Position numbers and translations under genes: made by a program. From positions 24,643,618 to 24,707,617 of the forward strand of contig CP141128.1 of assembly GCA_035236585.1 (NCBI GenBank): 64,000 nt of DNA, read 5' to 3'. This DNA comes from Warburgia ugandensis (lineage: Eukaryota; Streptophyta; Magnoliopsida; Canellales; Canellaceae). Below are positions 1 to 64,000 of the stretch, piece by piece; position 1 is the first letter of the stretch, and each line of letters opens with the position of its first letter. The notes below the pieces were generated by a model. It was not told the DNA's origin and did no database searches. It worked only from the letters and a program-made list of their open reading frames with translations.

Positions 1-1633
1 ACCTAAGGCGGTCGCGGTTCAACCAGGATACACGGGTGTCCTGGGAACCGAGGCACGCGGACCTATTTAGACTTTAAAGTTAGATTAGAGGATAAATTAT
101 AGAATTTAACTATTGGAAAGTAGATCCATACCATAGGATCTAGCTTGACAATGAATTAGGCAAGAACCAAAGACCCAATAGGTAGGGCTAGCGGTCTAAT
201 GTCTAAATAGACTAAAATTAATTAGGACTCCTTGTATCCATTTATACCTAGGAGTTTATAAATGAGACCCAGGGACGGGTTGAGCGATAAAGGATGCGAC
301 TCTAGGAGACTTTGAGGTAGGTGTTCTATCGCTACTAGATTCTTTTAAAAGAACTATTATTATTTTGATAACATATGTTTCAAGTACATGACTTGTTTAG
401 CATGACTTAATTCAGCATGCATGTGGTAAATGCTTTATGCATGGACATGTTTTGTAAATAATTGCATATACATTATGCATATATATGTTTTGCAAACTAT
501 TGCATACATTGCATGATTTATGAGCATTAAGTTCTTGCAAAAATTGCATGTCCTTGAGGGTTGCCAAAAGATGCTGGAGTGCCGAGGGCCAGGCAGTTGT
601 GAGGGACCCAAAGAGGACAGGTTTTGAAAAGAGGTTTTTGGCTTATTTGATCTTACATGATTTGGGCTAGTAAGCCCATGGGTGCTATGCCGAGGGGTTT
701 GGGTTGGCCACCCAGCCTCTACCACTATTAGGTGGATGGGTACCACGCCCAAAAAGGGCATGTCCCTGCTTCGACTGCATGTGGTATAGGGGGCTACCAC
801 TGGTGTCACGGCACTGGGTCGAAGTGTCATATACCCTGTGGAGGTATATGATCTTGTGTCCCTAGGTACTCGGGGACCACACGGAGGTGAGTTCGTGGGC
901 ATAGTTGGACCCTATGGTTTATGGACTTATTTACATTGCATATGGCATGATAAGAGGTTGGTCGACCATACCATACTAGATATCCATGAGTTGGATTCAA
1001 TGAAGCATCTTATGCATATCATAATATTATGATATATATATATGATACTTTCAATTTGGATTATGTGATCCTTTAAGTCGTTAGTATTTCGGTTTGATAA
1101 TGGATTTTAATATCGATATTAAACTTGAGTATTCAAAACTACACATGTTTTGAAAGAGCATATGGTTTTAAACATCTTATGCATTATAAAACTAGTAGTG
1201 ATAGACTCCTACTGAGTATAGTATATAGTCACCCTATCCTTAACATTTTTCAGGATAGTTCCACTCACAAATAGACGACGCCTCAGGAGATATTAGTGCT
1301 ACGAGCAAGTGAATTAAAAAGGAGACAGTTATACATGTGAGTAAACTCTTTACCCTTTGGACATGTATTTGTATTTAATTACAGTTGAATTTGTGTCTTT
1401 GTATTTGGATAGATCTGGGGAAAAACACTTATGATTTCTAAAGCTTTTCAAAAACTACCTTGGTTGTTGTGAAAGCAAATGACACCCAGGATTTTTCAAA
1501 AATGAGTTTAGAACTAAAAAATTTCCACTGCATTGCATGGTTTTTATAAAATGGTTTTCAAATAGGGATGCATCCTGCCTTAGGCATTAGATATTGCATT
1601 TAAAAAATGCATGAGAAAACCCGGGTTGTCATA
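1..1633 (+). mobile_element. Family T (Tekay/Del-like) LTR, 3' part, cut by window edge
   Basis: This is the last ~1.63 kb of a ~2.7-kb LTR of a Ty3/gypsy element. It matches, in reverse complement, 10996-12632 and 17165-18790, and in direct orientation the LTR at 49250. It ends with GGGTTGTCATA where the other copies end GGGTCGTCACA. No tRNA-iMet primer-binding site follows the end, so it is a 3' LTR or a solo LTR, not a 5' LTR. The rest of the element lies before base 1. A reading frame on the minus strand (435-902) is antisense to the LTR and is not treated as a gene. Inference: the element is a broken fossil whose identity to the other copies suggests a fairly recent family. Confidence 0.85.
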
Positions 1634-2190
1634 GTATTCCAGCCCAAGATCAACAGACAAATTGTCTGATAAGTATAAAAATCAATACATCAGAATCATT
1701 CATATAGAATGGTGATCCCTAAACTTATATGAACATGGGTATCATTTATTGTAAATGATGATCCCTAAGTTTGAAGTGAAATCCTATCCTCAGTATAAGA
1801 ATACCAAAATACGAGGATGATGATATAAATAAACAAGACGTCTGATAAGTAAAAGAATACTTTATATACAAGCAAGGAGGTTTGTGGTTTTTGTTTTAAA
1901 TAGGTATATGCTTGGGGATGCTATGCTAGGAGGGTTAAGAGGGTTTGGCCACTTGCTCTTCGAAATGTGATATATATGATGATACCGTGCCCAAAGAGAG
2001 GCAAAATGTTGGGTGGGGCAATTATGGGAAGGCCACCACTATGACAATCTCTCTCCCCATATAGACATGACATAGAGATGATTTTCCACATTTGGTATCT
2101 CTGGAGTATGAAAGCAGTTATCTAAGGGTGCCCTACCTTTGAAAAATGTATTACAAAATGAGTTATAAAAACAAGAGTCGTCACACTTAG
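1634..2190 (+). mobile_element. Diverged LTR remnant related to family T
   Basis: This stretch has the same run of landmarks as the family T LTR, but much diverged: a segment like GGGGATGCTATGC, then GGCCACTTGCTC, then a copy of the ACCGTGCCCAAAGAGAGGC block. It ends near 2188 with GAGTCGTCACA, which resembles the family T LTR end. It directly abuts the better-preserved LTR at 1633. I read it as an older LTR relative, truncated at the left. Its exact boundaries are uncertain. Confidence 0.45.
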
Positions 2191-2229
2191 GAACTTATGG
2201 TGCATCTAGAACAGGTTGAGAAAAGTGGG

Positions 2230-3700
2230 AGATGGTACAACCTTCTCTTTATCATTCTTAACATATGTAGGCTTTTACTAAGAAATCCTTAGTCAGTTTG
2301 ACCTTGTTATCAATCTTCTTTCTACTTCTAAGGGTAGTGATTGATTTGGCTTGTTCTTGAAAGTTTTAAACCTTAGAAGAATTACCAATATCATACTACC
2401 CCTTAGGGCTTGGTATTGGTTGATGAGGGAATTTTCCTTTCTCCCTTTCACTTAATATAACAAGCAATTGGCCAATCTAATATTCCAACTTCACAATAAA
2501 TTACAAGTTGGCTTCTAAAGTTTTCTTAGCGTTATTTTGTAATTGTTGAGAACTCTACATAAATAGGTTTAGGGTTTCTTTGATTTACAGTTTCCTTGTT
2601 TATTGGAGAAAATATTGAATAATTTATTACTGAGGCATTGGAGCATGAGGAAAGGATTGAGAATGGGGAATTCTAAGTGGATCCCCGTGGGTGTTATTGA
2701 TTGACCATGAAAAATTTGGATGCTAAGCCCATCCAGGATTGTAGGTCTCAAAATAAGGATCGTTACTGTTAGTGTTTTTGAATTCATTCATAGCATTTAC
2801 TTGCTCTGAAAAATATTCATGGAATGTAGAGCTAGATTGACATGATGTGGTTGGATGCACATGACTTGAACAAATCAAGCAAACCATAGATTGAGGATGC
2901 ATTGAAGATCTATTAGATGACTTGAACACATCTAACCTCTGAGTAATAGTATCAATTTTATTAGCCTTATGGGCCAAGATGTCCATTTTGTTATGCAAAT
3001 CTTGAAAGGGTCCTAACTCATATAAACCACCCTTTTTTTGAGGCATTGAATTTTTTTCAATCTAGTTGAATAGTTCCATTACTTGTAATTATCTAGGAGT
3101 GTCTCAAAGAAATTTCAAGCCTCCACATCATTTTTTGTCATGAAGGCCCCACCACTTGTGGCATTAATCATATGTTGGTTCTGTGCCATCAGACCTTCAT
3201 AAAAGTATTGTACTTATTACCACTTCTCAAAAATGTGGTATGGACAACTAAATAACAAGTCCTTCCATCTCTCCCATCATTTATAAAAATGTTTACCTTC
3301 TTTTTGCTGGAAGTTTATTATCTCCCTCTTTTGGTCATTAGTTTCGTGGACTAAGAAAAACTTGTTTAGGAAATTTTTAGATAGTTGATCCTATGATGTG
3401 GTGGACCCTGCCTCTAGTGAGTCAAGCCATGTCTTTGCCCTATCTATTAAAATAAAAGAAACAACCTGATGAATTCATATCTCAAGGAATGGGTCCTCTT
3501 TATCCAACCCATGAAATGTTGGTAAAAGTAGAATGACATCCAGCTTTAACTTAAAATGTTCTTCATTAGTTGCAAGTAAAACTATACACGAAGGAGAGTT
3601 TTGTACAACGGGTAGAATAGTCTCTCATAGGCTTAACCTTTGCTACTTCATTGTTCATATCAACTTAAGGGTTGTTGATGTCTACTTAATTTTGTAACCT
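2230..3700 (-). pseudogene. Athila-type gag remnant
   Basis: Minus-strand translation shows signatures of the Athila gag polyprotein. There is a conserved N-terminal block with FYEGL and a MINATSGGAF-like motif around 3130-3220. A zinc-knuckle-like stretch (CLIC..H.HPTTSC) is followed by SEQVNAMNEF and TYNPGW around 2723-2900. A low-complexity segment ending in a PNPKG-like motif lies near 2400-2450, and a TTLRS-like motif near 2290-2340. The family's Gag is the structural capsid and nucleocapsid protein. The copy is clearly broken and no complete product is possible. The match to Athila gag is by recognition only, without a database search. Confidence 0.7.
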
Positions 3701-4065
3701 TGTCTTGTGGTGCGTTTCATCTCTAGATCTAAGAACACTAAGTTTGGGTTCAATAATTGATAACCATGCCTTCACCAGTGGTTGGTGTGGTGGCCTCAAC
3801 TTTATATGCAATGAAAGAGAACTTTTTTTTTTTTCCCCAATCTAAACTAAGCTAAGGAAACCCTAAATGCTATAGCCTATATGCAAATGGAGCACTACAA
3901 AAAGGCACGCAGAATATAACTACCTCTAGAACAAAATAAGCTGAAATTTCTTGATTTTCTATACAAGGAGAGGCCTTTAGATTATTTCTAACCTAGGCAG
4001 CTCATCCTCTCATTTAGACTTGCATTATTGCTTACTAGTCAGATACTATCTTTGAATCAACTACA

Positions 4066-4905
4066 TCACACCCTTAGTTAGCTATAGGTGATCTAAGTCA
4101 TTGAGTGTGTTGGAAGAGCTAGTTGTTTAAGTATCAATGTAGCTAATCAAGTAGGGTCCACTAGCATAATAGTAATTTTCCTCCTTCCAAGATGGTTTAT
4201 GAACTCATGGGCTGCTACAGGTCTCTTCTAAATTGATTTTAAATAAATTTGGAAGGCTTAAGTGTATTAGGTGATTTTTAAACTAGATGAGCTAAGGGAT
4301 GGTGATGAAATCCACCCTTAATCTTATGGGGGTAATTTCCATTGCTAATCCATTAAGCATTCCCACAACAATTCAATCAATATATATTCACCTTAAAGCA
4401 ATAGTTGTTCTTTATAATGCAAGAAAAGTAGGAAATCTAATGCTGAACCCTAGGCTACAACAATTAATCAATGCTCACTTTATGGAATTAACTACCATCA
4501 AATTCAACTAAACTATGCTAGGAAATGTAAGGAGTTTAAAAAACCTCATACTAGGGTCTTGATAAAGTATTCTTGTATTGGGGTGAATCCATGTACACAC
4601 CACCTCTTCATCCAAGTTAGAGTTGTTCACCTTTGGCCTATATTATTACAATCCTTTCATTTGAATGAATCATAATAAAAAGAAAAACGAGCATGATCTC
4701 ACTATAATTCAACCAGCATAATGAAATTTGTGATCTATCCTAAAATCTCATTCAAGTCTTCTCTAAATTCCTACAAAAATAAAATTAAAAGTGAGCATCC
4801 AAAAATCACAAGAATAAAAAAGAATGCAGGAATATAACTAATGTATGCAATCCCTAGTACAACTAGTGGCAAAGTCAATTAACATAGATTCTAACTAAAA
4901 CTCTA
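4066..4905 (-). repeat. Athila-like leader (5' untranslated) segment, copy 1
   Basis: This non-coding block recurs with the same order of landmarks at 6935-7835 (-), about 40000-41120 (-), 23480-24000 (+) and 43900-44480 (+). Shared landmarks are a GATCT(T)ATGGGGGTAA segment, a GGTGATGAAAT segment and a CCTCCTTCCAAGA segment. In every case it sits between the LTR/PBS and the first coding remnant, so it is the long leader of the element family. Confidence 0.6.
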
Positions 4906-4940
4906 TTGCAGGTCCTTGCAAGGGTATGAAATACTTGAAG

Positions 4941-6380
4941 TGATTTTAAATTTATATTTTTCTAAGTGCATGGCTTAACTATAGCATAGACATAGCAAAT
5001 ATAGGTCGATCCCACAAGGGCTCAAATTTTAGGAATTTTAATTAAAAATCTATTAAAATTTATATTAACCTAGCCAATAATTTGATTAATTCTAAAAGCA
5101 ACACAGAATGAAGAATTCCCTCTAAAATTATGAAATCTCACCAAAACAAAGCCTAGGGTCAAGAATCCATTATAGTACAATTAAGAAAGTATATGATCAA
5201 GAAATTGGAACTTTTATCATTCATTTATATTTTTCTTAAAGCTCTATTTTATGGATTTTCTTATTTTAAGGAGCAAACTCTCAATGATTTTCAAATATTA
5301 AACTTTACTAATCCAACATCTGCAGTATCTCTACCATAGGAAGTACAAGATAAATCGTATGTAGAAATCACTAAATATATGATTGTGTTTATTTCCTTTA
5401 AAAATTATTAAGCACATCTTTTAATTCCACTTTTTCTTAATTAAATATTTATTAAATTACACTATAAATTCATCCTAACCCTAGGAAAAGGAAATTATCT
5501 ACTCATGTTTATAAATTAAATCACTAAAAATTTAAATCTAACAATTATTCTAAGATGCAAAGTAAAAATTACACAAATATAAAAATTCCAACTACTAAAT
5601 AAAATTTTAATTTTACTAAGAAAAATTGAATTAAACTAACTACAATTTTCTCATCAATTGAAATAAAAGATTACAATGGTTAGAAAGAAAAAAATAAAAA
5701 TAAAAATGAAATTCCTATGGGAAGGAACAATACACCTAGTCCTCTCATTGTGTCACTCAATGGAATCTATCATTGAATTCGCTCTAACCCATGCTACCAT
5801 CAAGTTTTTATCCACGGACCAATGACTTATCCTTGTTGTGTCACTCATCAAAGATAGAGGACGCCACTGAACTAGGCACTTGAGTAGGAAAATTATGACT
5901 TAACTTAAACCATCATCACAGTTGCCTCATAAGCAAGTTTAAAAGTGAATAGTGAGGCTGCTTTTTCTAAATTTTTAACCCAAATTGTTCATTTGATTTT
6001 CCTAGCTTTTCTTAGAAGCTCCTCAAGGTGGTGGAATGCTAACATGCATGCATGGGAAGTCTATCCCTTAATTTTCATAAAGACACTTTCTTTAATATGG
6101 ATAAGGTTGGTTGATGCTTTAGGGTGTCTGATTGCTCTAAATTTGGTACTAACACCCCAATAGCATTCTAAACTTTTGGAATTCATGGTGTATGGTATCT
6201 TGGCCCATGATATTGCTTGAATAGCTGAATTGTTGTATTTAAGGGTTTTGATTGTTAAAAATAGCATTTTTTTAGTTGTACCCCAATCTTGAAAATTGTA
6301 AAATAAACACCAAGTAGTGATATTTTGAGTAAATCGTGGGTAAAACTGCTCAATTTAGGGATACTAAATGTAACATTTCT
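4941..6380 (-). mobile_element. Athila-like LTR (minus), copy 1
   Basis: The left end, TGATTTTAAATTTATATTTT, is the reverse complement of a U5 end. It is followed by TAAGTGCATGG and a GTCGATCCCACAAGGG segment, the same signature (…GGGATCGACC…TGCACTTGC…) as the end of the 5' LTR at 43200-43280. The body aligns by landmarks with 7861-10880. The right limit is set only approximately, where similarity to the other LTRs fades. AT-rich tracts around 5400-5650 are part of the LTR. Confidence 0.55.
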
Positions 6381-6934
6381 ATATATATGATAAAACATTG
6401 GCCACAAGTGCTTGGAATGCTAGGGCTACATGTTAGAACCATTGGACATCTTTGAGGGGCATCAACACATGTGGAATGGAGGGAGGCACCCTACTTTTAG
6501 GATGGAATGGGTGCCTACATTTTTTGAGTTTAGAAGGAGGTGAAAAGATGGAAGGGAGGGATGACTTGGTTAGGAATCCATTGCAATGTTGCTGAGAATG
6601 GACTCTAGCAGGTTAAGTCCTATTCTAAAAAAGAAATCTAGTAGAAGGAGATCTATAAAAGTGGGATGTCTCATCCCAAAAAAGATAGAAAAAAATAAAA
6701 GACTGAAACTGCATAAAGACAGAATCATTAAGGAAGAGAGGAAGATTAGACCTAAAGCTTAGAAAAATGTAGAAAACTAGAAGAAAAAGATGAAGAGAAA
6801 GGAAGAAGATGGAGGATGAAGAGAGGAGGAAACTAGTGGGGGTGGTTAAACACTTAGATCAAGATTTTCTAAGTTTTCCTGAAAGTATTGATATAGATTT
6901 TTAAACAAAAGTTCATTGTTTTAATAGTAGTACA
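6381..6934. other. Unassigned purine-rich stretch between two elements
   Basis: No gene or recognisable element part is visible here. The sequence from about 6640 to 6840 is rich in A and G on the plus strand and includes a TATAAAAG near 6656, which could be a TATA box of an unrecognised LTR. I see no support beyond that motif. Confidence 0.3.
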
Positions 6935-7837
6935 ACCATGTTTAAATACCAACATAGTCAATTAGATAGGGGCCACTAGAATGGCAATAGGCTGCCTCCT
7001 TCCAAGAGGGTCCTATGAGCTTGAAAAGTTGCTAAGGTCTCTTCTAAAATGATTTTAATTAGAACAAAAAGTTGGAGTGTGTCAAGTACTACATAACCTA
7101 GGTGACCCAAGGTCTGGTGATGAAATTCACACTTGATCTTATGGGGGTAACTGCCCTTACCATTGTTTTAAACAATCCCATGTAGTTTAGTCAACATATA
7201 AGCACCCTAAAGTAATACATGTGTCTTATATTCAAGAAAAGCTATAAATCTAATGCAACTACCTATGTGCCACCTAACAAGAGTTCATAGATGGGGCACT
7301 ACAACCTTGATAGCCTATGATCTTTGGGTTATAATTAAGCTTAGGCTATCCATGTTATGTATTGCTTTATAATGCAAGAGTCCTAAAAAATATGTAATAA
7401 GTAAACATGAAATGTTTATATGCTATTAATTACCATCCACAATGTAGGAAATTAAAATACTATCCAAACCTTAATTTAGGAATTGGAAAAAGGTTAAGAA
7501 TGCTCATAATTGGGTCAATGTATAGGCTACATCCTCTTCTAGGTTAGGATGGCCTGCCCTTGACCTGTATTATTATAACCCTTAATTTTAAATGAATGAA
7601 TCGGGCATAAAAATACAACTTCAATCTCACTACAATCCACTCCAATAAAAATAATAAGAGAAACTATCCTAACGTCTTCCTCCAAATCTTTTTCTCATCC
7701 AAATTCATATAAAAAGGAAATGGAAAGTATCAAATTCATAGGAATAAGGAGAATGCAAATGCAACTACATGCAACCTTAATCTACGAATAGTGGAAAAGC
7801 ATAATAACCTAGATCATAATTAAACCCCATTGCGAGT

Positions 7838-7854
7838 CTTCAACAACGGTGCCA
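7838..7854 (-). other. Primer-binding site, tRNA-Asp type
   Basis: The minus strand reads TGGCACCGTTGTTGAAG, close to the plant tRNA-Asp complement (TGGCGCCGTTGCC…) used by Athila-type elements. It lies 6 bp inside the LTR end at 7861, as expected of a PBS, and fixes the element's orientation as minus. Confidence 0.65.
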
Positions 7855-7860
7855 AAAACA

Positions 7861-10800
7861 TGATGTGTCATAATAATTAATGCAAGTGCACAGCTCTATT
7901 GGAGTATAGAATCAATAATTATGGGTTGATACCACAAGGGCCCTGTGATTATTCGAATTAATTAAAACTTAGGCTATGTTACTTTAACCTAGCCAAGCAA
8001 AGTGAAGATTCTCACTATGGCAACTAATGTAATAAGGAAAAGTAAATAAATAAAGACTTAAAGCAAGCAAAGAAACATGCAATTAAAGGAATGAACTTCA
8101 ACTAGAAACTAAAGCAAGAACTAAGTAATTATGAAAGAAAAGAATTAAACAACTAAATAGGGAAACCAACTAAGGAAAGAAAGCTAAGAAATAACTTCTC
8201 ATTAGTTGTTTGAATATAAAGATTTGTTACAAAGTAAAATAAGGAACGCAAGTAAAAGCCCTTCAAATTCAGGCTTGAATTTCACCGTAGGGTCCTCATG
8301 TTTTGTCACTTAATAGGAGCTTGTACACTTCTTTTCAACACAAAATGCATTAACTTACCATGAAGCTATTAACATCTCTTTGACTTGACATGCCACTACC
8401 CATTAAGCCAAATCTTATCCTAAAATCCTTAAGAATGAAGTACTAAGGTAGACAAGAGAAGAGGTGCCAAAGTTCTTTACTAAAAGAACATCACCCACTC
8501 AAGAAGTAAACGAAGGTATGAAATGGAGGGTAGCACTTAAGGAGAGGGGCAAGGAGGGGATTACTAATAATTTATTCTTAAATTAGGAGCAGCCACAGAG
8601 GAGGCTTCCTACCTTGAGAAGGATCTATACTAAAAGAAAAATAACATGGTGACAATGGACCTTGGATTAGGACTCACCAAATTCCAACCTTAGGATATGA
8701 GGAAGGAGATAGGTGCTTTATCATGGAAGTGGACCTGCTCTCTCAATCATTATTTAGGTTGGGAAAGACTACTTGCTGCCATAGAATGGTACAAGGCTTC
8801 TTTTCTTCTCCTTAAATTTCAAATCCCATAAGAAACAAAATAGAAAGAGAGAAGAAATACACAAAGAATGCATGATTGGATGATCTAGGCATGGAAAATG
8901 AGTGAAAATTAGAAAGTATGGAGGATGTGTGCATGTGATAGAAAGAATTGAGAGTGAAGAGATGGAAGGTGCGCTAGATGTGAACATCAAATGGCTAGAT
9001 GGACATGTGTATGTAATAAAGATGGTGAGAAGGTGAGAGATAAGAGTGTGTGGAAGCTGTGGTGAGAGAAATATGCAAGAGAGATATGTGTGCATGGTGA
9101 AGAAGGATGCATGCATGGAAGGAAAAGATGATGGGAAAGAGAGGAAGAATGAAAGGAAAAAGAAAAGGAAATGGATTGGGTTGAAGACCTTTACCTTTGC
9201 TACATGGGGTTGGACATTTTGGCTATGGGAACTTGGGTGAGGATGATGTTCCTCCCTCTATTTCTACTTACTTTGGCTCTTGAACTTTAGGGAAGGTTGA
9301 AAGATAGTTTTTCATTCTCATTTATCTCAAGTTTATAATGTTTTAAGAGTGGAATATTTAGAGATAGATATCTAGGATTTAAGGAAAAGAAAGAATAAGG
9401 GTTGATATGGATGGATGCTGAGAAGGGAAGGCAAGATGGGAGAATGCATGGAATCCACCTTAGAAAATGGATTTGACTTGGAATATGATAAGAGTTGGGA
9501 TAGGAAAGTGAGGAAAGGATGGGGATAAGGTTGGGTAGGAAAGAAGGTTTTTCTAGTATAGGAAGAGGAAAGGAAAAGAGGAAGATTAGGAGAGAATCTA
9601 GGAAGTTATGTAGGATTTCTTTAGATCTAAAAGGTGGATAAGGGGGGAGGTGTGATTTCCATGGAAGTGTATGTGGAGTTTCTAATTTTGAATTGAATGT
9701 GATCCATTAGATGTTAAGGAATGGAGGAGATCTCTTTTATTTTGGGATTTGATTGGAATTTTCAGCAATGGCAAGGTTTCTAGTAGTTTCACCTTTTCAA
9801 AGTTTCCTACTTGGCCATTAGATCATCATCATCCTATCTTGAGTGGCTCGAATTTGATTGAAGTAATCTTATTACTATCCACCATTTGATTAGACTGCCC
9901 TCAAGTGGATAGCCTAGATTTCTTAGATATTTTCTTTTTCACTCCAGGTTTTCTTATGTTTTTCTTCAATCATACATACAAATATCCAGCCACTAACATT
10001 CCTCCACGGTGGACTTCTTTTCCCTTATTTGTAATAGTGAATCTCCTTGAAAATAGAAGTTTAGTTCTCCGCAAAATTCATCAGCAATAGACTTTTAATT
10101 TGGTCTTCATTGTATTCTAGCTTATTACTACTCTATGCTTACTTGAATGTCTTTTAGTTGCCTGCTAAGGATATGCATCTACAATGGTAGATCTTGACCT
10201 TTAACTGCTTCAAGTGTGAGATGAATTTCAATCATAGATTTTTTTTTTTTTAAATTGTCTTTCTCTTCTTCCCCTTATTTTTCCTTATCAATCCACTTTA
10301 ATTATTCATTTAATCCACTTAGAATTGAATGGAAATTATACTTTCCATAGAAATTTTGTGTTTCCTTTTAGGTAGTCGCTTAGGTATAGTAGGAGAGAGA
10401 TAGTAAGGAAAAAGTCTTTTGCAGGCTCTAGTCTTCTAATTTGTTTTATTTCAGTAGGTATCATTGCATGTGATCTCATTGTATATGATTTGAGCTTGCT
10501 TTAAAAACTTCTTAAGGTGGTAATATGCATAAATTCTTGCATGGGAGTTCAATTGCCTAACTTTTGATATGAACACCCCATTTTGAACAAATAAGGCTTT
10601 ATGTTTTATTTAGGGTTTCTAACTACTCTAAGTTCGTATTGACATCTAATTTCTAATCTAAAATCCTAAACTTCATAATTGGAATGTGTGGTTTGATAAT
10701 GTGTATTAGAAGGTAAAATTTCTCTTTCATGGGTAAAATTGTTAATTTTGTATATTTTTTTATTTATGCCCAAGAGTTGTAAAATTTTAGAATTAACCCT

Positions 10801-10880
10801 AATTAGTGATCATTAAGTGATTTTTGGAGCTAAAATGTGCTAAATATAGAGGTATGTACGTAATATATATATATATATAT
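7861..10880 (-). mobile_element. Athila-like LTR (minus), copy 2
   Basis: It starts on the plus strand with TGATGTGTCATAATAATTAA, then GCAAGTGCACAG and a TTGATACCACAAGGG segment, the inverted U5 signature shared by the family. Landmarks at 10500-10700 (AAGGTGGTAATATGC, TTGCATGGGAG, GAACACCCC) match 6025-6160. The right end near 10880 is approximate and is marked by a short (AT)n run. Open frames inside (8769-9116, 9046-9240, 9905-10090) are chance frames in LTR sequence. Confidence 0.6.
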
Positions 10881-10882
10881 AT
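10862..10882. repeat. (AT)n microsatellite
   Basis: A run of about ten AT units lies at the edge of the minus-strand LTR, about 110 bp before the family T insertion. Confidence 0.9.
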
Positions 10883-10990
10883 CAAATACCCCTAGATTTA
10901 GATTTTTCTAGTCCTCATGCAAAATAGCAAAATAATAATAATTAGAAAAGAAGAAGTATAAAAAAATTAATCTTAACCACATTTGCTAGT

Positions 10991-10995
10991 GCTCT
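10991..10995. repeat. Target-site duplication, left copy
   Basis: GCTCT directly precedes the LTR terminus at 10996 and is repeated exactly after the other terminus at 19877-19881. Five base pairs is the size made by Ty3/gypsy integrases. Confidence 0.9.
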
Positions 10996-12589
10996 TGTGA
11001 TGACTTGGGTTTTCTCATGCATTTTTAAATGCAATATCTAATTTCCTAAGGCGGGATGCATCCCTATTTGAAAACCATCTTATAAAAACCATGCAATCCA
11101 ATGGAAAACCTTTAGTTTTAAACTTTTTTTTTTTTTGAAAACCCTGGGTGTCATTTGCCTTCACAACAACCAAACTAGTTTTTGAAAAACTTCAAAAATC
11201 ATAAATGTTTTTCCTCAGGTCTATCCAGTTACAGCACACAGCCCAACTGTAAATAAACTCAAATACATGTCCAAAGGGTAGAGAGTTTACTCACATGTAT
11301 AGTTGTCTCCTTTGTTTATTCACTTGCTCATAGCACTAATATCTCCTGAGATGTCTTCTATTTGTGAGTGGAACTATCCTGAAAAATGTTAAGGATAGGG
11401 TGAGTATATACTATACTCAGTAGGAGTCTATCACTATTAGTTTTACAATGCATGCTATGTTTAAAATCATATGCTCTTTAAAACATGTGCATGTACGAAC
11501 AATCATGTTTAATATCGATATTAAAAACCACTGTCAAATCGGAATACTGACGACTTAAAGAGATAGCATAATCCAAAATGAAAGTATCATATATATCATT
11601 AACATAATAATATGCATAAGATGCTCCACTTAATCCAACTCATGGATATATGGTATGGTATGGTCGACCAACCTCATGTCATGCCATATGCATGCAAGTA
11701 AATCATCAAACCATAGGGTCCAACTATGCCCATGACCTTGCCGCCGTGTGGTCCTTGGGAACCTGAGGACACTCGGTCAAAGACTCAACGGGGCCTATGA
11801 CACGTCGACCTAGTGCCGTGACACTAGTGGTAGCCCCTTGTACCACATGCAGTCGACGTAGGGATGTTGCCCTTTTTGGGCGTGGTACCCATCCACCTAA
11901 TAGTGGTAGAGGCTGGAGGCCAACCCAAACCTCTCAGCATAGCGCCCACGAGCTTATCAGCCCAAATCATATCAGATCAAACAAACAAAAACCTCTTTCT
12001 CAAAACGTGTCCTCTTTGGGTCCCTCACAACTGCCTACCCAGCGTCCTTTGGGCACTCCAGCATCTTTTGGTAACCCTCAAGGACATGCAATCTTTCAAA
12101 AACTCAATGCTCACAAATCATACATTGTATGCAATTGTTTGCAAAACATATCTATGCATAATGTATATGCAATTATTTGCAAAACATATCTACACATAAA
12201 GCATTTATCATATGTATGCTAAATTAAGTCATGCTAAACAAGTCATATTCTTATACTTAAAACATGCATTCTTAAAACAATCATGGCTCTCTTAAAAAGT
12301 CTAGTAGCGATAGAGTACCTACCTCAAAGTCTCTTGGAGTCGCATCCTTTATCACTTTAACCCGTCCCTAGGTCTCATTTATAATCTCCTGGGTATGAAT
12401 GGATACAAGGACTCCTTATTAGTTTCATTCTATTTAGATTGCTAGATCTGCCTATTGGGTCCATGGTCCTTGCCTAATTCATTCGTCAGGGTAGATCCTA
12501 TGGTGTGGATCTACTTTCCAATAGTTAGACTCTGTAATTTATCCTCTAATCCTACCTTTAAAGTCTCAATAGGTCTGCGTGCCCCAGTT

Positions 12590-12840
12590 CCCAGGATACC
12601 CGTGTATCCTGGTTGAACCGCGACCGCCTTACGTGTGTGTGCGCCCAAAGGCCGTGCCAGGGACTGCGTTTTGCACGCGCATATGCATGCTCAAGTGACG
12701 CGCTATGACGCGCATCATAGCACAGACGCACCTTGTAGGGCACCCCGTTCACCCTGGTTGAGCCAGGACCCGTGCCTTATGTCACGCGCGCACCAAAGGG
12801 CCGCACCTGGGACAGTGTACGCACTTTCGTGCACCCGGAG
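12590..12840. repeat. GC-rich internal duplication within the LTR
   Basis: Two imperfect units follow one another (about 12590-12690 and 12738-12835). Each has CCTGGTTGA(A/G)CC, a CCTTA(C/T)GT segment, a GCGC(C/A)CCAAAGG segment and a CC(A/T)GGGAC segment. The same duplicated island is in the right LTR (18750-19000) and in inverse order at 50030-50380, so it belongs to the family. It lies downstream of the TATA box, inside the predicted transcript leader. Frames here (12558-13178) arise because CpG-rich DNA has few stop codons. Confidence 0.6.
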
Positions 12841-13312
12841 TCCATCCTTGGGACCCTGTCCCAGGCGCACATGGAGCAAGGCATCCTTGGGACGCTTGGC
12901 TCGTGCAAGGTCATCTGGAACTGGCTTGGGGCATTTTTCCAGCCAGGAACTCCGGTTGGAAAACAGCCAGATCTGGCATGGATCCTGGGCATGGGGGAGG
13001 TGAAAGGGAGAGACAAGGTAAGGAGGGTCTTACTTGTAGTGTGAGGATGCTCTTCTTCCCGATGGGTGCGCCTGCTCGCCGGAATTTTGTGTTGTCCGGA
13101 ATCTAGGAGGGAAAAACCCCAACGTCGAGCAAGATTGTAAAAGGGAAGAGAGGGGAAATGGGGAGATGGGAATGGCATGGCCAGCCTAACTTTGGCTTGG
13201 CCATTGCCGAAAAATGTAGAGGAGACAGGTTTCCAATCTTGCTGGAAACCCCAGTCTCAAATGGCTGGAAAAACGCCGAAAAACTTGGGGTTTTGGAGAA
13301 GGAGAGATGGGG

Positions 13313-13320
13313 TTTTTATA
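13313..13320 (-). promoter_or_regulatory. LTR TATA box (3' LTR)
   Basis: The minus strand reads CTATAAAAACCCC, about 396 bp from the LTR start. The same motif lies at the same place in the right LTR (19492-19499) and in the LTR at 49639. Conservation in all copies reaching this point supports a core promoter. Confidence 0.65.
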
Positions 13321-13716
13321 GCCCTGCTTATGGCGATTCCGACCTTGGCAGTGGTAGAATCCTTTAGAAAAATCGAGATCGAGGGTTTCTGGAGGGGTCT
13401 AGAGGTTGAAGACGACAGGGGGTGCCGTTATCAAAACGGCCCCCTGCGTTTTTCGTCCTTTTTTGTTTTAAACGTTTTCTGTTTGATTTCTAGAAATACC
13501 CCTATCTTTAAACGGCTGTAACTTCTTCATACGAACTCCATTTTGGGTGATTTTTGAGGCGTTGGATTCCATTTTTCGAGTAGAATCTAATGGTACTAAG
13601 TTTTCTACAAATTTCTTCATTTACTATTTTATATAAAGTGAAACATTTAACTTAGTTTATTTCCTATAGAATGTTCAATTTTCGTTAAAAATAGTGTAAA
13701 TTGCTCGGGCATTACA

Positions 13717-13730
13717 TTATAACCCCCTTA
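13717..13730 (-). other. Polypurine tract
   Basis: The minus strand reads TAAGGGGGTTATAA directly before the LTR start TGTAATG. This is the expected plus-strand primer position for the element. Confidence 0.75.
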
Positions 13731-16700
13731 AAAGAATTTCATCCTCAAAATTCCATAAATTATCTTCTTCAAGGTATTTTGGCTCTTAGATAACTTCTTG
13801 GTGGATGCACTCCCCCCTTAGGAATCAAATCTAGGCTCAACCTTAATTTATCATTTCTGTTGTTCCTTCTACAGGGCCTTACCTATAAGGGCCGCTTTCG
13901 CTGTGTACTCTGATGCATACTCCCATATGTGCCAGTTTAACAATACCGGTTTCTAACTGTAACTGATCTATCTCAAAAATCCTTAGATGCCCATACTTTT
14001 CTCATTGTGTATAGGATAGTCTCCTCGTAGGATCATGCTTCTATATTCATGTATAAATTACTCCATACTTCTTTGAGATCATATGATCTTATTTCTCCTA
14101 TTTTGAATATCATAGGATAATCCCTTTTTCTTTTTATCTTTCATCTAATGATCTCTTCATCATCCATATCTCCTTCTAATGGTTGGTTATATGTCATTAC
14201 TAAGAGTCCAAAAATTTACCTTCTTTCCATTGTGTTTAACTTTGCTTCTTATCTTTCATATTTGTCCCTAAGATACTTCAATAACTGACATGGTATCATG
14301 TGCTCTACAGCTAAACCCTTGATTAACTTCGAGTTTCAACTGTCTGTCATTTTCCATATATGACTTTATTCCCCGACCAAAGTTTCATTAAAAAATGAAA
14401 GCCAATTAGTAGCATCTTCCATCAAGGACCTTATCATATACTAAAAGTAAAATGTCCTAACTCCATATCCAGTTTCATAGTTATTGAATTCATTAAACGC
14501 CTTTCTTTGTGAGGATTTTATCCAAACTCATGTCAAATGTTAATGGTCGATTTATCACCATGGGTCACATGTTCTCGTCCAGAAGCCTGTCTCACTATTC
14601 ACATCAATTTATCATTAGGATTTTCAATAATGTTCCCATTTATGCAAGGCAAAAAGTCTCTTATTCATAACTGAGTACCCTTACTAGGTCATGGTTGAAT
14701 CCTTTATCATCATTCTCTTTGTCCTTTCTTTGCTTGATGGTTTTTCTTCATAACCTTTCAATCCAAAAGTTCTGTACTCTGTCTGGTAGGGTTAGTCCTT
14801 AGAAAATTCCTTCAATTGATTTTTTGTACTTGGTATATGCTCATAATAACTAACTATTTGTCTAAAGGAAACGTAACGTTACATCTTCACCTTATAGTGT
14901 GCTAGCCATCTCACCTTTTCTCCTTTCATCCCCTATGTCAATATATTGTGCAATCTTTTATCAAGGCTTTATTATCAATCATGCAGTCTGTATTGTCAGG
15001 AGGTATCCTCATAAGTAGTGATTTTCTCAATTCCTCAAATTTTATCCTTCAAGTGCCTCCTCATACTTTGCTTTAGCAATTCTCGTTCAATAACTACTTC
15101 ATCAAGTTATGCTGAAGCTATTAAATCATCAAATTTGAAAAACACTCAGGTAAGCATAGAATATTTTCTTAGACATAGAAAGACTTTATTTGATTACCTA
15201 TTGATCTCTTTCCAGTTATATCTTTGTCATAAGCTCAAAGGTCTCTAAAGTGATCAATACTTATTTGCCTTCTTTTTCAATCCAAGTCAGTAGTATTTTT
15301 CGGACTCAAAGTAATTTCTTCACCATGTCATGGTAATCATTAAGATTTGAAAAATCTTTCCCATTGGTTTAGATCACTTCTTATTTTTGCTCCTATCTCA
15401 GTTGCAACTGTTCTCATCAACTGACCTCATACCCTCAATTGACTTAGTTTAACAAGTACTTCTTTCCAGGAAAACTCAAGTCTAAAGACTTATAACATCC
15501 TTCTGAGTATATAACTTCGACTACTAACATACTTGATTAATTAGGGTGGGATACCTTTATTTAGTCAACCGTACTCTAAAGGTAATGACTAAATAATGGT
15601 CTTAAGATTTTTGGTCTTCCAATCTATGATAGAGAGACCTCAATTTGATCCTTGATGGTACCCTACTTGCTAAATGGACAAGTCACTATCCCGGCTTAAT
15701 TTCTTTTTCAATATACTTTATTGGCAAGGTGGGATATCACCAAATTTTCCTTTTCATGGATTATATCCATTGGTGTTCCTCCTAAGCTAATGGATCTGAT
15801 AAGAATCTAATTGATATCAAACTATTTGTAGAAGTTTAACTTCTAGTTGGTCGCCATTCTTCTTTAAAAATTTCTTGTCACATAATCTCCTGAAATTCGA
15901 TACTCTACTCAAAGTCTTAAACCCCATATGCTTCCTCTCTTTTATACTCTTTTACAATAAGATCACCAACTCACCTTGTATTATTCCTTTGCATTTGTTT
16001 GATCTTCCTTCCTATAGGATTCAAGATGATAGAATTGTATGTATCTTCATAGAGTCATGATCTTCTTCTTTTGATTATTCAATATTCATCGAATACTTAT
16101 AGTTACATCTCTATCTCTTTCTCTCTTTTCTTCAAAATCCTCATTTGGTTCTACCTGGATCAATGTCTCTATATGCTTTCTTGCATATAATTGATACTGC
16201 ATCTACTCCTTTTCTTAATAGATATGATAAACTGAATGCTTCTCAGAAATTCTAAATTGTCTTAAGATCATTGAAATCCTCAATTGCCAATAGCCTCAAT
16301 AAAATTCATACAATGTCTTAATAATGGCATTGAGATTTTGGTCATGCTATACTTTTCTTACAAGTTCATGTTAGGATTAATCTATTACTCACAGATCTAT
16401 CATCCCCAATATTATTGTCAAAATCTTTTGGTAACACTGTCGAATATAGTTCCCTATCATATTCATGTTATATTCCTCATAATATGTCACTTGTATACAT
16501 CTTCTGATTTGCTCCATAATACTCAAGTAGTTATTATTTGATATCACTTCACTTTTCATGAGACTCCAATTAAGGTATCCAAAATTGAGCTAAGTCTTTT
16601 AGGATCTATTCCTTTGTAATCTAGTATGAGTCATAGTCATCTCCTAATATTATCTTGCATTCTCATCCCTCTTAGATTATCATCAAAATTTTCTCAAAGT

Positions 16701-17146
16701 CTTTCTTTTACATCTCTTATCATACTCATATCATATCCCTTGTGATAGTATACTCATATTCTGGTATTCTTTATGATGGTAAGATATCCATCTAAGTTTT
16801 TCGATGTTCTCATCCTTGGTGAGATTACTTTATTGCAGGTCAGAACTATCTACTAACAAGTTCACTAACATCCTCACTCATCATTCTCACAATATGATCC
16901 ATATATGAGCTTTCCTCTTTGCAACAATCCTTATTGATAAGATTTAAGCCATCCAATATCTAAGTATTTGCTAGACCCATCTCCTTTTTCACCTATTTGT
17001 TTATGGTGAAATGCCTTCAGCATTAATATTGTAATCCTCAAATAGAAGTAGTCATCTCTACTACTTTCATTTATACTACTTCTTCTTGATTTTTGCTATT
17101 GTCTATGACCCTTAGACATGCTAGAGTGGCTGTGAAAGGATAAAAC
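13731..17146 (-). mobile_element. Family T interior, no recognisable gag-pol
   Basis: About 3.4 kb of AT-rich, CT-rich (plus strand) sequence. I could not recognise any retroviral domain on the minus strand. Only the end next to the polypurine tract, with the Tekay-type GATGAAATTCTTTTAAG signature, is diagnostic. Short plus-strand frames (15018-15248, 15875-16060, 16284-16541) are antisense to the element and show no domain. It could be a large retrotransposon derivative with a non-coding interior or a heavily decayed polyprotein. Its size and low complexity do not separate the two. Confidence 0.6.
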
Positions 17147-17150
17147 CTGG

Positions 17151-17162
17151 GCTCTGATACCA
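17151..17162 (-). other. Primer-binding site, tRNA-iMet
   Basis: The minus strand reads TGGTATCAGAGC, the complement of the plant initiator methionine tRNA 3' end. It lies two bases from the LTR end at 17165. This fixes the right LTR as the 5' LTR. Confidence 0.92.
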
Positions 17163-17164
17163 AC

Positions 17165-19876
17165 TGTGACGACCCAGGTTTTCTCATGCATTTTTAAATG
17201 CAATATCTAATTTCCTAAGGCGGGATGCATCCCTATTTGAAAACCATCTTATAAAAACCATGCAATGCAGCGGAAAACCTTTAGTTTTAAACTTTTTTTT
17301 TTTTTGAAAACCCTCGGTGTCATTTGCCTTCACAACAACCAAACTAGTTTTTGAAAAACTTCAGAAATCATAAATGTTTTTCCCCAGGTCTATCCAGTTA
17401 CAGCACACAGCCCAACTGTAAATAAATTCAAATACATGTCCAAAGGGTAGAGAGTTTACTCACATGTATAGTTGTCTCCTTTGTTTATTCACTTGCTCAT
17501 AGCACTAATATCTCCTGAGATGTCTTTTATTTGTGAGTGGAACTATCCTGAAAAATGTTAAGGATAGGGTGAGTATATACTATACTCAGTAGGAGTCTAT
17601 CACTATTAGTTTTACAATGCATGCTATGTTTAAAATCATATGCTCTTTAAAACATGTGCATGTTCGAACAATCATGTTTAATATCGATATTAAAAACCAC
17701 TGTCAAATCGGAATACTGACGACTTAAAGAGATAGCATAATCCAAAATGAAAGTATCATATATATCATTAACATAATAATATGCATAAGATGCTCCACTT
17801 AATCCAACTCATGGATATATGGTATGGTATGGTCGACCAACCTCATGTCATGCCATATGCATGCAAGTAAATAATCAAACCATAGGGTCCAACTATGCCC
17901 ATGACCTTGCCGTCGTGTGGTCCCCGGGCACCTAAGGACACTCAGTCATAGCCTCAACTGGGCCTATGACACGTTGATCCAGTGCCGTGACACCAGTGGT
18001 AGCCCCCTGTACCACATGCAATCGACGTAGGGATGTTGTCCTTTTTGGGCGTGGTACCCATCCACCTAATAGTGGTAGAGGCTGGAGGCCAACCCAAAGC
18101 TCTCGGTATAGCGCCCATGAGCTTATCAGCCCAAATCATATCTGATCAAACAAGCGAAAACCTTTTTTCAAAACCTGTCCTCTTTGGGTCCCTCACAACT
18201 GCCTACTCAGCGTCTTTTGAGCACTCTAGCGTCTTTTGGTAACCCTCAAGGACATGCAATCTTTTAAAAACTCAATGCTCACAAATCATACAATGTATGC
18301 AATTGTTTACAAAACATATCTATGCATAATGTATATGATATTATTTGCAAAACATATCTACGCATAAAGCATTTATCATATGTATGCAGAATTAAGTCAT
18401 GCTAAACAAGTCATATTCTTATACTTAAAACATGCATTCTCAAAAAAATCATGGCTCTTTTAAAAATTCTAGTAGTGATAGAGCACCTACCTCAAAGTCT
18501 CTTGGAGTCGCATCCTTTATCACTTTAACCCGTCCCTGGGTCTCATTTATAATCTCCTGGGTATGAATGGATACAAGGAGTCCTTATTAGTTTCATTCTA
18601 TTTAGATCGCTAGATCTACTTATTGGGTCCATGGTCCTTGCCTAATTCATTTGCCAGGTAGATCCTATGGTGTGGATCTACTTTCCAATAGTTAGACTCT
18701 ACAATTTATCCTCTAATCCTAACTTTAAAGTCTCAGTAGGTCTGCGTACCCCAGTTCCTAGGATACCCGTGTATCCTGGTTGAACCGCAACCGCCTTACG
18801 TGTGTGCGCGCCCAAAGGCCATGCCAGGGACCGCGTTTTGCACGCACATATGCATGCTCATGTGACGCGCATCATCTCATGGATGCACCTTGTAGCATGG
18901 TGCATCTCAGCTCCCAGGGCACCCCGTTCACCCTAGTCAAGCCAGGACCCATGCCTTATGTCACGCACGCACTAGAGGGCTGCACCTGGGACAGTGTATG
19001 CACTGTCGTATGCCCAGAGGCCATCCCTGGGACCCTGTCCTAGGCGCACATGGAGCAAGGCATCCCTGGGATGCCTGGCTCATGCAAGGTCGTCTGGAAC
19101 TAGCTTGGGGCATCTTTCCAGGTAGGAATTCTGGCTGGAAAACGGCTAGATCCGGCATGGATCCTGAGCCTGGGGGAGGTGAAAGGTAGAGACAAGGTAA
19201 GGAGGGTCTTACCTGTAGCCTAAGGATGCTCTTCTACCCGACGAGTGCGCTTGCTCGCCGAAATTTTATGTTGTCCAGAATCCAAGAGGGAAAAACCCCA
19301 ACGTCGAGCAAGATTGTAAAAGGGAAGAGAGGGGAAATGGGGAGACAGGAATGGCATGGCCGGCCTGACTTTGGCCTGGCCGTTGCCGAAAAATGCAGAG
19401 GAGATGGGTTTCCGATCTTACTAGAAACTCCAGTCTCAAACGGCTGGAAAAACACCAGAAAACTTGGGTTTTTGGAGAGGGAGAGATGGGATTTTTATAG
19501 CCCTGCTTATGGTGGTGCTGCCCTTGGTGGTGGTAGAATCCTCTAGAAAAATCGAGATCGAGGGTTTCTGGAGGGGTCTAGAGGTTGAAGATGACAGGGG
19601 GTGTCGTTTCTCATCCTTTTTTGTTTTAAACGTTTTCTGTTTGATTTCCAGAAATACCCCTATCTTTAAACGGCTGTAACTTCTTCATACGAACTCTGTT
19701 TTGGGTGATTTTTGAGGCGTTGGATTCCATTTTTTGAGTAAAATCTAATGGTACTATGTTTCCTTCACAAATTTATTCATTTACTATTTTAAATAAAGTG
19801 AAACATTTAACTCTGTTTATTTCCTATAGAATGTTCAATTTTCGTTAAAAATAGTGTAAATTGCTCGGGCATTACA
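17165..19876 (-). mobile_element. 5' LTR of the family T element
   Basis: 2712 bp, TGTGACGACC… to …GGGCATTACA on the plus strand. It aligns along its whole length with 10996-13716. The AT-rich two-thirds differ by only about 1% in the part I compared by eye. The GC-rich part (18760-19300) carries more substitutions, many of the kind left by loss of methylated CpG, and some small length differences. Confidence 0.9.
19492..19499 (-). promoter_or_regulatory. LTR TATA box (5' LTR)
   Basis: The minus strand reads CTATAAAAATCCC, about 380 bp from the LTR start at 19876. It corresponds to 13313-13320. Being in the 5' LTR it would be the promoter of the element. Confidence 0.65.
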
Positions 19877-19881
19877 GCTCT
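19877..19881. repeat. Target-site duplication, right copy
   Basis: GCTCT, identical to 10991-10995, directly after the LTR terminus ATTACA. Confidence 0.9.
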
Positions 19882-20912
19882 CATCTGCATTTAGGTTATA
19901 CAAAAAAGAATTTAAACTCCAAGTTTACTCCTAATGGATGAGTTATAGTCTTGTAATGGAGTTGCATATAGAGCTTTTGATTTTCTTGAGTTTTTCAAAC
20001 AAGAAAACAGTTTTTGAAGAGTTCCCTTACTATGATGAGAACTAGATGTTCAAAATTAAGTAATTCTACTATTTTTTCTCCTTAATGGTAGTGTATATTA
20101 TTAGTTTTGCATATTATTCATATGTTGAAGCATTTTATGAAGCTTAATTCTTGGAAAATAATTACAAATAGCATGTAGTCAAGACTTATAGAGAGATATG
20201 GCTTAGAAACCCTAGGGAAAGTCAGTGGAGACCTATAACTTAGTTGAAGACCTATGGGCCTTGGGTGGAACATAGCCTTAGATAGGATATATAAGAAAAA
20301 AAAAAAAGAATTAAGGTAAACTACCCCTGCTATTGTGATAACATCCACTCTTATGGATTAGTTTCCCTTGTCACTTTAGCACTTAAAAATTTATGTGAAC
20401 CATTAGCCTTGATGGGTTTGGTCACATAATAAGAGAAATATGTTTAAACCCTTACCTGAGGGCTTCATTTCTAAGAGTATACTTATGAGGATTTGAGGTC
20501 AAGACATATTTTCAATAGAATTTAAGCATATCTAGCTAGGAAACATGACTTACGTGGTTGTGTACGCACATGCACTCTGAGAGATAACTAAATGAAATGT
20601 CTTTAGTATGTGGATAATTTATAGAATTGTTAGTCATCCCTATTAACTTGTGAAAAACTAGTAGAGTGCTAATGACAGAAGATTCTCTTAGATAAAATAG
20701 GGAACTCCACCTTAGAGAATTTTGTGTGTATATTCACTATAAACCCCCACAAGGAGTAACTCGTCAACTAGGGGTAACCTAGGGTTTCAAAGTCATGTTG
20801 CATGTACTAAATGCAATCGTGAGTACTTACGAAAGTGGCACCTTGTATTGGTTTTTATAAAATGAATTTTTACATATTTTTCTTGAGGGTAGGAAAACGC
20901 TAGTTTGGGGTG
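19882..20912 (+). mobile_element. 3' interior tail of an Athila-like element
   Basis: This matches the interior just before the 3' LTR in copy C (46320-47856) and copy A (25840-27885). Shared landmarks are GAGTTCCCTTACTATGATGAG, a CATATTATTCAT segment, the GTGGAGACCTATAA segment and the ACTAGGGGTAACCTAGGG segment. It ends in a G-rich tract (TTTGGGGTG) directly before the LTR at 20913. It is the right-hand remainder of the element into which family T may have inserted. Non-coding. Confidence 0.65.
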
Positions 20913-23030
20913 TGATAAGTGTTTAATTTTGCATAAAAAATTGCTCAATTAGTTACCCATGTGTTACAACTTATAGGGGTAAATTTGAGTTTTTAGACCA
21001 AAATTTGTAACACATAGATTTTTTACCTAATAACCCAAAATTTTGATATTTTGTAGGTCCAGAGGGTAATCCAATGTAAGTTTGTGATTTATAAAAAAAA
21101 TTTAAGATTTAATTAGAGTTTTTTCTTTTATAACTTTTGTAGGAAGGGAGATGATGATCCGATGGTCAAAAACGATTAGGATGAAATTTAATATCAAGAT
21201 CAAAAGATTCAGTCAAAGCCTCAAAATCATTAATCCAACATAAAAATGAAGGGGAAGATCATCTTGTGGACCAGTAATGGACCCATTCAAGCCATTACTA
21301 GTCCATAAGAAAAAACCCATATTCCTTTCTTAACCCTAATCCACCCATCCTACTGGAGTTCTACTTTTTTAAGCAAAGGAGGTAGCAACCATGCAAAAGG
21401 AGGACAACCCCCGCCGCCCCCCCCCCCACCCCTGCCTGCCTATTTGGTGATTGTTGAATAGAAAACATTAGATCTACTTCAATTCAATTAACTTCAAAAT
21501 CCTAGACCTTTCCACATATTTTCTCAACCTAATTCCTTCACTTTTCACCATTCAAATTCCATCCAATTAAGAGGGTGAGAGTCACTTTCCTTCTATGGAA
21601 AAGGATGCCTTCCCCTCTTTCTAATTTAGAAACTAGCCATCTCATATTTATTTCTCTATCTTATGTCATCTTTAATGACATCAGTCCTATTTAAATTTCC
21701 TCCTCCTAACCTTCCTCATTTAATACGCTAATCCTAGGGCCACTTTCCTCATGTTTTCACCCATTCCTAAGTTAGGAAAGCACTGATCTATATAAAACCC
21801 CATAGTCCATTACAATTTTCAAAGCAAAGGTTGGTGATACAACTTGAAATCATGCTTTCATTTGGTGTTATTTGCTGTTAGGCTTTGGGATTTCTTATAT
21901 GCTTTTCATCCTTTGCTTTCTAGTTATTATCTTGGTTATTTGCTCTCCAATTCAAGTTACTAGTTTGTTTCTTTGGTTTTGTTTTTCATGATTAGTTTCC
22001 ATTGTTTTGCTTTCTAATTTTACACCTTTCTTTCCATCTTGCTTCCTCCTTTCTTTCTTTACCTCAATTTTAATTCAAGTTGGTTATTCTCTACTAATGA
22101 CAAACAAGAGAAGAGCTAGCTTAAATCCTTGATTTCCCCACTTGAGTTTCATGTTTCCTACCCTCCTTTTCCCTTAGTTTTGGGTTATTTTTTGTTAGTT
22201 TGTTACCCACTTAGCTTTATTTTCTCTTAAATTTATTTCTATGTTTCTTTGTATTTCATTATGCTTTATATTGTAGCATTATATTGGAATTTTGTTGTTG
22301 TTTATATAGGATTTCATGCTTTAGAAAAGTGTACAATTTTCATATTTTGTGGACAATTTTACACACATAATTTTTATCTAAATTGGATATGATTCAATAA
22401 AGTTTTATGGGAATTCATATTATGGAATATTTCTTTCACCAATGTACATTAGATCTGGGTTGTTTACTTGCAAAAATGTTATGGTTTCAGTAGCTTTCTA
22501 ATGCAAGATTTATTGACTATTCTTAAGTATCGATATCTAGAAATTGGTTTTTCCTTAGCTTTGTGATTTAATTCTAGCAGTCAAAACATCTTATTTTCCT
22601 AAATCCCTAAGTACCAATTTATATTTTCATGTTATTTATTAGATCCCATAGTTTTTTTGCGTTGCAACTCACTGTGGGTGCATTAAATTTCCCCATCTTT
22701 AGGGCTCTAGAATGATGCACATAGTCCAAAAACCATGTGCGTGGGTCTAAATCCCATTTCTTTTAGATTATTGCTTAGTTTAGTTATTAATTTAGTTTTA
22801 GAAGTATTTGATTTATTTTTTGCATCTTATTTTAGGTTTATAAAGTTTCCTTTTTTTTTTTTTGGAAAGTTCCATATGCAGGTTTAGAAAGTATCTTTAA
22901 TGGTAGTTTCCATTCACATGCATGTCTCTAATTGTTGTTAAAGTTAGTTAGATATAATTAATTAATTGTTTTTAAATGTTCTTTTTAGTGTTATAAAGTT
23001 TTCTAATTGCTTATTTTGTTAATTCTCACA
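20913..23030 (+). mobile_element. Athila-like LTR, left LTR of copy A
   Basis: It begins TGATAAGTGTTTAATTTTGC after a G-rich tract. This start recurs at 32469, 41340 and 47857, and inverted at 36299. A TATATAAAA lies at 21789-21797. The body aligns by landmarks with 32469-33862 and, inverted, with 28963-31604. A polycytosine-rich patch lies at 21408-21440. Because Athila-like interior flanks it on both sides, it may be shared by two elements (LTR-interior-LTR-interior), a pattern left by recombination between elements. Its end and the PBS are not clearly preserved near 23030. Confidence 0.6.
21408..21440. repeat. C-rich low-complexity patch
   Basis: CCCCCGCCG followed by a run of about eleven C and further CCTGCC units, inside the LTR. 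The neighbouring sequence is AT-rich, so the patch stands out. Confidence 0.8.
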
Positions 23031-24109
23031 AAAATTAATCCATCTTACTTGTTTTGTGTGAGAGGAATTTGTGGAAGGAGTGGCTTCATCAACTTAAGAT
23101 TTATTGCTTTCTTATATTAGGGTTTTTCTTTACTTTTTTAGTGAAATTGTAGTGAAGCCCATTGTAACTTGCAATTTCAGTTTTTATTTTAAATGGGTTG
23201 TATTAAAAAGGGCAAGTGTGTGGTATGGAGTTCGATACTTGAACTTCATAAAAAATCCCACTATAAGAATCCCTCACTTTGATATACTTTCCCTAACTTA
23301 GGTTGCATTTAATGTAATTTTCAATTGGTTGGTTGAATAATTCATATAGTTTTAGGATCAATTCATCTTAATTGTTGCATCTTTAATTAAGATTGTTGCA
23401 TTAGTGAGCTCCTATCTACCCTTTGGTTGGATACCATATAGGTTGCATCAGTTACGTTTTCATTGTACTTGCATTGCTTGTTTATTGCTTTGTGATGTAT
23501 GAAACTTAATGTTAGTAAGTGCCCCACAGGAATACTTATAACATAAGGATTGGATTTCATCACCAGCTCCTTGGCTCAACTAGGAATCAATCAATATCCT
23601 TGTATTTTGCAATCCAAACCCTTGAACTTTAATTTTAAAATCAAGCAGAAAGATGCTTAGAGTATCAAGCTCCTATGATCCTTTTTGAAGGACATGATCT
23701 ATTGTCACTGTAATGGCTTTTGAGAACTGTGGTTATAGTGGGTGTCTTAAAGTCCAAGTGATTTTCCCACGCCTTCCATTGATGTTAGTTGAGATCTAAA
23801 TGCCTCTTAACACGAGGATTGTATTAACTACTTTCAAGCAGAACCTAACTAGTTAGTAGTAGTCAAATTTGGATAAGCTATCTAAGTCATGGTTTAAGAA
23901 GTTACCACCTATGAACTAAGAAAGATAATCTAGACACTGCTCAATTAGTTAATACTAGGACTTGATTGTACATCATTTAGCTTAATACTAGCATTTAGGT
24001 TGTAACATATAGTTAGGGTTTTTTCCCACATAAGAAAAGAAAACACAGTCATTGTATATAATGACTTGTTTCATTGTATACAAAGTTGAGAACAAAGGCC
24101 TATTAATAA

Positions 24110-25150
24110 GGGGATAGATTTCATACATTGATGGATGCTCTAGATAGAATGCAAAGTCAATTGCTAAGGATAATATCTTCTAGGCAAGCTGCTCTACAAC
24201 CTCCATACCATAATGACTAAACATATTCTAAGCATCCTATCCCACTCCTTCATGGCCATCAAGCTCCACATATAATGGTTACTATTAATGCTTTCATGCA
24301 CCCTACTAATGACTATTATCTTGAGACAAATTATAATGGATGGGCTAGGCATCATGAACAACCATGGTCTCATGATTACCAATATTAGGAAGAACCACAA
24401 TGGTACCACCCTGGTCAACAACATCATGATTATAAAAAATATTAGGATCAACTATCATGGGTTCAACCTGGTCAGCCCTTTTTCAACACCCCAATGCCAT
24501 AGCAATACCAAACCTATGAGTCATTTCCTCTACAACATGAAGAACAACTATTAGAAGAGAATATCCAACAATTTTGTGAGAAAATGGTACAAATTGTGGC
24601 TTCCTTTAAAAAGGGGAATGAGGAAATGAGACGAGAATGGGAGGAATGGAAAGAGAAAATGAAACCAATATAGGAAAATACTAACAAAAACAATGCTGAA
24701 ATTATAAAATGGACTAAGAAAATGAAATAGATTGGGGATAGTGAAGAGCCATTTATTACTAATAATAGGATGAAAATTTCTTACAATCATTCTAAGCCAC
24801 AAAGCCCACAACCATCCATAGAAACATCCAACTTGTATTACTTAGCCATGTCCGACTTGCTGCGATTATGATGGAGAGACTTCCATTGATGAAGAAACTG
24901 AAGCTTTACACCATCCAACCTAGATCCTTTAGAATCATTTTGTGCTTTTTTGTTGTGAATTTGATGAAGACATGTCCATTGAGGAGGTGAACGAGTTGTT
25001 AGATGCCATGACATTAATAGAAACTTCTTAGTGGTAAGGTAGAGCAGATTCTCCTATGGAGCCTACAATACTAATTGAGCCTTGTAATGCAGAAGACGTA
25101 CCTTAGTGGGACCTATAGGCCTTATTTAAACAATCATAAGATAGTAATAT
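24110..25150 (+). pseudogene. Copy A, coding remnant of the non-autonomous family
   Basis: Homologous to 44516-45583 in copy C and, inverted, to about 38640-39720 in copy B. A shared Q/Y/H-rich segment is followed by a charged segment and by acidic motifs around FDED-SIEE-NELLD. The product is not recognised. It may derive from a gag-like gene but lacks a clear zinc knuckle. This copy is broken. Confidence 0.5.
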
Positions 25151-25797
25151 AGTTCCACTTGACCCCTTACCTGTGCTAATAAAACAGGAAGAAGAAGAGG
25201 GAGTTGATGTACTAACCCTACATTAACCTACTCTACGGTACACCTTAGATAATAATCAAGGGTTAATCAAAACCATGTCCCTGCCTCTAATAATACAAGA
25301 ACCACCTTTTAGGGAAGGACAAAGTCAGCTTATACCTCTATTTCAAGATAATGAAAGGGAAATGGAGGCAAAAGATAAACAAAATGCACGGTAGTACATG
25401 AAGTCATCATTTTACCACCATGTCAAAACACAAGGTGGAGGAATTATATTAACTACCATAAAATACTGAAAAATAGGGATCATCAATGTGGTCCCACAAC
25501 ATTCAAAATCGTGGAGGTCTACTATGTCAAATTTTTATCACCATCTAAAATTTCAAGGTGGAGGAAATATATAGACTACTGCAAGATTCTAAAATGGCAT
25601 GAGCAATCTTTCCATTTCATTCTTAGGGTTAGGATTAGAAAAATTAGTTCAACTAGTTAGGTCCAAGAGAAGCTAAGTTAGTTTTAAGTCATGTCTGGCT
25701 GAAGACATAAAACTTAGTGGTACATGAAAGGGAACCTTAAATATTTTTAAAATCACCATCTTCTATATCTATCCATACAAAGCCCTATGTTTCCAAC

Positions 25798-25829
25798 ATT
25801 GGGGACAATGTTTCTTCTAGGTGGGGGGA
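25798..25829 (+). other. PPT-like motif, first copy in A
   Basis: GGGGACAATGTTTCTTCTAG followed by GTGGGGGG. Such a GGACAATGTTT…GGTTGGGGG block recurs in all three copies (26216-26253, 46285-46322, inverted at 37920-37957) well before the 3' LTR. It is a known-looking plant gypsy motif resembling an internal polypurine tract. Confidence 0.5.
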
Positions 25830-26215
25830 GGTAAATGCATATAGAGATTTTGATTTTCTTAAGTTAAAAAAAAAAACATTTTTGGACAAGTTCCCTTACT
25901 ATGATGAGAACTGGATTTTCAAAGACAACTAAATAGAAGATATGGGGAGATTTCCAAGGTCAATGGTTAGAGGTTGAAACTACTTTTAGGGATTGGAAAC
26001 CCTGAAGAGGAGAAAGTTCTCCTAGAGGATCTTGTTTACCAAGATTAGCTCACACATGCAGTATGGTCTAGCCGAAGACATAAAACTTAGTACTTATTAG
26101 GAGGCAACCTAGTATTTGCTCTCTTTGTACCATATGGTTTTGGAACTTGTTAATTATTCTACATCACCCATGTTCTTCTTTTCTTGATGTTCATTCATAA
26201 TGGATCTATTCTTCA

Positions 26216-26253
26216 AACATTGAGGACAATGTTTCATTTAGGTTGGGGGTGTA
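26216..26253 (+). other. PPT-like motif, second copy in A
   Basis: ACATTGAGGACAATGTTTCA followed by TTTAGGTTGGGGGTG. It is about 420 bp after the first, and copy A alone has two, implying a local duplication of this part of the interior. Confidence 0.5.
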
Positions 26254-27885
26254 GAATGTTACCAAATTCTAGTCTTTTTATTTCTTTTTTTGACCTTTTC
26301 TTCTCATAAAAAAATGAACATTGTTGAAAATCCTTTGATTTTTTAAGGTTAAATTCATTTGCAATGATGACAAATGGAATTTTTAAATTTAGTAATTTTA
26401 TCATTTTATCATATTAATGGAAATGCATATGACTATTTTTTTATTTTATTCCTGTTCTAAAATATTTAATGAAAGTTAATCTCATATCACACTATGAACA
26501 CAATCACATGTACTTAGTTTAGGCTAATAAGTGGTTATGACATGGAAACCCTAAAGAAAGACAATGGAGACTTGTAAGCTATGCGAGTCTTTGAATCTTT
26601 CGTCCTTATGAGGTTTGGTTATACTTCTATATTTTCTTCATTGAGCATGAACTTTTGAAAGATCCTAGTAATTTTTTTTTAGTCAAATACCAAGAATTGT
26701 CCTTTGGATACTACTCTTGTTTTTTGAGAATTTTGTTGAATTTGATAGGTTATGAGAGACCTAAGAAATTGTTTAGGCCATCCTTCTTGTTAACCCAGAG
26801 ACATAAAGCTAACCCAATACATTTTACTACTAGTTAAACCTTTGAGCCTTATATTATAGCCTTTTCTTTTATAAACCCAATTATTCTTACCCATAATAAC
26901 ATAGTTAAATTATCCATTACCTATCACATTCACACCTATGTAGAGATGAGTGAAAAATAAAGTGATATGACAATGCAAGAAAAGTGGTTAATCAAATAAA
27001 GTAAAGAAAAGAAAACTTCTTTGGCAAAAAAAAAGGAAGAATAAGAACAAGGGAAGAAAAGTACAAAAATATCATGTATGTTCACGCAAGTACACCCAAA
27101 ATAAATTTATCATATCCTTAGTAAAGGACCTCTACTTATCTTTGAAGGATTTTGCTTATGTTATACCATTTTTTTACATAACCCTGTCCTAAGCCTACAT
27201 TTTATCCTATCAAAGTCCTTTTGATCTTAGGTTCAACATAGCCTTACAGAGGGTATGAGTAGATAGAGGATTAAGATGTGGTGTTTAAAGCATTCTTGGT
27301 AATGACATTCTTATCGAAGGTATCACAATTCCTTAGTATCTCCTATTCCTTAAGATTACTATGTGAACCTTTAGTATTTTAAACTGTGTTCACATATAAA
27401 GAAAAATGTTTGACCCCTTATATGAGAGTTTCTTTTTCTAAGAGTATATCTACTAGAGAGTTTTGTTGTCAAAACATATTTTAGACAGAGATGTGAGTCA
27501 TGGTCTCCTTAGAGGTCCAAACTAGTTACATGTAGACTATACATGCATTGCACTCCAAGAGACATATTTAAATGAAATAGCTCTAAAATATGAGTAGCAT
27601 TTTGAACTTTTCATTTATATCTATTAGTTTACTAAATTTGGTTAATTCTAAAAGAAAGAGAAATCTCTAAGATACAATAAGAGATAGATCTTTTTGAATT
27701 TTGTGTCTATACTGCTAACCATCACGAGGCTTAACTCATCCACTGGGGTAAACTAGGGGTTTAAGAGCTTGTTGCATTTGCTAAACACAATCGTGACTAC
27801 TTAAATGAGGTAACTTTTATTATGTTTTTATAAAATGGTTTCTTACATGTTTTACTCGGGACTAGCAAAATGCTGGTTGGGTGTA

Positions 27886-28962
27886 TGTTAAGTATCCATT
27901 TTTGTATTAAAAACCCTTATTCTTACATTAGTTATTGCATTTTATCATTATCATCACATCTTTAGAGTAGTTTTGCATTAAAACATTTACTTTTAGCCTA
28001 ACCTTAATTTGATAAACTTGTAGGTTCAGATTGATGTCCAGAGGTAAATATTTCTTATACCATTTTAAATAACACTAAAAAGAATTTTTCTTATTTTGTA
28101 GGTTTGTAGATTTTATGATGAGCGAATAAAGAATCAGATTGAGCCAAACAATATTTCACATCATCAATTTGACTCCAATGAAGATAGACGGTCTAGGCCA
28201 AGTTAAGATAGGATAGTAAAGAGGAAATCTTTGAATTGGGTAAAAATAAGAAATCAAGGAAGCTGCCTAGAAACTTAAAAGATTTTTGAGAGGAAAGGGA
28301 AACTCAAAGAGGATTTGGGAAGGAGAAGAAGGGAAAATCTGTGATTGGAAGAAGGAAGAGAGGGAGAAGAGAAAACAATAAAAAATAAGAAAAGGAAAGT
28401 CAAAGGATTGGGGGAGATCAGGTGGAAACAAATAAATGGAAATTAGTGGAAACAAAAGGAAATTTGAGGAGGACTAAATGAAAAGTCAAGAGTGGATTTG
28501 GGAAGAAGAAGAAAGAAACAAAAGAGTAAGAACATAGGAAACTTTGAATTATTTTTCCTAAGTTTCTTAAACTGTTATGGAAAGGCGAGGCTCAAAAAAA
28601 CTATAAATAGGATTTCTTTGAAGATTTCAAGGTATCAGGGAGCACAAATTCAACCCCTCACCACATGGAGTGACTAAGAGGAGTACTGGAGGATTTTCTA
28701 TGAGAGTTTTGAGTTTGAGAGTGTTCAATTTTAGTGTAATTTTCACAGGTATGATCTTGACTAATGAGTGACACACTAGAAAAAGAACTAATAGTTCATC
28801 TTGTCAAGGGAAAGTTCTTGTCATTTTAATGCTATAATAATAAAAGCAAAGTTTATTTCATGAATTATTTAATTTCCAGTTTGTTTATTAATTTTTCTTT
28901 TCAGCATTATAATTCCTACTTTGCAATTTATGTTTTATTAGTTTAAATTGCTAGAAATTAGA
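27886..28962 (+). mobile_element. Athila-like LTR, right LTR of copy A, left part
   Basis: It starts TGTTAAGTATCC after the tract CTGGTTGGGTGTA. The order of landmarks (…TTTTGTAGGTTCAGA…TTTTGTAGG…GATGA) parallels the LTR at 20913, but divergence is large. It is interrupted at 28962 and resumes at 31605. A TATAAATAGG lies near 28602. Confidence 0.5.
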
Positions 28963-31604
28963 TGGTGAAGCTTTAAAAATACATGCAAGTGCATGAATCA
29001 ATGTAGTATTTTCACACAAACAAGGTCAATCCCATGAGGAATTTCACTTATTGGCAATGGATTGGATTTGGTTTAGATCAAATAACTTCAGCCAAAGAGA
29101 TAGAGTTGTAATTAAATTAGAAAATTAAAACAAACTAAGAAGGAAACATGCATGGAATTAAAAACTATAATTAAAAGAAACTTTTTAAAAATAAAGCTAA
29201 GAAATTAAAATAGGAACTTACCTAACTAACATGCAAGCAACTAAAGGAAATTAATGCTAAATTAGAATGAATCAAAATAATCAACTTAAGGAAACTACTC
29301 AAATTAGAAACTTTTCTAAATTAACACTTACCTAACCTAAAACTTACTAAAAATGTAAATTTCTAAAATTCAAAAAGTAAGCTTTCTAAAACTAAAATAA
29401 GATGCAAAAACTTAACTAAATACTTCCAATATAAAATTATGCAACCAAACTAAGCAAAAACGAAAGTGACCTAGTACCATGTATATGATCCATGGATTGT
29501 GTCCATGGTTGTAAGGTGAAAAAGTGGCCAAAATTGATGGTTTCAATTCAAAATAGCATATAACCTAAGCTATGAAATTAATAAAAAATCTAAATGTTGT
29601 CCTATGTATTCAAGAAAATAAAGTGTTTTGATGGCTAGAAACAAAGCACAAAGTTAAGGGGAGAAACGTTCCAAATCTCAACAACTTAAGAACATCCAAC
29701 AAATCTAGCATTAGAAAGCTATTGAAACCATAATTTTTATGTAAGGAATAAACCCAGATCTCAAGTACTTTGATGAAATAAATAATCCATAACTAGAATT
29801 CTATCAGAACTTTATTGAATTGCATCAAAATTTTGCATATAAGACTGTCTACAATTCTAAAAATTGCGCACTATTCTTGATTACAAAAGTGGATTTAAAT
29901 AACAACAAAACTCTAATCTAATGCTCACAATCTAAATATGATGATATGAAAAGGAAAATAATGAAGGAATTTGAGAGAAAACGAGGCTAAAAGGGTGAAT
30001 TGGCTAAGGAAATATTGCCCAAAACTAGGGGAAAAAGAGGGTAGAAAACATGGAATTCAAGTGGGGAAATCAAGGATTTAAGCTAGATATTCTCTTGTCT
30101 GTCACTACCAAAGAATAAATAACATGAATCTTGATTGAATAACAAAGAAAAAATATAGAATTTCAGCATGAAAGGAAAGGCTTAAGCTTTGGAAAGACAG
30201 CACGGGCTTTAAGGAACAAAACAATGAAAACTAAAAGCAATGAAACTAAAGCAAAACAATTAAGTTACCCACCTAAATTGGAGAGAAAATAAGCAATAGA
30301 ATGGCAAGAAGACAAAAGGAAGAAAATCATCAAATAAGTACCAAATCCAAATGTCAAAAATATCCTAAGCTAGAGTGCTCCTTTCAAGGTTTTTTCACCC
30401 AACATGAAAAATTAGGAAACCACTTGAATTTTGCATGAACCACAAGCTATATATAGATTATCCTAACTTAAGAAAGGGTGAAAACATGAGGAAATTGGAT
30501 CTTGGGTTAGGGTATTGAATGAAGAAGGCTAGGAGGAGTTTTGGAGGAGGAAATTTAAGCAGGAATGATGTCCTAAAGATGACATATGAGAGATGAATAA
30601 GCAGGGGCTAGCTGGTTATTACTTTTGTAAGTGGGTTTCTCTCCACCCTCCTAATTGGATGGAATTTGAATGGTGGGAAGAGTGAGAAAAATAAGAAAGA
30701 AAATAAGGGGTAAAATCTTAAAGAAAACCTAAGGTTTTTACATGTTGGCATGGACTTGTATCTAGGGTTTCCTAATTAGGAAACCATTCGAGTGTGCGAA
30801 TTAAGCAAGGGGGAATCCTCCTATTGGATGGTGGCTCATTCCTTGACTTAAAAACATGGAACCCTAGGATGAATGGTGGATTAGGGCTAGGAAATGGGTT
30901 AGGAATGTTGGTTTTTCTCTCTTTATGGATCCCTTGATGGATGATCATCTTACCTTCTACAATTATCTCTCAAAAATCCCTTAAAAATGACACTTTTAAT
31001 GTAGGAAAGTTGCTTGAATTGATGCTTTAATCATGTGGCTCAATGTGGCACTTCTCCTTGGCTTGATGGCTCATTCCTTAGTGGCCTAATCTCCTTTGTT
31101 GCTTAACTTCAGGGCTTGAGTAGCTCATGTGCCTTATCATCCTTTTTCGTCACTTTAATAGCTAAGTGGCTTGAATGGCTCCCATGTAAAGGTGGTGGAA
31201 ATGCATAAATATTTGCATGGATCATTTTAATCACCTTTGGTTTCTTCCAATTTCTTCCATAGCCTCCACCTCCACACCCCCAAGAAACGGTGCATCGCCC
31301 CCTGTAACCCTCAGTGATTTAACCGCTAGCTTGAACCACAAAAACTCTGCGAAGGGAAATGTAGGCCATTGGATCATCTTCTCACTTCTTAAAAAAGAGT
31401 AAAAACACCTAATTAAATCTTAGAAAAATATGATGATTCACATACTTAATCTTGATTAGCTTCTAAACCTGTAAAATGTCAAACTTTTGAATTTTTAGAT
31501 TAGAAATGCACAAGTTACAAAATTTCAGCCAAAAACCCTAATTTAACACTATAAGTTATAACACTTGGGCTACTAACTAGGTACTTTTTATACCAAACTA
31601 AACA
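28963..31604 (-). mobile_element. Solo Athila-like LTR, minus, nested in copy A
   Basis: 2.64 kb with TG at the left and …CCAAACTAAACA at the right, the inverse of the family LTR start. At its left end lies the inverted U5 signature (GCAAGTGCATGAATC, then GGTCAATCCCATGAGG). No interior adjoins either end, so it is a solo LTR left by LTR-LTR recombination. I could not find a convincing target duplication. A TATA-like CTATATATAG lies at 30447-30456. Confidence 0.55.
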
Positions 31605-31900
31605 GTTATCATTAGATTTAATTTCCATTTTAGTATAATTGTAGATTTAAAATTGTTTATTTTTAGTCCTAAAAAGTGATAGCTTTAGGACTTATTTTTG
31701 GCTAACCTTTTTAATTTAATTTATTTATCATAGTTTAAATATTTAAAAATTTACTCAAAAGTGTTTGGCTAGGCTAGAGTAACTTAGTGTATATTTAGAT
31801 CTTAATTCTTAAGGCAAGATCCTCCTAGGATTGACCCACTCTTGCACAACTATTCTATAATAGACCTGTGTGCTTACAAAAAGTAAATTTGAAATTCATA
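31605..31900 (+). mobile_element. Athila-like LTR, right LTR of copy A, right part
   Basis: It contains the plus-strand LTR-end signature GGATTGACCCACTCTTGCAC, then ACAATTCTATA-like text and GTGTGCTTAC, matching the end of the copy C 5' LTR (43200-43280). A weak tRNA-Asp-like PBS (TTGGAACACCGTCATC, about 31930-31945) follows, so this LTR could also have served as a 5' LTR for the gag/protease fragment beyond. Confidence 0.5.
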
Positions 31901-31949
31901 ACAACCAAACCATAAGGGATGGTTTGAGATTGGAACACCGTCATCAAAA

Positions 31950-32468
31950 GAAAAAAAGTTTCATGAACATGCCAAATCTATTGCTACCCTTAGAGTGGTA
32001 AGCAGATAGATAATCAGGTGGGCCTAGCTAAGGAATCCCCAGTAAGTGAGGACAATGAGAAGCCTACAAAAACTCAAAATTGTAACAAGAAGGGTGAATC
32101 ATCACCCTCTTCCTCTGAACCTCTTACTGAAGCATCCTATATTCCTAAGGTTCCTTATCTTGAACATCTAAACATGGCAAAGAAGGTTGGAAACTTTAAT
32201 GAGATAATGGATGTGTTTCAACAGGCTAATATTTATATCCCATTACTCAACCCTATTAAGGAAATACTCTCTTATTCCAAATTTCTAAAGATAATTGCAC
32301 ATAGAAAGCCAAGGCTTCATGTGCAAAAGAAAGCTTTTCTCACTGAGCAAGTTAGCTTGATAGTTCAACACTATACCCACCAAAATATAGAGATCATAGA
32401 TGCCCTAATATGTCATGCGTGATTGGCTAATATACAATTGATAATGCATTGCTTGATTTAGGGGCAAG
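31950..32468 (+). pseudogene. Athila gag C-terminus / protease start, fragment
   Basis: The frame at 32018-32422 carries the Athila polyprotein signatures IPKVPYLEHL, then a FNEIMDVFQQANIYIPLL segment and SYSKFLKII, which in this family connect Gag to the aspartic protease. A TLR motif lies just upstream, near 31970-31990. Just before 32468 there is an LDLGAS motif like that at the family's protease site. The fragment stops there because the next LTR begins at 32469. It is the only trace of an autonomous Athila on the plus strand and is broken. Confidence 0.7.
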
Positions 32469-33535
32469 TGGTAAGTATTCAATTTTGTACAAAAAGGACC
32501 CAATCAATAGCTCATATGTTATAAAATATAGTGTAATTTCTAGGGTTTTTCTAGAATTTTGTAACACATATATGTCTGACCCAAAAATTCAAAGGTTTGA
32601 TATTTTGTAGGTTCAAAAGCTATTCTAGAGTAAATGTGTAAATGATCATAATTTGGTAGGAATTAATTAGCATTTTTCATGATTTCTAGGTATTGAGAAG
32701 GGAATTTAAAGGTTGAGCTTGACCGAGATAGGAATTGAAGCCATTCATGAGATTTCCTAGTCTAACTAGGAAATCTAAGCAAGCTAAAGCCTAAATATCA
32801 TCAATCAAGATGTGATAAAGGATCAAGATTATCCGAGGGCATATAAAGAAGAAATTGGAGAAGCGAAAGGTGATTAGAAATGGACCCAATCCTAAGACAT
32901 ACATTTCCAACACTTTCAAATAGGAGCAATTCAAGCCACTTAGCCATTAAAGCCATGAAAAAAGGGCAATAATCCATATAAGCTACTCAAGCCTTGAAGT
33001 TAAGAATTTGAGCTATTTAAGCCACTAAAGTATGAGTCATCAAAGTGAGCCATCAAGCCAAGGAGTTCCACATGGAGCAACATGATTGGATCATCAATTC
33101 ATGTAACATTTTTATGTTAAAACTATGATTTTAAAGGTATTTTGAGAGGTAAATGTAAAAGATAAGAGGATCATGCATTAAGGGACCCATCAAGAGAGAA
33201 AACTCTTCCTAATCCATTTCCTAACCCTAATCCACCATTCACCCTAGGGTTCCACATTTTTAACTCAAGGAGGGGGCTACCGTTATAGAAAGGGACACCC
33301 CCTTTCTTAGTTGGAAAAATTCAATTGGTTTCCTAATTAGGAAACCCTAAATCCAAGTCCATTCAAACATGTAAAAACCCTTGATTTTCTTCCTAATTTT
33401 CTAGCCTTACTTTCTTTCTTATTCCATCTCTCCATTCCACCCTTAATCACCATCCAATTAAGAGGGTAGAGAGCCACTTTCCTTACAAGGAAAATGAAGC
33501 CTTCCCCCTTCCTACTTAGGAAACCAACCATCACA

Positions 33536-33595
<60 letters not shown>

Positions 33596-33862
33596 GTCAT
33601 CTCCTTATAACATCATCACCACCAAACCTTCTTCCTTTAAACTCCACCTGAGCCTTATATCTAGATGTCCACCTCTTTCCTTGATTAAACACTCAACAAA
33701 TTGGAAGAAAAAACATACATAAATTTCCCATTGAATCCAACAATTTTTTCTAAGTAGAGATGGGTCAGACACCATGAAACATAGCTTCTTTTGGTGCTTA
33801 TTTGATGTTAGACTTTAGGACTTCTTTGATGCTTTTATTCCTTTGGATTTCTAATTATTTGT
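32469..33862 (+). mobile_element. Athila-like LTR, 5' half, cut by copy B
   Basis: It begins TGGTAAGTATTCAATTTTG and aligns by landmarks with 20913-21960 (for example GCCACTTTCCTT, then GGTGCTTATTTGATGTTAG near the end). The other half is missing because copy B starts at 33863. It contains the long CT run at 33539. Confidence 0.6.
33539..33593. repeat. (CT)n microsatellite, about 27 units
   Basis: An uninterrupted CT run of 55 bp within the LTR. In the sister LTR near 21640-21665 the same place is only CT-rich, so the run expanded in this copy. Confidence 0.95.
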
Positions 33863-36299
33863 TGTAATTTTTAAGCGAAACTTGCAAGCACAGGAATCAA
33901 TTATAGTGATTCATGCGATGGAGGTTGAACCCACGAGGAATTGAACGGAAGTGTGATTAGTAGGTCCTTCCTTAAATTACTTAACCTAGCCAAAGATGGT
34001 GAGATTTTAACCTAAACTGAGGAGTGAATTAACCAATTAAACATGGCATAAATGAAAACTATGGAATATAGAGACATGCTAAATGTAAATAAACATAAAT
34101 TTGGAAACCTACCTAAAATGAAATTACAAACATTTCTAAAGCTGAAATTAGAACTTTCTAAAACTATTCTAACATGCAGTAAACTAAACAATGATCACAC
34201 AACTTTAACATACTCTAAACTACACATTCAACTAAGGAATAAACAAGCAACTAAAGTATATGAATTCATGGTGATGTGCACATGCTTCCGTGAATGAATT
34301 GTTGCATGAAATGAAACATAGGAATGAAATCTAACCTAAAACAATGCATAGGAACCTAAACAAGTCAAGCAACTTATATAGTGAAATATGCATCAAGACG
34401 ATGTGCACGAACCATAGAAGTGTGCCCATGCGTCTTGAATATGTACATGTTATTCCTAATCTCAAAACTAACCTAGAATGATGGAGATTATTTACGGTAA
34501 ATGGTGCATGGAATTAAACATAAAGAACACAATGAATAGACATAAAAAGCAAGATTTTAATAACTTAAAACATTCATGGACATTATGCATTATTCAAGAC
34601 ACAAAGCATGAAACAATGAAGATCTTATTAAATAGAAACTTATTATAAGCAAGTTGTGCGTCCTTCAAAGGATGTGCGCACCATTCCAATTGTAAAACAA
34701 TCAAATAACATTCAACACCTTATCCCTAAGATAGTAAGCATGTACTCCAAAGAAGAACCAAGAGAAAAGAGCACTAAAGGATAAGAAGGCAGCAACGAAC
34801 AAACAAAGATCTTAAGGAGATTAAAGGCACAAGGCTTTGATCCAGGGACGACAATCTCTTGGCATTGTTTTGAGAGAGTCATGGCCTTTGAATACAAACT
34901 TCTAAGGATGAAATTAAGGAGCAAACAACCAAGGAACTTAAAGTTTCAAAGTAAGAAACCACAACATGGGAATAAAAAGCAAACCAAAGATGAAAATGCA
35001 TGAAATTAAAAGGTAAGAACATAAAATAGTAAGAAAGGAATAATAGGAACCAACTTGGAACAACATGCAAATCAAGAAGGGAAACACTCAAGGAGGAGGC
35101 GTGAAAGTGCTGGAAAGGAGGGTTGCTTCAAATAGAATCTGTTGAAGGCTTGGGAGGAAGAAGGAGGGATGAAGATGCCTCCTTCAAAGGTGGGTGTGAT
35201 CTCTTACCCCCCAAAATGTAGATCACGTTAAAGACCTTAAGGGTTTTATATGGTTCGAGTACTTCCAAAACTTGCTAATAGGTGATCCTAAGATGGAGAT
35301 AAAGGAAGGAAATCTAAGGGCCAAGATCATCCTAGATCTAGGGTAACCTATGTGACTTTTAAGAGTGGGATGAGGTGAAACAAGATTGGAGACACCTATT
35401 TTTTACAAAGGAGCATCTCCTTGCTGTAAAAATCATGGAGGAACTTGGAAAAATTAGAAAGAGAGGGAAATAAGCTTGGAGAGAGAGAGAAAGAGAGAGA
35501 CAAAGAAGAAATGAGGCAAAGTGAGGTGATTGGCTAGGTGGTTTCCTAAGAAGGTGGGGATTGGTTGGCTGGTTTAAATGGTAATTTAGGAAGGTGGGAG
35601 AGTTTTAGAAAGGTAGGACTCTTGGGTGGAAAGTGAAACTCGAGGATATTACAAATCCTAGCCTTCCATGTAGCTTGACTCATGTGGCTTGATGGCTTGC
35701 TTTGAGAACTCATTTGGATTAGCTTCATGGCTGACTTTAAGGGCTTTCTTGGTTTGCTTGGTATCTCTAATCCTTAGCTTTAGTTGCTAGCTAGGCTCCT
35801 TAACTTGTCCTCTTCTTCATGGCTTGTATATGGCTAGGTGGCTTGAGTGAATCCCATACAAAGTTGGTAGACTTTGCAGGCTTGTGCATGGTCCCACTTT
35901 GGCCACCTTTGACTACTTTAGTTCCATCTTTAAGTGATCTTAAGATTATCTAGATCCTTGATCTCATATTATATTAATGATTTTGAGGCTTTGACTTGAT
36001 CTTTCGATCCTGATCATCAATTTTCATCTTGATCAATCTTGACCATTGGATCATTATCTTGCTTCCTACAAAAAGTCAAAAATTCTAATTAATTTCTCTA
36101 ATTAATTTCTATAAAAATATGATTAATCACATACTTACCTTGAATTAGTCTCTGAACATACAAAATATCAAATATTTGGTTTATTAGGTTTGAAATACAT
36201 GTGTTACAACTTTTAACCAAAAAACCTACTTTACCCCTATAAATTATAACACATGAAAAACTAATTGGGTGGTTTTTATGCAAAATTAAATGCTCATCA
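33863..36299 (-). mobile_element. 3' LTR of copy B
   Basis: On the plus strand TGTAATTTTTAAGCGAAACT … CAAAATTAAATGCTCATCA, about 2.4 kb. The left-end signature (GCAAGCACAGGAATCAATTA, then GAGGTTGAACCCACGAGG) is repeated at the 5' LTR remnant 41151-41240, which confirms the pair. A GA-rich run lies at 35478-35505. The minus-strand tract before the LTR start (CTTGGGATTAGAAAAATGCTGG) is at 36300-36325. Confidence 0.7.
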
Positions 36300-38639
36300 C
36301 ACCAGCATTTTTCTAATCCCAAGCCAAACATGTAAAAGTTCACGAAAACACATGGTTGTCTTTTTCATAGGTACTCACAATTGCATTTAGCACATGCAAC
36401 AAGCCCTTAAACCCCTAAGTTACCCCTAGTGGACAAGTTAGGCTTCATGACGGTTTGTAGTGAATATACCTACAAAATTATCAAAATTTTTAAGCAACTC
36501 CTTTATTCATCTGAGAAAATTTTCTCCTATTCAGCTTATATTAAATACGTAACTTTAGCTTGCTGATAAAGATGAACAAAAAAGTTCAAAATCCTACCCT
36601 TATTCTAAAGATATTTCATTATTCTGTTAAACTTCAGAAGGTGAGTGTGTGTTATAGCTACTATATAATTATAGTCTCTAAGACAAATATAACATAAATT
36701 ACCATCTAGAATATATGCTTTGACTTTAATTATCACAGGATATACTTGTCATTCAAAAATAAGTCACTCAAAAATGTGTAAAGCTCTCATTAATATGTGC
36801 ATAGAATATTGTTTATCAAGTCTAAAAGACTCACATATTTCATACAAAAGAATGATAACTTAGAAGAAATGGTAATGATCTCATGAAAGGATATCAATTA
36901 CTAAGAATGTTATACTCTACCAAATTCCCTACTCATTCATAGCCACATCCAAGCCATACTTATCCTAAGATCAACTTAGGACTTCTATTTGGACAAAACA
37001 GGCTTAGGTATGGGTTATCAAAAGAATGGGTATAATGGTAAACAAAGGTTGTGTAGAAAATATGTGAAAGTCCTCTGTCAGTGTATTCAAAACTTTTACA
37101 TTTTTCCATACAAGAGTGAACATTCTTCTTTATCTTGGATATCTTTTTCTTCTTATTCTTTTCTTTTCACTTAACTTTATACATAGCCCTTTTGAACTTT
37201 TTCTTTTGTTTAACCTTTTTGATGTCCATCTCTTGAATTGTATTGTTTATACTTTTCCAAATATGTTCTTCAATCTTCTCTACATATTTTTAAAACAATT
37301 TGGGTAATGAATATATTATAGGGGTTCAATATAGGCAAAGGTTGTTTGGCTAACAAAGAAAAAGGCTTATATTTTAGAGGCTCAATGGACTAACTAGTGG
37401 AAAATAACTTAGGGAAGGCTAAAGGCTTTGGGTTCTCCAAGGATGGCCTCTATTATTTCTTAGGTTTCATGTGACTTAAGAATGACCATAAACTTAAGAG
37501 ATATATGGTGTAGTGATTTCTCAATAGTTGACCAAGATGAAGAATAATGAGACCAACTAAGTACTAATATATGTTGAAGAAGAATTTGAGCTTATGTATG
37601 ACTTAAAAAAAGAAAAAAGAAAAAAAGAATGGCCCAAAACTCACTTTGGTTATAAGTCTCCATAGATCTTCTTTAGGCTCTCTAAGTTATATAGCTATTT
37701 TGTGCAATTAATATTCTGAGTTTATTTTATTTTTTATGAAATACCTTAGAAAAAGGATAAAATAGTGAACTAATTGCATGAAACTCTATTAATAAGCTAA
37801 AGTTCAAAGACAACTGCATATTTAGAAATTTTCAATTCTCATCTTTATAAACGATCTTATCATAATTTTTTTATTTTCTAAAAATGTAAGAAAATCTTAG
37901 AAATCTTAGGCATATTTACACCCCCCAACCTAAACAAATTATTATCCTCAATGTTTTGAAATATGGGACACTTATATGATGAATGAGTGATATAGAACAA
38001 TGAGACTTAAAGAAAAAAAAAAAAAAAACAGATTGCCACCTAATGAGCCTTAAGTTTGACATCTTCAACCAAATGTAATATATATCTAACCTAATTTCTC
38101 CTAACATAACTCTAAAAATGAAATGGGCAAGATTTCTCATGGCACTTTAGAATCTTATGGTAGTCTATGTATTTTCTCCACCTTGAAATTTTTATTGGTG
38201 GTAACAATATGACCTAGTAGACTACCACAATGTTGAGTTTAGTGGGACCACATTGATGATCCCCCATGTTCAATATTTTACAATACTCAATATAATTCCC
38301 CCACCTCAAAAATTTAGCAATAAAAACATGATAACTTTGTGTACTACTGTAAATTAGAATTTTGTTGGACCATATAAAGATGAATGGTCCTCTTCTTGAC
38401 CAAATTAGGGGATAACATTGGTCATTGTATTTAATTTATCTTTTTTCTCTATTTCCCTTATGTTGTCCTGAAATCGGGGCATAAGCTAACTCTACTTTTC
38501 CCCAAAAGGTGGTTCTTGTATTAGTAAATCTAAGGGCATGGTGAAGCTTAAACCATTAATATCTTCTAAGGTATACCCTAGAGTTGTTTGATGTTGGGTT
38601 AGTACATCAACAGACTTATTTTCTTCCTATTTTGTGGGA

Positions 38640-39720
38640 ATAGGTAAGGTTTCAGATGGGCCTACATGACTATCTTATGAATGTTCAAATAAGGTTCGTA
38701 GGTCACAACCAAGTACGTCTTTTACATTAAAAGGTTCAATTGAAAATTTAAGTTTGTATGGGTTTCTACTCTAGTTTGTCATTGAGAAGTGTTCATTAAT
38801 GGCACAATCTCAAACAATTACTTTACCTCCTCAATGAATGCATCTTCATTAAATTCATAAAAATAAGCATGAAATAAATTTAGATGATTTGGATTGGATG
38901 GTTCTACAGCTTCATTCTCTTCATCATACTCATAATAAGGAGCATGACATGGCTCAAGTAGATATAAGTTGGAGGTTTCTATGGATGGTTATTGACTTGT
39001 GGCTCAGAATGATCATAAGAAATTTCCATCCTATTATCAGTAATAAATAGCTCTTCATTATCCCCAAATGGTTCAAATTCCTTAGTCCTTTTTATAAATG
39101 CAATAACATTTTTTTAGTATATTCCCTTAATGGTTTCATTTTCTCTCCCATTCCTCCCTCTCTTGTTTCATTTCTTCATTACTCTTTTTAATGGAAGCCA
39201 TGGTTTGATCCATTCTCTCACAAATTTGCTACATATTCTCTTCTAATGGTGGTTCTCCATGTTGTAGAGGAAATGACTCATAGGATTGGTATTGCTATGG
39301 CATTAGGGTACTAAAAAGAGCTAAGTAGGTTGAACCCATGATGGCTGACCCTGATATTCTCGACAATCATGATAGAGTGAATTAGGGTCGGACCATGATG
39401 GTTCTTCCTGGTATGGCAGGTAATCCTAAGACCATGGTCATTCATGAACCCATCAATTATAGTCTTGGTAATTTGTTTTAGGATAAAAATCGCAAGGATT
39501 TGTGAATGTGGTGGGTGCATCCACTAGCTCCTGATAGAATTCATTATATGTGGGGCTTAATGGTAGCCATGAAGGAGTGGGATATTGTGGTTCATAATAG
39601 TTATAGTAATTATGGTACTAAGGTTGTGGCGCAATTTGCTTAGAAGTTATTATCCTAAGCAATTGACTTTCCATATATCTATCCTATTCATCAATATCTC
39701 TAATTAAATCTGTACCCTTC
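38640..39720 (-). pseudogene. Copy B, coding remnant of the non-autonomous family
   Basis: The inverse-oriented homologue of 44516-45583 and 24110-25150. Similarity includes the HHGFNL-type shadow frame at 39311-39520, seen in all three copies, and the acidic segment near 38800-38920. Broken. Product unknown. Confidence 0.5.
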
Positions 39721-39999
39721 TTGATATGCCATTATTATCAACTTATATAAAACAAAATAAATTGTTGTTTACAACAAACGAGTACTATCTTTATATCTTT
39801 CTTTTTTTACAATGGAAAACAGAAACTATATGATGTAGCCCAAATGCTAATCCTAAGATAAATGATGCACAGCCAATCCTAATAGCTTGTTAACAAGCTC
39901 ATTAGATGAACTTCATTAATGTGTAGGGTAGTAGCATTTAGACCTAAATGTAGACAACTCCTTTTATCCAAGTGAGAATTACTTACTAGTTAGGTTCTG

Positions 40000-41120
40000 C
40001 TCTAAAGTGATTAATACAATCCTTGTTTTAGGAGGCATTTAAATCTCAACCAAGATTAATGAAAGGTGTTGGAAAATCACTTGGATTTGGAATACCCATT
40101 ATAACCACGATCCTTAGAAGCCACTAGAGTGACAATAGACCTAACCTTTCAAAAAGATTCCTACAAGTTCAAAAACCCTAAGTCTCTTTCTACTTGATTT
40201 TAAATTACTTTCAAGGGCTAGGATCACAAACATACAAGGACCAATTTTAGTTACCTAGGTGAGCCAGGGATCTGGTGATGTAATCCATCTATATCTTATA
40301 AGGGTTCTTGTAGGACCCTTACTAACAATGTGTTACATTCCACCATAAAGCAATTTAACTTGCAATGTAGTACAAAAATCAAACTAATGCCTACCTATAT
40401 GCTATTTAACAAAGAATCAAGCACCTTAAGAAATGGAACACTATAGTTATGTAGCCTATGCTTTGATTATAACAAAACTCAAGCTAACCTTTATTAAATA
40501 AGTGCTTACTAATGCAATGGTCATAAATAATATGCAACATATATCAATGAATGACCCTAATCTATCCGATTTATACTATCATTACAAATGCAATTTTACA
40601 CTAAATGCACTTTATCCTAGAAAATTAAAATTTGGGTGAAGTTGTAGTCATGTGACCTTGAGCTCACAGGTTCAATGCGTGGATACAACCTCTTGCTAAA
40701 ATACAAGACAAGGCTGCGTAGTATAGACCCTTATAGTCCGCTCATTCCTCAGAGCCCACATATGCAAGAGTTTTGTGCACTGGGCTGCCCTTTTCTTGCT
40801 CACAATGAGGGTACCAATGATGATTAAGTGTGGGCCACATACCCCACACTTGCCCTATATTATTACAACCCATTTAAAAAATAAATATAATAAAATTTAC
40901 AATGGGCCTCACTATAATTTCAATCAAATCCTAATCTAAGAAAGCATTAAAAACCTAATTTATATTGATGAAGCCATAGCCCATAGAATTTTTGTCACCC
41001 CTTTGCTTATGAGGAAAATAGCACAAAGTACAAGAAAATGGTGAAAAATCCTAACTAAAGGACCCTAATCTAGACCAAAGATAAATAATCAAATTCATAG
41101 TCAACTACACAAATTGTTGT
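40000..41120 (-). repeat. Copy B leader segment
   Basis: It shares landmarks with the other leaders: CCACTAGAGTGACAATAG, GATCTGGTGATG and CTTATAAGGGTTC. No coding potential is visible. Confidence 0.55.
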
Positions 41121-41123
41121 GAT

Positions 41124-41143
41124 TCCCTAGTGACAGCACTAAA
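41124..41143 (-). other. Primer-binding site of copy B, tRNA-Asp type
   Basis: The minus strand reads TTTAGTGCTGTCACTAGGGA, a diverged form of the tRNA-Asp complement. It lies 7 bp from the LTR end at 41151. Confidence 0.6.
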
Positions 41144-41150
41144 AGCTTAT

Positions 41151-41339
41151 TGTAATTTTTTAAAGTTAAACTCACAAGCACATGAATCAATTATAGTAAT
41201 TCACATGATAGAGGTTGATCTTATGAGGAATTAAACAGATGTGTCATTAGTGGGTCATTCCATAAATTACTTAACCTAGCCAAAGATAGTGAGATTTTAA
41301 CATAAACTAAGGAGTGAATTAACCATGGAAACATGACAT
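41151..41339 (-). mobile_element. 5' LTR remnant of copy B
   Basis: Its first ~190 bp match 33863-34050 closely (GAATCAATTATAGT, then ACTTAACCTAGCCAAAGAT). It ends at the copy C terminus at 41340. The rest should lie to the right of copy C but is not in the window. Confidence 0.7.
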
Positions 41340-43280
41340 TGTCAAGTGTTTAATTTTGGCCAAAATACCCTTAATTTATCATTCAATCTGATCATGTCTA
41401 GATAAAATATGAATTTTAGCTTAAATTGATCATCCAACCAATAATTGTCAAATTTAACAATGAAATGACCATCTAAGCTAACGAGATGCTTAATATATGG
41501 TTTAGATAACTTTAATCTGGTTATATATTTTGTAGATCAAATAGATAGTGGTTTGGATGGCTAATTCTATGGTGCACATCAGTTGGATTGGATCATAGAT
41601 GGCTCAAATTGTACTGATTAGTGTCAAATCAAAAATCAACAGTGCAAATTATCCAAAAGAGCATTGAATGAACCAGATCAATCACAAAGCAAGATGGGAT
41701 GGTTTCCTAAAAGAAAAGGTGTTCTAATTAGAGGAAAGGACATCATGGATAATATTTCTTAAATAAGAGATCAACTTTGGAATGAAGAATGCATAACTAA
41801 AGGGGGTAGAAGTTTCCTAGTGGGTAACTAACTATTCATCGTAAAGAAAGTGGGGGGAGAGGAAAATTAGAAGTATTGAAAAGATATAAAGGGAACCCAT
41901 GGGAGCCTAGAGAGGATGGGTTTTTTTCTTTTTTCCTTTGCTTGCCATTCTTTGTTTTCAATTTTTTTTTTCCTTTTATCATCGTATTCCTGTTCTCATT
42001 CCACCTCTTCCCTCTGATCTATCTTTCATACACACATAGCCCAGCTTCCTCTCCTCTCTCATGTTCCTGGTCTTCCCTTCTCTATCCCTCTCATCCCTCT
42101 ATTTTTTTACCGCAACTTCTCTATTTTAGTCATCACTACCTTCACTACCCAACTCCTTCACTGCTACACCTCTGATCCCTCCCCCTTCTCTTCCAACATC
42201 AGCCAGTCTCCACTCCATAGCACTGGCAGGTCCCTCCTCTTTTACCCAGTTTTCTCAGCTCCATCCACTCCACTGGCATCTACCCAGAAATTCTTCATCA
42301 CCCGATACGTTCACTTAGCACTAGCCAAGCTCCCTTCTATATGGGTCATTGTTTGCGTTGTTTTCCACCACACTGCACTGGTGGTCTACCCCCTAACCAC
42401 ACTAAATGAAGGTATGTGTCTATGATCACCAGCCTCCATGTTCACCCAATCCACCACCGCACTGACCCAACTCCCATCACCGATTGGCTCCACTAGCATC
42501 GTCATCATCCCTTCTCTCCTTGTTCCTCTCCAACACAACACTATTACATCACTTCACAAACCGGCCCACAATTTGCATCAAGTTTTTCTGTTTTACGAGA
42601 AAAAGAAGGAACTTTCACTAAAAATTCCAATTTTGCCCATAGTACAATAATTTCAATTACATGTTTTCTGCATTATTACATGATTAATCCAGGAACTATT
42701 TTATCCATCCCTGTTTAACCAAATCAATGGTTCTACTTTAATCACAGGAGATCTTCAATTTCTCGTCTATTTCACATCCAATCTTCAATCAATTTCCAGA
42801 TCTTGTTTTTAGGACATTTTCTAGCTTATTCATCATTCCTGATCTTAAATTTGAGATTCAAAAATCAGATCTAAGCCATTAAAACCCAAGATCCTTATTT
42901 AGACCAGATCTTTGAAATTTTGGAGAATTTACCTAATCCGCCTATTAGATCATTAATCAGAAGCAGCAGAAAGATATTGATGAAGGCCAATTGAGATTGA
43001 AATATCAGATTTGAAGAAAATGATGTGCTCGAGCTGGGAAAGTAGATTTTCCTTTATTTAAGTTAAATTTCAATCTTTTTGAGCTGAACCTCTATAATTT
43101 TCATTGATTAAATATATCTGAAGCCTAATTGCACTTTCATTTAATTTTTGTCCCTTATTTTTCATTTTTGAATGATTAAATTTTATTTAAACTCCAAATT
43201 ATTAAGGTGAATCCCTGTGGGATCGACCTATACTTGCATACACTATACTACAATAGCGTGTGCACTTGCGAAAAATAACA
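41340..43280 (+). mobile_element. 5' LTR of copy C
   Basis: It starts TGTCAAGTGTTTAATTTTGG and ends GCGAAAAATAACA, 1.94 kb. A TATA box candidate (TATAAAG, 41885-41891) is also found at the matching place in the 3' LTR. It has a CT-rich middle (41930-42560), where plus-strand frames (41876-42175, 42438-42650) come from base composition. The U5 signature GTGGGATCGACC…GTGTGCACTTGCG lies at 43217-43270. Confidence 0.75.
41885..41891 (+). promoter_or_regulatory. LTR TATA box candidate, copy C
   Basis: GATATAAAGGGA lies 545 bp from the LTR start. The 3' LTR has the same motif at 48430-48436, 573 bp from its start. Position conservation supports a core promoter. Confidence 0.5.
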
Positions 43281-43286
43281 AGTGTT

Positions 43287-43305
43287 TAGCGCCGTGGCTA
43301 GGGAC
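43287..43305 (+). other. Primer-binding site of copy C, tRNA-Asp type
   Basis: TAGCGCCGTGGCTAGGGAC differs little from the canonical TGGCGCCGTTGCCGGGGAT of Athila-type elements. It is 6 bp after the LTR end. Confidence 0.8.
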
Positions 43306-44480
43306 CCACAATAGAGTTTTCAAAAATTTTAATTAAAAAAATTTTGAATCCAAATTTTCCAAATAAAATAAAAAAAATAAAAAATTTAGGGATTGCATTA
43401 TTTTAGTGTTTTTGGAAATTTTAGGGCATTTTTCAATTTTTCTTAGTGCATATCACTTTATCTCCTAAATTTGGTATTATTTCTATTTTTTTTTTTTTGG
43501 AAAATTGGAAAGTGGACGAAATTGGTAAGTGAAGCTTCATCAAATTAATAAAATTTCCTTGCTTTCCTAGAATAGGAATTTTACTTTTCATTTGAGTGAA
43601 TCTTGTAGTAAGGATCATTGTAAATTGCAATTATTAATTCCAATTTTAAAAGGGTTGTATAAAATAGGGCAAGGGCGGTATAAGCTGGCCCATACTTGAT
43701 CTTCATCAGAAACCCCACTATAAATTTCCTTCACTCCTTTTATTTCCTAGATTAGGGTTTGCATTTAGAATAATTTTGCATTGTTTCATAGAATAATTGC
43801 ATACAGAAAGAATATTTAATAATTGCATTTAAGGGTTTTGTATTAGTTCATTATTTTAATTCTACTCTTAGGGCACGTTTATTGCTTTAAGGTGATTTAT
43901 ATGTTGATCGAATTGCCATGAAGTGTAGAAATTAATTAGTAAGGGCATCTAGCCCCACAAGATCAAGGGTGGTTTTCATCATCACTTCATGGCCCACCTA
44001 GGATAATCACCACAAGTGCTCAACCCTACCTTTCAAATTAATTGAAAATTAATTAGAAGAGACCTATAGGGCCATCACATGCTCATAGGACCCTTTAATA
44101 GGATATAATCTATTGTCACTGTAGTGGCTTCTGAGAACTGTGGTTATAGTGGGTGTCTTAAAATCCAAGTGATTTTCCCACACCTTCCGTTGATGTCAAT
44201 TGAAGTCTAAACAACCCCTGACATGTGGATGTATTAAATATCTTAGAGTAGAACATAACTAGTAAGTAGTAGTCAAATCTGAAACAGAAGAGGAGCACTA
44301 GATTAGGTTAATGTAAAAGCATTATACCCACACAAATTCAAGAAAATTAAAATATTGTTACTTATTAACCTCAAGGATTATATTTGATAGTGCCCTTTGT
44401 TTGCGCATCATTCTAGGAAGTTAGGTTACATCATGTTGGTTAGTTTTTCCTCTTCAAAAAAGAAAAATAAAATCTCATTT
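43306..44480 (+). repeat. Copy C leader segment
   Basis: Non-coding, homologous to 23040-24000 of copy A. The block TGGTTATAGTGGGTGTCTTA is identical at 23729-23748 and 44142-44161. It contains A/T tracts near 43320-43390 and 43480-43500. Confidence 0.6.
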
Positions 44481-44515
44481 GTTGTATACAATGATTTGTT
44501 TCATTCTATACGAAG

Positions 44516-45583
44516 TTGAGAACAACAACCTATCAAGAAGGGGATAGATTTCATGGATTAGATATAATGATGGATAGGATAGATATTATGGAAATTCAAT
44601 TGCTTATGATATTAGCTTCTAGGCAAGCTACGCTACAACCTCAATACCATAATAATACCTATTCTGAGCATCCCTATCCCACTTCTTCATGGTCATCATC
44701 AAGCTCCACATACAATGAATACTACTAAGAGTCAGGGATACACTAATGCATTCACACACCCTAGCAATGACTATCCTTAGACAAATTACCAAGACTACAA
44801 TGGATGGGCTAGGCATCATGAACAACCACGGTCTCAAGATTACCAATATTAAGAAGAACCACAATAGTCCCACCCTAGTCAACAATACCATGATTATTCA
44901 GATTACTAGGGACAATCATCACGGGTTCAACCTGCTCAGCCTTTTTTCAATACCCAAATGCCACAACAACACCAACCCTATGAGTCGTTTCCTCTATAGC
45001 TTAAAGAACCACCATTAGAAGAGAATACTCAACAAATTTTTGAAAGAATGGAACAAAAAATGGTTGCACTTGAAAAGGGGACTAAGGAAATAAAAAGAGA
45101 GAGGGAGCAATGGATTGCAGAAATGAAACTAATATGGAAAATATTGATAGAAACACTGCTAAAGGGACTGAGATAATAAAACAGATTAGGGATACTAAAG
45201 ATCCATTTATTACTAATACTAGGATGAAAATATCTTATGATCATTCCAAGCCACAGAGTCCAAAACCATCGATAGAACCCTCTAACTTGTATCTACTCAA
45301 GCTATGTCCTGCTCCTTACGATTATGATGAAGAGACTTTCATTGACGAAGAAAACAAATCTTTAGAAACATCCAACCCAAAACCTCTCACTCATTTTTAT
45401 GACTTTGATGAAGATACATCCATTGAGGAGATGAATGAGTTGTTGAATACTATGCCTTTAATGGACACGTCTCAATGGCAAGCCAGAGTAGAATCTCCTA
45501 CAATTCCTAAAATTCCAACAGAACCTTGCAATGTAGAAGATGTGCCTAATTGGGACCTATTGACCTTATTTGAACAAATATAA
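44516..45583 (+). pseudogene. Copy C coding remnant, unknown product
   Basis: The longest open part is 45110-45583 (157 aa). It has a basic, charged start, a KPQSPKPSIEPSNLYLLKL segment, an acidic YDYDEETFIDEENKSLE segment, an FDEDTSIEEMNELLNTMPL segment and a tail rich in P and E ending NWDLLTLFEQI. Upstream (44516-44728) is a Q/Y/S-rich stretch. The same architecture is traceable in copies A and B, so it was once a gene of the family. I do not recognise a domain. A gag-like role is possible from its position after the leader, but no capsid or zinc-knuckle motif is visible. Whole gene broken. Confidence 0.5.
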
Positions 45584-46284
45584 GATAATCATGTATGCCA
45601 TGTGACTTCCATTAAATAGGAAGAAAAAGAGTCAGTTGTTGTACATTAACCTACTTTAGGGTACACATCAGAAGATAACAAGGGTTTAAGCCAAACCTTG
45701 TCCCCACCTCTAGCAATACAAGAAAAATCTTTTTGGGAAAGGCAGAGTTAGCTTATACCCCTATTTTAGGACAATATCAAGGAAATAGAGGAAAAAGCTA
45801 ACTTGAATATAATGGTCATTGTTATCTCTTAATTTGGTCAAGAAAAGGACCATTCATCTCCAAATGGTCCAACAAAATGTACGGTAGTACACAAAGTTAT
45901 TGTATTACCATCACCTCAATTTTTGAGGTGGAAGAATTATATTGACTGCCATGAAATTTTGAAGATGGAAGATCATCAATATGATTCTCCATAATTAAAA
46001 ATCGTGGTGATCTTTGCTATCCTAATGTTACCACCACCAAAAAATTTCAGGTGGAGGCAATATAAAGATTACCATGAGATTCTAAAGTCGCATGACAAAT
46101 CTCACCATTTCATCTTAGGATTAGGATTAGGAAAAATAAGCTAACGCATTTAGCTATAGGTTTAGAAAGTTAGGTTAGGCCATGTTCGGCTAAATATGTA
46201 AAACTTAGCTCTTTTTAGGAGGAAACCCAGATGTTTTTCAAAACTCCATCTTCTACATCTTTCCATATAGGATCCTATGTTTTC

Positions 46285-46322
46285 AAACATTTGGCACAAT
46301 GTTTCATTTAGGTTGAGGGGGT
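46285..46322 (+). other. PPT-like motif in copy C
   Basis: ACATTTGGCACAATGTTTCA followed by TTTAGGTTGAGGGGGTG, about 1.5 kb before the 3' LTR, as in copies A and B. Confidence 0.45.
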
Positions 46323-47842
46323 GTAGATGCACATAGAGATTTTTTCGTGAGTTTTCTTAATTCTTTTGAAAAAAAATTTAAAAAAAATTATAAGAGTTCC
46401 CTTGCTATGATGAGAACTGGATGTTTAGGATTTAGTAATTCCACTATTTTCACTTAAGTGTAAATTATTAGTTTTACATATTATTCATGTACTAAAGCAT
46501 TTTATGAAAGTTAATTCTCAAAAACCATTTACACACATCATATAGATAAGACTGATAGAGAGGTTGACTTAGAGACCCAAAGGAAAATCAGTGGAGACCT
46601 ATAACCTGGTGAGGTTAAGGAATATCTTCTTTCATAGAGTTATAACTAATTCCACAATTTCTTCAGTGTACATAATTTAATGTGATCCTGTTATCCTTGT
46701 TTTGGTTAAACATCAAGAATAAATAGGAGTAATAACTTTATTTCTAGAAAATTTATTAAATTTGATAGGCTTTAGGAAACCTAGGAAATGATATAGGCCA
46801 TCCTTGCTCAACCTAGAGATATAAAGCCTACCTAGTATATTATACCACTAACTAGCCCTTTGAGCCTATTATTAAAGCCTTTCCTTCTTAACCTCACTCA
46901 CCTTAACCCAAAACAAGCCAGTAAAATAAATATCCATTACCCATTATCAAAATAAGTAGAGTGAGTACAAAAAGTTTAAAAAGAGTCAAATAAGTGTGAA
47001 AATTAGCCGTCTTTCTACCAAAGAAGTTAAAAAAAAAAAAAAGGTGAAAAGAAGAAATACCTAAAAAAGAAGAGAAAAATTCAAAGATGAGAATACAAAG
47101 GTAATTCACTATAACAAAGTTAATGATGAATTGTCCAACAATCCAAAAAGAAGACCTCTACTCAATTTTGAAACTTTGAAATCCTTATACCCTTCTTTTT
47201 TGACCTTGTGCTAAGCCTACCTATCATCCTAGTTAAAGACCTATTGATATTAGGTGGAACATAGCCTTAAAGAGGAGATGAAAAGAAGGATTTCAGGTAA
47301 AAGACCCCTACTATTCTTGATAATGACATCCACTCTTAGAGATCACTTTCCTTTGTCTCGTGAGCATTTAAAATATTTATGTGAACCATTACCTTATTGG
47401 ATTGGGTCACATAATGAGAGAAATATGTTTAAACCCTATGAAGATTTGAGGTTAAGACATATTTCCAATGGAATTTAAGCATATCCAGTTAGAAATCAAG
47501 ATTTATGCGGCTGTATACACACACATGCACTCTAAGAAATAACTCAAATAAAATGTCTTTCATATGTGTATGATGTGTAAAATAGTCAATCCTCTCCATT
47601 AAGTTGTGAAAAACTAGTAGAATGCTAACGAATGAGGATTCTCTTAGATAAAATAGGGAACCTTATTGAATTTTGTGGGTATATTAACCTTCATAAGGTA
47701 TAACTCATCCACTAAGGGTAACTTAGGGATTCAAGGGCTTATTGCATGTGCCAAATGTAATCATGAGTACCTACTAAAGTGACACCTTATATCAGTTTTT
47801 GAAAATTGATTTTTCGCATGTTTTGCTCGAGACTAACAAAAT

Positions 47843-47856
47843 GCTGGTTGGGGGTG
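47843..47856 (+). other. Polypurine tract of copy C
   Basis: CTGGTTGGGGGTG directly precedes the 3' LTR start at 47857. Confidence 0.55.
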
Positions 47857-49249
47857 CGTTAAGTGTTTAATTTTGACCAAAATACCCTTAATTTAGCATT
47901 TAATTAGATCATCTAACTCATTAATTTCATAATTTTTAAATAAAATATGAATTTAGCATAACTTGATCATCCAACCATTAATTTGTCAAATTTAACAATC
48001 AGATGATCATCCAAGCTAAGTTGATGCTTAATGTATGGTTTAAATGACTCTAATCTAGTATTCTATATTGCAAATCAAACAGGTTGTGGTTTAGACTACT
48101 TATTCTATGCTACAGATCAGTTGGATTGGATATTAGATGGCTCGAATTGTGCTAATTAGTGTCAAATCAAAAATCAACGATGCAAATTATCCAAAAGGGC
48201 ATTGAATGAACTAGATCAATCACAAAGCAAGATGGGATGGTTTCCTAAAAGAAAAGTTCTAATTAGAGGAAAGGACATCGTGGATAAGATTTCCAAAATA
48301 AGATATAAACATTGCAATGAGGAGTGCATAATTAAAGGGGGTAGAAGTTTCCTTGTGGGAAACTAAATCTTCACCATGAGGAAAGTGTAAGGAAAGTGGG
48401 GGAGAAGAAAATTAGAATTATGAGAAAGATATAAAGGGATCCTGGGGAGGATGGTTTTTTCTTTTCTTTTTTTTTTGCTTGCCATTCTTTGTTTTCATCA
48501 TTTTCTATCCTTTTTATCATTGTATTCCTCTTCTTGTTCCACCTCTTCTCTCCAATCTCTCTTTCACACACACACAGCCTAGCTTCCTCTTCTCTCTCAT
48601 GTTCTCAGTCTTCCCTTCTCTATCCCTCTCATCTCTTTTTTTTTTTTTTTTACAGCAACACTTCTATATTTCAATCGCCGCTACCTTCATTCCCCAGCTG
48701 CTTCACTGCTCCACCTCTATTCCCTCCCCCTTCTCTTCCATCACCGGCCAAACTCCACTCCATAGCATTGGCCAGCCCCTCCTCTCGTCATCGCCAGATA
48801 CATTCACTCGGCACCAGCCAAGCTCCCTTCTATACAGGTCGTCATCTACCCCTATTTTCCATTGCACCACATCGGTGGTCTGCCTCCTTTACCGCACCAG
48901 ATAGAGCTCTACATCTACGATCATCGACCTCAACTTTACCCAATCCACCACTGCATTGGCCGAACTCCCATCACCAGTCGGCTCCATCAGCATTGTCGTC
49001 ATCCCTTCCCTCCTTGTTCCTCTCTAGCATAGCATTATTCCATCACTTCACAAACTCGCCAGCAATCTCCATTAAGTTTTTTTGTTTTATGGGAAAAAGA
49101 AGGAACTTTCACTAAAAATATCAATTTTGCCCATAGTACAATATTTTCAACTACATTTTCATCCTATTCATCTTCTTATTTGTGTTCTATTTTATTCTAG
49201 TTCTATTATCTGTGTTTTGTGTTCTTCCATGATTAATCTAGGAACTATT
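47857..49249 (+). mobile_element. 3' LTR of copy C, interrupted
   Basis: It matches 41340-42695 of the 5' LTR, with a missing stretch near 48790 relative to it. It ends in GGAACTATT, where the 5' LTR continues TTATCC but here the family T terminus TGTAATG follows. The 208-codon plus frame 48489-49115 lies in its CT-rich part and is not a gene. Confidence 0.75.
48430..48436 (+). promoter_or_regulatory. LTR TATA box candidate, copy C 3' LTR
   Basis: GATATAAAGGGA, the counterpart of 41885-41891. Confidence 0.45.
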
Positions 49250-51336
49250 TGTAATGTTCGAGCAATTTACACTATTTTTAACGAAAATTGCACGTTCTAT
49301 AAGAAATAAACTATGCTGAATGTTTGATTTTATTTAAAATATTAAATGAAAGCACTTTTTTATGAAACTTAGTACCATTAGATTCTACTCAAAAAATGGA
49401 ATCCAACGCCTCAAAAATCACCCAAAACGAAGTTCGTATGAGGAAGTTACAGCCGTTTAAAGATAGGGGTATTTTTGGAAATAAAATAGAAAAACGTAAA
49501 AGGACGAAAAACGCAGGGGGCCGTTTTGATAACAGCACCCCCTGTTGTCTTCAACCTCAAGAACCCTCCAGAAACACTCGATCCCGATTTTTCTGGAGGA
49601 TTCTGCCACCGCCAAGGGCAGCACCGCCATAGCATGGCTATAAAAAGCTCCATCCCCCCTCTCCAAAAACATGACTTTTCCAGTCGTTTTGACACTGGGG
49701 TTTCCGGCAAAATCAGAAACCTGTCTCAAAACCCATCCTCTGCATTTTCCGGCAACGGCCAGGCCTAAGTCAGGCTGGCCATTGCCATTTTCCTCCATGC
49801 CCTCTCTTCTTTCCAATCTTGATAATGGGGTTTACCCCTTTCTTCGAGTTTTCTGGCGAGTTGGAAGTTTCAGATAGAAGCAGGGGCTCTATCACTGGAA
49901 ATGGGCGTCCCCAAGTTGCCCAGGTAAGCCTGTTCTTCTCTCTCTCTCTTGGTACTTCCCCTTTCAGGCTAGATCTAGCATTCTCAGACATTTTCCAGCT
50001 GGATTTCCTGGCCGAAAAACGTCCCAAAACGGCTCAGACAGCCCTGCACAAGCCAGCGTGCCAAGGACGCTAAGCACCATGTGCACCTGGGACAGGATCC
50101 CAGGGATGGGCTCCGGGTGTACGACAGTGCATACATTGTCCCAGGAGCGGCCCTCGGGTGTGCGCGTGACATAGGGCACGGGTCCTGGCTCGACCAGGGT
50201 GCACGGGGTGCCCTGGGAGCTGAGACGCGCCATGATACAAGGTGCGCCCGTGCAATGATGCACGTCATAGCGCGTCACATGAGCATGCGTGTGCGCGTGC
50301 AAAAACGCGATCCCTGACACGGCCTTTAGGCGCACACGCACATGAGGGAACTGAGACACGTGGACCCAACAAGATTTTAAAGCTAAGATTAAAGGACATT
50401 TTATAGAGTTAGCTATGGAATAGTAGGTCCACATCATAGGATCCAGCCTGACAATAAATTAGGCAAGAATCAAGGACCCAATGGGCAGGGCTAGCGGTCT
50501 AATGTCTAAATAGACTGAAATTAATTAGGACTCATTGTATCTAATTATACCCAGGAGTTTATAAATGAGGCTCAGGGAAGGGTTGAGTACTAAAGGACGC
50601 GACTCCAGGAGACTTTGAGGTAGGTGCTCTATCACTACTAGACTTTTTAAAAAGAGCCATGATTGTTTTGAGAATGCATGTTTTAAATATAAGTTATATG
50701 ACTTGCACGTGATAAATGCTTTATGCATAGACATGTTTTGTAAATAATTGCATATACATTATGCATATATATGTTTTGCAAACTATTACATACATTGCAT
50801 GATTTATGAGCATTAAGTTCTTGCAAAAATTGCATGTCTTTGAGGGTTGCCAAAAGACGCTGAAGTGCCGAGGGCCAGGCAGTTGTGAGGGACCCAAAGA
50901 GGACAGGTTTTGAAAAGCGGTTTTTGGCTTATTTGATCGTACATGATTTGGGCTAGTAAGCTCGTGGGTGCTATGCCGAGGGGTTTGGGTTGGCCACCCA
51001 GCCTCTACCACTATTAGGTGGATGGGTACCACGCCCAAAAAGGGCATGTCCCTGTTTCGACTGCATGTGGTACAGGGGGCTATCACTGGTGTCACGGCAC
51101 TAGGTCAAAGTGTCATATGCCCCGTGGAGGTATATGATCCTGTGTCCCTAGGTACCCGGGGACCACACGGCAGTGAGGTCGTGGGCATAGTGGGATCCTA
51201 TGGTTTCGTGGACTTATGTGCATTGCATATGGCATGATATAAGGTTGGTCGACCATACCATACTAGATATCCATGAGTTGGATTCAGTTGAGCATCTGAT
51301 GCATATCTTTATGTTTATGATGTATGATACTTTCGA
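49250..51336 (+). mobile_element. Family T LTR, 5' three-quarters, joined to satellite
   Basis: It begins TGTAATGTTCGAGC at its true terminus inside the copy C LTR. It runs through the TATA box (49639-49647), the GC-rich duplicated island (about 50030-50380) and the AT-rich part to GATACTTTC near 51334. The last ~570 bp of the LTR are missing. Its first ~300 bp are the segment homologous to the satellite that begins at 51337. Neither an interior nor the right flank of its target is present, so solo LTR and full element cannot be told apart. Confidence 0.85.
49639..49647 (+). promoter_or_regulatory. LTR TATA box (family T, copy at 49250)
   Basis: GGCTATAAAAAGCTCC, 389 bp from the LTR start, equivalent to 13313-13320 and 19492-19499. 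Confidence 0.65.
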
Positions 51337-52317
51337 AATTTGAAGTCCCATAACTCCTTCAAAAGAAATCTATTTTCTGTGTTCCTCAGCTGGTTGGATT
51401 CCATTTTTTGAGTACTATCTAATGGTTTCAGCTTTAATTTGAAATTATTATGCTATTAAAAGGTATACTTCTTAAAGACGCGAAACCTGATGGCGTAATA
51501 GTAAAATTTTAGGGTTGTTACACCAGTAAGCCTCCCCAATATCAAAATTGCCCCATTAGGTTTCTATGTTTTTTTTTCACTTTTAATTAATGAAATAGCC
51601 CTCACTTTGAAGTCCCATAACTCCTTCATACAGACTCTATTTTCTGCATTCTTTGTCATGTAGGATTCATTTTCTGAGTATTATCTAATGGTTTGAGTTT
51701 CAATTCCAAACTATTATGCAAATAAAATATATACTTCTTGAAAGCTCATGACATGATCATGGAATAGTAAAATATTATGGCTGTTACACCAGTGAGCCCT
51801 GCCATCATCGAAATGGCTCCTCCAGGTTTCTATGTTTTTTTTTTCACTTTTAATTATTGAAATAGCCCTGACTTTGAAGTCCCAAAACTCCTTCATACAA
51901 ACACTATTTTCCGCATTCATTAGCTAGTTGGATTCCATTTTCTGAGTACTCTCTTACCGTATCAGCTTTAATTTCAAATTATTATGCTATTAATAGATAT
52001 ACTTTTTAAATACTCGTAACCTGATCATGGAATAGTAAAATTTTAGGGTTGTTACACCAGCGAACCTTACTAATATCAAAATTGCCTCATGAGGTTTCTA
52101 TGTCTTTCTTTTCACTTTTAATTAATGAAATTGCCCTCGCTTTGAAGTCCCATAACTCCATCATACTGACTCTATTTTCTACATTCCTTGTCACGTAGGA
52201 TTCCATTCTCTGAGTATTACCTAAAGGTGTCAGTTACAATTCCAAATTATTATGCAATTAAAGGATATACTTCTTCAAAGCTCATGACCTGATCATGGAA
52301 TAGTAAAATATTAAGGC

Positions 52318-54889
52318 TGTTACACTAGCAAGCCTTGCCATTATCAAAAACGCTCCTCAAGGTTTCTTGGGTTCTTTTTCAACTTTAATTAATGAAATAG
52401 CCCTGAATTTGAAGTCCCATAACTCCTTCAAACGAAATCTATTTTCTGTGTTCCATGGCTGGTTGGATTCCAATTTCTGAGTGCTATCCAACGGTTTTAG
52501 CTTTAGTTTGAGATTATTATGCTATTAAAAGGTATACTTCTTAAATAATCGTAACCTGATCATGGAATAGTAAATTTTAGGGCTGTTACACCAGTAAGCC
52601 TCGCCAATATCAAAATTGCCCCATGAGGTTTCTATGTTTTTTTTTCACTTTTAATTAATGAAATTGCCCTGACTTTCAGGTCCCATAACTCCTTCATATA
52701 GACTCTATTTTCGGCATTCCTTGTCACATAGGATTCTATTTTATGAGTATAATCTAATGGTTTCAGTTTCAATTTCAAACTATTATGCAATTAAAAGATA
52801 TAGCTCTAGAAAGCTCATGACCTAATCATGCAAATGTAAAATATTATGGTTGTTACACCCGCGAGCCCTGCCACTATAGAAATGGCTCCTCGAGGTTTCT
52901 ATGTTTTATTTTCACCTTTAATTAATGAAATAACCCTGAATTTGAAGTCCCATAACTCCTTCAAACAAAATCTATTTTCTGCATTCCTTGTCTGTTTGGA
53001 TTCCATTTTCTAAGTACTACCTAATGGTTTCACGTTTAATTTAAAATTATTATGCTATTAAAAGGGATACTTCTTAAATACACAAAACCTGATCACGAAA
53101 TAGGAAAATTTTAAGGTTGTCACACTGGTGAGCCTCGCCAATATCGAAATTCCCCCATGAGGTTTCTATGTTTTTTTTTCACTTTTAATTAATGAAATTG
53201 CCCTGACTTTGAGGTCCCATAAGTCCTTCATATAGACTCTATTTTCTGCATTCCTTATCACGTAGGAATCTATTTTATGAGTATTATCTAATGGTTTCAG
53301 TTTCAATTCCAAACTATTATGGAATTAAAAGATATACTTCTTAGAAGCTCATGACCTGATCATGGAATAGTAAAATATTATGGTTGTTACACCAGCGAGC
53401 CTTGCCATTATAGAAATGGCTCCTTGAGGTTTATATGTTTTGTTTTCCCCTTTAATTAATGAAATAGCCCTGAATTTGAAGTCCCATAACTCCTTCAAAC
53501 GAAATCTATTTTCTGTGTTCCATGGCTGGTTGGATTCCAATTTATGAGTGCTATCCAACGGTTTTAGCTTTAGTTTGAGATTATTATTCTATTAAAAGGT
53601 ATACTTCTTAAATAATCGTAACCTGATCATGGAATAGTAAAATTTTAGGGTTGTTACACCAGTAAGCCTCGCCAATATCAAAATTGTCCCAGGAGGTTTC
53701 TATGTTTTTTTTTTTCACTTTTAATTAATGAAATTGCCCTAAATTTTAGGTCCCATAAGTCCTTCATATAGACTCTATTTTCTACATTCCTTGTCACGTA
53801 GGATTCTATTTTATGAGTATAATCTAATGGTTTCAGTTTCAATTTCAAACTATTATGCAATTAAAAGATATACTTCTTGAAAGCTCATGACCTGATCAAG
53901 GAATAGTAAAATATTATGGTTGTTACACCAGCGAGCCCTCCCATTATCGAAATGGCTCCTTGAGGTTTCTATGTTTTGTTTTTCCCTTTAATTAATGAAA
54001 TAACCATGAATTTGAAGTCCCATAACTCCTTCAAACGAAATCTATTTTCTGTGTTCTTTGGCTGGTTGGATTCCATTTTTTTAGTACTATCTAATGGTTT
54101 CAGCTTTAATTTGAAATTATTATGCTATTGAGAGGTATACTTCTTAAATACGCGAAACCTAATCGCATAATAGAAAAATTTTAGGGTTGTTACACCAGTA
54201 AGCCTCGCCAATATCAAAATTGCCCCATCAGGTTTCTATGTTTTTTTTTCACCTTTAATTAATGACATAGCCCTGACTTTGAAGTTCCATAACTCCCTCA
54301 TGCGGACTCTATTTTCAGTATTCCTTGGCTCGTTGGACTCCATTTCTTAGTATTATCTAATGGTTTCAGTTTTAATTCCAGCGAGCCCTGTCATTATAGA
54401 AATGGCTCCTCGAAGTTTCTATGTTTTGTTTTCACCTTTAATTAATGAAATAGCCCTGAATTTGATGTCCCATAACTCCTTCAAACGAAATCTATTTTCT
54501 GCATTCCTTGGCTGTTTGGATTCAATTTTCTAAGTACTATCTGATGGTTTCAGGTTTAATTTGAAATTATTATGCTATTAAAGGAGATACTTCTTAAATA
54601 CTCAAAACCTGATCATGGAATAGTAAAATTTTAAGGTTGTTACACCGGTGAGCCTCGCCAATATCGAAATTGACCATGAGGTTTCTTTGACTTTTTTTTC
54701 ACTTTTAAGTCCCATAACTCCTCCATACGGACTCTATTTTCAGCATACCTTGGCTCGTTGGATTCCATTTCTTAGTATTATCTAATGGTTTCAGTTTTAA
54801 TTCCAAATTCTTATGCAATTAAAAGATATACTTCTTGAAAGCTCATCACCTGATCATGGAATTATAAAATATTAAGGTTGTTACACCAG
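52318..54889 (-). repeat. Array segment duplicated within the satellite, copy 1
   Basis: Unit for unit this segment matches 56353-58380, including rare variants such as the GTTACACCCGCGAGC start at 52852 and the GTCACACTGGTG start at 53119. The second copy lacks two units present here (about 53652-54188). Confidence 0.75.
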
Positions 54890-56352
54890 CGAGCCCAGCC
54901 ATTATCGAAATGGCTCCTAGAGGTTTCTATGTTTTTTTCTTCACCTTTAATTATTGAAATAGCTTTGACTTTGAAAGCTCATGACCTGATCATGGAATAG
55001 TAAAATATTAAGGCTATTACACTAGCAAGCCCTGCCATTATCAAAAAGGCTCCTCAAGTTTTCTTGGTTTCTTTTTCACCTTTAATGAATGAAATAGCCT
55101 TGGCAATAAACTCCCATAACTCCTTCACACGAATTCTATTTTCAGCATTGCTTGGCTGGTTGGATTCCAATTTCTGAGTGCTATCCAATGGTTTTAGCTT
55201 TAGTTTGAAATTATTATGCAATTAAAAGGTATACGTCTCAAATACTCATAACCTAATCATGAGATAGTAAAATTATAGGGTTGTTACACCAGTAAGCCTC
55301 GCCAATATGGAAATTCCCCCATGTGGTTTCTATGTTTTTTTTTTCACTTTTAATTAATGAAATTGCCCTGACTTTCAGGTCCCATAACACCTTCATATAG
55401 ACTCTATTTTCTGCATTCCTTGTCACATAGGATTCTATTTTATGAGTATTATCTAATGGTTTTAGTTTCAATTCCAAACTATTATGCAATTAAAAGATAT
55501 ACTTCTTGAAAGCTCATGACCTGATCATTGAATATAAAAATATTATGGTTGTTACACCAGCGAGCCCTACCATTATCGAAATGGCTCCTTGAGGTTTCTA
55601 TGTTTTTTTCTTCACCTTTAATTATTGAAATAGCCCTGACTTTGAAGTCCCATAACTCCTTCATACGAACTCTATTTTCTGCATTCCTTGACTGGTTGGA
55701 TTCCATTTTTTGAGTACTCTCTAACGATTTCAGTTTAATTCCAAACTATTATGCAATTAGAATATATATTTCTTGAAAGCTCATGACCTGATCATGGAAT
55801 AGTAAAATATTATGGTGGTTACACCAGCGAGCCCTCCCATTATCGAAATGGATCCTCGAGGTTTCTATGTTTTTTTCTTCACCTTGAATTATTGAAATAG
55901 CCCTGACTTTGAAGTCCCAAAACTCCTTCATACGAACTCTATTTTCCGCATTCCTTGGCTGGTTGGATTCCATTTTTTGAGTACTCTCTAATGATTTCAG
56001 TTTTAATTCCAAACTATTATGCAATTAAAATATATATTTCTTGAAAGCTCATGACCTGATCATGGAATAGTAAAATATTATGGTTGTTACACCAGCGAGC
56101 CCTGCCATTATCGAAATGGCTCCTCGTGGTTTGTATGTCTTTTTTTTCACTTTTAATGAATGAAATTGCCTTGACTTTGAAGTCCCCTAACTCCTTCATA
56201 CAGACTCTATTTTCTGCATTCCTTGGCTCGGGGGATTCCATTTTCTGAGTAATATCTAATGGTTTTAGTTTTAATTCCAAATTATTATGCAATTAAAGGA
56301 TACACTTCTTCAAAGCTCATGACCTGATCATGGAATAGTAAAATATTAAGGC

Positions 56353-58380
56353 TGTTACACTAGCAAGCCTTGCCATTATCAAAAACGCTCCTCGAGGTTT
56401 CTTGGGTTCTTTTTCAACTTTAATGAATGAAATAGCCTTGGCATTAAAGTCCCATAACTCCTTCATACGAATTCTATTTTCAGCATTCCTTGATTGGTTG
56501 GATACCAACTTCTGAGTGCTATCCAACGGTTTTAGCTTTAGTTAGAAATTACTATGCTATTAAAAGGTATACTTCCTAAACACTCGTAAGTTGATCATGG
56601 AATAGTAAAATTTTAGGGCTGTTACACCAATAAGCCTCGCCAATATCAAAATTGCCCCATGAGGTTTCTATGTTTTTTTTTTAACTTTTAATTAATGAAA
56701 TTGCCCTGACTTTCAGGTCCCATAACTCCTTCATATAGACTCTATTTTTGGCATTCCTTGTCACGTAGGATTCTATTTTATGAGTATAATCTAATGGTTT
56801 CAGTTTCAATTTCAAACTATTATGCAATTAAAAGATATAGTTCTAGAAAGCTCATGACCTAATCATGCAAATGTAAAATCTTATGGTTGTTACACGCGCG
56901 AGCCCTGCCACTATAGAAATGGCTCCTCGAGGTTTCTATGTTTTATTTTCACCTTTAATTAATGAAATAGTCCTGAATTTGAAGTCCCATAACTCCTTCA
57001 AACAAAATCTATTTTCTGCATTCCTTGTCTGTTTGGATTCCATTTTCTAAGTACTACCTAATGGTTTCACGTTTAATTTAAAATTATTATGCTATTAAAA
57101 GGGATACTTCTTAAATACACAAAACCTGATCATGGAATAGGAAAATTTTAAGGTTGTCACACTGGTGAGCCTCGCCAATATCGAAATTCCCCCATGAGGT
57201 TTCTATGTTTTTTTTTCACTTTTAATTAATGAAATTGCCCTGAATTTGAGGTCCCATAAGTCCTTCATATAGACTCTATTTTCTGCATTCCTTGTCACGT
57301 AGGAATCTATTTTATGAGTATTATATAATGGTTTTAGTTTCAATTCCAAACTATTATGGAATTAAAAGATATACTTCTTGGAAGCACATGACCTGATCAT
57401 GGACTAGTAAAATATTATGGTTGTTACACCAGCGAGCCTTGCCATTATAGAAATGGCTCCTTGAGGTTTCTATGTTTTGTTTTCCCCTTTAATTAATGAA
57501 ATAGCCCTGAATTTGAAGTCCCATAACTCCTTCAAATGAAATCTATTTTCTGTGTTCCATGGCTGGTTGGATTCCAATTTCTGAGTGCTATCCAATGGTT
57601 TTAGCTTTAGTTTGAGATTATTATGCTATTAAAAGGTATACTTCTTAAATAATCATAACCTGATCATGGAATAGTAAAATTTTAGGGCTGTTACACCAGT
57701 AAGCCTCGCCAATATCAAAATTGCCCCATCAGGTTTCTATGTTTTTTTTTCACCTTTAATTAATGACATAGCCCTTACATTGAAGTCCCATAACTCCCTC
57801 ATGCGGACTCTATTTTCAGTATTCCTTGGCTCGTTGGACTCCATTTCTTAGTATTATCTATTGGTTTCGGTTTTAATTCTAGCGAGCCCTGTCATTATAG
57901 AAATGGCTCCTCGAGGTTTCTATGTTTTGTTTTCACCTTTAATTAATGAAATAGCCCTGAATTTGATGTCCCATAACTCCTTCAAACAAAATCTATTTTC
58001 TGCATTCCTTGGCTGTTTGGATTCAATTTTCTAAGTACTATCTGATGGTTTCAGGTTTAATTTGAAATTATTATGCTATTAAAGGAGATGCTTCTTAAAT
58101 ACTCAAAACCTGATCATGGAATAGTAAAATTTTAAGGTTGTTACACCGGTGAGCCTCGCCAATATCGAAATTGACCATGAGGTTTCTTTGACTTTTTTTT
58201 CAATTTTAAGTCCCATAACTCCTCCATACGGACTCTATTTTCAGCATACCTTGGCTCGTTGGATTCCATTTCTTAGTATTATCTAATGGTTTCAGTTTTA
58301 ATTCCAAATTCTTATGCAATTAAAAGATATACTTCTTGAAAGCTCCTCACCTGATCATGGAATTGTGAAATATTAAGGTT
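56353..58380 (-). repeat. Array segment duplicated within the satellite, copy 2
   Basis: The partner of 52318-54889. The offset is about 4036 bp on the left and 3501 bp on the right, the difference being two monomers. It shares the shortened unit (54378 and about 57880), in which a deletion joins the middle of one unit to the GCGAGCCCTGTC of the next. Confidence 0.75.
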
Positions 58381-61300
58381 GTTACACCAGCGAGCCCAGC
58401 CATTATCGAAATGGCTCCTAGAGGTTTCTATGTTTTTTTCTTCACCTTTAATTATTGAAATAGCCCTGACTATGAAATCCCAAAACTCCTTCATACAAAC
58501 TCTATTTTCTGCATTCCTTGGCGGGTTGCATTCCATTTTTTGAGTACTCTGTAATGATTTTAGTTTTAATTCCAAACTATTATACAATTAAAATATATAT
58601 TTCTTGAAAGCTCATGATCTGATCATGGAATAGTAAATTATTATGGTTGTTACACCAGTGAGCTCGGCCGTTATCGGAAAGGATCCTCGAGGTTTGTATG
58701 TCTTTTTTTTCATTTTTAATGAATGAGAAGTCCCTTAACTCCTTCATATAGACTCTATTTTCTGCATTCCCTGCATCGTGGGATTCCATTTTCGGAGTAA
58801 TATCTAATGGTTTTAGTTTCAATTCCAAATTATTATGCAATTAAAAGACATACTTCTTGAAAGCTCATGACCTGATCATGGAATAGTAAAATATTAAGGC
58901 TATTACACTAGCGTGCCCTGCCATTGTCAAAAAGGCTCCTCAAGCTTTCTTGGTTTCTTTTTCACCTTTAATGAATGAAATAGCCTTGGCAATAAAGTCC
59001 CGTAACTGCTTCACACGAATTCTATTTTCAGCGTTGCTTGGCTGGTTGGATTCCAATTTCTGAGTGCTATCCAGCGGTTTTAGCTTTAATTAGAAATTAT
59101 TATGCTATTAAAAGGTATACGTCTTAAATACTCATAACCTGATCATGGAATAGTAAAATTTTAGGGTTGTTACTCTAGTAAGCCTCGCCAATATCAAAAT
59201 TGCCCCATGTGGTTTCCATGTTGTTTTTTCACTTTTAATTAATGAAATTGCCCTGACTTTCAGGTCCCATAACTCCTTCATATAGACTCTTTTTTCTGCA
59301 TTCCTTGTCACGTATGATTCCATTTTATGAGTATTATCTAATGGTTTCAGTTTCAATTCCAAACTATTATGCAATTAAAATATATACTTCTGGAAAGCTC
59401 ATGACTTGATCATGGAATATAAAAATATTATGGTTGTTACACTAGCGAGCCCTGCCATTATTGGAATGGCTCCTAGAGGTTTCTATGTTTTTTTCTTCAC
59501 CTTTAATTATTGAAATAGCCTTGACTTTGAAAGCTCATCACCTGATCATGGAATAGTAAAATATTAAGGCTATTACACTAGCGAGCCCTGCCATTATCAA
59601 AAAGGCTCCTCAAGCTTTGTTGGTTTCTTTTTCACCTTTAATGAATGAAATAGCCTTGGCAATAAAGTCCCATAACTCCTTCACACGAATTCTATTTTCA
59701 GCATTGCTTGGCTGGTTGGATTCCAATTTCTGAGTGCTATCCAACGGTTTTTGCTTTAGTTTTAAATTATTATGCAATTAAAAGGTATACGTCTTAAATA
59801 CTCGTAACCTGATCACGTAATAGTAAAATTTTAGGGTTGTTACACCGGTAAGCCGCGCCAATATCAAAATTGCCCCATCAGGTTTCTATGTTTTTTTTTT
59901 TCACTTTTAATTAATGACGTAGCCTTGACTTTGAAGTCCCATAACTCCTTCATACGGACTCTATTTTCATCATTCCTTGGCTCGTTGGATTCCATTTCTT
60001 AGTATTATCTAATGATTTCAGCTTTAATTTGAAATTATTATGCTATTAAAAGCTATTCTTCTTAAATACGCGTAACCTTATCATGGAATAGTAAAATTTT
60101 AGGGTTGTTACATGAAGAAGCCTCGCCAATATCGAAATTGCCCCATGACGTTTCTATGTTTTTTTTTTTCACTTTTAATTAATGAAATTGCCCAAACTTT
60201 CAGGACCCATAACTCCTTCATATAGACTCTGTTTTCTACATTCCTTGTCACGTAGGATTCTATTTTATGAGTATTATCTAATGGTTTCAGTTTCAATTCC
60301 AAACTATTATGCAAATAAAAGATATACTTCTTGAAAGCTCATGACCTGATCATGGAATAGTAAAATATTATGGTTGTTACACCAGCAAGCCTTGCCATTA
60401 TCGAAATGGCTCCTTGAGGTTTCTATGTTTTGTTTTCCCCTTTAATTAATGAAATAGCCCTGAATTTGAAGTCCCATAACTCCTTCAAAGGAAATCTATT
60501 TTCTGTGTTCCTTGGTTGGTTGGATTCCATTTTTTGAGTACTATCTAATGGTTTCAGCTTTAATTTGAAATTATTATGCTATTGAGAGGTATACTTCTTA
60601 AATAGGCGAAACTTGATCGCGTAATAGTAAAATTTTAGGGTTGTTACACCAGTAAGCCTCGCCAATATCAAAATTACCCCATCAGGTTTCTATGTTTTTT
60701 TTTTCACTTTTAATTAATGACATAGCCCTGACTTTGAAGTCCCATAACTCCTTCATGCGGACTCTATTTTCAGTATTCCTTGGCTCGTTGGACTCCATTT
60801 CTTAGTATTATCTAATGGTTTTGGTTTTAATTCCAAATTATGATGCAATTAAAAGATATACTCTCTGAAAGCTCATCTCCTGATCATGGAATTCTAAAAT
60901 ATTAATGTTGCTACACCAGCGAGCCCTGCCATTATCCAAATGGCTCCTCGAGGTTTCTATGTTTTTTTTTCCACTTTTAATTAAAGAAATTGCCCTGACT
61001 TTGAAGCCCCATAACTCCTTCATACAGACTCTATTTTCTGCATTCCTTGTCACGTTGGATTCCATTTTCTGAGTATTATCTAATTGTTAGAGTTTCAATT
61101 CCAAACTTTTATGCAATTAAAATATATACTTCTCGAAAGCTCATCACCTAATCATGGAATTGTAAAATATTAAGGTTGTTACACCAGCGAGCCCTGCCAT
61201 TATCGAGATAGCTCCTTGAGGTTTCTAATTTTTTTCACTTTTAATTAATGAAATAGCCATGACTTTGGAGTCCCATAACTCCTTCATATGGACTCTATTA

Positions 61301-61439
61301 TCTGCATTCGTTGGCTGTTTGGATTCCATTTTTTGAGCACTATCTAGTGGTTTCAGCTTTAATTTGAACATATTATGCTATTAAAAGATAAACTACACAA
61401 ATACTCGTAACCGAATCATGGAACATTAAAATTTTTAGG

Positions 61440-64000
61440 TTGTTACACCGGTGAGCCTCGCCAATATCAAAATTGAACCGTGAGCTTTCTTGGTTTTCTT
61501 TCACTTGTAATTAATGAAATAGCTTGACTTTGAAGACCCATAACTCTTTCATACGAACTCTATTTTTTGCATTCCAATGCTGGTTGGATTTCATTTTCAA
61601 AATACTATCTGATAGTTTCAACTTTAATTTGAAATTGTTATGCTATTAAAAGATACAATTCTTGAAAGCTCATGACCTAATTATGGCATAGTAAAATAAT
61701 AAAGTTGTTCCACCAGCGAGCCCTGCCATTATCGAAATGGCTCCTTGAGGTTTCTAGTTTTTTTCACTTTTAATTAATGAAATAGCCATGACTTTGGTGT
61801 CCCATAACTCCTTCATACGGACTCTATTTTCTGCGTTCCTTGGCTGGTTGGATTCCATTTTTTGAGCGCTATCTAGTGGTTTCAGCTTTAATATGAAATT
61901 ATTATGCAATTATAATATATACTTCTTAAAACCACATGACCTGATCATGGTATAGTAAAATATTAAGGTTGTTACACCAGCGAGCCCTGCCATTATTGAA
62001 ATGGATCCTTGAGGTTTCTAGTTTTTTTCACTTTTAATTAATCAAATAGCCATGACTTTGAAGTCCCATAACTCCTTCATACAGACTCTATTTTCTGCGT
62101 TCCTTGGCTGGTTGGATTCCATTTTTTCAGCGCTATCTAGTGGTTTCAGCTTTAATTTGAAATTATTATGCAATTATAATATATACTTCTTAAAACCTCA
62201 TGACCTGATCATGGTATAGTAAAATATTAAGGTTGTTACACCAGCGAGCCCTGCCATTATTGAAATGGATCCTTGAGGTTTCTAGTTTTTTTCACTTTTA
62301 ATTAATCAAATAGCCATGACTTTGAAGTCCCATAACTCCTTCATACAGACTCTATTTTCTATGTTCCTTGGCTTGTTGGATAAAATTTTATGACTACTAT
62401 CTAATGGTTTCTACTTTAATTTGAACATATTATGCTATTGAAAGATATACTTCTTAAATACTTGTAACCGGACCAAGGAACAGTAAAATTTTATGGTTGT
62501 TACACCGGTGAGCCTTGCCAATATCAACATTGACCCATGAGGTTTCTGGGTTTGTTTTTCACTTGTATTTAATGAAATAACCTGACTTTGAAGTCCCATA
62601 ACTCCTTCATACGAACTCTATTTTTTGCGTTCCATGGCTGGTTGGGTTTCATTTTCGGAATACTATCTAATGGTTTCAGCTTTAATTTGAAATTATTATG
62701 CTATTAAAAGATATACTTCTTGAAAGCTCCTGACTTGATCATGGCCTTGTAAAATATTAAGGTTGTTACACTAGCGAGCCCTACCATTATCGAAATGGCT
62801 CTTTGAGGTTTCTAGTTTTTTTCACTTTTAATTAATGAAATAGCCATGATTTTGGTGTCCCATAATTCCTTCATACGGACTCTATTTTCTGCGTTCTTTG
62901 GCTGGTTGGATTCCATTTTTTGAGCGCTATCTAGTGGTTTCAACTTTAATTTGAAATTATTATGCAATTATAATATATACTTCTTAAAACCTCATGACCT
63001 GATCATGGTATAGTAAAATATTAAGGTTGTTACACCAGTGAGCCCTGCCATTATTGAAATGGATCCTTGAGGTTTCTAGTTTTTTTCACTTTTAATTAAT
63101 CAAATAGCCATGACTTTGAAGTCCCATAACTCCTTCATATAGTCTCTATTTTCTATGTTCCTTGGCTTTTTGGATTCCATTTTACGTTTGCTATCTAATG
63201 GTTTCTCGCTTTAATTTGAACATATTATGCTATTGAAAGATATACTTCTTAAATACTTGTAACCGGACCAAGGAACAGTAAAATTTTATGGTTGTTACAC
63301 CGGTGAGCCTTGCCAATATCAACATTGACCCATGAGGTTTACGGGTTTTTTTTTTCACTTGCATTTAATGAAATAACCTGACTTTGAAGTCCCATAACTC
63401 CTTCATACGAACTCTATTTTTTGCGTTCCATGGCTGGTTTGATTTCATTTTCTGAATACTATCTAATGGTTTCAGCTTCAATTTGAAATTATTATGCTAT
63501 TAAAAGATATACTTCTTGAAAGCCCACGACACGATCATGGCCTTGTAAAATATTAAGGTTGTTACACCAGCGAGCCGTGCCATTATCGAGATGGCTCCTT
63601 GAGGTTTCTAATTTTTTTCACTTTTAATTAATGAAATAGCCATGACTTTGTAGTCCCATAACTCCTTCATACGGACTCTATTTTCTACGTTCCCTGGCGG
63701 TTTGGATTCCATTTTTTGAGCGCTATCTAGTGGTTTCAACTTTAATTTGAACATATTATGCTGTTGAAAGATATACTTCTTAAATACTTGTAACCTGACC
63801 ATGGAACATTAAAATTTTATGGTTGTTACACCGGTGAGCTTTCCCAATATCAAAATTGACCCATGAGGTTTCTGGGTTTTTTTTTCACTTGTATTTAATG
63901 AAATAGCTTGACTTTGAAGACCCATAACTCTTTCATACGAACTCTATTTTTTGCATTCCAATGCTGGTTGGATTTCATTTTCAAAATACTATCTGATAGT
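61440..64000 (-). repeat. Distal subarray with three-unit period
   Basis: Here the pattern becomes A-B-B with a period near 795 bp. The rare string ACCGGACCAAGGAACAG occurs at about 62467 and 63262, 795 bp apart, and the neighbouring B units carry the same CTAGTTTTTTTCAC variant. The variant unit with CATTCCAATGCTGG occurs at about 61573 and 63955. Units are slightly shorter (about 262-266 bp). Confidence 0.7.

Follow-up and report, generated by a model that had tools for sequence, protein, structure and literature searches.

How does a satellite DNA come to share sequence with the LTRs of a retrotransposon family in the same region? The question is raised by the right-hand end of the window (the whole 64,000-nucleotide stretch analysed here), where a tandem array adjoins a truncated LTR of a family designated T. 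According to the original prediction, the U3 upstream region was amplified into the satellite, with the unit equal to family-T nt 1-300; common ancestry with the U3 region was upheld for ~170 bp, but the equation of the whole unit with nt 1-300 was not. We consider it probable that the satellite unit holds a ~170-bp U3 segment of an LTR related to, rather than the same as, the family-T copies.

The array and the neighbouring LTRs

The predicted satellite of 267-bp monomers at 51337-64000 was recovered by TRF, which called 51339-63994 with a period of 267 and 47.3 copies (12.66 kb), and by an nhmmer monomer profile, which found 52 segments in the array, 44 of them full-length monomers (Table 1). 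It is a long head-to-tail array of one unit, as expected of satellite DNA, with a GC content of ~34%, and the unit read on the minus strand opens TGTAACA. Comparison of the array with itself gave no inverted match at E 1e-5. Mean pairwise identity among the 44 full monomers is 0.818, and they fall into two subfamilies, type a and type b. The array is built of single units, dimers and multi-kilobase blocks, for example 3500 columns at 86.9% (offset 3499), 2510 columns at 90.7% (offset 4034) and 2514 columns at 86.6% (dimer offset 534). AA/TT autocorrelation shows a peak at 135 in the monomer; descent of the monomer from an old dimer of ~134-bp halves was rejected, as the half-to-half likeness was matched by 23/200 and 51/200 shuffles. 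The array probably has no coded function and may act as a structural heterochromatic repeat.

Table 1 Coordinates of the array, the T-family LTRs and their homologous segments in the window
Feature	Position	Strand	Remarks
Another T-type LTR, 3' part	1-1635	+	85% to T1 and T2; 87.7% to T3 over 1020 columns
T1, 3' LTR of T element	10996-13716	-	91.6% to 17165-19876; TG...CA ends; AGAGC on outer flank
T1 core, homologous to monomer 87-257	13423-13604	-	nhmmer E 3.3e-20
T internal region	13717-17164	-	3448 bp; TGGTATCAGAGC adjoins T2, purine-rich tract adjoins T1
T2, 5' LTR of the element bearing T1	17165-19876	-	without 21 bp at palindrome
T2 core, homologous to monomer 82-212	19637-19767	-	nhmmer E 3.3e-16
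T3, related LTR	49250-51336	+	77% to T1 and T2; cut at LTR nt ~2087
T3 core, homologous to monomer 77-256	49354-49536	+	nhmmer E 6.1e-18
Junction of T3 LTR and array	51328-51346	.	short common AATTTG-type sequence
Satellite array	51337-64000	-	~267-bp head-to-tail units; open at window end

T has the structure of an LTR retrotransposon, with paired LTRs, TG..CA ends, a target site duplication (AGAGC at both 10991-10995 and 19877-19881), a putative PBS and a purine tract; TGGTATCAGAGC and AAGGGGG lie at the inner LTR borders, and we take these to be the PBS and the purine tract, respectively. Pfam gave 0 hits for a coding domain in six read-through pieces of the internal region, which cover 14564-17164; over this span T shows no coding gag-pol of the kind expected of an autonomous element, and it is presumably LARD-like. 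The LTRs predicted at T1 and T2 were confirmed, as was the start of T3, but T3 proved to be truncated, retaining 2087 of about 2720 nt and breaking off where the array begins. Two features of the array led us to reject in-place growth from T3: its orientation is opposite to that of the adjoining LTR, and its first unit begins mid-monomer, at model position 185.

Homology between the monomer and the LTR U3 region

Monomer positions 77/87-257 (~170 bp) show collinear homology to LTR nt ~105-294 of family T. In the rest of the window, the monomer profile found nothing below E 1 besides the three T LTRs, the next match being at 1.8, and global alignment of this core gave z scores of 12.6, 10.2 and 12.1 for the three LTRs. 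The type-a consensus is identical to their cores at 123/154, 112/141 and 117/153 positions, and the type-b consensus at 117/158, 105/144 and 113/156. The blocks common to monomer and LTR (CATTAGAT, ATGGAATCCAAC, CGTATGA, AGGG.TATTT and GCC-TTT-GATAA-GGC) kept the predicted order in the alignment. Homology stops at LTR nt 294, with TATAAAAA at nt 397 in T1, and the match thus ends short of the TATA box, as had been proposed, by ~100 bp in both T1 and T3. Monomer and LTR are both AT-rich, which could favour an explanation by chance or low complexity; however, the core score was equalled by 0/500 dinucleotide shuffles for each of the three LTRs. The proposed shuffled control therefore bore out the core homology, and chance was rejected as its source, a rejection that does not cover the left part of the unit; as an account of the likeness, chance is exceedingly improbable. 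For the core, unit-LTR homology beyond chance is thus present, as expected of an LTR-derived satellite, and the alignments strongly support common ancestry of these ~170 bp with the U3 upstream region.

A fold at LTR nt ~270-296 had z scores of -3.58 in T1, where folding is good, -2.63 in T3, -1.74 in type a, where it is poorer, and 0.56 in type b, where it is absent. Pair counts covered 16 of the 44 full monomers and two of the three LTRs, 18 sequences in all, with 72.2% of hairpin cells paired versus 71.5% when shuffled, and the covariation score was 0.099 versus 0.070 (16/500 shuffles as high). Covariation was taken as no support for a conserved hairpin, because the sole both-sided change affects a single pair and is confined to two sequences, and because sliding the alignment by -3 scored 0.096. 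Pattern scans for relatives yielded one stretch in viral_contigs and one in genome_contigs, both judged chance, as the profile matched only 29 and 19 positions (E 0.0052 and 0.014). A plasmid search with T3 LTR nt 1-351 gave no match, and five array/LTR strings searched in literature text were not found.

Parentage, direction and the edge of the unit

In a tree of the core, the three T LTRs lie outside all 44 monomers on a long branch. Each group forms a clade of its own (100/100 support), and 0.38 changes per column lie between the two. Because LTRs and monomers separate in this way, no T copy in the window is, on this phylogeny, the direct parent of the satellite, and an older or sister LTR lineage is the likelier source. 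The clades are reciprocal and have no root, so the tree leaves direction unpolarised; precedent and context make transfer from LTR to satellite more likely. The original prediction had judged the reverse less likely on the grounds that the unit edge falls on the LTR terminus, an argument that depends on an edge which is not established. A family-T ancestor taking a satellite piece into its LTR would accord with sharing demonstrated for the core only, and satellite uptake by mobile elements has been proposed for pDv and TCAST (in work cited within PMC3648361). In contrast, the position of the LTRs outside all monomers disfavours capture from present monomer diversity; an older capture is possible, and the reverse direction as a whole appears quite unlikely.

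Whole-unit homology was compared against one LTR family, T. The predicted end-to-end alignment with LTR nt 1-~300 was confirmed for the core but not for monomer 1-97, whose scores against LTR 1-123/125 were reached by 169, 524 and 76 of 1000 shuffles in the three LTRs (93-277/1000 with the two subfamily consensuses). An HMM of this left part found no T LTR. Outside the array, the left 97 bp matched nothing in the window, the top nhmmer score being E 0.59 at 38164-38136. LTR nt 1-123 varies more than the core between T1 and T3 (106/123 versus 153/162 identical), so a diverged left part could go undetected. This leaves some room for a special case of the U3-derived satellite in which the whole unit is LTR nt 1-~300, cut at the terminus. 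Such a unit could arise, for example, if an LTR element inserted at nt ~300 of a similar LTR, producing two tandem copies of nt 1-300 joined exactly at the LTR end, which unequal exchange would then expand. Consistent with this, TGTAA opens the unit at a roughly collinear distance from CCATTAGAT (97 bp, versus 123-125 in the LTRs), the first 27 bp were equalled by 1-16/1000 dinucleotide shuffles in six comparisons and by 26/1500 (type a) and 35/1500 (type b) random window 28-mers in the collinear phase range, and nt 1 is the best LTR start for both subfamilies in T1 and for type a in T3.

However, nt 114 outscores nt 1 for both subfamilies in T2 and for type b in T3. Leaving out TGTAA makes the 27-bp match unremarkable (82, 95 and 194 of 2000 for type a; 188, 176 and 228 for type b), and monomer phase 178 fits LTR nt 1-28 equally well or better. 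The best left end in profile alignment lay away from nt 1 in 3/3 LTRs, with free-end scores that 12, 18 and 34 of 60 shuffles reached. Nor did nt 1 stand out when the first 8, 12 or 22 columns were scanned without gaps: 587-4774 of ~102,650 positions scored at least as well. TGTAA and the weak ~27-bp match are thus a hint, and a unit starting exactly at the LTR terminus is suggestive only. We regard the whole-unit reading as tentative, and its strict form, in which the unit is exactly nt 1-~300 of a sister-family LTR, was born by self-insertion and had one edge set by integrase, as improbable. The unit could also be a chimera of ~170 bp of LTR U3 and ~97 bp of other DNA, subsequently amplified, with TGTAACA at the joint by chance. 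The unmatched left 97 bp favour such an origin, since LTR nt 1-60 is well conserved within T (55/60 identical, T1 versus T3), but the opening ~27 bp bear a weak likeness to the LTR at the right place, and we consider a chimera rather doubtful. Under our preferred explanation, an older or sister LTR lineage would have supplied a promoter-upstream U3 segment that passed from LTR to satellite; unequal exchange or gene conversion may then have enlarged the array, and a later rearrangement may have joined it to the truncated T3 LTR.

Comparison with known LTR-derived satellites

The array is probably a further case of an LTR-derived satellite, a known route of satellite birth, and as promoter-upstream LTR DNA turned satellite it offers a fair but ordinary example. 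Were a source LTR to come to light whose end coincides with the edge of the unit, satellite birth through nested self-insertion could be put to the test. Satellites from LTR or U3 parts have already been published (RPCS, sobo and CRM1TR/CRM4TR), and PMC3648361 agrees with the prediction's remark that plant satellites from retroelement parts are known, with CRM1TR/CRM4TR and sobo as examples. According to the same paper, RPCS of the rodent Ctenomys (348-bp monomer) is likewise a short unit related to an LTR U3, although the LTR is of retroviral type. Its monomer is said to include polyadenylation signals as well as a TATA box; homology here ends before the TATA box. The maize CRM1TR/CRM4TR repeats also derive from part of a plant retrotransposon LTR, but their unit covers LTR and UTR rather than U3 alone, and CRM1TR, with an average length of 696-819 nt, reaches 97% likeness to its parent, compared with 72-80% between the core and T (PMC3648361). 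Sobo of potato similarly shares sequence with gypsy LTRs, but in a 4.7-kb unit of several parts, unlike the ~267-bp unit here (PMC3648361). The Ogre/Tat 3'UTR satellites FabTR and PisTR-A are also plant and retrotransposon-derived and grow from tandem repeats pre-existing in the 3'UTR (PMC7004042, PMC9659126); in contrast, the monomer profile found no seed array inside the T element, matching each T LTR once and the internal region not at all, so the T LTRs carry the segment as a single copy.

Array structure and the core shared with family T LTRs

The final 12.66 kb of the window forms a single head-to-tail array. A profile made from 27 clean units (model length 268 bp) recovered 52 array segments, of which 44 were full length, with a mean pairwise identity of 81.8%. 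Based on the unit-end motif, these monomers comprise 28 of type a and 16 of type b, interleaved along the array (identity 0.83 within type a, 0.86 within type b and 0.80 between them), with one motif-a monomer grouping among type b in the core tree. Block repeats (3500 columns at 86.9%, offset 3499; 2510 columns at 90.7%, offset 4034; 2514 columns at 86.6%, offset 534, equal to a dimer) suggest that the array grew by unequal exchange or conversion, and no inverted matches were found inside it. Two gapped monomers sit within the 3.5-kb block repeat.

Coordinates of features in the window
Feature	Position	Strand	Detail
T1, family T LTR	10996-13716	-	91.6% identity to T2
T2, LTR of the same element	17165-19876	-	
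T3, related LTR	49250-51336	+	77% identity to T1 and T2; lacks terminal ~585 bp
Satellite array	51337-64000	-	TRF 51339-63994, period 267, 47.3 copies
Gapped 241-bp monomers	54645-54885; 58146-58386		identical 25-column gap (model 179-203); 3501 bp apart
Palindrome in T1	13420-13445		21 bp of it missing from T2 (about 19604-19612), kept in T3
PHD_4 match	2726-3061		weak, E 0.051
~2-kb repeat family	23423-25388; 38091-40413; 44078-46140	both	72-74% identity
~1.3-kb direct repeat	41341-42665; 47858-49159		77%
CT microsatellite	33539-33593		perfect, 27.5 copies

In the rest of the window, the only profile matches at E <1 were to the three T LTRs: T1 (E 3.3e-20, monomer positions 87-257), T3 (6.1e-18, 77-256) and T2 (3.3e-16, 82-212). 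Global alignment of this core gave z values of 12.6, 10.2 and 12.1 for T1, T2 and T3, and for each LTR none of 500 dinucleotide shuffles scored as high. Identities over the core were 123/154, 112/141 and 117/153 for type a, and 117/158, 105/144 and 113/156 for type b. Judged from these alignments, the core homology is real and significant, bearing out the sequence blocks that the original prediction described as common to monomer and LTR. In T1 the match ends at LTR nt 294, about 100 bp before the TATAAAAA box at nt 397.

Unit edge and LTR terminus

The original prediction also held that the unit corresponds end to end to LTR nt 1 to ~300. This stood for the core but is unproven for the left part (monomer 1-97), whose alignment to LTR 1-123/125 was equalled or exceeded by 169 (T1), 524 (T2) and 76 (T3) of 1000 shuffles. 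With consensus sequences, 93, 277 and 141 of 1000 shuffles were as good or better for type a, and 159, 187 and 149 for type b, while a left-part profile search matched none of the T LTRs. Homology here could be hidden, as the left part is seen to change faster within T than the core (T1-T3 identity 106/123 versus 153/162).

Since a tandem unit can be phased to start anywhere, beginning at the LTR end is meaningful only with a phase-matched test. In right-anchored profile alignments the best left end differed from nt 1 in all three LTRs and free-end scores were ordinary (12/60, 18/60 and 34/60 shuffles as high); the score at nt 1 was above most shuffles (2/60, 5/60 and 3/60 as high). The first 27 bp of the unit were equalled by 1-16 of 1000 dinucleotide shuffles, and by 82-228 of 2000 once TGTAA was removed. 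Among LTR positions, nt 1 gave the best match to the unit start in T1 and, with type a, in T3; nt 114 surpassed it in T2 and, with type b, in T3. In the fairest test, 26 (type a) and 35 (type b) of 1500 random 28-mers from the window matched T1 as well when limited to an equal range of collinear phases, a fraction of about 0.02; neither the T copies nor the two subfamilies are independent of each other. An exact coincidence of unit edge and LTR terminus is unproven, and the case for an edge set there is weak and mixed.

Family T and its junction with the array

The T1/T2 element has TG..CA bounds with AGAGC at each outer flank, and its 3448-bp internal region begins with GTTGGTATCAGAGC, which we take to be the primer site for initiator-methionine tRNA that plant elements usually carry. 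The element types suggest a plant host. Pfam searches of six read-through pieces covering 14564-17164 returned no domain (E up to 1), and family T looks non-coding and LARD-like. Ahead of the array, 10 of 22 stop-to-stop frames of at least 110 aa were scanned, all outside the T internal region, and the PHD_4 match was the sole result. In T1, ACG flanks both edges of the 21-bp stretch missing from T2. CpG observed/expected stood at 0.18 for 20000-48000 and 0.24 for the T internal region, with weaker depletion in the array (0.51) and in T1 and T3 (0.62-0.65).

The first unit of the array begins mid-monomer (model position 185) at the cut end of T3, where both share a short AATTTG-type sequence. 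T3 lies on the plus strand, whereas the LTR sense of the satellite is on the minus strand; a rearrangement, with end joining as the probable mechanism, would therefore have placed them side by side.

Parentage, direction and known cases

In a core tree of 44 full monomers and the three T LTRs, LTRs and monomers formed two separate clades (support 100/100) linked by 0.38 changes per column; on this sequence evidence, the direct parent of the array is absent among the T copies in the window. The likeliest parent would be an older or sister LTR lineage. The same tree gave no sign that the LTRs captured their core from the present array, and an LTR-to-satellite direction can be argued from context, the core being single-copy at an identical promoter-upstream place in three LTRs, and from precedent.

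A narrow look at the literature returned, among the matches listed, no satellite with a unit edge described as set by an LTR terminus, though absence is unproven. The array is probably an LTR-derived satellite of a kind already known. CRM1TR and CRM4TR derive from LTR-UTR segments, with RPCS (U3), sobo (LTR) and more also cited, and nested insertions are named as a possible start (PMC3648361). TIRs, LTRs and other non-coding parts are prevalent satellite sources, although conclusive evidence for preferred element parts is described as lacking (PMC9659126). Satellites may likewise originate from an LTR segment by several listed mechanisms (PMC12628747), and related cases include Ogre-derived satellites (PMC7004042) and Cassandra elements in tandem arrays (PMC7215508).
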